Assembly (NCBI GenBank): GCA_949127775.1
Contig: CASBQF010000312.1
Span: forward strand, 1 to 38,792
DNA: 38,792 nucleotides
Reading direction: 5' to 3'
Source: Oscillatoriales cyanobacterium PMM_0080
GTDB lineage: Bacteria; Cyanobacteriota; Cyanobacteriia; Cyanobacteriales; Microcoleaceae
Shown here: piece by piece, positions 1 through 38,792 of the stretch
Layout of the letters: each line of letters begins with the position of its first letter
Position numbering within the stretch: the first letter of the stretch is position 1
Notes under the pieces: model-generated
The model's input: only the letters and a program-made list of their open reading frames with translations
Told to the model about the DNA's origin: nothing
Database searches by the model: none
Translations under genes and position numbers: made by a program

Positions 1-299
1 CTCAGTCCGTCTCCGTCAGGCAAGCCGTAGTCGAGGAATACACAGTCAAATTTGCAGTCAAATATCTGATTTGATAGGAGCGATTTTGGGTTCTCTTCAA
101 CCTCGCTTAAATGTTGAGATTTATCTGGCATCGTCTCAGTATAATTATTTCTATTGACCAAGAGTTTTGCCAAGGCGTCGGCGCAATCTTCTGCTTCTGT
201 AAATTCTGCCGAAATCCCAGCGGACTTGAGGTAGCGTTTCACCGCCATGCGATCGACTTCATCGTCATCTACTATCAGAATTTTGATAATTTTGTCCAT
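1..299 (-). CDS. Response regulator receiver domain, N-terminal part (cut by window edge)
   Basis: The gene starts at the ATG whose complement is 297-299 and runs off the left edge, so only 99 codons are visible. The first residues give a receiver beta-1 with the acidic cluster (ILIVDDDEVDR). A second block, CVFLDYGLPDGDG, holds the probable phospho-acceptor Asp (FLDYGLPDG). Between them, about 35 residues rich in polar amino acids (around residues 48-80) extend the loop before the phospho-Asp strand, longer than in a minimal CheY. Cyanobacterial receivers of this kind often head larger multi-sensor proteins, but nothing downstream can be seen. It lies 120 bp downstream of another receiver gene on the same strand, so the two may be cotranscribed and work in one phosphorelay (inference). 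Confidence 0.8.
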   Translation of the reverse strand, partial: MDKIIKILIVDDDEVDRMAVKRYLKSAGISAEFTEAEDCADALAKLLVNRNNYTETMPDKSQHLSEVEENPKSLLSNQIFDCKFDCVFLDYGLPDGDGL

Positions 300-419
300 A
301 ACAGCCGAATTGTGGATTGAGCGAAAAAAGCTGCGGTCTGCAAAAAGCAATTAAAATAGATGCACTGCTGAACGATCGCCAAAATCAAGGGGATTTTTTC
401 GGTTAAATTTTCCCTCTCT

Positions 420-851
420 TTAGGGAATTTCGCTCAGCATCCAGTATCTGTTAAGGGTAGCCATAACTTCCACAAAGCTAGAAAAAGTGACGGGCTTAAG
501 AATATAACCAGCTACATTCAAATTATAAGCTTCTACCTTATCTCGATCTTCATTGGAAGTGGTGAGGACGATCACGGGAATCGACCTTAAACTTTGATCC
601 TGCCGCAATTCTCGCAAAAATTCGATCCCGTTCATTTTCGGCATATTCAAGTCTAGCAGAATCAACCGACGCGTTTGAGGCATTACAGGCTCTATTTGTC
701 CTTTTTGGCGCAATATATCCAGAGCTTCTAATCCGTTGGCAGCCATGTACAAGGGATTGAGGATGTTACTTTTTTTGAACGCTCGCTGGACATTCATCAC
801 GTCAACCTCATCATCTTCTACCAAGAGGATATGAATTTTTTTTTCTGCCAT
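420..851 (-). CDS. Single-domain response regulator, Rcp1-like
   Basis: This 143-residue CheY-like protein consists of one receiver domain. It has the acidic pair in ILLVEDDEVDV, the phospho-acceptor Asp in LILLDLNMPKMNG, the conserved Thr in VIVLTTSNEDRD and the Lys in YILKPVTF. The LTTS...V..YNLNVAGYILKPV signature and the C-terminal aromatic ending (NRYWMLSEIP) are typical of the cyanobacterial Rcp1 family, whose members take phosphate from phytochrome-class histidine kinases. No output domain is present, so it should act as a phospho-shuttle or by protein binding. It is followed 120 bp downstream by the truncated receiver at 1-299. The partner kinase is not in the window. Confidence 0.9.
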   Translation of the reverse strand: MAEKKIHILLVEDDEVDVMNVQRAFKKSNILNPLYMAANGLEALDILRQKGQIEPVMPQTRRLILLDLNMPKMNGIEFLRELRQDQSLRSIPVIVLTTSNEDRDKVEAYNLNVAGYILKPVTFSSFVEVMATLNRYWMLSEIP

Positions 852-1103
852 AAATCAGCCATTTTACAGATGTTTTTTAAAGGCGAGTCTGTGTTGCGTT
901 CTTCGATCGCATCGCGAACCAAGCCAGTCTAATCTCTATTGTGCTTTGTCAAGAATCATTTATGCTCTTGTCGATCGCAGTATATATCTTTCGGCGTAGT
1001 CGCCCGAGGAGACACTCAGAGGCCTGCGATCGACAAAAACTCGCCAAGAATGCCCTCAGAGAGCTACTCTAAAAACTAAAACTCAACTACATTATTAACC
1101 GCC
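852..1103. promoter_or_regulatory. Divergent intergenic region between response regulator and purC
   Basis: This 252-bp spacer separates the minus-strand receiver gene from plus-strand purC, so both promoters should lie here. It contains several CGATCG cores and no open reading frame worth calling. I could not identify a convincing -35/-10 pair. Confidence 0.4.
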
Positions 1104-1832
1104 ATGTCAGCCGATCGCAAACTCTACGAAGGCAAAGCCAAAATCCTCTACTCCACCGAAGACAGCGAAATTTTGCTGACTCACTTCAAAGACGACGCCA
1201 CAGCCTTTAACGCCCAGAAACGCGGCAGCATCGCCGGCAAAGGCGAAATCAACAATGCCATATCAGCCCACTTGTTTCGGATGCTAGAAGCCAAAGGCAT
1301 TCCCACTCACTTCATCGACACCCCCGCGCCCAACCAAATGCGAGTTTGCCGCGTCCGCATTTTACCCTTAGAAGTCGTCGTCAGAAACATTGCCGCCGGT
1401 AGTCTTTGCAAGCAAACCGGACTCGCTCTTGGCACAATTGTCAATCCGCCGCTGGTGGAATTTTATTACAAAAACGACGATTTGGGAGACCCGCTGCTAA
1501 CGCGCGACAGATTGCAGTTAATGCAGCTAGCCACCCCGGAACAAGTAGACCAACTAGAAATCGCCGCCCGCGAAATTAACGAAATACTCAAAGAATTTTT
1601 CACCCAGTGCGGCATCACCCTGGTAGACTTCAAACTGGAATTCGGTATCGACCAACATCAAAATCTGATCCTCGCCGACGAAATCAGTCCCGACACTTGC
1701 CGCCTCTGGGACAACGCCGAAACCGACCCCGACGCGCGTGTGATGGACAAAGACCGATTCCGCCGTGACTTGGGATCGATCGAAACCGCTTACCAACAAG
1801 TTCTCCAACGGGTTCTGGCTCAGAAAGTCTAG
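1104..1832 (+). CDS. purC: Phosphoribosylaminoimidazole-succinocarboxamide synthase
   Basis: SAICAR synthetase catalyses the ATP-dependent joining of CAIR and aspartate in de novo purine synthesis, in the cytosol. The 242-residue length is normal for the bacterial monofunctional enzyme. The N-terminus LYEGKAKILY is the family's glycine-rich nucleotide-binding start. FKDDATAFNAQKRGSIAGKG and the block VVVRNIAAGSLCKQTGL are diagnostic, and LILADEISPDTCRLWD is the C-terminal signature with the conserved DEISPD. The start ATG gives the expected MSADRKLYEGKAK. The gene stands ahead of bamA on the same strand, separated by 164 bp that carry heptamer repeats, so cotranscription is uncertain. Confidence 0.97.
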   Translation: MSADRKLYEGKAKILYSTEDSEILLTHFKDDATAFNAQKRGSIAGKGEINNAISAHLFRMLEAKGIPTHFIDTPAPNQMRVCRVRILPLEVVVRNIAAGSLCKQTGLALGTIVNPPLVEFYYKNDDLGDPLLTRDRLQLMQLATPEQVDQLEIAAREINEILKEFFTQCGITLVDFKLEFGIDQHQNLILADEISPDTCRLWDNAETDPDARVMDKDRFRRDLGSIETAYQQVLQRVLAQKV

Positions 1833-1932
1833 AGGCCTTAGAATGCGTTAGAATTGCACAGTTTGTCACGGACATTCAGCACTCAGCAGTCAACAGTTAG
1901 CAGTCATCGACAAGTTCAACTGACTCAATAAC

Positions 1933-1964
1933 TAATGACTAATGACTGATGACTGATGACTAAT
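1933..1964. repeat. Tandem heptamer T(A/G)ATGAC in purC-bamA spacer
   Basis: Four consecutive 7-bp units (TAATGAC twice, TGATGAC twice) and a partial fifth fill this stretch. Looser related repeats (cagcagtcaacagttagcag) lie just before it, from about 1880. This resembles the short tandemly repeated (STRR) heptamers known from filamentous cyanobacteria. Confidence 0.75.
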
Positions 1965-1996
1965 GTGGTGTGTGGATTCCAAAAAAGTGAACAAAA

Positions 1997-4459
1997 ATGC
2001 GTTTATCTGCTGTATTGGTGGCAGTTTTTACTGCCTCAGCAACATTCGGGTTATCAAATTCGGCAAGCGGCCAAACATCCTACTCTGAATCAGGAGAGGA
2101 AGTTGTGGCTGCTGTTCCCGAAGCCCAGTCGATCGAACTATCCGTGAAGCGTAGCTATCCCGTAGGGAATCGCCCCATTCCAGAATTAACTCAAAATCCT
2201 GCTCAAAACCGCAAAGCCGCTAAAACCAGCAAAGCCGAAGCCCTAAAAAAAGTGGCGGCCCCTGCCAGAGGAGAGAACGATCGCGAACCCCCAAACCGAG
2301 TCACCGACCCGGAAAACCCGGTTTCGCCTGCGGGTGTTCAACTCAAATCCGAGCCATCCGCCAACCCATCTCCCGCCTCTAGCAGCGAAAAAAGCCTGCC
2401 AGACGACGTGCAACTGGCCAGCCCGCTCCCCCCATCGGTAGCGGCGATAATGCCTGCCTGGGTTGCAGTAGAGCCTCTCAAACAGGATGAATTGGGGGCG
2501 ATCGCTCAAAACCCCGAAGTTACCCCTGCGCCAGCTAGACCGGCGCCAGCTAGACCGGCGCCAATCAGACCGGCGCCAATCAGACCGGCGCCAGCAGTCC
2601 CTCCGACTAACAGCGTTCCCCCATTGCCCTCTAGCCCAGGAGCGCAGCCCAGACAAAGCCCCGCACCAGCCGGGCCAGCCGAACCGCAAGTGCTAGTGGC
2701 AGAAGTTACCATCACGGGCGCGACGGGAGACCTGGAAAGCGAGATTTACCGAGTCATCAGCACCCAACCGGGACGCACGACCAACCGCAGCCAACTGCAA
2801 CAAGACATCAACGCGATTTTTGCCACAGGCTTTTTCAAAAATGTGCGTGCTGTACCGGAAGACACCGCGTTGGGCGTCCGGGTGACTTTTATCGTGCAGC
2901 CAAATCCGGTGCTGCGGGGAGTGACAATCACTGGCCAGCAAGTGCTTCCCCAAACCGTAATTGACCAAAGCTTCGGCGATCAGTACGGCAAAATTCTCAA
3001 CCTCCGCCGCTTTGAGGAGGGAGTGAAGAAAATTAATGCCTGGTATCAAGAAAATGGCTATGTTTTGGGTCAAATTACTGATGCGCCGCAAGTCGCAGAG
3101 GACGGCACAGTCACTCTGTTGGTGGCAGAGGGGCAGATCGAATCTGTTGATGTTCGCTTCCTGAACAAGGAAGGAGAACCAACGGATGCCACCGGCCAGC
3201 CGATTCGAGGCAATACCCGCCGCTTTGTTGTCACCCGCGAAGTAGAACTCAAGCCCGGAGATATCTTTAACCGCACTAAGGCGGAAAGGGATTTGAGGCG
3301 GGTGTTTGGTTTGGGGATTTTTGAAGATGTGCGGCTTGCCTTGGAACCAGGAGCGACTGATCCTCGCAAGGCAAGGGTAATTGTCAACGTCATTGAGAAA
3401 AATACTGGTTCTCTGGCCGCGGGTGCGGGTTTGAGTTCTGCGACGGGTTTGTTCGGTACGCTGAGTTACCAGCAGCAAAACTTCGGCGGTAGAAATCAGA
3501 AGTTGGGCGCTGAGGTGCAAATTGGGGAACGCCAAAATCTGTTTGACGTGAGTTTTACAGACCCCTGGATTGCGGGCGATCCTTATCGGACTTCTTATAC
3601 GATTAATGCGTTTAGAAGACGATCGATCAGCGTGATTTTTGACGGTGGCGAACGAGAAGTCTTTCTCCCCAATGGCGATCGACCCCGCATCAATCGCACC
3701 GGCGGTGGCATCAATTTTACCCGTCCCCTGTCGCGGAATCCTTTTGCCAATTCTGAGTGGACTGCTTCTGTGGGCTTTCAGTACCAGAGAGTCTCAATTA
3801 CCGATCGCAAAAGCCGACGAGAATCCGAAGATGAACTCGGCAACCAGTTGAGTTTTAGCAATTCCGGTTCCGATGACTTGATAAGCTTGCAAGCAGGTGC
3901 TGTGCGCGATCGACGTAACGATCCCCTCCGCCCCACCAGCGGCTCCCTGCTCAGGTTTGGCGTCGAACAATCGATTCCTGTCGGTTCCGGCAGCATCCTG
4001 CTCAACCGCCTCCGAGGCAGCTACAGCTTTTATCTCCCAGTCAAGTACACCAACTTTACCCCCGGCCCTCAAACCTTGGCATTTAGTTTTAAAGGTGGCA
4101 CCATCTTCGGAGATTTGCCTCCCTACGAAGCTTTTGCCCTAGGCGGCGCCAACTCAGTGCGCGGATACAACGAAGGTGAAGTCGGAGCCGGCCGCAGCTT
4201 CCTAGAAGCTAGTGTAGAGTACCGTTTCCCGATTATTTCGTTTATCGGCGGAGCGCTATTTATAGATGCCGGTACTGACTTGGGTACGGGCAAAGATGTC
4301 CCCGGCGACCCAGCCGGTACTCGCAGAAAGCCCGGTAGCGGTTACGGTTACGGCCTCGGCGTGCGGATTCAATCTCCGTTAGGCCCGATCCGCATCGATT
4401 ACGGTATCAACGACACCGGCGACAATCAAATTCACTTTGGGATTGGTGAAAGATTCTAA
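1997..4459 (+). CDS. bamA: Omp85-family outer membrane insertase (BamA / Toc75 relative)
   Basis: This 820-residue protein should insert beta-barrel proteins into the outer membrane. Residues 1-25 form a signal peptide ending near ASG-Q. Residues about 30-230 are a low-complexity, Pro/Ala/Ser-rich linker typical of cyanobacterial Omp85 but absent from E. coli BamA. POTRA repeats follow at about 232-470 (for example VAEVTITGATG, LRGVTITGQQVLP, and KPGDIFNRTKAERDLRRVF). The C-terminal barrel runs from about residue 475 and has the conserved VRGYNEGEVGAGRSF motif. It closes with IRIDYGINDTGDNQIHFGIG and a terminal Phe, the usual barrel-recognition residue. The neighbours lpxC, fabZ, lpxA and lpxB fit an outer-membrane biogenesis locus. 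The ATG at 1997 is chosen because it gives the signal peptide at once. Confidence 0.95.
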   Translation: MRLSAVLVAVFTASATFGLSNSASGQTSYSESGEEVVAAVPEAQSIELSVKRSYPVGNRPIPELTQNPAQNRKAAKTSKAEALKKVAAPARGENDREPPNRVTDPENPVSPAGVQLKSEPSANPSPASSSEKSLPDDVQLASPLPPSVAAIMPAWVAVEPLKQDELGAIAQNPEVTPAPARPAPARPAPIRPAPIRPAPAVPPTNSVPPLPSSPGAQPRQSPAPAGPAEPQVLVAEVTITGATGDLESEIYRVISTQPGRTTNRSQLQQDINAIFATGFFKNVRAVPEDTALGVRVTFIVQPNPVLRGVTITGQQVLPQTVIDQSFGDQYGKILNLRRFEEGVKKINAWYQENGYVLGQITDAPQVAEDGTVTLLVAEGQIESVDVRFLNKEGEPTDATGQPIRGNTRRFVVTREVELKPGDIFNRTKAERDLRRVFGLGIFEDVRLALEPGATDPRKARVIVNVIEKNTGSLAAGAGLSSATGLFGTLSYQQQNFGGRNQKLGAEVQIGERQNLFDVSFTDPWIAGDPYRTSYTINAFRRRSISVIFDGGEREVFLPNGDRPRINRTGGGINFTRPLSRNPFANSEWTASVGFQYQRVSITDRKSRRESEDELGNQLSFSNSGSDDLISLQAGAVRDRRNDPLRPTSGSLLRFGVEQSIPVGSGSILLNRLRGSYSFYLPVKYTNFTPGPQTLAFSFKGGTIFGDLPPYEAFALGGANSVRGYNEGEVGAGRSFLEASVEYRFPIISFIGGALFIDAGTDLGTGKDVPGDPAGTRRKPGSGYGYGLGVRIQSPLGPIRIDYGINDTGDNQIHFGIGERF
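2531..2590 (+). repeat. Four 15-bp tandem repeats coding PA(R/I)RPA in the Omp85 linker
   Basis: Four in-frame 15-bp units (ccagctagaccggcg twice, ccaatcagaccggcg twice) encode a Pro-Ala-Arg array in the linker between signal peptide and POTRA domains. Unit pairs are identical at DNA level, suggesting recent expansion by slippage. Confidence 0.85.
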
Positions 4460-4461
4460 TT

Positions 4462-4510
4462 ACAGTTGACAGTTGACAGTTGACAGTTGTCAGTTGACAG
4501 TTGTCAGTTG
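4462..4510. repeat. Seven tandem heptamers (A/T)CAGTTG after bamA
   Basis: Seven uninterrupted 7-bp units run from just after the bamA stop: ACAGTTG four times, then TCAGTTG, ACAGTTG, TCAGTTG. A run of looser repeats (aattgctaattggtaattgc) follows to 4561. The same heptamer recurs, partly inverted, in the lpxC-fabZ spacer. Confidence 0.85.
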
Positions 4511-4560
4511 TTACGAGTAATGGGTAATTTGTAATTGCTAATTGGTAATTGCTAATTGGT

Positions 4561-4619
4561 AAGGTGCGCAATGCGCACCCTACAAATCATGTGTAAGGTG
4601 CGAATTGTGCACCTTACCA
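4561..4619. repeat. Two related palindromes between bamA and lpxC
   Basis: 4563-4579 is a perfect palindrome with 8-bp arms (GGTGCGCA / TGCGCACC) around one base. 4597-4617 is a degenerate second copy (aaggtgcgaattgtgcacctt). A similar palindrome, GTGCGCATTGCGCAC, is at 10360-10374. Such 'gtgcgcAATgcgcaccctac' hairpins look like a dispersed intergenic repeat that may end or process transcripts. Confidence 0.65.
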
Positions 4620-4679
4620 ATCTGAAATCCGTTACATCCGTTACACAATCCGTTGCCGAACTTCCTTCTTCCTTCAAAG

Positions 4680-5534
4680 ATGACTCAAAGTACCTTAAAA
4701 TCTGAATTTGAACTGTCAGGAATTGGTTTGCACAGCGGCGAACAAACTCGCGTCCGAGTCTTGCCCGCTGCTGTCGGGGAAGGCCGCTATTTTGTCAGAA
4801 TTGACTTGCCTGGTGCTCCGATAATTCCGGCAAAAATTGAGGCGGTTGGTCACACTGCACTTTCTACTGAACTGGTAGGTATCGATGCTCAAATTCGCAC
4901 TGTAGAGCATCTATTAGGCGCTTTGGCGGGGATGGGAGCGGATAATGCTCGAATTGAGGTGGATGGGCCGGAAGTACCGTTGCTGGATGGTTCTGCCCTG
5001 GTTTGGGTGGAGGCGATCGCCCAGACAGGCTTAATTCCTCAAGCATCGCAGCAGGATTCAACTCCGTCATTTGTGCTGACTGAGCCGATTTGGGTGCGCC
5101 ACGGGGATGCTTTTGTTGCAGCCCTACCGTCGGCTGCAACTCGGTTTAGCTACGGAATTGATTTTGAGGAAGAGGCGATCGGCAATCAATGGTACAGTTG
5201 GTCGCCAGAGGTGGAAAGTTTTGCAAGTGCGATCGCCCCGGCTCGGACTTTTGGACTTGCCCGCCAAATTGATCAATTGCGACAAGCAGGTTTGATCAAA
5301 GGTGGTAGCCTAGAAAATGCCCTAGTTTGCGATCGATCCGGCTGGCTCAACCCGCCCTTGAGATTTGCCAACGAACCGGTGCGCCATAAAATCCTAGACT
5401 TAGTAGGCGACCTCAGCCTGCTGGGAGCTTTGCCAAAAGCTCACTACCTAGCCTACAAAGCCAGTCACAATCTGCACGTCCAACTCGCCAAAGCCCTGAA
5501 CTCCCAACCCTCGGCCGAGTTAAAAGCAAGTTAA
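4680..5534 (+). CDS. lpxC: UDP-3-O-acyl-N-acetylglucosamine deacetylase
   Basis: LpxC is the zinc-dependent deacetylase that commits UDP-acyl-GlcNAc to lipid A synthesis. The protein of 284 residues starts [20 protein letters not shown], matching the family N-terminus (TLK...GxGLHSG). The zinc ligands are visible: His in [14 protein letters not shown], and His and Asp in [15 protein letters not shown]. The catalytic-site block [15 protein letters not shown] and the late His in [11 protein letters not shown] are also present. An upstream TTG at 4653 would add nine residues (PNFLLPSKM) with no family counterpart, so I take the ATG at 4680, although no clear ribosome binding site precedes either. 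It is the first gene of the lpxC-fabZ-lpxA-lpxB series. Confidence 0.95.
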
Positions 5535-5661
5535 CAGTGGACAGTTGCAGTAAACAGTGGACAGTTGATACTTGGTGCGATCTCGCGCCCGCTATCAACT
5601 ACTATCAATTGTCAACTGTTTAAAAACCTCGCTGTCAACTGTCAACTGTCAACTGTCAACT
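5533..5661. repeat. Heptamer repeats with inverted arms in lpxC-fabZ spacer
   Basis: Four perfect copies of GTCAACT occupy 5634-5661. Two 15-bp copies of aacagtggacagttg lie at 5533-5547 and 5553-5567, immediately after the lpxC stop. ACAGTTG is close to the reverse complement of the GTCAACT phase, so the two blocks could pair in the transcript as a long imperfect stem. Confidence 0.75.
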
Positions 5662-5689
5662 GTTTACCACACTCAAAAATCTTCAAGTA

Positions 5690-6211
5690 ATGTCTACGCT
5701 GACTGAAGTTAACACTATCAATACGGATGATACAGAATCGATTCTAACCGAGAACGATCGGGATTCTGCAATAGTTAAATCCACTTTTACTGTGGAAGAA
5801 ATTCATAAATTATTGCCTCACCGCTATCCTTTTGCACTGGTAGACAAGATTGTTGATTATGTGCCGGGAGTGCGGGCTGTAGGAATTAAAAATGTGACTT
5901 TCAATGAACCACATTTTCAAGGACATTTTCCCGGAAGGCCGATTATGCCTGGGGTTTTAATTGTCGAAGCGATGGCTCAAGTTGGTGGTATTGTTCTCGC
6001 TCAGTTACCCGACATCGAACAAGGATTGTGGATGTTTACCGGGATTGATAAAGTCAAGTTCCGCCGTCCGGTTGTACCGGGCGATCGACTACTGATGACT
6101 CTAGAATTGCTGTGGGTAAAACGCCGCCGCTTCGGAAAAATGCAGGCGATTGCTGAAGTGGACGGACAAAAAGTCTGTGAAGGAGAATTGACGTTTTCGA
6201 TGGTAGATTAA
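5690..6211 (+). CDS. fabZ: 3-hydroxyacyl-[acyl-carrier-protein] dehydratase FabZ
   Basis: FabZ removes water from beta-hydroxyacyl-ACP in fatty acid elongation, and it competes with LpxA for hydroxyacyl-ACP. The 173 residues form one hot-dog fold preceded by about 35 polar residues. The catalytic His is in [15 protein letters not shown] and the catalytic Glu in [32 protein letters not shown] is the family signature, and [13 protein letters not shown] completes the core. The gene lies between lpxC and lpxA, as in many Gram-negative genomes, linking membrane phospholipid and lipid A supply. It is separated from lpxC by 155 bp and from lpxA by 172 bp, both repeat-filled, unlike the tight spacing in enterobacteria. 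Confidence 0.96.
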
Positions 6212-6300
6212 ATTGGTTATTTGTTACTTGTTATTGGTTATGGGTTATTTGTGATTGGTTATTGGTTATTTGCAAATTTATCTCTATTCCTGATGACAAC

Positions 6301-6363
6301 CGTCAACCGTCAACCGTCAACCGTCAACCGTCAACCGTCAACCGTCAACCGTCAACCGTCAAC
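6301..6363. repeat. Nine perfect tandem CGTCAAC heptamers in fabZ-lpxA spacer
   Basis: Nine uninterrupted identical 7-bp units (63 bp) sit 21 bp upstream of the lpxA start. A separate run of ttggttatt-type repeats (about 6213-6270) precedes them. A perfect array of this length is expected to vary in copy number by slippage. Confidence 0.95.
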
Positions 6364-6383
6364 AGACAACAGACTAATAAAAA

Positions 6384-7178
6384 ATGCTTACCTTGATTCA
6401 CCCAACTGCTGTGATTCATCCCCGCGCTGAACTTCACTCGACTGTAGAAGTGGGAGCTTATGCTGTAATTGGGGAGAGAGTGAAAATCGGGCCACAAACT
6501 AAGATTGGCGCTCATGCAATTATCGATGGACTAACAGAAATAGGTGCTCGTAATCAAATTTTCCCAGGTGCGGCTATTGGTTTGGAACCTCAAGATTTGA
6601 AATATGAGGGTTCTCTAACCAGGGTGGACATTGGCGACGATAATCTGATTCGGGAATATGTGACAATCAACCGCGCCACTGGAGCCGGAGAAAGTACGAC
6701 AATTGGCAATCATAATCTATTGATGGCCTATGTTCATGTTGGTCACAATTGCACGATCGCCGATCGAGTAATTATCGCCAATGCTGTAGCCCTAGCCGGA
6801 CACGTCAAAATCGAGTCCCAAGCCCGATTGAGCGGTGTTTTGGGGGTGCACCAGTTTGTCCACATCGGCCGCTTGTCTATGGTGGGCGGCTTGAGCAGGA
6901 TCGATCGAGATGTTCCTCCCTATATGCTAGTCGAGGGGAATCCTTCGAGAGTGCGTGCTCTCAACAAAATTGGCCTTGAACGTGCCGGTTTAACCCCAGA
7001 AGATTTGTTAGTCTTGAAAAAAACTTTTCGGATTTTATATCATTCTGGCTACACTCTCGATCGAGCTTTGGAACAATTAGATTTATTGCCAGAAAATCCC
7101 CACTTGCAGCACCTGCGGCGATTTGTACAGCAATCTATCACCAAACCCAGGCGCGGCTTAATTCCAGGTAAAAAATGA
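6384..7178 (+). CDS. lpxA: Acyl-[ACP]--UDP-N-acetylglucosamine O-acyltransferase
   Basis: LpxA transfers a hydroxyacyl chain from ACP to UDP-GlcNAc, the first step of lipid A synthesis. The 264 residues (262 in E. coli) begin with left-handed parallel beta-helix hexapeptides (IHPTAVIHPRAEL, VGAYAVIGERVKIG, TKIGAHAIIDG). The catalytic His lies in LLMAYVHVGHNC. The block GVLGVHQFVHIGRLSMVGG and the C-terminal helical region starting PSRVRALNKIGLERAG are family-specific. The start follows aaaaaATG, just after the nine-copy heptamer array. Downstream, a Uma2-type gene intervenes before lpxB, where these two are usually adjacent. Confidence 0.97.
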   Translation: MLTLIHPTAVIHPRAELHSTVEVGAYAVIGERVKIGPQTKIGAHAIIDGLTEIGARNQIFPGAAIGLEPQDLKYEGSLTRVDIGDDNLIREYVTINRATGAGESTTIGNHNLLMAYVHVGHNCTIADRVIIANAVALAGHVKIESQARLSGVLGVHQFVHIGRLSMVGGLSRIDRDVPPYMLVEGNPSRVRALNKIGLERAGLTPEDLLVLKKTFRILYHSGYTLDRALEQLDLLPENPHLQHLRRFVQQSITKPRRGLIPGKK

Positions 7179-7220
7179 ATGAGGTAGAATAAACCTAATG
7201 AACTAAGCAATTCTTGCCCT

Positions 7221-7814
7221 ATGAATTTATCTACTTTAGCCAAATCTATATCTCCTGATGCCGGAACAGATGCCGGCATGACTTTCAACGGCGTTAGCTG
7301 GGAGCAGTTTGAAGCGATAGAAGCAGCTTTTGAATATCTCGGCGGTGTAAAATTTTTCTATCTCGATCGCATACTGCAAATTATGACTGTCTCGCCCGAA
7401 CACGAAATAATCAAAAAAACTCTCTGTATGCTGCTAGAGGCATATATGAGAGCAAGCGGGATTCGATTTTATGGTAAGGGCGGGCCGACTCTGGGTAACA
7501 GAGAATTAGGCGGTAGAAAAGAGCCGGATGATTCCTATGACATAGGAACAGAAAAAACAGTCCCAGATATTGCGATCGAAATCGTAATTACCAGTGGGGG
7601 GATAAATACTCTAGAATTATACAAAAGGTTGGGCGTTCGGGAAGTCTGGTTTTGGCAAAATAGTCAGTTATCTCTCTATTACTTAACAGGTGAAAATTAC
7701 GAGCAGATTGCCCGGAGTACATTCCTTCCCGCTCTGGACTTAGAATTACTGCTACGCTGTGCTAATATCGCCGATCAATATGATGCTGTTATCGAATTAT
7801 TAGCAAACATTTAA
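7221..7814 (+). CDS. Uma2-family (DUF820) putative restriction-endonuclease-like protein
   Basis: This 197-residue protein belongs to the Uma2/DUF820 family, which is greatly expanded in cyanobacteria and has a predicted PD-(D/E)xK nuclease fold. The supporting pattern is SPEHEIIKKTL (conserved His), VPDIAIEIVITSGG (the PD...ExV core), then YKRLGVREVWFWQ and LYYL, the usual C-terminal strand-helix order. The last catalytic Lys of the classic motif is not obvious, as is common in this family. The biological role of the family is unknown. It sits between lpxA (42 bp) and lpxB (18 bp), apparently in the same transcript. I infer that it was inserted there, not that it functions in lipid A synthesis. 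Confidence 0.85.
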   Translation: MNLSTLAKSISPDAGTDAGMTFNGVSWEQFEAIEAAFEYLGGVKFFYLDRILQIMTVSPEHEIIKKTLCMLLEAYMRASGIRFYGKGGPTLGNRELGGRKEPDDSYDIGTEKTVPDIAIEIVITSGGINTLELYKRLGVREVWFWQNSQLSLYYLTGENYEQIARSTFLPALDLELLLRCANIADQYDAVIELLANI

Positions 7815-7832
7815 CCTGTTTAAAGTCAGAAT

Positions 7833-9005
7833 ATGAAAATTTTTATTAGCACTGGTGAGGTTTCTGGCGATTTGCAAGGAGCTTTGTTAGTTGCCGCCTT
7901 AAAACGTCACGCTGTTGCGGCTGGTTTTGAGTTAGAAATAACTGCATTGGGCGGCCCGCAAATGGCGGAAGCTGGTGCTACTATTTTAGGCGATACTGTG
8001 GGCATTGGTTCTATGGGAATTATAGAATCTATACCGTATATTTGGCCAACAATCAAAGTTCAGCAAAAAGCTAAACAATATCTCAAAAAATTCCGCCCCG
8101 ATGCAGTTGTATTGATTGATTATTTGACTCCAAATCTCGGTATTGGTAGCTACATTCGCCGCTATTTGCCTGATTTGCCTGTGGTTTGGTATATCGCACC
8201 TCAAGAATGGGTTTGCTCGATTTCTCCTCGCAATACTGAATTGATTATCAATATTGCCGATCGAATTTTGGCGATTTTCCCGGAGGAAGCTAGTTATTAT
8301 CGCGCCAAAGGCTCTCAAGTCAGTTGGGTTGGTCATCCTTTGGTGGATAGAATGCAATCTGCGCCCAGCCGGGAAGTTGCCCGCAAAACTTTGGGAATTG
8401 AGCCGGAACAGGTGTCGATCGCCCTAATCCCCGCTTCCAGACACCAAGAACTTAAGTACCTGATGCCGGTTATATTTGAGGCTGCTCAAATTCTGCAAGC
8501 TAAATTGCCGGAAGTTCATTTCTGGATTCCGCTTTCTCAATCCGTTTTCCGCAGCAAAATCGAAACAGCTATTGCAGATTACGGTTTGCGGGCTACCTTG
8601 CTAGAAAATCAAAGTCTGGAAATTTTGGCTGCTGCCGACTTTGCGATCGCCAAATCTGGTACTGTTAATTTGGAATTAGCTTTGCTCGACGTTCCGCAAG
8701 TTGTCGCCTACCGCGTCAGTCATATTACGGCGATTATTGCTCGCCACGTGCTGAAATTGTCGATTCCTTTTATCTCTCCGCCCAATTTGGTGCAAATGAA
8801 GCCGATCGTCCCGGAGTTGCTGCAAGACGAGGCTACTGCGGAAAATATAGTTTTCCACGCCCTGGAATTGCTGCAAAATGCCGATCGACGCCAGGAAATA
8901 AAAGCCGGCTATCGCCAAATGCGGGAAACTCTGGGAGATGTGGGTGTGTGCGATCGCGCGGCTGCCGAAATAATCAAAAATATCAAATTAAATACAGCAA
9001 ATTAA
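7833..9005 (+). CDS. lpxB: Lipid-A-disaccharide synthase
   Basis: LpxB is the peripheral membrane GT19 glycosyltransferase that joins lipid X and UDP-2,3-diacylglucosamine. The 390-residue length is close to E. coli's 382. The N-terminus MKIFISTGEVSGDLQGALL is the family signature (GExSGD). Other markers are VVLIDYLTPNLG, VVWYIAPQEWVC, VGHPLVDRM, LIPASRHQELKYLMPV and AKSGTVNLELALLDVPQVVAYR. It lies 18 bp after the Uma2-type gene and ends 23 bp before the DNA methyltransferase start, so all three may share a transcript. Confidence 0.97.
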   Translation: MKIFISTGEVSGDLQGALLVAALKRHAVAAGFELEITALGGPQMAEAGATILGDTVGIGSMGIIESIPYIWPTIKVQQKAKQYLKKFRPDAVVLIDYLTPNLGIGSYIRRYLPDLPVVWYIAPQEWVCSISPRNTELIINIADRILAIFPEEASYYRAKGSQVSWVGHPLVDRMQSAPSREVARKTLGIEPEQVSIALIPASRHQELKYLMPVIFEAAQILQAKLPEVHFWIPLSQSVFRSKIETAIADYGLRATLLENQSLEILAAADFAIAKSGTVNLELALLDVPQVVAYRVSHITAIIARHVLKLSIPFISPPNLVQMKPIVPELLQDEATAENIVFHALELLQNADRRQEIKAGYRQMRETLGDVGVCDRAAAEIIKNIKLNTAN

Positions 9006-9028
9006 AGAAAATTTAGTATTAAAATGTT

Positions 9029-10309
9029 ATGCCAAGCTATCGGAAAAAGCGACCGATCGCTGTCGATTTATTTGCAGGCGCGGGCGGGATGACTCTGGGT
9101 TTTGAACAAGCAGGTTTTGACGTACTTGCCTCGGTCGAAATTGACCCCATTCACTGCGCTACCCACGAGTTTAATTTCCCGTTGTGTTCTATTTTGTGCA
9201 AGGATGTCGCACAGTTGACGGGATCGGAAATTAGGGCAAAATCGGCGATCGGGCGACGCGAGATAGACGTAGTAATCAGCGGCTCGCCCTGTCAAGGATT
9301 CTCGATGATGGGCAAGCGCGATGTGGATGACCCGCGAAATTCTCTAATTTTTCACTTTCAGCGCTTGGTTTTGGAGCTAAAACCTAAGTTTTTCGTAATG
9401 GAAAATGTGCCGGGAATTGCATCAGGAAAACACAAAGAACTCCTAAATCTTTTGATTAGCTCTTTTCTAAAAAAAGGCTATCAAGTTGAAGAAAATTATC
9501 AAGTTCTCAACGCTGTTAACTACGGAGTGCCACAAGCTCGCAAACGATTGTTTCTGATTGGGTGCAAAAAAGGTTATGAGTTGCCAAAATACCCTCAGTC
9601 AACTACTTTTCTGCCAAAAAAGAAACTTCCTAAACGCTATAAAAAAGTTAATTTACCTGCGGTTCCGACAGTTTGGGATGCGATCGGAGATTTGCCGCAA
9701 GTGGAACAGTATAGCGAGTTGCTAAACCGAGATTGGGTAATGGCGGAGTACGGAAAGTGCAGCAGCGATTACGCGAGTTTTTTGCGCGGATTCGATGATT
9801 TTGAAAATGACTATGCTTACGATCGCCAGTACGATCGACAAATCCTCTCTTGTAGTTCGCGAACCAAACATTCTCTGGAATGTATAGAAAGATTTCATGC
9901 TGCAAAACACGGCGAAAAAGAGCCGATCAGCCGTTTTTACAAGCTGCATCCCGAGGGAGTTTGCAACACTCTCAGGGCTGGAACCGATAGGGCTAGAGGG
10001 GCTTATACGTCGCCGAGGCCGATTCACCCGATCGCCCCTCGGTGCATTACAGTCAGGGAAGCGGCGCGACTGCATTCCTATCCTGACTGGTTTAGATTTC
10101 ACGTCACAAAATGGCATGGTTTTCGCCAAGTCGGAAATTCTGTACCGCCGCTATTAGCAAAAGCTGTAGCAGCGCAGATTATTTGCGCTTTGGGCGTGAC
10201 ACCAACTAAGCCGAGTTTCAACCAACTGACATGGGGAGATGATTCGCTACTTAAACTAAATTGGTCTGAAGCAGAACAATATTATCTCAAAAGATCAGAC
10301 GGCGGTTGA
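9029..10309 (+). CDS. Orphan DNA (cytosine-5-)-methyltransferase
   Basis: This 426-residue protein has the C5-methyltransferase motifs in canonical order. Motif I is DLFAGAGGMTLGF at residues 13-25 for AdoMet binding. Motif IV is GSPCQGFS with the catalytic Cys at residue 88. Motif VI is FVMENVPG and motif VIII is QARKRLFLIG. A target-recognition region follows, then motif IX (ITVREAARLHSYPDWF) and motif X (RQVGNSVPPLLAKAVA). No restriction endonuclease gene is next to it, so it acts alone. Cyanobacteria often carry solitary C5 enzymes; Synechocystis has one for CGATCG, the core of HIP1. This protein could be of that kind, judging from recalled N-terminal similarity, but its specificity cannot be read here. 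The ATG at 9029 is the first in frame; an ATG at 9024 is out of frame. Confidence 0.93.
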   Translation: MPSYRKKRPIAVDLFAGAGGMTLGFEQAGFDVLASVEIDPIHCATHEFNFPLCSILCKDVAQLTGSEIRAKSAIGRREIDVVISGSPCQGFSMMGKRDVDDPRNSLIFHFQRLVLELKPKFFVMENVPGIASGKHKELLNLLISSFLKKGYQVEENYQVLNAVNYGVPQARKRLFLIGCKKGYELPKYPQSTTFLPKKKLPKRYKKVNLPAVPTVWDAIGDLPQVEQYSELLNRDWVMAEYGKCSSDYASFLRGFDDFENDYAYDRQYDRQILSCSSRTKHSLECIERFHAAKHGEKEPISRFYKLHPEGVCNTLRAGTDRARGAYTSPRPIHPIAPRCITVREAARLHSYPDWFRFHVTKWHGFRQVGNSVPPLLAKAVAAQIICALGVTPTKPSFNQLTWGDDSLLKLNWSEAEQYYLKRSDGG

Positions 10310-10374
10310 AACCGCGTCTATACAGGCAAAACCCGCCTTCGCGGGTTGAAAACCGGGCCGTGCGCATTGCGCAC
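10300..10374 (+). terminator. Hairpin cluster at the end of the methyltransferase gene
   Basis: Three stem-loops follow one another. 10300-10321 (agacggcggttgaaaccgcgtct, overlapping the stop) pairs with one bulge. 10331-10346 is ACCCGC-CTTC-GCGGGT. 10360-10374 is a perfect GTGCGCA/TGCGCAC palindrome. None is followed by a long T-run, so this is a possible but not textbook terminator, and the units are also dispersed repeats. Confidence 0.45.
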
Positions 10375-10432
10375 CCTACTGAATTCACACAATCCCAACA
10401 ATAATGGTGAATATAAAACTATAAATCAATAC

Positions 10433-10557
10433 GGTTTACTTAACACTATTTATGCCCCGGATATCCCCCTAAATCCCCCTTAAGAAGAGGACTTTGAGAG
10501 CATTCTTGTCCCCCCCTTTTTCAAGGGGGGTTAGGGGGGATCTCTTTTAAGTGAACC
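10433..10557. mobile_element. MITE-like palindromic element, copy A
   Basis: A 79-bp core (10463-10541) reads ATCCCCCTAAATCCCCC at one end and the imperfect inverse GGGGGTTAGGGGGGAT at the other, with ggactttgag and ttcttgtcc inside. Outer arms ggtttacttaa (10433-10443) and ttaagtgaacc (10547-10557) extend the palindrome. A second core of the same length is at 24274-24352 in the same orientation. No coding capacity. It lies between the methyltransferase and the chemosensory cluster. Confidence 0.7.
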
Positions 10558-10565
10558 CTATTCAA

Positions 10566-11912
10566 TTACAAATCAACTTCCAATCTTCCTTTCAATAAAT
10601 AAGCCGCCATTTGTCCCTTACCTTTGACACTAATTAAACCGCGTTTTTCAAACTGATACTTGTCTTCTATGAGTAAATAAGTTGCTTCCGAAATCTGAAT
10701 TCCGTCCGGTATACCGTGAGATTCCATGCGAGAAGCGGTATTTACCGTATCTCCCCACAAATCGTAAATAAACTTTTTTGTACCGATGATTCCGGCTACG
10801 ACTGGCCCGGAATGAATGCCGATGCGGATGCTGAGACTGATGCCGAGCTTTTCTCTATATTGAACTATGGCTTCTTGCATATCTAGGGCCATTTCGGCGA
10901 TCGCATTTCCGTGATCGTCTCTCGGATTTGGCAATCCCGCTACTACCATATAAGAATCGCCAATTGTCTTGATTTTTTCTAAACCGTGCTTTTCGGCAAG
11001 TTCGTCGAACTGGGAAAATATATCATTAAGTAAGTGTACTAATTGTTTGGGCGATATCGATGCTGACAACTGAGTAAAACCAACAATATCGGCGAACATG
11101 ACGCTGACTGCTGCGAATTCGTCGGCGATTATGCCTTGTTCTTTTTTTAATCTTTCGGCGATCGCCTCTGGTAATATATTTAGCAGCAACTCCTGGGATT
11201 TTTTTTGTTCTATCTCCAATTTTGCTAAATAATCCTGCATGGTTTGATAGGCAAGATTCCTTTCCAACAGGTGCATATAAGCTTTGGAGTGATAGCGGAT
11301 TCTAGCTATCAGCTCGACTTTATCGGGCAATTTCACCACATAATCGTTAGCGCCCAAGGAAAATGCTTGCGCTTTTAGTTCCGCTTCTTCTTTACTGGAG
11401 AGCACAATCATCGGAATGTCTCGCGTCAGCGAATTTGCTCGAAAAAACCGCAGCAACTGCAATCCATCTATTTCGGGCATTACTAAATCTTGGAGGATTA
11501 CTGTTGGCTTCACCTCTAATGCTTTCTTAATTGCTTGAGCCGGATCGTTACAGTAATAAAATTTTATATCTTTTTCACTAGCAAGCATTCGGCGCACCGC
11601 TTCGCCGATCATTTCCTGATCGTCAATCAGTAAAACTGTCACACTGTATTCGGTCAAGCTAGATGGTTTTTTGCTTTCTGAATTTAAGGGTAAACTTAAG
11701 TCAACCGAGTGGCGGCCTCTCTCCAAGCTGAGGTTACTGAGAATGGCGCTATCTTTGGCTGTAACTGGGTTTTTGCCATTATTTCCCCTGTCCTCAAACT
11801 TCAACGTTACCACGTTGTCGTTGAATCTTTGACTTTCCAGTTGATTTACTGCACAACTGCGATCGAATTCAATAGTCTGAGAGTGAGTTAATTTCATAAC
11901 TAGATCGGGCAA
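10566..11912 (-). CDS. Receiver-coiled-coil-class III adenylate cyclase (WspR-position output protein)
   Basis: The 448 residues carry a receiver at about 92-212 and a coiled coil at about 215-258. The acidic pair of the receiver is in LLIDDQEM and the phospho-Asp is D142 in VILQDLVMP. A class III cyclase domain spans about 265-440. Metal ligands are D275 (FADIVGFT) and D319 (IGDSYM). K315 (IKTIGD) and D384 (YDLWGD) are the adenine-specifying pair of adenylate cyclases, where guanylate cyclases have Glu and Cys. N391 and R395 (VNTASRMES) complete the active site, so cAMP is the expected product. The receiver strongly recalls WspR of Pseudomonas (MIGEAVRR, PTVILQDLVMP, GANDY, VKLPD, ARIRYHS), whose output is GGDEF. 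It is the last gene of the cluster; the spacer from cheB contains two hairpins. An ATG five codons later is an alternative start. Confidence 0.93.
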   Translation of the reverse strand: MPDLVMKLTHSQTIEFDRSCAVNQLESQRFNDNVVTLKFEDRGNNGKNPVTAKDSAILSNLSLERGRHSVDLSLPLNSESKKPSSLTEYSVTVLLIDDQEMIGEAVRRMLASEKDIKFYYCNDPAQAIKKALEVKPTVILQDLVMPEIDGLQLLRFFRANSLTRDIPMIVLSSKEEAELKAQAFSLGANDYVVKLPDKVELIARIRYHSKAYMHLLERNLAYQTMQDYLAKLEIEQKKSQELLLNILPEAIAERLKKEQGIIADEFAAVSVMFADIVGFTQLSASISPKQLVHLLNDIFSQFDELAEKHGLEKIKTIGDSYMVVAGLPNPRDDHGNAIAEMALDMQEAIVQYREKLGISLSIRIGIHSGPVVAGIIGTKKFIYDLWGDTVNTASRMESHGIPDGIQISEATYLLIEDKYQFEKRGLISVKGKGQMAAYLLKGRLEVDL

Positions 11913-12294
11913 CGGCCATTGTCTGGAGAGGGCAAAAACTTTTACTTAAAGTTTTGTTAATTGTTAATAGAGACCCAGTGTTATTTAATTACCTTTACCT
12001 AGCGATCGTACTAGGTTCAGAATCATGTTACCGATTTATCTTTGTAAAATCTTTACAAAGCTTAGCACGCCTAATATCGATCGCAACCCCTAGAGACGCT
12101 AGTTTTTCGGTTAGTGGTTTTTTTTGGTAGCAATGGCCCGTGAACCTACGGACTGCGATGACAATATACAGTATGTATCGACAAAATCCCAAAATATTAA
12201 CCCATAGATAGATGATCCTCGGCAAGAGTCTGCCGAGTCATCGGCCATTGTGCTTAAGACCTTAAGCCATATGGCCCAAAGGTCTCCGATATTT
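11913..12294. other. Spacer between cheB and cyclase gene with two hairpins
   Basis: This 382-bp spacer has no credible gene. It holds a strong stem at 12243-12276 (ggccattgtgcttaag / cttaagccatatggcc) and another at 12218-12237 (CTCGGCA-loop-TGCCGAG). Both lie just after the cheB stop. With no T-run they could be processing or partial termination sites, and the cyclase gene may have its own promoter in the AT-rich stretch near 11940-12000. Confidence 0.45.
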
Positions 12295-13299
12295 CTATAC
12301 TAGATACTTGATACAGGCTGAGCCGATCGCCTCGATCGGCAAAACCTGCACGGCTGCGTCCAACTCCGCCGCCGCCTTCGGCATCCCGTAAACTACCGAG
12401 GTAGCGCGGTCTTGGGCGATCGTATGCCAGCGGGCCGATCGCAAAACTTTGAGTCCTTTAGCGCCGTCTTTACCCATACCCGTTAACAGCACTGCCACAC
12501 CTTGGCCCGGCCAGTATTGGGCGATACTATTAAAAAAACTGTCTACTGAGGGACGGTAAGGATAGTCTAAAGGTTCTTTTGTATACCTAAGTGTTAAGTT
12601 CGATTGTAATACTAAGTGATCGTTAGTAGCGGCAATTACCACCTTACCGACTTCCATAGGTCGATCGGGCACTGCCACACTCACCGACAAATTACTTTTC
12701 TGACTCAGCCATTCTGCCAAACCAGGAGCAAACTCAGCATCTACGTGTTGGACGATCGCCACAGCCGCCGATAAATTAGCAGGTAAAGCCGACAGTAGAG
12801 TTGCCAAAGCTTGGGGCCCGCCAGTCGAAGAGCCGATCGCCAGCAGCGGCGGAGTCAAGCATTTGGGAGTAGCGCTGCGAAATATCGAAGTCGAGTTACT
12901 TTTGCCAATCAATCTAGCGACTTTAGAAATAGTTTTTAACAATTCCATACCACCGCTTTGGGAATTGCCCATCGACCCCAAAATCGGCGTATTAATGGCA
13001 TCCAAAGCTCCATATCCCATAGCTTCAAACACCCTACCAGAATTACCCGTTACCGAAGATGTCACCAATAGAATCGCGCAGGGAGATTGCTTCATGATCA
13101 AGCGCGTCGCCTCAACACCATCCATCACCGGCATGATCAAATCCATCAAAATCAAATCCGGGGTATTGCGAGCGCACTGTTCTACAGCCTCAGCCCCATC
13201 ACCAGCTATCCAAATAATTTCATATTCCGGTACTGTCACCAAAACTCGGCGCAAGGCTTCAGCAGCAATCAGTCTATCGTTGACGATCGCTATTTTCAT
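12295..13299 (-). CDS. cheB: Chemotaxis response regulator methylesterase CheB (WspF-like)
   Basis: CheB demethylates receptor glutamates when its receiver is phosphorylated. Counting from the ATG at 13299 (MKIAIVND), the receiver has its phospho-Asp at D53 ([13 protein letters not shown]). The methylesterase triad is Ser158 (IGSSTGG), His185 ([13 protein letters not shown]) and Asp278 ([10 protein letters not shown]). The start MKIAIVND, the SPCAILLVT block and [16 protein letters not shown] recall WspF rather than flagellar CheB. An ATG at 13314 would add five residues (MVNFN); the shorter start matches the family. It lies downstream of the CheA hybrid gene across a 490-bp repeat-filled gap. 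It should set adaptation of the three upstream receptors. Confidence 0.95.
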
Positions 13300-13436
13300 G
13301 TTAAAGTTGACCATTATTTTATTAACTTTCAGTTGTGAATAGTTGTCGAATTCGGCTGATAGAGTTTTTTTGGCGGAATTTTTTTTAAAACATGACTGAT
13401 ACAGCTAACTATTTAATACCACATTTTGGTCTCATA

Positions 13437-13745
13437 TCAATTCCGGTTGCATCAGAATTAATATTACCCGAAATCAGGACACGGCAGTGCCGTGTCCCTA
13501 CAATAAATCGAGGTAGAAATCAGGACACGGCAGTGCCGTGTCCCTACAATAAATCGAGGTAGGGAAACGGCACTGCCGTGTCCCTACCATAAATCACGGT
13601 AGAAATCAGGAGACGGCAGTGCCGTGTCCCTACCATAAATTGAGGTAGAAATCAGGAGACGGCAGTGCCGTGTCCCTACCATAAATCACGGTAGGGAAAC
13701 GGCACTGCCGTCTCCTCTTTATCATTCCGGCGCAGCCGGAATTGA
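13437..13745. repeat. Array of six hairpin units between cheB and cheA, bounded by an inverted repeat
   Basis: Six 21-bp units starting at 13477, 13523, 13563, 13609, 13655 and 13695 have the form GGACACGGCAGTGCCGTGTCC or a close variant. The first two have perfect 10-bp arms around one base. Spacing is 46, 40, 46, 46, 40 bp, and the third and sixth units face the opposite way. The gaps (ctaccataaatcacggtag and similar) are conserved too, so this is not CRISPR. The array is flanked by tcaattccggttgc (13437-13450) and its near-inverse gcagccggaattga (13732-13745). The remainder of the 13315-13791 gap is AT-rich without genes. Confidence 0.9.
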
Positions 13746-13791
13746 TCGCATTTTTATTTTAATTAAAAAAACTCAACCGGAGATTTTTTTT

Positions 13792-16773
13792 TCAAGCCTC
13801 ACCGATTAAATCAACCACCGCATTTAACAGCGTATCGTCGTGAAAACTGCTTTTAGTTAAATAATAATCTGCTCCCACTTCCAAGCCTCTAATTCTATCT
13901 TCCTCGCGGTCTTTGTAAGAAACAATAATAACCGGAATCGATTTTAAACCCGAATGATTTTTAATTTGACTAACCAGCTCAATTCCCGTCATGCGCGGCA
14001 TATCAACATCGCTGATTACCAAGTCAAAATTCCCAGTGCGCAGAGCATTCCAACCATCCATCCCATTCACAGCTATCTCTACTTCATATCCTTGATTTTC
14101 TAAAAGTTTTCGCTCTACTTCTCGGACTGTAATCGAATCATCCACTACCAAAACGCGCTTGCGAGTAGTTGATTCAGCAGTTTGTGCAGTTTGACTAACT
14201 TTCTGCAACCGAGTTTCAGTCAGCATTTTATCAGTCGATCGCACCAAATCCTCCACATCGATAATCAGCACCGGCGAACCGTCTTCCATAAAAGCAGCAG
14301 CGCTGATATCCGCTACCTTACCCAAACGGGGATCTAAAGGCCTCACAACCAAATCTCGTTCGCCCAGAAACTTGTCTACAGCTAAACCATAGCTGCTAGA
14401 TCGATCGCTCACAATCACCACCGGTAGAAAATCCAATTTATGAGATGGTGGCGGTAACTCCAACACTTGATAAGCTGTCACCAAACCAATGTTTTGGTTG
14501 TCGAGAGTAAAATACTGTCGGTTTTCGGCGATCGCAATCTGTGCACTGTCAACGATCACAATGCGATCGATCCGAGTCAGCGGAAAAGCATAAGGTTCCC
14601 CTGAAATTTCCACCAACAGCGTCCGAATTACCGACAGAGTTAGCGGCAACTGCAAATGAAAACTCATGCCTTTTCCCGGCAGAGATGTCGCCCGTAGAAT
14701 GCCACCAACCTCCTGCACCATACTCTGCACAATATCCAAACCAACACCACGGCCCGAAATTTCCGTCACTTGACTAGCAGTAGAAAATCCCGGCAAAAAC
14801 AGAAAATCCATCAGTTCCGGTTCAGTCAATTTCGCGGCCATTTCCGCACTTACCATCCCTTTCGTGACAATTTTTTGGCGGAGTTTTTCCGGTTCGATTC
14901 CTTTTCCGTCATCCGAGACAGTAATTGACAGCATCCCGCCCCGATGTGCAGCTTCCAGCCGGATCATACCTTCGGCAGGTTTTCCCGCAGTCAAACGCGC
15001 ATCAGGGAGTTCAATACCGTGATCGAGAGCATTGCGCAAAATGTGCGTTAGCGGTGCTTCTAATTTTTCTAAAATATCTCGATCGACCTGAGTAGACTTG
15101 CCAACGACTTCAAATTTTACTTGCTTACCAAACTGTCTCGCCAAATCTCTCAGCATACGCGGAAAAGCTGAAACGCCGTCGGTAAAAGGCCTCATGTTAC
15201 TAGCAATAACTTCTCGGTACAAGCGATCGGACAAGTTAGCAGAGCGGCGGGCAAACAGTTCTAGTTCATTTAGGCGATCGGATAAAATGTGACGACAATC
15301 ATTAGCTTTTTTTCGAGCACTACCGAGATAATCTTCCGATCGCTGATCCAGCACAGAATCGCCCAAAGATTCCTGCAACTTTTCCAACAAATTATACAAT
15401 TGTCCTTGATGGGTTCTCAGTTTCAATAATGAATCAGCAAACGGTTGCAGCCATTTTGCTTCTACTAAGGATTCGCCCGCCAAACCCATAATCCGATTTA
15501 AATTTTCCGCATTGACTCGCACTACGCGGTCTCCTACTTTCGGCTTTTGAGCGTTTTCCCTGAGATTGGCAGTTGCAGTTTTGCCACTCGCCCTTCGAGT
15601 CGATAGTTGCTCTACAGTGACTGCGGTAGAGTTGCCAGTTTGGGAAATTTGACCGCTGCTTTCTGTTAATTCAGCAGTAGTATTTTGTAATGGTGGTTGC
15701 GCTGTCGGTGTTATTTGAGAATTCGTTTCATTGGCTGAAATTGCTACTTTTTGAGTTTTTGCTGCTTCAGCAATCAGATTAATAGCTGCGACAATGGAAT
15801 CTATTTCTGCCTCTCCTTCTTCTAGCCAATTTTCTATTACCAGAACCGGGATTTTCTGCATATCTTCCAGAAAGTCTACTCCAGCAAGCAGATTGTCGAT
15901 TTGACTAACATTTAAGCTAACTTTGTGCTTCTGAAGTGCCACAAATGTATCTTCTATCGCCCGGGCCAGTTTGACAACTTGGTTAAACTGAACTATTCTA
16001 GCAGCACCTTTAATTAAATGAGCAGATTTGATCGAGGAGTCCAAGTCTAAGTATTCATTGGGATTATTTTTAAGAGCTAGTAAACTTTGATTTAACAGTA
16101 TTGATTGCGCTTCTACTTCTCCCAAAAACAAAGATAACATGGGTAAATCAGTTTTTAGCAGCCGAGTTTCTGGACTTTCAACCTGCGGAAACTCTGGCAA
16201 TATTTTTTGAGAAATATCTGAATTGGCTTGTGGATAATCTGTTGCTTCTATGGTAAAATCAAGATAGGATTCCGATGCTAGTTCTGGCGTAATTTCGCTC
16301 TCAAAAATTGTCTCTGGTTCTATTTGTTCTGCTTCAGATTGGCTGTCAAAATCTAATTGTTCGTTATTGATAATTGCTAAAATAGCAGTTTCTAAGCTTT
16401 CAACTTGCGATAGATTCATCGGTAGCCAATTCTCGATCTCGGTTTCGGGGATCTGGCTGATTTGGGCCAAAAGGTCGATCGCCCGCAGCATCACATCAAT
16501 CTTATCTGGTGCATCCAGGGCGATCGAGCCAGCCTGCGCCGCCACAAAGCAATCCTCCATCACATGAGCGATTCGCACAGCAGCATCCAGTCCCACAATC
16601 CGCGCCGCACCCTTGAGCGAGTGAGCCGCGCGCATCAAAGATTCCAGCTCAGCAGGAGAACTCGGGTTATTTTCCAGCGCCAAAATGTTCTCATTTAATA
16701 TTTCTACTTGGCTGTCCGCCTCCATGCGAAATAAATCCATCATGGAGAAATTGCTCATATCTTGATTGCTCAT
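13792..16773 (-). CDS. cheA: Hybrid chemotaxis histidine kinase CheA with C-terminal receiver (WspE-like)
   Basis: The 993 residues hold two HPt domains, with phospho-His at H51 (AAHSLKGAARIVG) and H252 (SAHLIKGAARIV). A low-complexity linker runs about 330-400. The dimerisation segment follows (NLNRIMGLAGESLVEAKWL), then an HATPase domain (THILRNALDHG, VSDDGKGIEPEKL, SGRGVGLDIV). A CheW-like domain follows, and finally a receiver (VLVVDDSITVREVE, VISDVDMPRMTG with phospho-Asp near 920). It should autophosphorylate in response to the receptors and pass phosphate to its own receiver, CheB and the cyclase receiver. The single-chain kinase-receiver layout is that of WspE; the second HPt is an addition. 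An ATG at residue 6 is possible. The upstream gene is the Cys-rich cheW. Confidence 0.95.
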   Translation of the reverse strand: MSNQDMSNFSMMDLFRMEADSQVEILNENILALENNPSSPAELESLMRAAHSLKGAARIVGLDAAVRIAHVMEDCFVAAQAGSIALDAPDKIDVMLRAIDLLAQISQIPETEIENWLPMNLSQVESLETAILAIINNEQLDFDSQSEAEQIEPETIFESEITPELASESYLDFTIEATDYPQANSDISQKILPEFPQVESPETRLLKTDLPMLSLFLGEVEAQSILLNQSLLALKNNPNEYLDLDSSIKSAHLIKGAARIVQFNQVVKLARAIEDTFVALQKHKVSLNVSQIDNLLAGVDFLEDMQKIPVLVIENWLEEGEAEIDSIVAAINLIAEAAKTQKVAISANETNSQITPTAQPPLQNTTAELTESSGQISQTGNSTAVTVEQLSTRRASGKTATANLRENAQKPKVGDRVVRVNAENLNRIMGLAGESLVEAKWLQPFADSLLKLRTHQGQLYNLLEKLQESLGDSVLDQRSEDYLGSARKKANDCRHILSDRLNELELFARRSANLSDRLYREVIASNMRPFTDGVSAFPRMLRDLARQFGKQVKFEVVGKSTQVDRDILEKLEAPLTHILRNALDHGIELPDARLTAGKPAEGMIRLEAAHRGGMLSITVSDDGKGIEPEKLRQKIVTKGMVSAEMAAKLTEPELMDFLFLPGFSTASQVTEISGRGVGLDIVQSMVQEVGGILRATSLPGKGMSFHLQLPLTLSVIRTLLVEISGEPYAFPLTRIDRIVIVDSAQIAIAENRQYFTLDNQNIGLVTAYQVLELPPPSHKLDFLPVVIVSDRSSSYGLAVDKFLGERDLVVRPLDPRLGKVADISAAAFMEDGSPVLIIDVEDLVRSTDKMLTETRLQKVSQTAQTAESTTRKRVLVVDDSITVREVERKLLENQGYEVEIAVNGMDGWNALRTGNFDLVISDVDMPRMTGIELVSQIKNHSGLKSIPVIIVSYKDREEDRIRGLEVGADYYLTKSSFHDDTLLNAVVDLIGEA

Positions 16774-16798
16774 TTTTTATTACTCCTTAATTTATTTC

Positions 16799-16935
16799 AA
16801 CCCGCGGAGGCGGGTTTCGTTTGTGTAGACGCGAATTCCATTCGCCCGGTCTTTTGTGTAGACGCGAATTCCATTCGCCCGGTTTTATTAGTAGCCCGAT
16901 TTTGTTCATGTAAACGTGAATTATATTCGCCCGGT
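16799..16935. repeat. Hairpin and three-copy repeat between the Cys-rich cheW and cheA
   Basis: 16800-16815 is an ACCCGC/GCGGGT stem. Two near-identical 29-bp units with core gtagacgcgaattccattcg start at 16822 and 16855. A decayed third (catgtaaacgtgaattatattcgcccggt) lies at 16907-16935. The core cgaat-tcc-attcg is itself palindromic. These look like dispersed intergenic repeats inside an operon. Confidence 0.75.
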
Positions 16936-16941
16936 TTTGGA

Positions 16942-17610
16942 TCAGACAATCTTCTTATTTAACGCATAAAACAACAAATCATCATCCAGATAACAAACAC
17001 TTTGCCCCTGCCAACTTATAATCCCTTTAGTATAAGTTTCTGGCACCTTAGAAACAGTCGCCGGGACATTTCTGATTTGTTCCGGGAGAATGCGGTGAAT
17101 GCCATAAATTTCATCCACCCCAAACACCCAGCGGCTGCCTTCTCTCTCAACAACTACCATCCTCTCGTAAACAACAGGACTAATATTTTGTCTGCTAGAA
17201 TCTGCCACTTCCAATCCCAAAAGTGCTTTTAGCGAAATACATAACTGCATTTCGCCGCGAATATTCACCAAACCGATAAGTATATTATTGCTGCGATGAG
17301 GCAAAGTGTGCGTAACAGATATCTGCGTCACTTCTTTAAACAGTGCCGCCGGTAAAGCCAACCATTCGCCATTGAGCCGAAAAATACCTACAGATACAGT
17401 ACCCGCAGCCGTGACGGCGTTAGTTACTCCTTGGCTCGATCGCAATAAATTAGTCCACTCTTCCAGATACCCTGCCGGCAATTCCTGTTCCAGCAAACTG
17501 CGGCCTGCGTCGGAATAGACAGGACAGTTGCGGCAGTGAATAAATGTCTTTAATTGGGGACAAGTGCGATCGCCCCCAACTCCGATCCGATTCCAGCAAT
17601 CATCAGTCAT
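16942..17610 (-). CDS. cheW: CheW-like coupling protein with N-terminal Cys motif (WspD-like)
   Basis: The 222-residue protein couples receptors to CheA. Residues 1-35 carry DCWNRIGVGGD, then TCPQL and HCRNCPVYSDAGRSLL, giving four cysteines in a CW-x(n)-CP-x(n)-CRNC arrangement. Residues about 70-215 are a CheW domain (VGIFRLNGEWLALPAALFKEV, HRSNNILIGLVNIRGEMQLCISL, VFGVDEIYGIHRI, and GIISWQGQSVCYLDDDLLFYAL). The DCWNRIG...HCRNCPVY head is what I recall for WspD, which helps place the locus in the Wsp class. The Cys cluster might bind metal or sense redox; this is a guess. It follows the receptor gene by 68 bp and precedes cheA across 168 bp of repeats. Confidence 0.93.
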   Translation of the reverse strand: MTDDCWNRIGVGGDRTCPQLKTFIHCRNCPVYSDAGRSLLEQELPAGYLEEWTNLLRSSQGVTNAVTAAGTVSVGIFRLNGEWLALPAALFKEVTQISVTHTLPHRSNNILIGLVNIRGEMQLCISLKALLGLEVADSSRQNISPVVYERMVVVEREGSRWVFGVDEIYGIHRILPEQIRNVPATVSKVPETYTKGIISWQGQSVCYLDDDLLFYALNKKIV

Positions 17611-17678
17611 TCGATTTTAGATTATAGATTATAGATTTTATAGAAGACCCGGCGGTTCAAACCGTACGTCCCATCTAT

Positions 17679-19271
17679 TTACTTTAAAAAGGCTAGCATT
17701 TCGTGACGTAAACCGAGTGTAGCATCGTTCACTTGCCCGATCGCCCCATTGATATCCCGCAGCGCCGCCGCAGTTTGCGAAGAAGCATCACTCAACTGCA
17801 CCATAGCCTCACTAATTTGCTGAGCACCCTGAGACTGCGCATCCATCCCCTCATTCACCTCCTCAAAACGCGGAGTCAAAGCCTCCACCCGCTGAATAAT
17901 CGACTCCAACTGCAAACTAATAGTTTGCACATCTTCCACCCCCCGGCGCACCTCATTAGTAAACTTATCCATTTCCATCACACCAACACCCACCGCAGAC
18001 TGCATTTCTTTAACCATATTTTCAATATCCAAAGTAGCCACCGCAGTTTGATCTGCCAGGCGACGAATTTCCCTAGCAACCACCGCAAAACCCAACCCAT
18101 ACTCACCCGCTTTTTCCGCTTCAATAGCTGCGTTGAGTGAAAGCAAATTAGTTTGATCTGCCACCTTCGTAATCGTCGTGATAATACTGTTAATATTATT
18201 AGCCTTTTCGCTAATTACTCCCAATTTACCCGAAATTGCACTCGTAGAATCAGCTAATTTATTCATCGTTGATTCCATCCGGCTAATTTCTTGTTTCCCG
18301 CCGCCAGCAGATTGAGCCGCTTCGTGAGACATCTGGGAAACTTCATCCATTGTCCTCGCGAGTTGCATAGCAGTAGCAGCAATTTCTTTAGCCGTAGCTA
18401 CTACTTCATTAGTCGAGGCCACTTGTTCGTTCATAGTCGCTTCTAATTCCTTGCCGGAGGAGGCAATTTGGTTAGTAGAGCCGCTAATTCTAATGCCGGA
18501 CATATCTATTTGATTTTCTAGAGTTTGGGATACTGTGCTCGTGAGGAACAGCCCAAAGAGTCCCGCCGTTAGCGGGCCGAGAATCATGCCCACAATCACC
18601 CAGAATGTGGTTTGAGTTACATCGTTTCTTGATTGTTCTTTCGCTAGTTTTGCCGTAGTTTCATTAATTTTCAAATCTTCCAAGATCAAGTTAGTAGCTG
18701 CTTCAAACGAGACGCGATTCGCTTTTGCCCGATCGCTCAATTGATTGTAAAACGCCCCAGCCCTTCTAGCAGCCTCAATATCGGGCGACTTAGTATTCCC
18801 TTGGCCGACCAGTTCGATCTGCCTTTTAAATGGGTTGATAATTCCCAAACTCTCAAATTTTTTATTTAAACCTAAAAACGCTTCATGATTTTTCTTCCAG
18901 ATATCCCATTTTGCCTGCAATTCTTTATACAACTTGTCTTCATCCGCACTCCGTGGTGTACTTTCGTACTCTTTGAACCCATCATTAATCTGCTCCCAAG
19001 CTTTCTGAATTCTCGTCAACTCACCGCTTCTCTCCTCAGCGCTGAGTTCCAAACCCAGCAAGGCCCGTTCCGACGACTCAATTTGCGTTTGCCCTTCATT
19101 AACTTTCCACAATCCGCTAATGCTAGGCAAAGAATTATTAGCTAGCGTATCAATATGTCCGCCGAGCCGAGAATTGCCGCTCCAGCCGATAAAACCCACT
19201 GCTAAAACAATAATCGCTAGAAAAATAAATGCTGCATTCAGACGCTTTTTGAAACTAATATCTTTAAACAT
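17679..19271 (-). CDS. Methyl-accepting chemotaxis protein lacking HAMP (MCP-1)
   Basis: The 530 residues have a TM helix at about 12-31, a periplasmic four-helix-bundle sensor at about 32-220, a second TM helix at about 222-244 and a cytoplasmic signalling domain. The tip is conserved (ADQTNLLSLNAAIEAEKAG, GFAVVAREIRRLADQT). Compared with its paralogue at 20984-22738, which aligns over the sensor, about 48 residues between TM2 and the signalling domain are missing. The missing piece is the whole HAMP domain, and the junction is in frame (FLTSTVSQTLENQID). HAMP normally converts TM motion, so signalling may differ here or the protein may act within mixed arrays. No C-terminal CheR-binding pentapeptide is seen. 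The start overlaps the previous receptor gene by 8 bp, implying translational coupling. Confidence 0.93.
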   Translation of the reverse strand: MFKDISFKKRLNAAFIFLAIIVLAVGFIGWSGNSRLGGHIDTLANNSLPSISGLWKVNEGQTQIESSERALLGLELSAEERSGELTRIQKAWEQINDGFKEYESTPRSADEDKLYKELQAKWDIWKKNHEAFLGLNKKFESLGIINPFKRQIELVGQGNTKSPDIEAARRAGAFYNQLSDRAKANRVSFEAATNLILEDLKINETTAKLAKEQSRNDVTQTTFWVIVGMILGPLTAGLFGLFLTSTVSQTLENQIDMSGIRISGSTNQIASSGKELEATMNEQVASTNEVVATAKEIAATAMQLARTMDEVSQMSHEAAQSAGGGKQEISRMESTMNKLADSTSAISGKLGVISEKANNINSIITTITKVADQTNLLSLNAAIEAEKAGEYGLGFAVVAREIRRLADQTAVATLDIENMVKEMQSAVGVGVMEMDKFTNEVRRGVEDVQTISLQLESIIQRVEALTPRFEEVNEGMDAQSQGAQQISEAMVQLSDASSQTAAALRDINGAIGQVNDATLGLRHEMLAFLK

Positions 19272-20898
19272 TTTCTGCTTCCTTACTACTTACTTTAAAC
19301 CGAGAAATTTCTTGATGTAAACCTTGAGATGCGTCATTTAATTGACAGATAGCACCGTTAATTTCGCGCAATGCCTCCACAGTTTGCGACGAAGTTTGGC
19401 TCAAATAAGTCATCACCTCGCTAATTTGCCCAGCACCTGTCGATTGAGCCTCCATCCCCTGATTTACCACTACAAAACGCGGAGCGATTGCCTGCACCTG
19501 CTCGATAATTTCAGTTAGTTGCCAGCTTACACTTTCGACATCCTCAACACTGTGATTTACCTCTTCAGTAAACTTGTTCATTTCCGTCACCCCAGTCGAA
19601 ACTGCTACCTGCATTTCCTTGACCATTTTTTCAATATCCAAAGTAGCCACAGCAGTTTGATCGGCGAGGCGCCGAATTTCTCGGGCAACAACAGCAAAAC
19701 CCATACCATATTTTCCCGCTTTTTCTGCTTCGATCGCTGCATTCAAAGAAAGTAAGTTAGTTTGATCTGCAACTTTAGTGATTGTAATAATAATTCGGTT
19801 AATATTGTTAGCTTTTTCGCTAATGTTGGTAAGTTGGCTAGAAATCAAAGTCGTGCCAGTTGCTAAATCCCGCATGGTATTTTCCATCTGGCTCAAATTC
19901 CGCTGCCCGCCCTCTGCCGCGATTGTTGTGGTTTTGAATGTAGAAGTGATTCCCTCCATTGCTTGCTTGAGTTGCCGAGAAGTAGCACTAATCTGTTTTG
20001 TAGTAGCTTCAACCTCTCTAATCGAAGCTGTTTGTTCGGTGACAGTCGCTTCTAACTGCTTGCCAGACGCAGCAATTTCATGAGAGGAAGTGGTTACTTG
20101 AATGCCGGAATTCTGCACTTGTCCAATTAAGGAATTGAGGCTTTCAGTCATGCTTTGAAATCCGGCGAGTAGTTGTCCAACTTCTCCCTGATAATTGGCT
20201 GAAATATTGGCAGTTAAATTGCCCGCCGATACCTCTTCTGCAACTTTTACTGCTATTCCCAATGATTGCGCAATATTCCGGATAATGATCCAAGAAATTA
20301 ACGCACCAACTCCCACAATAATCAAAGTGCTGGCCCCAGAAAAGTAAGTTGAAAAAATCTCAGCTTCCCGGGCTAATTTCTTTCTTTCATCCAATAATTG
20401 ATTTTCACTTTCTTTGATTTCTGTAATTTTCCCCCTCAGTTTTGCCATAATTTTCAATCCAGTCCCGGTACTTACTAGATTTTTCACATCCTGTTCTTTA
20501 CCTGATTTTTGCATTTGAATAGTTTTTTCTAAATAATCTATTCTTTCTCTAATTAGAATCTGCAATTCGCCAAGCTTTTGTTGCTGTTGTGCATCTCTAA
20601 TTTTCTCTTTCAACTCTGTTAGCTGGACATTTATATTCACACTTGCTTCATTGTATGGATCTAAAAAATCTTCTTTTTTAGTGTACAGATAACCGCGTTG
20701 ACCAGTTTCAGCTTCTAATAAAAGCACATCCAACTGTGTTAAATTTTGCAAAAGTTCATAGCTCAAAGTAACATTATCTAAAGACTTAACTAAAGTATTT
20801 TTAGTGTGCTGGGCTACGAGATTCGCAATGATTATCAACAGAAAGATTGTGCCAAATCCCGTCCATAAAACTTGTTTAATCGTTAATTTTTTCTGCAC
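19264..20898 (-). CDS. Methyl-accepting chemotaxis protein with CHASE3-type sensor (MCP-2)
   Basis: The 544-residue receptor has TM1 at about 11-29 and a periplasmic region with the CHASE3 signature EAETGQRGYLYT and coiled-coil helices. TM2 is near 188-208 (TLIIVGVGALISWIIIRNI), and a HAMP domain follows (VAEEVSAGNLTANISANYQ). The MCP signalling domain has the same tip as its neighbours (ADQTNLLSLNAAIEAEKAG). Its sensor is unrelated to those of the flanking receptors, so the cluster can read at least two kinds of input. It lies 85 bp after MCP-3 and its stop overlaps the start of MCP-1 by 8 bp. The ligand is unknown. Confidence 0.94.
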   Translation of the reverse strand: MQKKLTIKQVLWTGFGTIFLLIIIANLVAQHTKNTLVKSLDNVTLSYELLQNLTQLDVLLLEAETGQRGYLYTKKEDFLDPYNEASVNINVQLTELKEKIRDAQQQQKLGELQILIRERIDYLEKTIQMQKSGKEQDVKNLVSTGTGLKIMAKLRGKITEIKESENQLLDERKKLAREAEIFSTYFSGASTLIIVGVGALISWIIIRNIAQSLGIAVKVAEEVSAGNLTANISANYQGEVGQLLAGFQSMTESLNSLIGQVQNSGIQVTTSSHEIAASGKQLEATVTEQTASIREVEATTKQISATSRQLKQAMEGITSTFKTTTIAAEGGQRNLSQMENTMRDLATGTTLISSQLTNISEKANNINRIIITITKVADQTNLLSLNAAIEAEKAGKYGMGFAVVAREIRRLADQTAVATLDIEKMVKEMQVAVSTGVTEMNKFTEEVNHSVEDVESVSWQLTEIIEQVQAIAPRFVVVNQGMEAQSTGAGQISEVMTYLSQTSSQTVEALREINGAICQLNDASQGLHQEISRFKVSSKEAENV

Positions 20899-20983
20899 TT
20901 AATTTACATCTCCTTTACCCGATAGAAATAACTCATACCATTTACATTATTCCATACTGACCTCTCTAGGGCAAAACTAACTG

Positions 20984-22738
20984 TTAACTAACTTTGAATC
21001 GAGAAATTTCGTGTCGCATACCCTGGGCTGCTTCGTTCAATTGTGCGATCGAACTATTGATTTCGCGCAAAGCATCAGCAGTTTGCAGCGAAGTTTCGGC
21101 TAACTGCGCCATAGTTTCGCTAATTTGGTGAGCACCTTCCGATTGAGCTTCCATCCCTCGATTGACAGAATCGAAGCGGGGAGTCAGAGATTGTACTTGT
21201 TCAATGATCTGCGCTAATTGCACGCCGATGTTGCGAATATCTTCCATCCCCCGGCTGACTTCATGGGAAAATTTATCCATTTCCATCACCCCAGTAGAGA
21301 CGGCTGACTGCATCTCTTTAACCATATTTTCAATATCTAAAGTGGCAACGGCTGTTTGGTCGGCTAGGCGGCGAATTTCGCGGGCGACGACGGCAAAACC
21401 CATGCCATATTCTCCAGCTTTTTCGGCTTCGATCGCCGCATTTAAGGAAAGTAAATTAGTTTGGTCTGCTACTTTAGTAATCGTCGTCACAATGCTGTTG
21501 ATATTGTGAGCTTTTTCGCTAATTATTCCGAGTTTGTTCGAGATAGAGCCGGTAGCATTTCCCAATTGTTTCATAGTATTTTCCATGCGGCCTAGCTCTT
21601 TTTGACCGATGCTAGCTTCGCGGGCGGTTGACTCTGACATATGGGAAACTTCGTCCATAGTTTTTACGAGTTTCCCGCTGGTGGCTGCGATTTCTTTGGC
21701 TGTAGCTACAACTTCGTTTGTGGAGGCGGCTTGTTCGTTGACTGTGGCTTCTAATTGTTTCCCAGAAGCTGCTATTTGGGTAGCTGATGAAGTGATTTGA
21801 ATGACCGATTTTTGGACTTGCTTGATTAATGCAGCTAAGCCTCGATTCATGCTGCGGAAAGAGTTCTGCAATTTGCTGATTTCGTCTTTGGTGTCGCTGA
21901 CATGAACTTCTGCTGTCAAATCGCCGATCGACATTTTCTCTGCTACATCCACAACTCCCGCAATTTTCGCCCCCAAAGGTTTGGCGATCGTATTGCTAAA
22001 GTACAGTCCAAACAGTACAGCAGTTAACGGCCCGATCAGCGTGCCCAAAAGCACCCATAACCGAGTTTGAGTGATATCCTCGGCGGCGGCTTTTGCCGAA
22101 TCTGTGGCTAATTGGCGATCGTAATTGAGAAGTTTTTGCATTCCCTCAGTCGCAGCTTGAAATGTAGTTACTTTCACATTCAAAGCTTGTTCGTTCATTC
22201 TGTTAAGCACCTCAACTGCTGCTTTAGCAGTTGCTAGTTCAGGTGATTTATTTTTACCATTTTGTAGCAAATTAATCTGGGTTTGTCTTGGGTTAAAAAT
22301 GCCAAATTTTTCATATTCTGTATTTAGTTGTTGAAATTGTTTGTGAGCATCATCCCACCTTTGCCACAGCGGTTGAAATTCTTGATAAAGTTTTTCTTCG
22401 CTGTCGTCGCGCGGGATTTTTTGATATTCTTGAAAACCTTGATTTATTTGATTCCAAGCATTATTTATTCTAGCGATTTCTCGGCGTCTTTGTTCTGTAT
22501 TAATTGCTTCATTGAGCAGCATTCGATCGGAAGACTGCACCTGTGTCTGTCCTTCGTTGATTTTCCACAAAGCCACGGTGCTCGGATAAGCATTGTTGGC
22601 GAGGGACTCCAAGCGCCCCGATAGCCGAAAATTGCCGCTAGCACCAACCAAGGCCACAACAAGCACGATCGCCCCCATGAACACAAACGCAGCCATCATG
22701 CGTCTTTGCAAAGTCATATTCTTAAAAATGTTCTCCAT
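20984..22738 (-). CDS. Methyl-accepting chemotaxis protein with four-helix-bundle sensor and HAMP (MCP-3)
   Basis: The 584 residues comprise TM1 (about 14-33), a periplasmic helical sensor (about 34-222), TM2 (about 226-248), HAMP (about 249-302, IAKPLGAKIAGVVDVAEKMS) and the signalling domain with the hairpin tip (ADQTNLLSLNAAIEAEKAG). Sensor and signalling parts align with MCP-1 nearly without gaps, so one arose by duplication of the other. It is the first receptor gene after cheR, 29 bp downstream. The Wsp pathway normally has one receptor in this role (WspA); here there are three. The C-terminus RFKVS has no tethering pentapeptide. Confidence 0.95.
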   Translation of the reverse strand: MENIFKNMTLQRRMMAAFVFMGAIVLVVALVGASGNFRLSGRLESLANNAYPSTVALWKINEGQTQVQSSDRMLLNEAINTEQRRREIARINNAWNQINQGFQEYQKIPRDDSEEKLYQEFQPLWQRWDDAHKQFQQLNTEYEKFGIFNPRQTQINLLQNGKNKSPELATAKAAVEVLNRMNEQALNVKVTTFQAATEGMQKLLNYDRQLATDSAKAAAEDITQTRLWVLLGTLIGPLTAVLFGLYFSNTIAKPLGAKIAGVVDVAEKMSIGDLTAEVHVSDTKDEISKLQNSFRSMNRGLAALIKQVQKSVIQITSSATQIAASGKQLEATVNEQAASTNEVVATAKEIAATSGKLVKTMDEVSHMSESTAREASIGQKELGRMENTMKQLGNATGSISNKLGIISEKAHNINSIVTTITKVADQTNLLSLNAAIEAEKAGEYGMGFAVVAREIRRLADQTAVATLDIENMVKEMQSAVSTGVMEMDKFSHEVSRGMEDIRNIGVQLAQIIEQVQSLTPRFDSVNRGMEAQSEGAHQISETMAQLAETSLQTADALREINSSIAQLNEAAQGMRHEISRFKVS

Positions 22739-22767
22739 GATTCCGTTCTCAAATATTGCCTGTTAGG

Positions 22768-24117
22768 CTATTTTTCGATTCGCTGAATGCGCCGGCGGAC
22801 GATCGCAGCACCGGCAATATCTCCTCGCTCTTCTTTGAGCAAAGCTAGGTGAATTAGTCCTTCATAGTGATCCGGTTTCAGATAAGTTGCTTTTTGGAAA
22901 GATTGCTCGGCTTGTTGGCGATCGCCCGTTGCTTGGTAAACTTGCCCCAATAAAACGTAAGCGTCAGCATTTGTGCGATTTTGACTGAGGTAAGTTTCGC
23001 ACAGTTTGGCCGCTTCCTGCAATTGTCCGCGATCGGCCAAACGTCGCGCTGTGTCTAAATCGGCACTAGCAGAGTTGCTAGGGTGTGCTGCTGGGGCGAT
23101 CGCCCGAACCGACAAAATCTGCGAATTACCAGCCTCCCTCGGATATTTTTCAGGGGAAGTAGAGGGTTTACTATTAACACTTGAAAACTTATTATTGCGC
23201 ACCTTATCGGTATTTTCGGCGCGTTTATACTCCCGAATCCGCGTCGAATTAATCTTAGTCTGCTCTTGTTTAACCTGCACTTGCGTACTGTCAGGAATAT
23301 CGATTTTGCGGTAGGCAAACGCTAGGGAATGACGCACCGCAATAAACTGATTGGGCAATTTTTGCCCGCTTTCCGAGTGACCTAAAAATAATAGTCCAGT
23401 TCTTTTAAACAATCGATTTAAAAGTTGCACAGTGTGACTTCTGCCTGCATCATCAAAGTAAATTAACACATTGCGGCAAAAAATCACATCATAAGGAATT
23501 TGGTTGACCAAAAAAGAATTGTCTAGAATATTACCCTGAATAAAATTAACTTTCCCTCTCACCAAGTCATTCAACTGATAAAGGTTTCCCGCAAGTTCTG
23601 TAAAATAGCGATCGCGAAAGTCTAAGTTTTTGTCGCGGAAAGAGTTTTTGCCATAAACTCCGCGCTGAGCTTTTTTGAGAGCAACTTTGCTGATGTCTGC
23701 GGCATCAATGCTGAAGTTGATCGGATTTAAACCAGCTTCGAGTAGGGCGATCGCGATCGAGAAAGGTTCCTCCCCCGTCGAACAAGGAAGGCTCAACACG
23801 CGCAGGGTTTTGGCGGGATTTTTTGGCAACCATTCCAAAAGTACATAATGCCGCAAAAAAACAAAAGGTTCTCGATCGCGAAAAAACCAAGTTTCCGGTA
23901 TCACGACAGTTTCGATTAATTCTTCCAATTCTGGCGCGGATGTTTGCAATTTTGTCCAGTAAACATTTGCATCCGTTAAACCGCAATCTGCCATGCGACG
24001 GTTGACTGCTCTAGCAATTGTATTAGAACCAATAGTCAGAGCATCCAAACCAATTTTTTGTCTGAGTAGAGCTTCAATTGCTGCTTGTATCATTGATTTT
24101 AGCTCGTAAATTTGCAT
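22768..24117 (-). CDS. cheR: Chemotaxis protein methyltransferase CheR with C-terminal TPRs (WspC-like)
   Basis: CheR methylates receptor glutamates using AdoMet. From the ATG at 24117 (MQIYELKSMIQAAIEALL) the protein has 449 residues. There is an N-terminal helical domain (RQKIGLDALTIGSNTIARAV), the WspC-like block TVVIPETWFFRDREPF, and the AdoMet site VLSLPCSTGEEPFSIAIALL. IFCRNVLIYFDD follows, then a polar linker and TPR repeats at the end (AYVLLGQVYQATGDRQQAEQ, LKPDHYEGLIHLAL). TPRs mark the WspC/FrzF class, where they gate access to receptors without the pentapeptide, which fits the receptors here. An upstream ATG at 24210 is rejected because its 31 extra residues are unlike CheR and begin inside a repeat element. 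Confidence 0.94.
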   Translation of the reverse strand: MQIYELKSMIQAAIEALLRQKIGLDALTIGSNTIARAVNRRMADCGLTDANVYWTKLQTSAPELEELIETVVIPETWFFRDREPFVFLRHYVLLEWLPKNPAKTLRVLSLPCSTGEEPFSIAIALLEAGLNPINFSIDAADISKVALKKAQRGVYGKNSFRDKNLDFRDRYFTELAGNLYQLNDLVRGKVNFIQGNILDNSFLVNQIPYDVIFCRNVLIYFDDAGRSHTVQLLNRLFKRTGLLFLGHSESGQKLPNQFIAVRHSLAFAYRKIDIPDSTQVQVKQEQTKINSTRIREYKRAENTDKVRNNKFSSVNSKPSTSPEKYPREAGNSQILSVRAIAPAAHPSNSASADLDTARRLADRGQLQEAAKLCETYLSQNRTNADAYVLLGQVYQATGDRQQAEQSFQKATYLKPDHYEGLIHLALLKEERGDIAGAAIVRRRIQRIEK

Positions 24118-24195
24118 TGAAAATATAAACTTCTCTCGAAACTGTTGGCAAAGCAATCTGCCTTCTGCATAAATACTGGCAAGTAGGGGATACTT

Positions 24196-24432
24196 GTAGG
24201 GACACGGCAATGTCCAAAGCGTGTCAACTTAAACATGAAAGCCTTGAGAAATCTCGTTTTTACCTGAGTCTAGATCCCCCTAAATCCCCCTTAAGAAGGG
24301 GGACTTTGAGTAACTTCTTGTCCCCCCCTTCTTAAGGGGGGCTAGGGGGGATCTAGGCTTAACAGTCAAACAGCATTCTGTGACTGGGTTTGATGTTAAG
24401 TTGACACCTATGGGCTCTTGGAGTGTCCCTAC
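24196..24432. mobile_element. MITE-like palindromic element, copy B, between cheW and cheR
   Basis: About 237 bp are bounded by perfect 10-bp inverted ends GTAGGGACAC (24196-24205) and GTGTCCCTAC (24423-24432). A second perfect inverted pair lies inside, GTGTCAACTTAA (24221-24232) and TTAAGTTGACAC (24396-24407). The centre is the 79-bp palindromic core 24274-24352, matching the core at 10463-10541. The end sequence gtagggacacggca is the arm of the hairpin units at 13477-13715. No gene lies in the 378-bp gap. Confidence 0.8.
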
Positions 24433-24495
24433 CGGGATCGATCGGTGTACTTCATAAACTTGCAATCTGCTGTAAGTGCTTTCTACCTGAATATT

Positions 24496-24981
24496 TCAGT
24501 TTTCTGGCTGAGGAAGCAGATAATTTTTTTGGGATTCAGGCAGCAGATGTTCTACCCTGACAAATTGAATCATACCGCGATCGTCTGCGATCATTTCTCC
24601 CAAATAAGGAGTGGTGTCAATCTTAATCCCGGGACTAACAAATTCAGTTTCCGGTTTGTCGAGAGTTTCTGTTACCCTTTCGGCCATCAGCCCTAAAATT
24701 AGGGGGCTTCTTGAACTGTCGCCGTTCCCCTCAGAAGTATCGGGAAACTGGCAATTGACTAAGACGATGCGCGTGCTCAAGTAAGCGCGGGCCGCCGTCC
24801 CCTGTATCATTTGGCACAGATCGATGACTGGGACAAGATGTCCTCTGTAGTTAAACAAACCGGGAATATATTCCGGGGCGCTGTGCATTTTTTTCAAAGT
24901 GACAGTGGGAACTACTTCGACTACACGCCTGCTATCTAAGGCGTAGCGATCGTCCCCTACATAAAAGAGCAACATTAACAT
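24496..24981 (-). CDS. cheW: CheW coupling protein (WspB-like)
   Basis: The start at 24981 (MLMLLFYVGDDRYALDSRRV) gives a 161-residue single CheW domain. It opens at once with the first SH3-like strands (VVEVVPTVTLKKM), then YIPGLFNYRGHLVPVIDLCQ, LSTRIVLVNCQ and LGLMAERVTETLD. A longer reading frame to 25059 adds 26 residues unlike CheW. The short form also leaves 143 bp for the divergent promoters shared with the BON-domain gene. The protein should bridge receptors and CheA. It is the first gene of the minus-strand cluster, parted from cheR by a MITE-like element, and matches WspB in size and N-terminal pattern. Confidence 0.9.
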   Translation of the reverse strand: MLMLLFYVGDDRYALDSRRVVEVVPTVTLKKMHSAPEYIPGLFNYRGHLVPVIDLCQMIQGTAARAYLSTRIVLVNCQFPDTSEGNGDSSRSPLILGLMAERVTETLDKPETEFVSPGIKIDTTPYLGEMIADDRGMIQFVRVEHLLPESQKNYLLPQPEN

Positions 24982-25124
24982 CGGGATACCAGTAGAGATT
25001 TTATATTTTGCAAGTCTAGCGGAAAACATTTTGAGAAATTTTGCTGAGTTTTGCAACAATTACAAGTCTTTTGGAATTCTAGAGGTATCTTAGAAAAAGT
25101 GTATTTTCTGGAGACTAAACTACT

Positions 25125-25469
25125 ATGGGTTGGTTTAAAAGACTGTTCGGACTCGAAAAGCCTGAAGCCCAGGCTGAACCGATGGCACAAGTAGTGCAGC
25201 AAGCTGCCCAAGCGCAATCGATCGCCCCTGCGAAAGTCGGCCCAGACGGAAATTTTGACGAAAGCGGCTTGGCGAAGCGGGTTGCTTTAGCTTTTGACGG
25301 CGATTCAGAAGTGGCTGATATCGAGACTGTTTGGGTTGCTCAACTCAGCGGCACGGTTGTTCTCAAAGGTCAAGTTCCCAGTCAGGAAATTCTTGACAAG
25401 TTGGTGGCGATCGCCTCTGCTGAAGAAGGTGCCGCAGGCGTGCAAACCGATCAAGTAACAGTCGGGTAG
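25125..25469 (+). CDS. Small BON-domain protein
   Basis: The 114-residue protein has a short amphipathic head (MGWFKRLFGLEKPEAQ), an Ala/Gln-rich linker, and a BON domain from about residue 48. The BON pattern is ESGLAKRVALAFDGDSEVAD, then WVAQLSGTVVLKGQVPS, and DKLVAIASAEEGAAGVQTD. BON domains bind membranes or potassium/LysM partners; here there is no LysM and no signal peptide, so a cytosolic or membrane-edge role is likely. Purine-rich ggaga lies 11 bp before the ATG. The gene is divergent from cheW and followed by a clear intrinsic terminator, so it is transcribed alone. Confidence 0.88.
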   Translation: MGWFKRLFGLEKPEAQAEPMAQVVQQAAQAQSIAPAKVGPDGNFDESGLAKRVALAFDGDSEVADIETVWVAQLSGTVVLKGQVPSQEILDKLVAIASAEEGAAGVQTDQVTVG

Positions 25470-25530
25470 TTATTTGGAACCGAAGCAGTTTCGAGCCTAT
25501 TCCGGCTCAAATTAGCCAAAAACTTGATTA

Positions 25531-25552
25531 AACCCGCTAAGGCGGGTTTTTT
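25531..25552 (+). terminator. Intrinsic terminator after the BON gene
   Basis: The stem AACCCGC/GCGGGTT with a 4-nt loop is followed directly by a T-run, 62 bp after the stop codon. Confidence 0.9.
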
Positions 25553-25704
25553 CTTGCCTTCTCCCCTCAAAATATTAATTGTTGTAAATAAACGCATTTT
25601 AATTAAAAAACAGTATAATTGAATACAGAAACTATCAAATTTTTAGCCAACAAAAGTACACTTGACCCATTTCCATTTTTATCTCGATATAAGGATCAAA
25701 AAAT

Positions 25705-26058
25705 ATGCAACTCACTTATCGCGGCGCAGACTACGAGTACGACATTCCGACAGTGGATATGATCGAAGGCGAAGTGGCGGGCAAATATCGGGGTCAAAAC
25801 TGGAACTATCGGTATCCGAGACACATTCCTGTCCCCAAAACCTGCGGTAGCGTAAACAACATCGCAAAGCGAGATACCGCAGCAGCTAGCGCCCTAGTAG
25901 CCGCGGTTGAATCTTCCCCAACTGCTGTGGATGTGGCGCAAGTCCATCGGGTGCATATTTGCAATATTCTCGATCGTAGGAAACAAGTAGCAGCAGCCAA
26001 TGGCGATGAAAGACTGCTGCGCTTGCTAGAAAAAGAGTGGCAGCAAATGGCTTGTTAG
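25705..26058 (+). CDS. DUF4278 domain-containing protein
   Basis: The 117-residue protein starts with the DUF4278 signature MQLTYRGADYEYD, then EGEVAGKYRGQNWNYRYP, a short domain of unknown function nearly confined to cyanobacteria. The rest is helical, with an Arg/Glu-rich end (NILDRRKQVAAANGDERLLR) and a final Cys. A ribosome binding site, aagga, lies about 9 bp before the ATG. No partner genes are adjacent, and a hairpin with a T-run follows, so it looks monocistronic. Confidence 0.85.
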   Translation: MQLTYRGADYEYDIPTVDMIEGEVAGKYRGQNWNYRYPRHIPVPKTCGSVNNIAKRDTAAASALVAAVESSPTAVDVAQVHRVHICNILDRRKQVAAANGDERLLRLLEKEWQQMAC

Positions 26059-26091
26059 GAAATAGCTTCAGAAAATACAGTGTTTGTTAAG

Positions 26092-26127
26092 AGGGGGAAG
26101 TTGAGTTGAGCTCAATTTCCCCTTTTT
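26092..26127 (+). terminator. Intrinsic terminator after the DUF4278 gene
   Basis: A long stem (aggggaaattgag arm against ctcaatttcccct, one G-U type mismatch) with a small loop ends in TTTTT, 33 bp after the stop. Confidence 0.8.
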
Positions 26128-26166
26128 GATGTTGTTGGACGATGATTTTGCAACCTGGAAGCGAGA

Positions 26167-26430
26167 TTAATTGTCGGGATTTGGGGTGATGGGAGGTTGA
26201 GAAGGGCGATCGATCTCTTCAAAACTCTTTCGGCTGCGATTAGCTTTGACGATTAACTCAATCCCCTGAAATATCATCCCCTGAATCACATCCAGGGCGG
26301 GTTTTCCAGATACTACATCGAGATTGCCCTTTACACCAATGATGACCGCTTGCAGGATAAATGCAATTGCGATCGATCGCCCCACAAACTTTTGAGTAGC
26401 TTTTTGTGGTTGATTCTTCTGGATAGACAT
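26167..26430 (-). CDS. Small hypothetical protein with one membrane helix
   Basis: I do not recognise this 87-residue protein. A basic head (MSIQKNQPQKATQKFVGR) precedes one hydrophobic helix (SIAIAFILQAVIIGVKG, about 19-35), followed by a possible amphipathic second segment (GMIFQGIELIVKANRS). The tail is polar and proline-rich (SQPPITPNPDN). An aaggt ribosome binding site lies about seven bp before the ATG, which supports a real gene. It converges on the DUF4278 gene across the terminator. Confidence 0.55.
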   Translation of the reverse strand: MSIQKNQPQKATQKFVGRSIAIAFILQAVIIGVKGNLDVVSGKPALDVIQGMIFQGIELIVKANRSRKSFEEIDRPSQPPITPNPDN

Positions 26431-26823
26431 TGAACTTACCTTGTTTTTGGTTTACAAGGTCAATTGTTTTTTTGGGTTTTTCCCCAAACAACTTCCCCAC
26501 GCAAACCTCGGAATGCTTGTAGAATGAGGATTAGCAGCTTGGGGGTGCAGGCTGGTTTGGGCAAATCAAAATTTTTTTAGTACGACTTACGCACGGGTAG
26601 CCAGAAACCGGGTTTTTTTACGAAAATCCTCTGCTGTAGTCCGCAGATTAGGTAAAAAACCCGGTTTCTTTGGTCTTATACCATTTTTTTAAAGTTATGA
26701 CAGACTTGCCAAACAGGGAAAGTGGATAAATTACCATGTCTTGTCGTCCTCCATCTCTATCTGATCTTTAGAAAAATGGTATTAGTGGGTAAGTCCTGTT
26801 TAGGTTTTCTTTATCATTACGAT
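26431..26823. other. Intergenic region with AGAAACCGGGT inverted repeat
   Basis: This 393-bp gap upstream of the NACHT gene contains an inverted repeat with 17-bp arms, agaaaccgggttttttta (26603-26620) against taaaaaacccggtttct (26653-26669). Ctgc/gcag pairs inside the loop. A second member is at 32144-32208. An open frame from 26722 would add 34 residues to NACHT but has no family match. I see no other gene. Confidence 0.65.
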
Positions 26824-29800
26824 ATGCCAAGAAATAGTGGTTGGGGAGAAACAGAGCAAAAAAATAGCTTAAACTTCGTAGAAGCTTTACTCTCTCATGC
26901 AGATGAAGAACTGGAGTTAGACGACGCACTCAAAACCGCTGTTCAGGTTGAGTGGGTTACTGCTAACCAGTTGCGCGTGACGGGGAAAGAAAAGCAGAAA
27001 AGAGGGAATCGAATTGTTGAAGTTGGCACGCGGAAGGAACATTTAGTTGCACTGATTAAGAAAACTGGCAAACGCTTGGAACTTGGCAAGCGACAAGGAA
27101 GCCAGCAAGAGAAGGAATTGGATGCAATTCAAACAGTCCTTGACTGCTTGAGAAAGTTGGGAGTGTTGAAGGAAGATCCCAATCCGAAAAAAAATCAAGG
27201 CTACTGGAAATTTACGCTGACGCTGCAACACCAAACAGAATCAAGGGATAAGAATCTGGCTGTAGTTAAGCAGAAATGGCAGGAAAAAACAGCTTCAAAT
27301 GTACCCGAATCATCACCGATACCCGATAAAAATATTGACTGGCGCGATATCTGCGACAAAGTTGTAGCAACTCAACAACTCCGCCGCCAAGCAACTGCAC
27401 AACAATATGAATTAAATATTTACGTTCCCTTGGGATTAATGGAACGTCCCAAAACACCAAACCCCAGACCAAACCCCACTGAAAACGAATCACGCCAGAA
27501 AGAACCAGAACTGCAAATCGTCCAAACTTATAAAGATGATGCTTTTTTCCAGAAAGTGATCGCCGAAAATCGCACCGAAAAAGGCAAGCATATCGCGATT
27601 ATTGGCGAACCGGGTGCGGGAAAAACTACGCTGTTAGGAGAATTGGCGGAACGGTTGCCGAAAAATTCCCCGGATTGTCCGATTTGTATTCGACTGGCAG
27701 ATTTACGGGAAAGCACTATTGAAGATTATTTACTCGATAATTGGCTGAAAAAAGCGTTGCAATATATCGATGCTGATGCGGAAAATGTAACGCCAGAAAT
27801 CAGAAAAGCTCTCAAACAACTGTTCTGTCAAGGTAAAGTATGGTTGCTGCTTGATGCCGTGGATGAAATGGCGGCGGAATCCCCCGTGCAGGCGTTGGCG
27901 AAAATTCGAGATCAACTGACAGACTGGGTGGGTAAGGCGCGGGTGGTGCTAACTTGCCGTTTGAATGTTTGGGATGCGACGATTAGCAATACCCTGACAG
28001 ATTTTGAGACTTATAAAACCTTGGAATTTGAACCCGATGATGTCGATGAGTTTATTCGCCAGTGGTTTGAGGAAGCGAGTCAGGATGAGAAACGGCGCAA
28101 TTCTGGCAAGGAAAGTTTTTGGCAATCCCAGGGAAAACGCTTGCAGCAACAGTTAAAAGAACCGGGAAAAGAGCGAATTCGGGAACTCGTACGCAATCCC
28201 CTGCGGTTGTCGATGTTGTGTCAGTCTTGGTGCGTACCTGAACAGGATTTGCCCGAAACGAAGGCGGCACTTTACGAGCAGTTTACTACTTATTTTTTTG
28301 AGTGGAAACAAGAGGAATTTCAGAAAAAGCACCGAGTATTAAAGGAAACGGATAAAAAACAGATTCAACAAGCTTTGGCAAAGTTGGCTTTAGCGGCAAT
28401 GGAAAGCGCTAATCGGTTTCGGATTGAGCAAGAATTTGCGATCGGGCAGATGGAGGAACAGTGGTTTGATTTAGCGGGTGAATTGGGATGGTTGGTTTTA
28501 GTTGACAGGGATACTCGCACGAAAAAGCCTGTTTATTCGTTTTTACATTCTAGTTTTCAGGAATATTTCGCAGCGTTGGCTGTTGATGATTGGCACTCTT
28601 TTCTCTATCATGTCCCGGATAATCCGAAGTTGGGAATTTATCGCATTTTTGAGCCGCAGTGGAAAGAGGTAATTTTGTTGTGGTTGGGGCGAGAAAAGAT
28701 AGAAGCGCAGAAGCGGGAATTTATTGATGCTTTAGTTAATTTTAAGGATGGATGTGGACAATGGGATTGGGAAAACATAGGAAAAGGGTTTTATCAGTAT
28801 CGCGCCTATTTTCTGGCTGCATCAGGAATTAATGAATTTAAATCTCATCCTCTGGCAAATAAAATTGTGAATCAATTAGTAAATCTGGGTTTTGGTTATT
28901 TCAGTCATAAAAAAATGGAATGGCAAAGTTACATGGGTGTTATTTCAAGTTACGTGATGATCGATAAAATTCTGACAAAAACTGATAAATTAAGTACCAT
29001 TCAGGAAATTTGCTCGCTTTTAGAAAATCCTCACTATCCTGAATCTTATTATAGGCCTGCCATCTCTGTCTTAGGAGAGATTGGACAGGGTAATTATCAA
29101 TCTATTGCTGTTTTAAAGAAAGTCTTGAATAACACCAAAAATCCCGAAATTAACCGCCAAGTATTGATGAGCTTAAATAAAATAGAATCGGGACAACTCT
29201 CCACTATCGACAGATTAATAAAAACAACAACTATTCCTGTTCATCATAAAAAAACATCTAATTCAGAAGATTTTGATAAATTTCCGCATTTTATAGAATT
29301 ATTATTAAATGAAAAAAGTGATAAGAATACTCGCATGAATGCCCTGGCTGAATTAAAGAGAGCAAGCCAAGAAGATAGCCGAATTATCCATGCTTTAGTA
29401 GAAGTTATTGAAAAAGATAATGATCCATCTCTTCGTTGGTTCGCATTACACTGTTTAGGACAAATCGATCGAGGAGGTATCACAGTCACAAGAGTATCAA
29501 TGAAAATCCTAGAAAACTTTAAAAAAGAGGATAAAAAGCTACGATTTAAGGCTGTTAAAAGCCTAAGAAAAAGCAATCCAAATAACGCTGGAAATAATGT
29601 AGATTGCTTGCTCTCTATTTTAAATGAAAATAAGAACCCAGATCTACATATAGCCCTATTAGAAGCTTTAGGCAAAATTGGGTATGACAATCCTAAAGCT
29701 ATCGCCACGTTGACTGGTATTCTAGCAAATACTAAAGATGAAGATATCCGTTTTCAGTCGGCTGACAGTCTAGGAAGAATAAATCCAGGGAACTGCAAAG

Positions 29801-30333
29801 CTGTAGCCGTAAAAATTGAAATTTTAGAAAATACCAAGCATGAATATACCTCAATTGTCCCTGACTTACTTAAGCCATTCGAGGATTTTTGGGAGAGTTC
29901 AAAAGCATTGGATAGCTTAGGAGAAATTGGCAATGGAAGTAAAAATGCTATTCATGCCTTAGTAAAGGTACTAGAAATAGCTAAAGCAGAATATGCTAGG
30001 AGAAGAGCTACTAAAAGTTTATTAAAAATCATTACTACTGATGAACATCGTCAAGAGGTGGTTTCTTTGCTTCAACCTCACCTGAAGACTGAAACTTACG
30101 AAAATAACTTTGATTTATTTAAAGACTGCTACTCAGTCCTCTGGCACTGCGCCCAAAACCTCCCTTACCCCACCTTCTATGAAGCATGGCACGATTCCTC
30201 CACCACACGCGATCCAGAAGTCCCAGAAACTACCGCCGATTCTACCCCTCGGCACCAAGTTTCAACTCAGCAAACTTACCCCAACTCCTTGCCGAAGCCA
30301 TTAACCATCGACCCGATTTATGCAGCAAAGTAA
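26824..30333 (+). CDS. NACHT-domain NTPase with C-terminal HEAT repeats
   Basis: From the ATG at 26824 (MPRNSGWGETEQKNSLNFVE) the product has 1169 residues. The N-terminal 150 or so residues form a conserved-looking domain of unknown role (LNFVEALLSHADEELELDD), followed by a linker (QATAQQYELNIYVPLGLMER). The NACHT ATPase has Walker A GEPGAGKTT at residues 261-269 and Walker B VWLLLDAVDEM near 339-349. HEAT-type helical repeats fill roughly 700-1110 (ALGKIGYDNPKAIATLTGIL, SADSLGRINPG, LDSLGEIGNGSKNAIHAL). NACHT STAND proteins sense cues through C-terminal repeats and switch effectors; several bacterial ones act against phage. The frame ends in PKPLTIDPIYAAK, apparently after a frameshift, because the family's tail domain continues in another frame (30186-30710). 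Confidence 0.9.
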   Translation: MPRNSGWGETEQKNSLNFVEALLSHADEELELDDALKTAVQVEWVTANQLRVTGKEKQKRGNRIVEVGTRKEHLVALIKKTGKRLELGKRQGSQQEKELDAIQTVLDCLRKLGVLKEDPNPKKNQGYWKFTLTLQHQTESRDKNLAVVKQKWQEKTASNVPESSPIPDKNIDWRDICDKVVATQQLRRQATAQQYELNIYVPLGLMERPKTPNPRPNPTENESRQKEPELQIVQTYKDDAFFQKVIAENRTEKGKHIAIIGEPGAGKTTLLGELAERLPKNSPDCPICIRLADLRESTIEDYLLDNWLKKALQYIDADAENVTPEIRKALKQLFCQGKVWLLLDAVDEMAAESPVQALAKIRDQLTDWVGKARVVLTCRLNVWDATISNTLTDFETYKTLEFEPDDVDEFIRQWFEEASQDEKRRNSGKESFWQSQGKRLQQQLKEPGKERIRELVRNPLRLSMLCQSWCVPEQDLPETKAALYEQFTTYFFEWKQEEFQKKHRVLKETDKKQIQQALAKLALAAMESANRFRIEQEFAIGQMEEQWFDLAGELGWLVLVDRDTRTKKPVYSFLHSSFQEYFAALAVDDWHSFLYHVPDNPKLGIYRIFEPQWKEVILLWLGREKIEAQKREFIDALVNFKDGCGQWDWENIGKGFYQYRAYFLAASGINEFKSHPLANKIVNQLVNLGFGYFSHKKMEWQSYMGVISSYVMIDKILTKTDKLSTIQEICSLLENPHYPESYYRPAISVLGEIGQGNYQSIAVLKKVLNNTKNPEINRQVLMSLNKIESGQLSTIDRLIKTTTIPVHHKKTSNSEDFDKFPHFIELLLNEKSDKNTRMNALAELKRASQEDSRIIHALVEVIEKDNDPSLRWFALHCLGQIDRGGITVTRVSMKILENFKKEDKKLRFKAVKSLRKSNPNNAGNNVDCLLSILNENKNPDLHIALLEALGKIGYDNPKAIATLTGILANTKDEDIRFQSADSLGRINPGNCKAVAVKIEILENTKHEYTSIVPDLLKPFEDFWESSKALDSLGEIGNGSKNAIHALVKVLEIAKAEYARRRATKSLLKIITTDEHRQEVVSLLQPHLKTETYENNFDLFKDCYSVLWHCAQNLPYPTFYEAWHDSSTTRDPEVPETTADSTPRHQVSTQQTYPNSLPKPLTIDPIYAAK

Positions 30334-30710
30334 AACTAATTTGCATCGACACTCACCAATTCATAGAACCCGAAAACCCCGCCCCAGAAATTTACGATGA
30401 GATGCAAAATCAAAATTGTCCAGAGTGGCAGAATGGGTATCCAGATACCATGCAAAAACTCAAACTGTATTGGAATTCCCTGCGCCGCCAAAGCGAAATT
30501 CCCCTATTTTTCATCTGCTACGATTCCACAGCACTCTCAGTCACACCCACAGGATTTAGCGCTCCATTTCTGAAAGCTTTAAGCAAATTCGATCGCGCGA
30601 CTTGCATAGTATGCGAAACAGAGGATATTCCGCTACAAACTTTCTCACCCAGTCGGCCCGATTTAGTTGAGGAAATAGTTAAGTGGATAAAAGCCGACTG
30701 GAACAATTAA
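30186..30710 (+). pseudogene. C-terminal domain of the NACHT protein, displaced out of frame
   Basis: This frame overlaps the NACHT 3' end by 148 bp. Its first 30 residues are shadow sequence (MARFLHHTRSRSPRN), while from about 30265 it reads as a compact domain: NLPQLLAEAINHRPDL, KVKLICIDTHQFIEPENPA, QKLKLYWNSLRRQSEIPLF, ICYDSTALSVTPTGFSAPFL and CETEDIPLQTFSPSRPDL. I recall this domain as the tail of cyanobacterial NACHT-HEAT proteins. The shift needed is -1 (a lost base) between about 30240 and 30275. No canonical slippery heptamer is visible, so mutation is more likely than programmed frameshifting. It could also be a sequencing error. Confidence 0.7.
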
Positions 30711-30733
30711 ATCCTCACATCAAATCATTAACT

Positions 30734-31156
30734 TCAGCGAGTTCGCTTTGGAGAAACTTCAAAAGCTAACTGAGAACCATAAAAACAAACATCAAACTCC
30801 GAAAAGAAATTCAAATATCCTAAAATCAAAGGGACATCATTAGCTTGCGTCCACGCAAAAGCAAAATTAACAGCAGGAAATCGACCAACTTTAGTTGATA
30901 CAAGCAATCCACGCGATTCCAATCGAGCTAGATTACCCGCTAAAGGAATTGAAAGTGTTTGTTCCTCCCAAACTGCTCCCAATTCCAAGCCAATTTCGTA
31001 AGGCAAAACATTCACCGTAGACCCCGTATCCAACAATGCTAACACATCCAAAGAACGAGCTTGATAAGCAAGGGTTATGGGTAAATATGGTCTCCAATTA
31101 GATACTCCAAAATTATCAAATTTCTCAACAAAAGGGAATCTTTGTGCATCAAACAT
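30734..31156 (-). CDS. Retropepsin-like aspartic protease family protein
   Basis: The 140-residue protein has a single retropepsin-like half: LDVLALLDTGSTVNVLPYEI with the catalytic D-T-G, followed by GLELGAVWEEQTLSIPLAGN, the flap-like region and VPLILGYLNFFSEFDVCFYG. Like retroviral proteases it would need to dimerise to form an active site. Small proteins of this shape are common in cyanobacteria with unknown substrates. Its start overlaps the stop of a 70-residue gene by 8 bp, so the two form a coupled operon. The gene converges on the NACHT tail, 23 bp away. Confidence 0.85.
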   Translation of the reverse strand: MFDAQRFPFVEKFDNFGVSNWRPYLPITLAYQARSLDVLALLDTGSTVNVLPYEIGLELGAVWEEQTLSIPLAGNLARLESRGLLVSTKVGRFPAVNFAFAWTQANDVPLILGYLNFFSEFDVCFYGSQLAFEVSPKRTR

Positions 31157-31361
31157 TATTTGCTCCCTTGTTTTCCTCCAACAACTTTGCTAGTTTATCG
31201 GCAGCTTCAAACGAATTATACAGGGCTACGCTGGAAAAACTTGGCTTTTGCTGTGCCGCATCTTCTTCTTTCGCTAATTCTGATGCCAAAAACTCGATTG
31301 CCCGTAACTTGTCAGTGCGGGATAGACTTTGCAACATTGGTAATAAGTCAGTTACAATCAT
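31149..31361 (-). CDS. Small partner protein upstream of the aspartic-protease gene
   Basis: The ATG at 31361 gives 70 residues (MIVTDLLPMLQSLSRTDKLR, then AIEFLASELAKEEDAAQ and NSFEAADKLAKLLEENKG). It is entirely helical, acidic and small like an antitoxin, but I recognise no DNA-binding fold. A TATAAT box on this strand at 31393-31398 lies 31 bp upstream, which favours this start over an upstream one at 31463 that would read through the duplicated NACHT tail. It is coupled to the protease-like gene, so it may control or deliver that protein; the function is not known. Confidence 0.7.
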   Translation of the reverse strand: MIVTDLLPMLQSLSRTDKLRAIEFLASELAKEEDAAQQKPSFSSVALYNSFEAADKLAKLLEENKGANNV

Positions 31362-31392
31362 ATAATTAGGTGTTTGATGTGAATTGATTAAT

Positions 31393-31398
31393 ATTATA
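31393..31398 (-). promoter_or_regulatory. Probable -10 box for the 31361-30734 operon
   Basis: A consensus TATAAT on the minus strand lies 31 bp upstream of the ATG at 31361. No good -35 element is seen at 16-18 bp before it, where the duplicated NACHT tail begins. Confidence 0.45.
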
Positions 31399-31402
31399 AC
31401 AT

Positions 31403-31566
31403 CCACAGGATTTAGCGCTCCATTTCTGAAAGCTTTAAGCAAATTCGATCGCGCGACTCGCATAGTATGCGAAACAGAGGATATTTCGCTGCAAACTTTC
31501 TCACCCAGTCAACCGAACTTAATTGCAGAGATTGTGACGTGGATTAGCGAGATGATGATGGAATAA
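31403..31566 (+). pseudogene. Second copy of the NACHT C-terminal tail (fragment)
   Basis: 31403-31510 repeats 30547-30654 with about three mismatches in 108 bp. It encodes TGFSAPFLKALSKFDRATR and SLQTFSPSQPNL. The last part (IAEIVTWISEMMME, stop at 31564) differs in DNA from the first copy but keeps the same protein pattern, so it derives from a diverged NACHT paralogue. There is no start or upstream domain. It lies immediately downstream of the inserted protease-like pair. Confidence 0.8.
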
Positions 31567-31612
31567 TAGAGAGTATGTTAGGATTAAACTCAACTCTCAA
31601 TCTGGAGGCTTT

Positions 31613-31822
31613 ATGGCTGAAATTACCATAGACGAGATCAAACTGAAACAACTGCTAAAAAGTGCCATTGTTGAACTGCTCCAAGAAAGAAAAGAAATAG
31701 TTTACGATTTGTTAGCAGAAATCCTTGAAGATATTGCCTTAGAAAAAGCAATCCAAGAAGGCGAAAATACCGAGCCAGTCAGCCGCGAAGCAATTTTCAA
31801 TCTTCTAGGACGAAAGGAATGA
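31613..31822 (+). CDS. Antitoxin of RelE/ParE-type module
   Basis: The 69-residue acidic helical protein (MAEITIDEIKLKQLLKSAIV, ending REAIFNLLGRKE) stands directly before a RelE-like gene, with the two overlapping by 4 bp (ATGA). A strong ribosome binding site, ggagg, lies 4 bp before the ATG. Size, charge and coupling suggest an antitoxin, although no clear DNA-binding motif is visible. The last codons and the toxin start are duplicated at 33052-33094. Confidence 0.82.
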   Translation: MAEITIDEIKLKQLLKSAIVELLQERKEIVYDLLAEILEDIALEKAIQEGENTEPVSREAIFNLLGRKE

Positions 31823-32085
31823 ATGTTGAATTCAGAAAGAGTTTTGAAAAAGATTTAAACAATCTGCGGGATGAATCCCTACTGCAACGAATTCAGGCGG
31901 TTATTGAAGAAGTAGAGGAGGCTGAAAATCTCGGAAATATCAGCAATTTGAAAAAGCTTAAGGCAGACGGTAACTACTATCGAATTAGAGTCGGAGACTA
32001 CAGAATCGGTCTGACAGTCGATGAAAATATCGTCATTTTTGTAAGAGTGTTACACCGGAAAGAAGTTTACAGATATTTCCCTTAA
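31819..32085 (+). CDS. RelE/ParE-superfamily toxin
   Basis: The 88 residues follow the RelE/ParE fold: an N-terminal strand and helix (VEFRKSFEKDLNNLRD), a central helix, then the strands NYYRIRVGDYRIGLTVDEN and IVIFVRVLHRKEVYRYFP. The RIRVGDYRIG and VLHRxExYRYFP elements are hallmarks of this branch of mRNA interferases, which cut messages on the ribosome; the basic residues there are the likely catalytic and RNA-binding ones. It starts within the antitoxin stop. A second member of the same branch is at 33104-33379 on the other strand with a different antitoxin. Confidence 0.92.
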   Translation: MNVEFRKSFEKDLNNLRDESLLQRIQAVIEEVEEAENLGNISNLKKLKADGNYYRIRVGDYRIGLTVDENIVIFVRVLHRKEVYRYFP

Positions 32086-32143
32086 GTTAGATGAATTAAA
32101 TGTGAAATTTGGGAGAGGGTATCTCTCTGCATTAAGGATGGTG

Positions 32144-32208
32144 AGAAACCGGGTTTTTTGCGAAAATACTGTATCTAGACCTTTAATCTCGATAAAAACC
32201 CGGTTTCT
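32144..32208. repeat. AGAAACCGGGTTTTTT inverted repeat, second member
   Basis: Arms agaaaccgggtttttt (32144-32159) and aaaaacccggtttct (32194-32208) enclose a 34-nt loop. As in the copy at 26603-26669, the first arm is followed by cgaaaat. It could serve as a bidirectional terminator after the toxin gene. Confidence 0.75.
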
Positions 32209-32287
32209 TTGATATTGATGCGTCCAGGACTGAATATCGATCGCCGCTGCTACGATAAAGAAGAATCAATTACTATAAGAGGCAAAT

Positions 32288-32515
32288 ATGGAGATCGCAC
32301 CACACATTAGCGTAGATCCTAAGATCCATCATGGTGTTCCTGTCATCACTGGAACTCGCGTGCCTATATCTATAGTGATAGGATCGCTTGCAGGAGGCAT
32401 GGGAAAGGAAGATGTAATGCAAGAATACGAACTTACCAAAACTCAAGTCGAAGCTGCCCTCGCTTACGCCACCGAACTTGTCAAGCAAACTGAAGTCATC
32501 CCATTAGGAGCTTAA
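32288..32515 (+). CDS. DUF433 protein (antitoxin-like, helix-turn-helix)
   Basis: The 75 residues are a typical DUF433 protein: ISVDPKIHHGVPVITGTRVP, then ISIVIGSLAGGMGKEDVMQE and LTKTQVEAALAYATELVKQ, a winged-helix-like fold. An agagg ribosome binding site lies 5 bp upstream. The next gene begins 4 bp after the stop and encodes a DUF5615 PIN-like protein. This pairing is widespread in cyanobacteria and regarded as a toxin-antitoxin-like module with DUF433 as the antitoxin. Confidence 0.92.
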   Translation: MEIAPHISVDPKIHHGVPVITGTRVPISIVIGSLAGGMGKEDVMQEYELTKTQVEAALAYATELVKQTEVIPLGA

Positions 32516-32518
32516 GCC

Positions 32519-32884
32519 TTGAACTTTCTGGTTGATGAAAATATGCCCCGCTCTCTTGCATCCCAAATTGCTGCATTGGGGTTTTCTGTGCAAGATGTAC
32601 GCGACATAGGTTTACGCGGACATCCCGATACTGAAGTGATGGAAGCGGCTATTTCTGCTGATGCCATCATTATCACCCGCGACAGAGGACTTGCCGATCC
32701 CAAAAGTTGGCCAGAAGCCTTTACGGCTGGTGTTATTTTTATAAATCTTCCCGACGACACATCCGCGGGCGCAGTTAATGCCAAAATTCTTGAACTGCTA
32801 GCCAATCGTTTACCTGTTTCACTTTTGGGTGCTTTTACAACGATCGAATCTCGTCGTGCTCTTTCTCGTAGATTCCGCCGCTGA
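32519..32884 (+). CDS. DUF5615 PIN-like toxin candidate
   Basis: The 121-residue protein begins at a TTG (FLVDENMPRSLASQIAALGF). Its acidic residues are in LVDENMPRSL, DIGLRGHPDTEVMEAA and DAIIITRDRGLAD, which mark the PIN-like/Mut7-C fold expected to cleave RNA with metal ions. The basic tail ends SRRALSRRFRR. It is coupled to the DUF433 gene. TTG is accepted because the conserved strand begins two residues later and no nearer ATG exists. Confidence 0.9.
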   Translation: MNFLVDENMPRSLASQIAALGFSVQDVRDIGLRGHPDTEVMEAAISADAIIITRDRGLADPKSWPEAFTAGVIFINLPDDTSAGAVNAKILELLANRLPVSLLGAFTTIESRRALSRRFRR

Positions 32885-32891
32885 ATCTAAA

Positions 32892-33050
32892 CAGTTTTCC
32901 TCAAGCCTGAATTTATATCGACTCCTGCCTCTGAGTGTATCATCAGAAGTGCGATCCTCTGCCAGGACTTCGCTAACGGGCGATCGCACGAAACTCCCCC
33001 CATCACCGCTTCACACAAACCACCTGCTTCAGAGTCGCCACAACCTCCAC
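32892..33050. repeat. Second copy of the rtcB 3' end and downstream sequence
   Basis: This 159-bp block repeats 33597-33755 without gaps and with scattered mismatches (for example gaagtgcgatcc against gagattaaatcc). The last 48 bp (33003-33050) correspond to the end of the rtcB coding sequence, here without the rest of the gene. The pair flanks the minus-strand toxin-antitoxin genes. Confidence 0.93.
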
Positions 33051-33051
33051 C

Positions 33052-33094
33052 AGCAATTTTCAATCTTCTAGGACGAAAAGAATGAATGTTGAAT
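33052..33094 (+). pseudogene. 43-bp remnant of an antitoxin-toxin junction
   Basis: These 43 bp match 31789-31831, the end of the antitoxin and start of the RelE gene, with one mismatch (gacgaaaAgaatg against gacgaaaGgaatg). Frame breaks at a TAG straight after (GAATAG). It directly abuts the rtcB-tail copy. Confidence 0.88.
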
Positions 33095-33103
33095 AGCAAA
33101 TAT

Positions 33104-33379
33104 TTAGGGAAAATAACGATAAAATTCCCGGCGATGTAAAACGCGCATCACTTCTATAACATCTCCGTTGACCTCTATTCCAATACGGTAATCGCCGATG
33201 CGGATGCGATAGCGACCATTGTAACCTCGCATGGCTTTAATATTAGGAATCTCCTCCAATGTGTTGATGGCTTCTAGAGTTGTAAAGGCAAGTTCGTAGA
33301 TGCGTTGGTATGATGTCGAACTCTTCAATTGCTTCAGGTCTTTTAGAAAAGCCTCACGGTATTGAACTTCCAAGCTCAT
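33104..33379 (-). CDS. RelE/ParE-superfamily toxin (second)
   Basis: The 91 residues have the same layout as the toxin at 31819-32085 (YREAFLKDLKQLKSSTSYQR, then RYRIRIGDYRIGIEVNGD and VMRVLHRREFYRYFP). Similarity is concentrated in the catalytic second half. Its ATG overlaps the antitoxin stop by one base (TAATG), a usual coupling. The gene lies within the 159-bp direct repeats that copy the rtcB tail. Confidence 0.93.
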   Translation of the reverse strand: MSLEVQYREAFLKDLKQLKSSTSYQRIYELAFTTLEAINTLEEIPNIKAMRGYNGRYRIRIGDYRIGIEVNGDVIEVMRVLHRREFYRYFP

Positions 33380-33594
33380 TACTCCTCAAGATAAGCTAAT
33401 GCTTCGGCTCTACCTAGCAAGGTTGTATTCACAGCTTCATTCATCGCTTTGTTGAGGCAATAATCTTCTACTGCTTCAGCCAGATTCTCCTCAGAAGCTT
33501 CTCCAGTAGGTAACAGTTGTCGCCATAAATCTATCGGAATCACTACTCCGATCGCCTCGCCGTCTTGGTTGGTAAGATATTCAATATTGATCAT
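33379..33594 (-). CDS. Antitoxin of the second RelE module
   Basis: The ATG at 33594 gives 71 residues (MINIEYLTNQDGEAIGVVIP, then IDLWRQLLPTGEASEENLAE and LGRAEALAYLEE). The N-terminal YLTNQDGEAIGVVIPIDLW resembles the short strand-rich head of Phd/YefM-like antitoxins, followed by an acidic helix that would wrap the toxin. A TTG at 33609 is an alternative start, but the direct repeat ends at 33597, so the shorter start keeps the gene inside the module. The antitoxin is unrelated to that at 31613, although the toxins are related. Confidence 0.85.
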   Translation of the reverse strand: MINIEYLTNQDGEAIGVVIPIDLWRQLLPTGEASEENLAEAVEDYCLNKAMNEAVNTTLLGRAEALAYLEE

Positions 33595-33596
33595 GC

Positions 33597-33755
33597 CAGT
33601 TTTCCTCAAGCCTGAATTTATCTCGACTCCTGCCTCTCAGTGTATCATCAGAGATTAAATCCTCTGCGAGAGCTTCGCTAACGGGCGATCGCACGAAACT
33701 CCCCCCATCACCCCTTCACGCAAACCACCTGCTTCAGCGTCGCCACAACCTCCAC
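33597..33755. repeat. First copy of the 159-bp direct repeat, covering the end of rtcB
   Basis: The block covers the last 48 bp of rtcB (33708-33755) and 111 bp downstream, ending three bases before the antitoxin start. Its partner is 32892-33050. Confidence 0.93.
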
Positions 33756-34889
33756 TAAATCCGACTGCTGACTCATTACCTCCTCAATCGGCTTATAAGC
33801 CCCCGGAATTTCATCTAAAAACTCCGCATCTTTACGACACTCAACCCCCTCAGTTTGCCGCACAAAATCATCGAGAGTGAATACATTCTTCGCCTTGCTG
33901 CGAGACATCAATCGCCCCGCACCGTGACTGCAACTACAGTAACTTTCAACATTTCCCTTCCCTTTAACAATGAAAGACTTCGCCCCCATCGAACCTGGAA
34001 TAATCCCATAATCCTCAACTTGCGCACGCACAGCACCCTTGCGAGTCACATACACATCCTCACCAAAATGCACCTCTTTTTCCGCGTAATTGTGATGGCA
34101 ATTTACCTCCAATAACGGCTTAGTAGATTTGCCGCCCGCAACGTGCTTTTCCACAATACGCTTAAACCGATTCATCATCACATCGCGATTAAAACGAGCA
34201 TAATCTTGCGCCCACTGCAAATCGTGCCAATAAGCCGCAAACTCCGGCGTACCAGCTACAAAATAAGCTAAATCTTTGTCAGCTAAGCTAATTTCTGCCA
34301 GTTTAGCTAAGTCTTTAGCAGTCTCGATATGTTGTTGGGCTAGCAGATTGCCGATACCGCGAGAACCTGAGTGCAGCATCAGCCAAACCGAGTTTTCGGT
34401 GTCAACGCAAACCTCAATAAAATGATTGCCGCCGCCCAGGGAACCCAACTGTTTTAAAGCTTTATTATCTTGATGCTGGACTCCTTGATGAAGTTCTTTA
34501 AACTCTCCCCATCTTTGCCAGTTGGTGACAGATTTTTCTACTTCTTTGTTTTCGGAAAATCCGACAGGAATTGCTGCTTCGATATCGAGGCGAATTTGTT
34601 TGAGCTTGCCTTCTAATTTGTTGGCATTAAATGGCATTTTTACAGCCATCATCCCGCAACCAATATCAACTCCGACAGCAGCGGGAATAATTGCTTCTTT
34701 TGTGGCAATTACTGAACCGACTAAAGCTCCTTTTCCTAAGTGTACGTCGGGCATGAGGGCGACGTGTTTGAATACAAAGGGCAATGAGGCTACGTTTGCG
34801 GCTATCTTGGTTTCTTGTTCGCCCAGGGCGTGATTTGCCCAGGATAATACTGGTTTTGGGGTGGATATTTCTAACTTTTCGTAGGGCAT
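33708..34889 (-). CDS. rtcB: RtcB-family RNA ligase
   Basis: RtcB joins RNA 2',3'-cyclic phosphate or 3'-phosphate ends to 5'-OH ends using GTP and manganese. The 393 residues show VALMPDVHLGKGALVGSVIA, AAVGVDIGCGMMAV with the metal-binding Asp and Cys, GSLGGGNHFIEV, LHSGSRGIGN, CHHNYAEKE, and CSHGAGRLMSRSKA with the His that forms the GMP adduct. The length is that of the shorter RtcB branch (E. coli 408). No archease or RtcR-type regulator is nearby. The C-terminus GAYKPIEEVMSQQSDLVEVV is intact even though its DNA is duplicated downstream at 33003-33050. Confidence 0.95.
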   Translation of the reverse strand: MPYEKLEISTPKPVLSWANHALGEQETKIAANVASLPFVFKHVALMPDVHLGKGALVGSVIATKEAIIPAAVGVDIGCGMMAVKMPFNANKLEGKLKQIRLDIEAAIPVGFSENKEVEKSVTNWQRWGEFKELHQGVQHQDNKALKQLGSLGGGNHFIEVCVDTENSVWLMLHSGSRGIGNLLAQQHIETAKDLAKLAEISLADKDLAYFVAGTPEFAAYWHDLQWAQDYARFNRDVMMNRFKRIVEKHVAGGKSTKPLLEVNCHHNYAEKEVHFGEDVYVTRKGAVRAQVEDYGIIPGSMGAKSFIVKGKGNVESYCSCSHGAGRLMSRSKAKNVFTLDDFVRQTEGVECRKDAEFLDEIPGAYKPIEEVMSQQSDLVEVVATLKQVVCVKG

Positions 34890-34984
34890 TTTGGTTGAAT
34901 TTCTTTTGCCTGTTTAGATTATGTATTACAGTTGTAGCACAACTTGATATTCATGTCAATCGGTAAGGTGTGCCGAAGTAGTTG

Positions 34985-35111
34985 GTAGGGTGCGTCAGCT
35001 TCGATGATCTTCGCGAAAAACCAACAATCTCATACTGACGTACGGGATAAATGGTGCGTCAGTATGAGACTTTTCGTGCTGATTTAAAATGTCAAACCTG
35101 ACGCACCCTAC
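34985..35111. mobile_element. MITE-like inverted repeat between rtcB and the RND gene
   Basis: The element of 127 bp has perfect 14-bp ends, gtagggtgcgtcag (34985-34998) and ctgacgcaccctac (35098-35111). Inside is a perfect 13-bp inverted pair, tctcatactgacg (35029-35041) and cgtcagtatgaga (35057-35069). It starts two bases after the RND stop codon side and carries no gene. It may serve as the RND terminator. Confidence 0.85.
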
Positions 35112-35113
35112 AT

Positions 35114-38100
35114 CTATAAATTTGTAGTCTTTCCCGCTGCCTTCTGCACCGGAATAGCGGCTGGCTGCGGCTTCTTGGCTGCAAACATCCCAAAGAAATC
35201 GTGCAGCAAAATGTAAAAGCAGGGAATGATAAACAGCGTCAGCAGCGTCGCCAGCGACAAACCGGAAAATACTACAACTCCCAAAGGTTGCAGAAACTCC
35301 GAACCTTCTCCAATTCCCAAAGCTAGGGGAAACAAACCCAAAACTGTGGTAATAGTTGTCATCAAAATCGGACGCAAACGTTGAGGTGCGGCTCTGAGAA
35401 TTGCTGTCGTGCGATCGACCTTTTCATCTTCCCGAATTTGGTTCGCCAACTCTACCATAATGATGCCGTTATTCACCACAATTCCCACGAGCAAAATTGC
35501 CCCAATCATCACCGTCGCCCCGATCGCAGTTTTGGTCACATAAAGCCCAAAAATACCCGCAGCCAAGGCTAGTGGAACTGTCAGCAAAATCACCAACGGA
35601 TCAACCAAAGAATTGTACTGCACCGCCATCGTTACAAACACCAAAAAAGTGGCCAACCCGCCCAAAAGTTTCAGAGAAGTTTGCAATTGATTGTTAGTTT
35701 CAGCAGCCGAACTCGGCACAATACTCACTCCCTGCGGCAACTTGATTTCGGATAAAGCTGCATCGACTTGTTTGACAGCATCTCCCAAACTTGCACCCCG
35801 ATTCAAGTTGCCGACAATTAAGAAAACTTGCCGCTGATTGAGACGCTGAATTTCTCCCGGCGCTTTGCCGATCGCAATTTTTGCCACATCGCTTAAACGG
35901 ATGATGCTATTATTGCCAGATAACGGAATTTGCCCGAGTTGGGCAGTATTTTGTACGGAAGTGCGATCGAACTGCACGCGCACATCTACCAAGCGGTTTC
36001 CCCGCTGCAATTGAGTCGGAACAGCACCTTCAATTGCCGTTTGAACTGTCTCCCCAATGTCTTGGGCACTCAGCCCGTACAAAGATGCTCTTTCCCAGTC
36101 TGGACGAATTTGTACTTCTGACTGCGGCGCATCTCCATCCGGCCGAAACCGCGCTAATTTTACCTTCTCGTCCAATTCTTTTAATATCTTACGGCCTGCT
36201 CCCTGCAATACTTGTTCACTTGGGCCTTGAAGTATGACATCAATTTCGCCGCCCCTGACTGGGGAATTCGTTAAAACTAAACCTCTAATCCCTTCAGGAA
36301 CTAACCGCAGGCGAGTTCCTTTCGGAACGTCTATTTTCTTTAATTCCTCACTCAGTCTTTCGGTAAAGGCGATCGTATTCGTACCTTTTTTGAGGGTAAT
36401 CGTGCTGCTTCCCCGGAGCAAATTTTCGATCGTATTGTTACCAAACAGCAGCCCTCCGGCTGTAGTTAAGGTGTACTCGGTTTCTGGCTGTGCGAGCAGC
36501 AGTTTATCGGCGGCTGCAACTACTTTTTGATTAGTTTCCAAGTTAGTCCCCGGGGGAAACAAAGCAAATAATCGCGCTTGACTTGTATTAACTCTCGGCA
36601 AGATTTCTTGGGGAATCTGAGCAGCCATCACCCAAGTTCCGCCACCTAAAATCACAAAAGCGACTACAACGATAATTAACCGCAAATTCAACACTTTTGA
36701 CAGCATCGAACCATAGGCGCGCGTACCATTCTCAAAGCCACGATTGAAATGTTTGATCGGCCCGAACTGACTGATGCCGCTGGAATAAGACATTCCCATC
36801 AAGCGAGAAGTCAGCATCGGAACTACAGTTAAAGCTACTACTAGAGATGCTGCTACGGCAAAGCTAATTGTTAAAATTAATTCGCTAAATAGCAGGGAGA
36901 AAAAGCCGCCGATTAGCAAAAATGGTAGCACTGATACTAAGTTAGCCGCCGTCGAGGCAACCATTGATGATTCTACCTCTTGACTCCGCATGACTGACTC
37001 TTCGATGGTGCGTTCTTTTCGGTCTTTGATTCTGCCTTTTTTTAGATGAGGGTTGCTGTCTAGACCGACTACAATATTTTCTAAAATAACTACGCTGGTA
37101 TCAATTGCCTGACCGATTCCTAACGCTAAACCACCTAAACTAAACAAGTTCAGCGACAATCCGAACAGCCGCATTAAAATAATGGCGGCTAGAGTACATA
37201 GGGGAATAGTCAGAGAGATAATCAGGGTTTGTCTGAGGGAACCTAAAAAGAACAAAACGGCGATCGCGGCCAAGACTGCCCCGGAAATTCCCGCATTCGC
37301 GACATCGGCTAAGGAATTGCGGATAAATCGGGATTCATCTAAGGTAGTAACTACTTTCATGTCGGCAGTAATTAAGCCAGAGTCCTGCATTTCTTTGAGG
37401 CGATTTCTCACTCCGTCAACAACAGTAATGGTGTTCGCATCCGGCTGCTTTAAGATACTAATTTTAACTGCTGGTTTTTGATTGAGAAAAACGTTGACTC
37501 GCTGTTCTTTTGTGCCGTCATTGACTTTGGCAAAATCACGCAGGTAAACTCGTTTTGGTGGATTGGAACCGGAGATTTGAAATGAAAGGTTGTTGATTTC
37601 GGCTGCTGTTTTAAAGCGGCCAACTGTGCGCGTCAGCGGTTCGTTGGATTCTTGGCGCAGTCGGCCGCCGGAAGTGTCTAAATTGCGCGATCGCAAAGCA
37701 TTAAAAACGTCCTTAAGATTAACGCCTAAACTTTGCAGCCGATTCAGGTCAATATTAACTTGAATTTCTTCTTGAACACCGCCGGAAACGTCAACGGCGG
37801 CGACTCCGGGAATCACGTTTATTTCCCTTGCTAATTCGTCATCGGCAAATACGCGCAAATCTACGCCTTGGCGCGAGTCTGAAGTCAACGCAAATTCGTA
37901 AACTGGCTGTTGGGAAGGGTCAAATTTAAACAGAGTTGGCGATTCAACTGTGTCGGGAAGTCGGTTGCGAATGCGGTTAACGGAGGCTGTGGCGTCGTTG
38001 AGGGCTTGGTCGATGTCTCCGCCTGGCCTGAAGAATAAATCGACGCTGACTTGTCCTTCGCGGGTGCGTGAGAACACTTGGGTGACGCCTTCTGTGGCTG

Positions 38101-38335
38101 ATAGTCCTTGTTCGAGGGGGCGGGTAATTTCGTCAACTGCGACTTCTGGGGAGACTCCGGGGGCGTCTAAGCGCACGCTGATCCGGGGATAGGTTATCGA
38201 GGGTAGCAAGTCAACGGGGAGTTGGGTGATGTAGAAAATGCCCACGACGATAATCGCGAGTGTTAGCATCAGTGTACCGATGTGGCGATGAATGGCGATC
38301 GCGCTTATGCTGAATTCGTTTTTGTCGGCGCTCAT
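35114..38335 (-). CDS. RND-family efflux transporter (AcrB/MdtB-like permease)
   Basis: This 1073-residue inner-membrane pump has the twofold RND layout. TM1 is near 18-38, a periplasmic porter domain precedes TM2-6 (about 340-560), and a second porter domain precedes TM8-12 (about 875-1045). TM4 reads GLALGIGQAIDTSVVILENI, so only the first of the two AcrB relay aspartates (D407, D408) is present, the second being Thr. TM10 reads GIVVNNGIIMVELANQ, with Asn at the AcrB K940 place. This single-Asp/NN pattern also occurs in other RND subfamilies, so the pump can still be active. Substrate unknown. No membrane-fusion or outer-membrane partner is in the window; they may lie upstream beyond the right edge. 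Confidence 0.92.
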   Translation of the reverse strand: MSADKNEFSISAIAIHRHIGTLMLTLAIIVVGIFYITQLPVDLLPSITYPRISVRLDAPGVSPEVAVDEITRPLEQGLSATEGVTQVFSRTREGQVSVDLFFRPGGDIDQALNDATASVNRIRNRLPDTVESPTLFKFDPSQQPVYEFALTSDSRQGVDLRVFADDELAREINVIPGVAAVDVSGGVQEEIQVNIDLNRLQSLGVNLKDVFNALRSRNLDTSGGRLRQESNEPLTRTVGRFKTAAEINNLSFQISGSNPPKRVYLRDFAKVNDGTKEQRVNVFLNQKPAVKISILKQPDANTITVVDGVRNRLKEMQDSGLITADMKVVTTLDESRFIRNSLADVANAGISGAVLAAIAVLFFLGSLRQTLIISLTIPLCTLAAIILMRLFGLSLNLFSLGGLALGIGQAIDTSVVILENIVVGLDSNPHLKKGRIKDRKERTIEESVMRSQEVESSMVASTAANLVSVLPFLLIGGFFSLLFSELILTISFAVAASLVVALTVVPMLTSRLMGMSYSSGISQFGPIKHFNRGFENGTRAYGSMLSKVLNLRLIIVVVAFVILGGGTWVMAAQIPQEILPRVNTSQARLFALFPPGTNLETNQKVVAAADKLLLAQPETEYTLTTAGGLLFGNNTIENLLRGSSTITLKKGTNTIAFTERLSEELKKIDVPKGTRLRLVPEGIRGLVLTNSPVRGGEIDVILQGPSEQVLQGAGRKILKELDEKVKLARFRPDGDAPQSEVQIRPDWERASLYGLSAQDIGETVQTAIEGAVPTQLQRGNRLVDVRVQFDRTSVQNTAQLGQIPLSGNNSIIRLSDVAKIAIGKAPGEIQRLNQRQVFLIVGNLNRGASLGDAVKQVDAALSEIKLPQGVSIVPSSAAETNNQLQTSLKLLGGLATFLVFVTMAVQYNSLVDPLVILLTVPLALAAGIFGLYVTKTAIGATVMIGAILLVGIVVNNGIIMVELANQIREDEKVDRTTAILRAAPQRLRPILMTTITTVLGLFPLALGIGEGSEFLQPLGVVVFSGLSLATLLTLFIIPCFYILLHDFFGMFAAKKPQPAAIPVQKAAGKTTNL

Positions 38336-38792
38336 TCGATTTTAGATTTTGGATTAAAGAATTGAAGAGTTGAACCGAGGTATGAATTGCTGGCTTGTCA
38401 GCAAATTGTTTTCAGTCAGGCTTGATTTGATCTTGGGAGCGATCGGATATTTACGCTCGGCATCTTAACAAGTATATTAAGCATTAATAAAATGTAAAGA
38501 AAGTTTTTTTATATATTCCTTTAGAGGTAGCCGATCGCCCAAAATATAGAAAGATAGAAATTGCGATCGGGTTTTGCCTAGAGATTGTTCGTTATTTCAC
38601 TATTTTAGGGCTAAACCCGCCCCTACATTCTTATTGCACCAAGTCTGTACATTTTGCGTTGGGCGGGGGCGGGTTTTGCCTGGAGATTATTCGTTATTTC
38701 ACTATTTTAGGGGGCGGGTTTTGCCTGGAGATTGTTCGTTATTTCACTATTTTAGGGCTAAACCCGCCCCTACATTCTTATTGCACCAAGTC
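38336..38792. repeat. Upstream region of the RND gene with 42-bp direct repeats
   Basis: No gene is seen in the last 457 bp. Three 42-bp copies of a unit starting gggttttgcctggagatt and ending attttaggg lie at 38569-38610, 38671-38712 and 38716-38757. The first and third are followed by the same 35 bp (ctaaacccgcccctacattc to ccaagtc) at 38611-38645 and 38758-38792. The block continues past the edge. The stretch 38336-38560 is AT-rich and should hold the RND promoter. Confidence 0.8.

Follow-up and report, generated by a model that had tools for sequence, protein, structure and literature searches.

The window analyzed here is the whole stretch of contig C312 (38,792 nucleotides) from the 6.36 Mb draft genome of a mat-forming cyanobacterium. 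A chemosensory gene cluster is encoded on its minus strand, in the transcription order cheW, cheR-TPR, three MCP genes, cheW, cheA-REC, cheB and, last, a receiver-cyclase gene. The first cheW (24496..25059) is wspB-like, and the following cheR-TPR (22768..24210) is a wspC-like methyltransferase gene; both were assigned with Pfam and BLAST. The three MCP genes, recognized with Pfam, encode a protein with a 4HB_MCP sensor (20984..22738), one with CHASE3 and HAMP (19264..20898), and another with a 4HB_MCP sensor (17679..19271). Downstream lie a wspD-like cheW (16942..17610), a wspE-like cheA-REC for a hybrid kinase with Hpt, HATPase, CheW and receiver domains (13792..16773), and a wspF-like cheB for a methylesterase with a receiver (12295..13314), all three assigned with Pfam and BLAST.

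Five proteobacterial wsp clusters (L167-L171) were used as the BLAST reference. Each kind of gene in the window cluster is matched in them, with one MCP gene in each reference cluster versus three here. CheA-REC shows 42-46% identity over ~785 aa to all five reference clusters, and 33-37% over the C-terminal half to three other CheA loci of the same genome (25-36% in a second BLAST comparison). Judged by these identities, the window CheA resembles WspE more than it does the genome's remaining CheA proteins. CheB is 36-54% identical to the cheB products of the five clusters. An earlier note, made from the DNA letters alone, had assumed an intact chemosensory pathway, and a complete one is encoded here, with MCPs, two CheW, CheR-TPR, CheA-REC and CheB in one Wsp-ordered cluster. 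The diguanylate cyclase output of WspR is absent; no GGDEF match was found with Pfam in the terminal protein of the cluster.

Measured from ORF ends, the gap between cheB and the cyclase gene is 382 bp, and that between cheA and cheB is 477 bp and contains repeats. Gaps of this size leave a single transcript for the whole cluster in doubt. A consensus scan of 10300-14000 detected 4 terminator-like sites (3.5 in shuffles) and 11 promoter-like sites (6.5 in shuffles, sd 2.1), counts that carry no conclusion. The repeats in the cheA-cheB gap are palindromic, lie at 13470-13716 and have a spacing of 46/40 nt. Genome-wide, their core palindrome has 702 exact copies (321 forward, 381 reverse; 0 for a control pattern), as in a REP-like element. 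Adjoining the cluster, a C5 cytosine DNA methylase is encoded on the plus strand (9029-10309), with a strong PADLOC match to type II methyltransferases. A lone receiver-domain protein of 143 aa is encoded near the contig end (420-851, minus strand).

The receiver-cyclase gene was correctly placed at 10566..11912 in the earlier note, and its coding strand is the minus strand; the opposite (+) frame is riddled with stop codons. The ORF is 448 aa long when counted from a TTG at 11912. An ATG five codons downstream and a GTG upstream are the other start candidates, and the frame 5' of the TTG is similar in 6 relatives (L179-L184). The ORF, the Pfam and PDB matches, a tree and an alignment define a WspR-type receiver, a stalk helix and a class III nucleotidyl cyclase. 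Pfam matches are Response_reg at residues 93-206 (2.9e-19) and Guanylate_cyc at residues 264-442 (3.9e-65), and no NCBIfam family was over its cut-off among the best 25 of 30 matches. The protein starts with a variable N-terminal extension (residues 1-91, 11640..11912), which is mostly missing from the relative L060. It is followed by the receiver (residues 92-212, 11277..11639) with the phosphoacceptor D142, and the cyclase catalytic domain occupies residues 264-442 (10587..11123).

Close relatives of the gene are found in Microcoleus, Tychonema and other filamentous cyanobacteria. Within the genus, 13 of 29 genomes, the source genome counted, carry the gene; 12 copies are full length and one, in G808, covers only residues 150-447, apparently at a contig edge. 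This distribution indicates a gene beyond chance. The remaining 16 genomes show no match at the search threshold used, and thus the receiver-cyclase is an accessory gene.

Among all PDB sequences, the best matches to the receiver are 3i5a (1.4e-53) and 3bre (2.3e-52), both of which we take to be WspR structures from Pseudomonas; PleD comes next with 6.7e-17. With the window receiver as a query, the next-best receiver in the source genome scores just 1.1e-15. The blocks MIGEAVRR, PTVILQDLVMP, GANDY..VKLPD and ARIRYHS, which the earlier note had likened to WspR, were all found in the translated protein. A receiver tree of 84 rows and 132 columns was built by a quick method with SH-aLRT support, its rows excluding duplicates, short segments and sequences below bit cut-offs. 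In it, 64 WspR-type receivers are split from 20 controls by a branch with support 100; the controls include the receivers of other receiver-cyclases from the same genome. The cyanobacterial WspR-type receivers form one clade (95), within which the window receiver and nine close relatives are grouped (96).

Receiver-cyclases are common in the source genome (L003, L005, L006, L010), and an ordinary CyaC-type protein of this kind could have come to lie beside a chemosensory cluster by accident. The receivers of these four proteins, however, are only 28-37% identical to the window receiver over the matched stretch, whereas identities to WspR-type receivers of proteobacteria reach 62%. For this comparison, 20 of the 34 class III cyclase matches in the genome were taken as loci, and L019, a weak match with 31%, was left out. 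The receiver-cyclases among the controls of the tree and the AU test were eight true ones, the same four plus four from L092, L093, L120 and L127, with CyaC itself outside the set; a ninth row tagged as a receiver-cyclase in both, L092_2997, is a lone receiver. When the class IIIa fusion receivers are constrained to group with those of the control receiver-cyclases, the log-likelihood drops by 264.5 units (AU p = 1.1e-5), and the window receiver does not group with the receivers of other receiver-cyclases. In addition, a cheB-like gene shares the stretch with the WspR-type receiver gene in all 25 cyanobacterial loci described below. A chance neighbor is thus extremely improbable. A CyaC-type receiver, which the earlier note had named as the outcome that would speak against its reading, is rejected by identity, tree and AU test alike, and these results together with the PDB scores bear out the WspR type. 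By sequence comparison, the window receiver is orthologous to that of WspR.

The transition from WspR to cyclase was located with two profiles. A profile from 22 WspR-type proteins aligns well as far as ~residue 227, while one from 45 cyclase proteins aligns well starting from ~residue 229; therefore, the join falls within the stalk helix, approximately at residues 225-232 (11217..11240). Retained at the join are the WspR portion ARIRYHS..AYQTMQ and, on the cyclase side, the conserved LLLNILP segment. The linker is gap-free in ten aligned sequences, the window and nine relatives, of which L060 is the more distant. The receiver and the start of the stalk are present, and the GGDEF/GGEEF domain with its c-di-GMP inhibitory site is absent, the C-terminal domain being Guanylate_cyc. 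Thus, the protein does not qualify as a WspR, though its mode of action may be similar.

The same ten sequences show no variation at D97, D98, D142, S172 and K194 in the receiver or at D275, K315, D319, D384, N391 and R395 in the cyclase. We take these residues to be those for receiver phosphorylation and, in the cyclase, for metal binding, substrate recognition (K/D) and transition-state stabilization (N/R), with K315 and D384 presumably constituting the adenylate-specificity pair. The earlier note gave the numbers of these two residues exactly, and its identification of a class III cyclase with adenylate-type, metal and transition-state residues agrees with the Pfam match and the alignments. 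The best-scoring solved enzymes for the domain are adenylate cyclases. In an alignment to mammalian AC9, where the metal-binding set lies in domain 1 and the K/D substrate pair in domain 2, the window chain has both. With both half-sites on one chain, a homodimer with two active sites is expected. The dN/dS values against 10 relatives, a set from which L185 is absent because it was missed by a motif filter, are 0.04-0.20 for the receiver, 0.02-0.25 for the linker and 0.09-0.15 for the cyclase. The N-terminal extension (residues 1-88) shows 0.37-0.74. Both the receiver and the cyclase domain are under purifying selection.

A NACHT protein with EAD4, HEAT and NCC-H domains is encoded at 26722-30333 on the plus strand. 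An overlapping ORF in a different frame (30186-30710, plus strand) contains NCAB1, a C-terminal domain of NACHT proteins, and thus the NACHT gene may be split or frameshifted. The cyclase lies not far from this gene and its catalytic domain is matched by the PycC models of PADLOC (best 3.7e-15), so that cGMP or another cyclic nucleotide, such as that of a Pycsar-like defense cyclase, can be considered as the product. The PycC match resembles generic homology, however, next to the much stronger Pfam match to class III cyclases and the adenylate cyclases among the solved structures, and the K315/D384 pair is that of adenylate cyclases. No Pycsar effector was recognized among the window proteins scanned, a part of the total (Pfam, and PADLOC on five proteins). 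A product other than cAMP is very unlikely on this evidence, and the enzyme should make cAMP.

A search at 1e-30 detected 25 WspR-type receivers in 23 of 386 cyanobacterial genomes. Their outputs were classified by Pfam for 22 proteins, and three members of the source genus were called class IIIa by 90-92% identity to the window protein; the labels IIIa and IIIb for the cyclase families are our own assignments. The class IIIa cyclase is the output in 5 of the 25 (the window, the three of its genus, and L060), and a second type of class III cyclase in 8, seven of which show weak TPR or HAMP matches. A histidine kinase is attached in 7, a SpoIIE-type PP2C phosphatase in 4, and a PAS-kinase-REC-Hpt hybrid in 1. 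GGDEF was found in none of the 25, whether by Pfam (22) or by close identity to the window protein (3). The description in the earlier note of a second messenger swapped from c-di-GMP is too narrow, as the outputs are varied and GGDEF was seen in no cyanobacterial member found. A cheA core is present in the same stretch in 20 of the 25 loci, some of the stretches stopping at contig ends.

In the family of the source organism, 17 of 61 genomes have a WspR-type match. Thirteen of them belong to the source genus and carry class IIIa, three from another genus carry PP2C (L063, L231, L232), and the remaining one, from a third genus (L234), carries the second cyclase type. In the phylum of the Mariprofundus genome G388, a search at 1e-25 gave matches in 70 of 398 genomes; the 33 tree rows from loci fetched in this phylum comprise 28 with GGEEF/GGDEF, four with a histidine kinase and one fragment. 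In Chloroflexota, the phylum of G387, 0 of 201 genomes match at 1e-25, a negative of little weight. WspR-type receiver genes occur in tandem in L167 (12466-14570) and similarly in L148, L155 and L151 (one copy cut off), and the tandem genes close a wsp cluster in L167 and L171. Two wspR copies are mentioned for Zetaproteobacteria strains in the part of the report consulted (PMC5513912).

The receiver tree requires a minimum of 5 output changes. The receiver of L060 (G229) is placed in a different clade from that of the window, and a single clade of class IIIa fusion receivers is kept as acceptable by the AU test (p = 0.254). For the cyclases, a single class IIIa clade gives p = 0.581, and that tree is even the better one; the cyclase tree was built without the long-branched L103, L112 and L126. 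It is somewhat more likely than not that the WspR receiver with the first stalk turns is a portable switch in cyanobacteria. Within one clade it would be joined to a class IIIa cyclase, a second class III type, a SpoIIE-type PP2C, a histidine kinase or a PAS-kinase-Hpt hybrid, five outputs in all, usually with the kinase cluster kept, and class III cyclases would have been recruited more than once. If so, evolution has performed a domain-swap experiment of its own, with a single phospho-receiver and helix driving unrelated enzymes.

For the window, the architecture, the receiver orthology by sequence, the join site, the residue conservation, the purifying selection and the gene order are established. 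They probably represent a Wsp-type (ACF-class) pathway whose terminal regulator has retained the receiver of WspR and the beginning of its stalk, and in which a class III adenylate cyclase replaces the diguanylate cyclase. The CheA-REC kinase would be under the control of the membrane MCPs, whose tuning would fall to CheR-TPR and CheB, and would in turn phosphorylate D142 of the receiver. Pairing of the receivers would then set the register of the stalk helix, presumably a continuous one, and the helix would relay the signal via the LLLNILP segment to the homodimeric cyclase. The cyclase would be activated, rather than inhibited, to make cAMP, to be read by cNMP-binding receptors, of the CRP type or another, whose genes lie elsewhere in the genome. 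Control by the CheA of the cluster is a supposition, against which the three further CheA loci in the genome count, and any link to pili or to a phenotype would be a further supposition. The 34 class III cyclase matches in the genome make the receiver-cyclase one input among many, and it may add little to total cAMP.

The sign of regulation is not readable from sequence. Phosphorylation could inhibit the cyclase, or the receiver could be mainly a phosphate sink, and kinase activity would then lower cAMP. Such a scheme fits the part seen of a report (PMC2270323) in which stalk dimers, parallel and antiparallel, are described as stabilizing WspR in its active and inactive states. The conserved cyclase residues fit an active enzyme, though they do not give the sign; we regard inhibition or a sink as unlikely and prefer activation. 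The same report, as far as consulted, describes P. aeruginosa WspR as regulable without phosphorylation, so the role of the window receiver could also differ in this respect.

The source genome contains 12 matches to cNMP-binding domains, possible receivers of cAMP. The window itself yielded no cNMP-binding gene with our own profile. Near cyclase-bearing clusters, such genes are clear in 2 of 13 (L071, L074) and marginal in one (L076; E 0.00017, within an 875-aa ORF), and they were found in 0 of 12 other clusters; the fetched stretches vary in length and some stop at contig ends. L071 encodes an MscS-like channel with a cNMP domain (9303-10778), and L074 a protein with two cNMP domains (101-1120), each near the receiver-cyclase gene; both are possible local receptors for cAMP. 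Two clear cases of 13 are too few for a link, and the idea of a cNMP-binding gene as the local receptor was set aside. In Synechocystis, cAMP affects motility through SYCRP1, according to the portion of the report consulted (PMC4284465). The pathway is a clear example from nature of well-studied surface sensing whose expected signal is cAMP instead of c-di-GMP. Together with the other enzymes that occur fused to the same type of receiver, it is test material for signal transmission through receiver and coiled coil, and for a possible control of motility or attachment via cAMP by Wsp-type sensing in cyanobacteria that form mats.

The earlier note knew of no described Wsp pathway with this output, which is contradicted by the report of Christmas et al. 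2016 (PMC4971617): in the portion consulted, the wsp cluster of Phormidesmis priestleyi BC1401 has a class 3 adenylate cyclase at the WspR position, and two further cyanobacteria are named with a Wsp system. A Wsp pathway with a class III cyclase output is thus already known in outline since 2016. The window cluster resembles that cluster in its cyanobacterial host and in the order wspB-C-A-D-E-F plus the cyclase replacing WspR. It differs in its three MCP genes and in the cyclic nucleotide-binding gene, which precedes wspB in P. priestleyi and was not found in the window. The orthology of the cyclase's receiver was tested here, whereas no such analysis was found in the part of PMC4971617 consulted. 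In a literature search mostly at the title and abstract level, with few subscription papers, none of the matches listed derived the receiver of a cyclase of this kind from WspR. New here are this tested orthology and the set of 25 cyanobacterial WspR-type receivers, which form one clade with repeated output swapping and no GGDEF.

The window system shares with Pseudomonas WspR and its pathway the receiver, the first part of the stalk, and the gene set and order, and differs in having a class III cyclase instead of GGDEF. Garcia-Fontana et al. 2012 (PMC3447774) reported mononucleotidyl cyclases, phosphatases and kinases among the outputs of CheR-TPR clusters, and the window protein falls among the response regulators of the ACF clusters described there, which join REC to a cyclase of this kind, a protein phosphatase, a histidine kinase or GGDEF. 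The portion of that report consulted lists outputs by domain, with no tracing of receiver ancestry found in it. In a zetaproteobacterial wspABCDEF cluster without wspR, a gene for an adenylate cyclase lies at a distance of six ORFs from wspF (PMC5513912, as far as consulted). Like CyaC (PMC4284465, in the part seen) and other receiver-cyclases, the window protein belongs to those in which a phospho-signal is thought to drive a class III cyclase, but the receivers of the same-genome receiver-cyclases are outside the WspR-type clade, unlike that of the window; CyaC itself was outside this comparison. Pil-Chp of P. aeruginosa is likewise a chemosensory system that raises cAMP via an adenylate cyclase, CyaB. 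According to the part of PMC12632253 consulted, PilG activates CyaB in that system, while the window encodes receiver and cyclase in one protein within a Wsp-type cluster.
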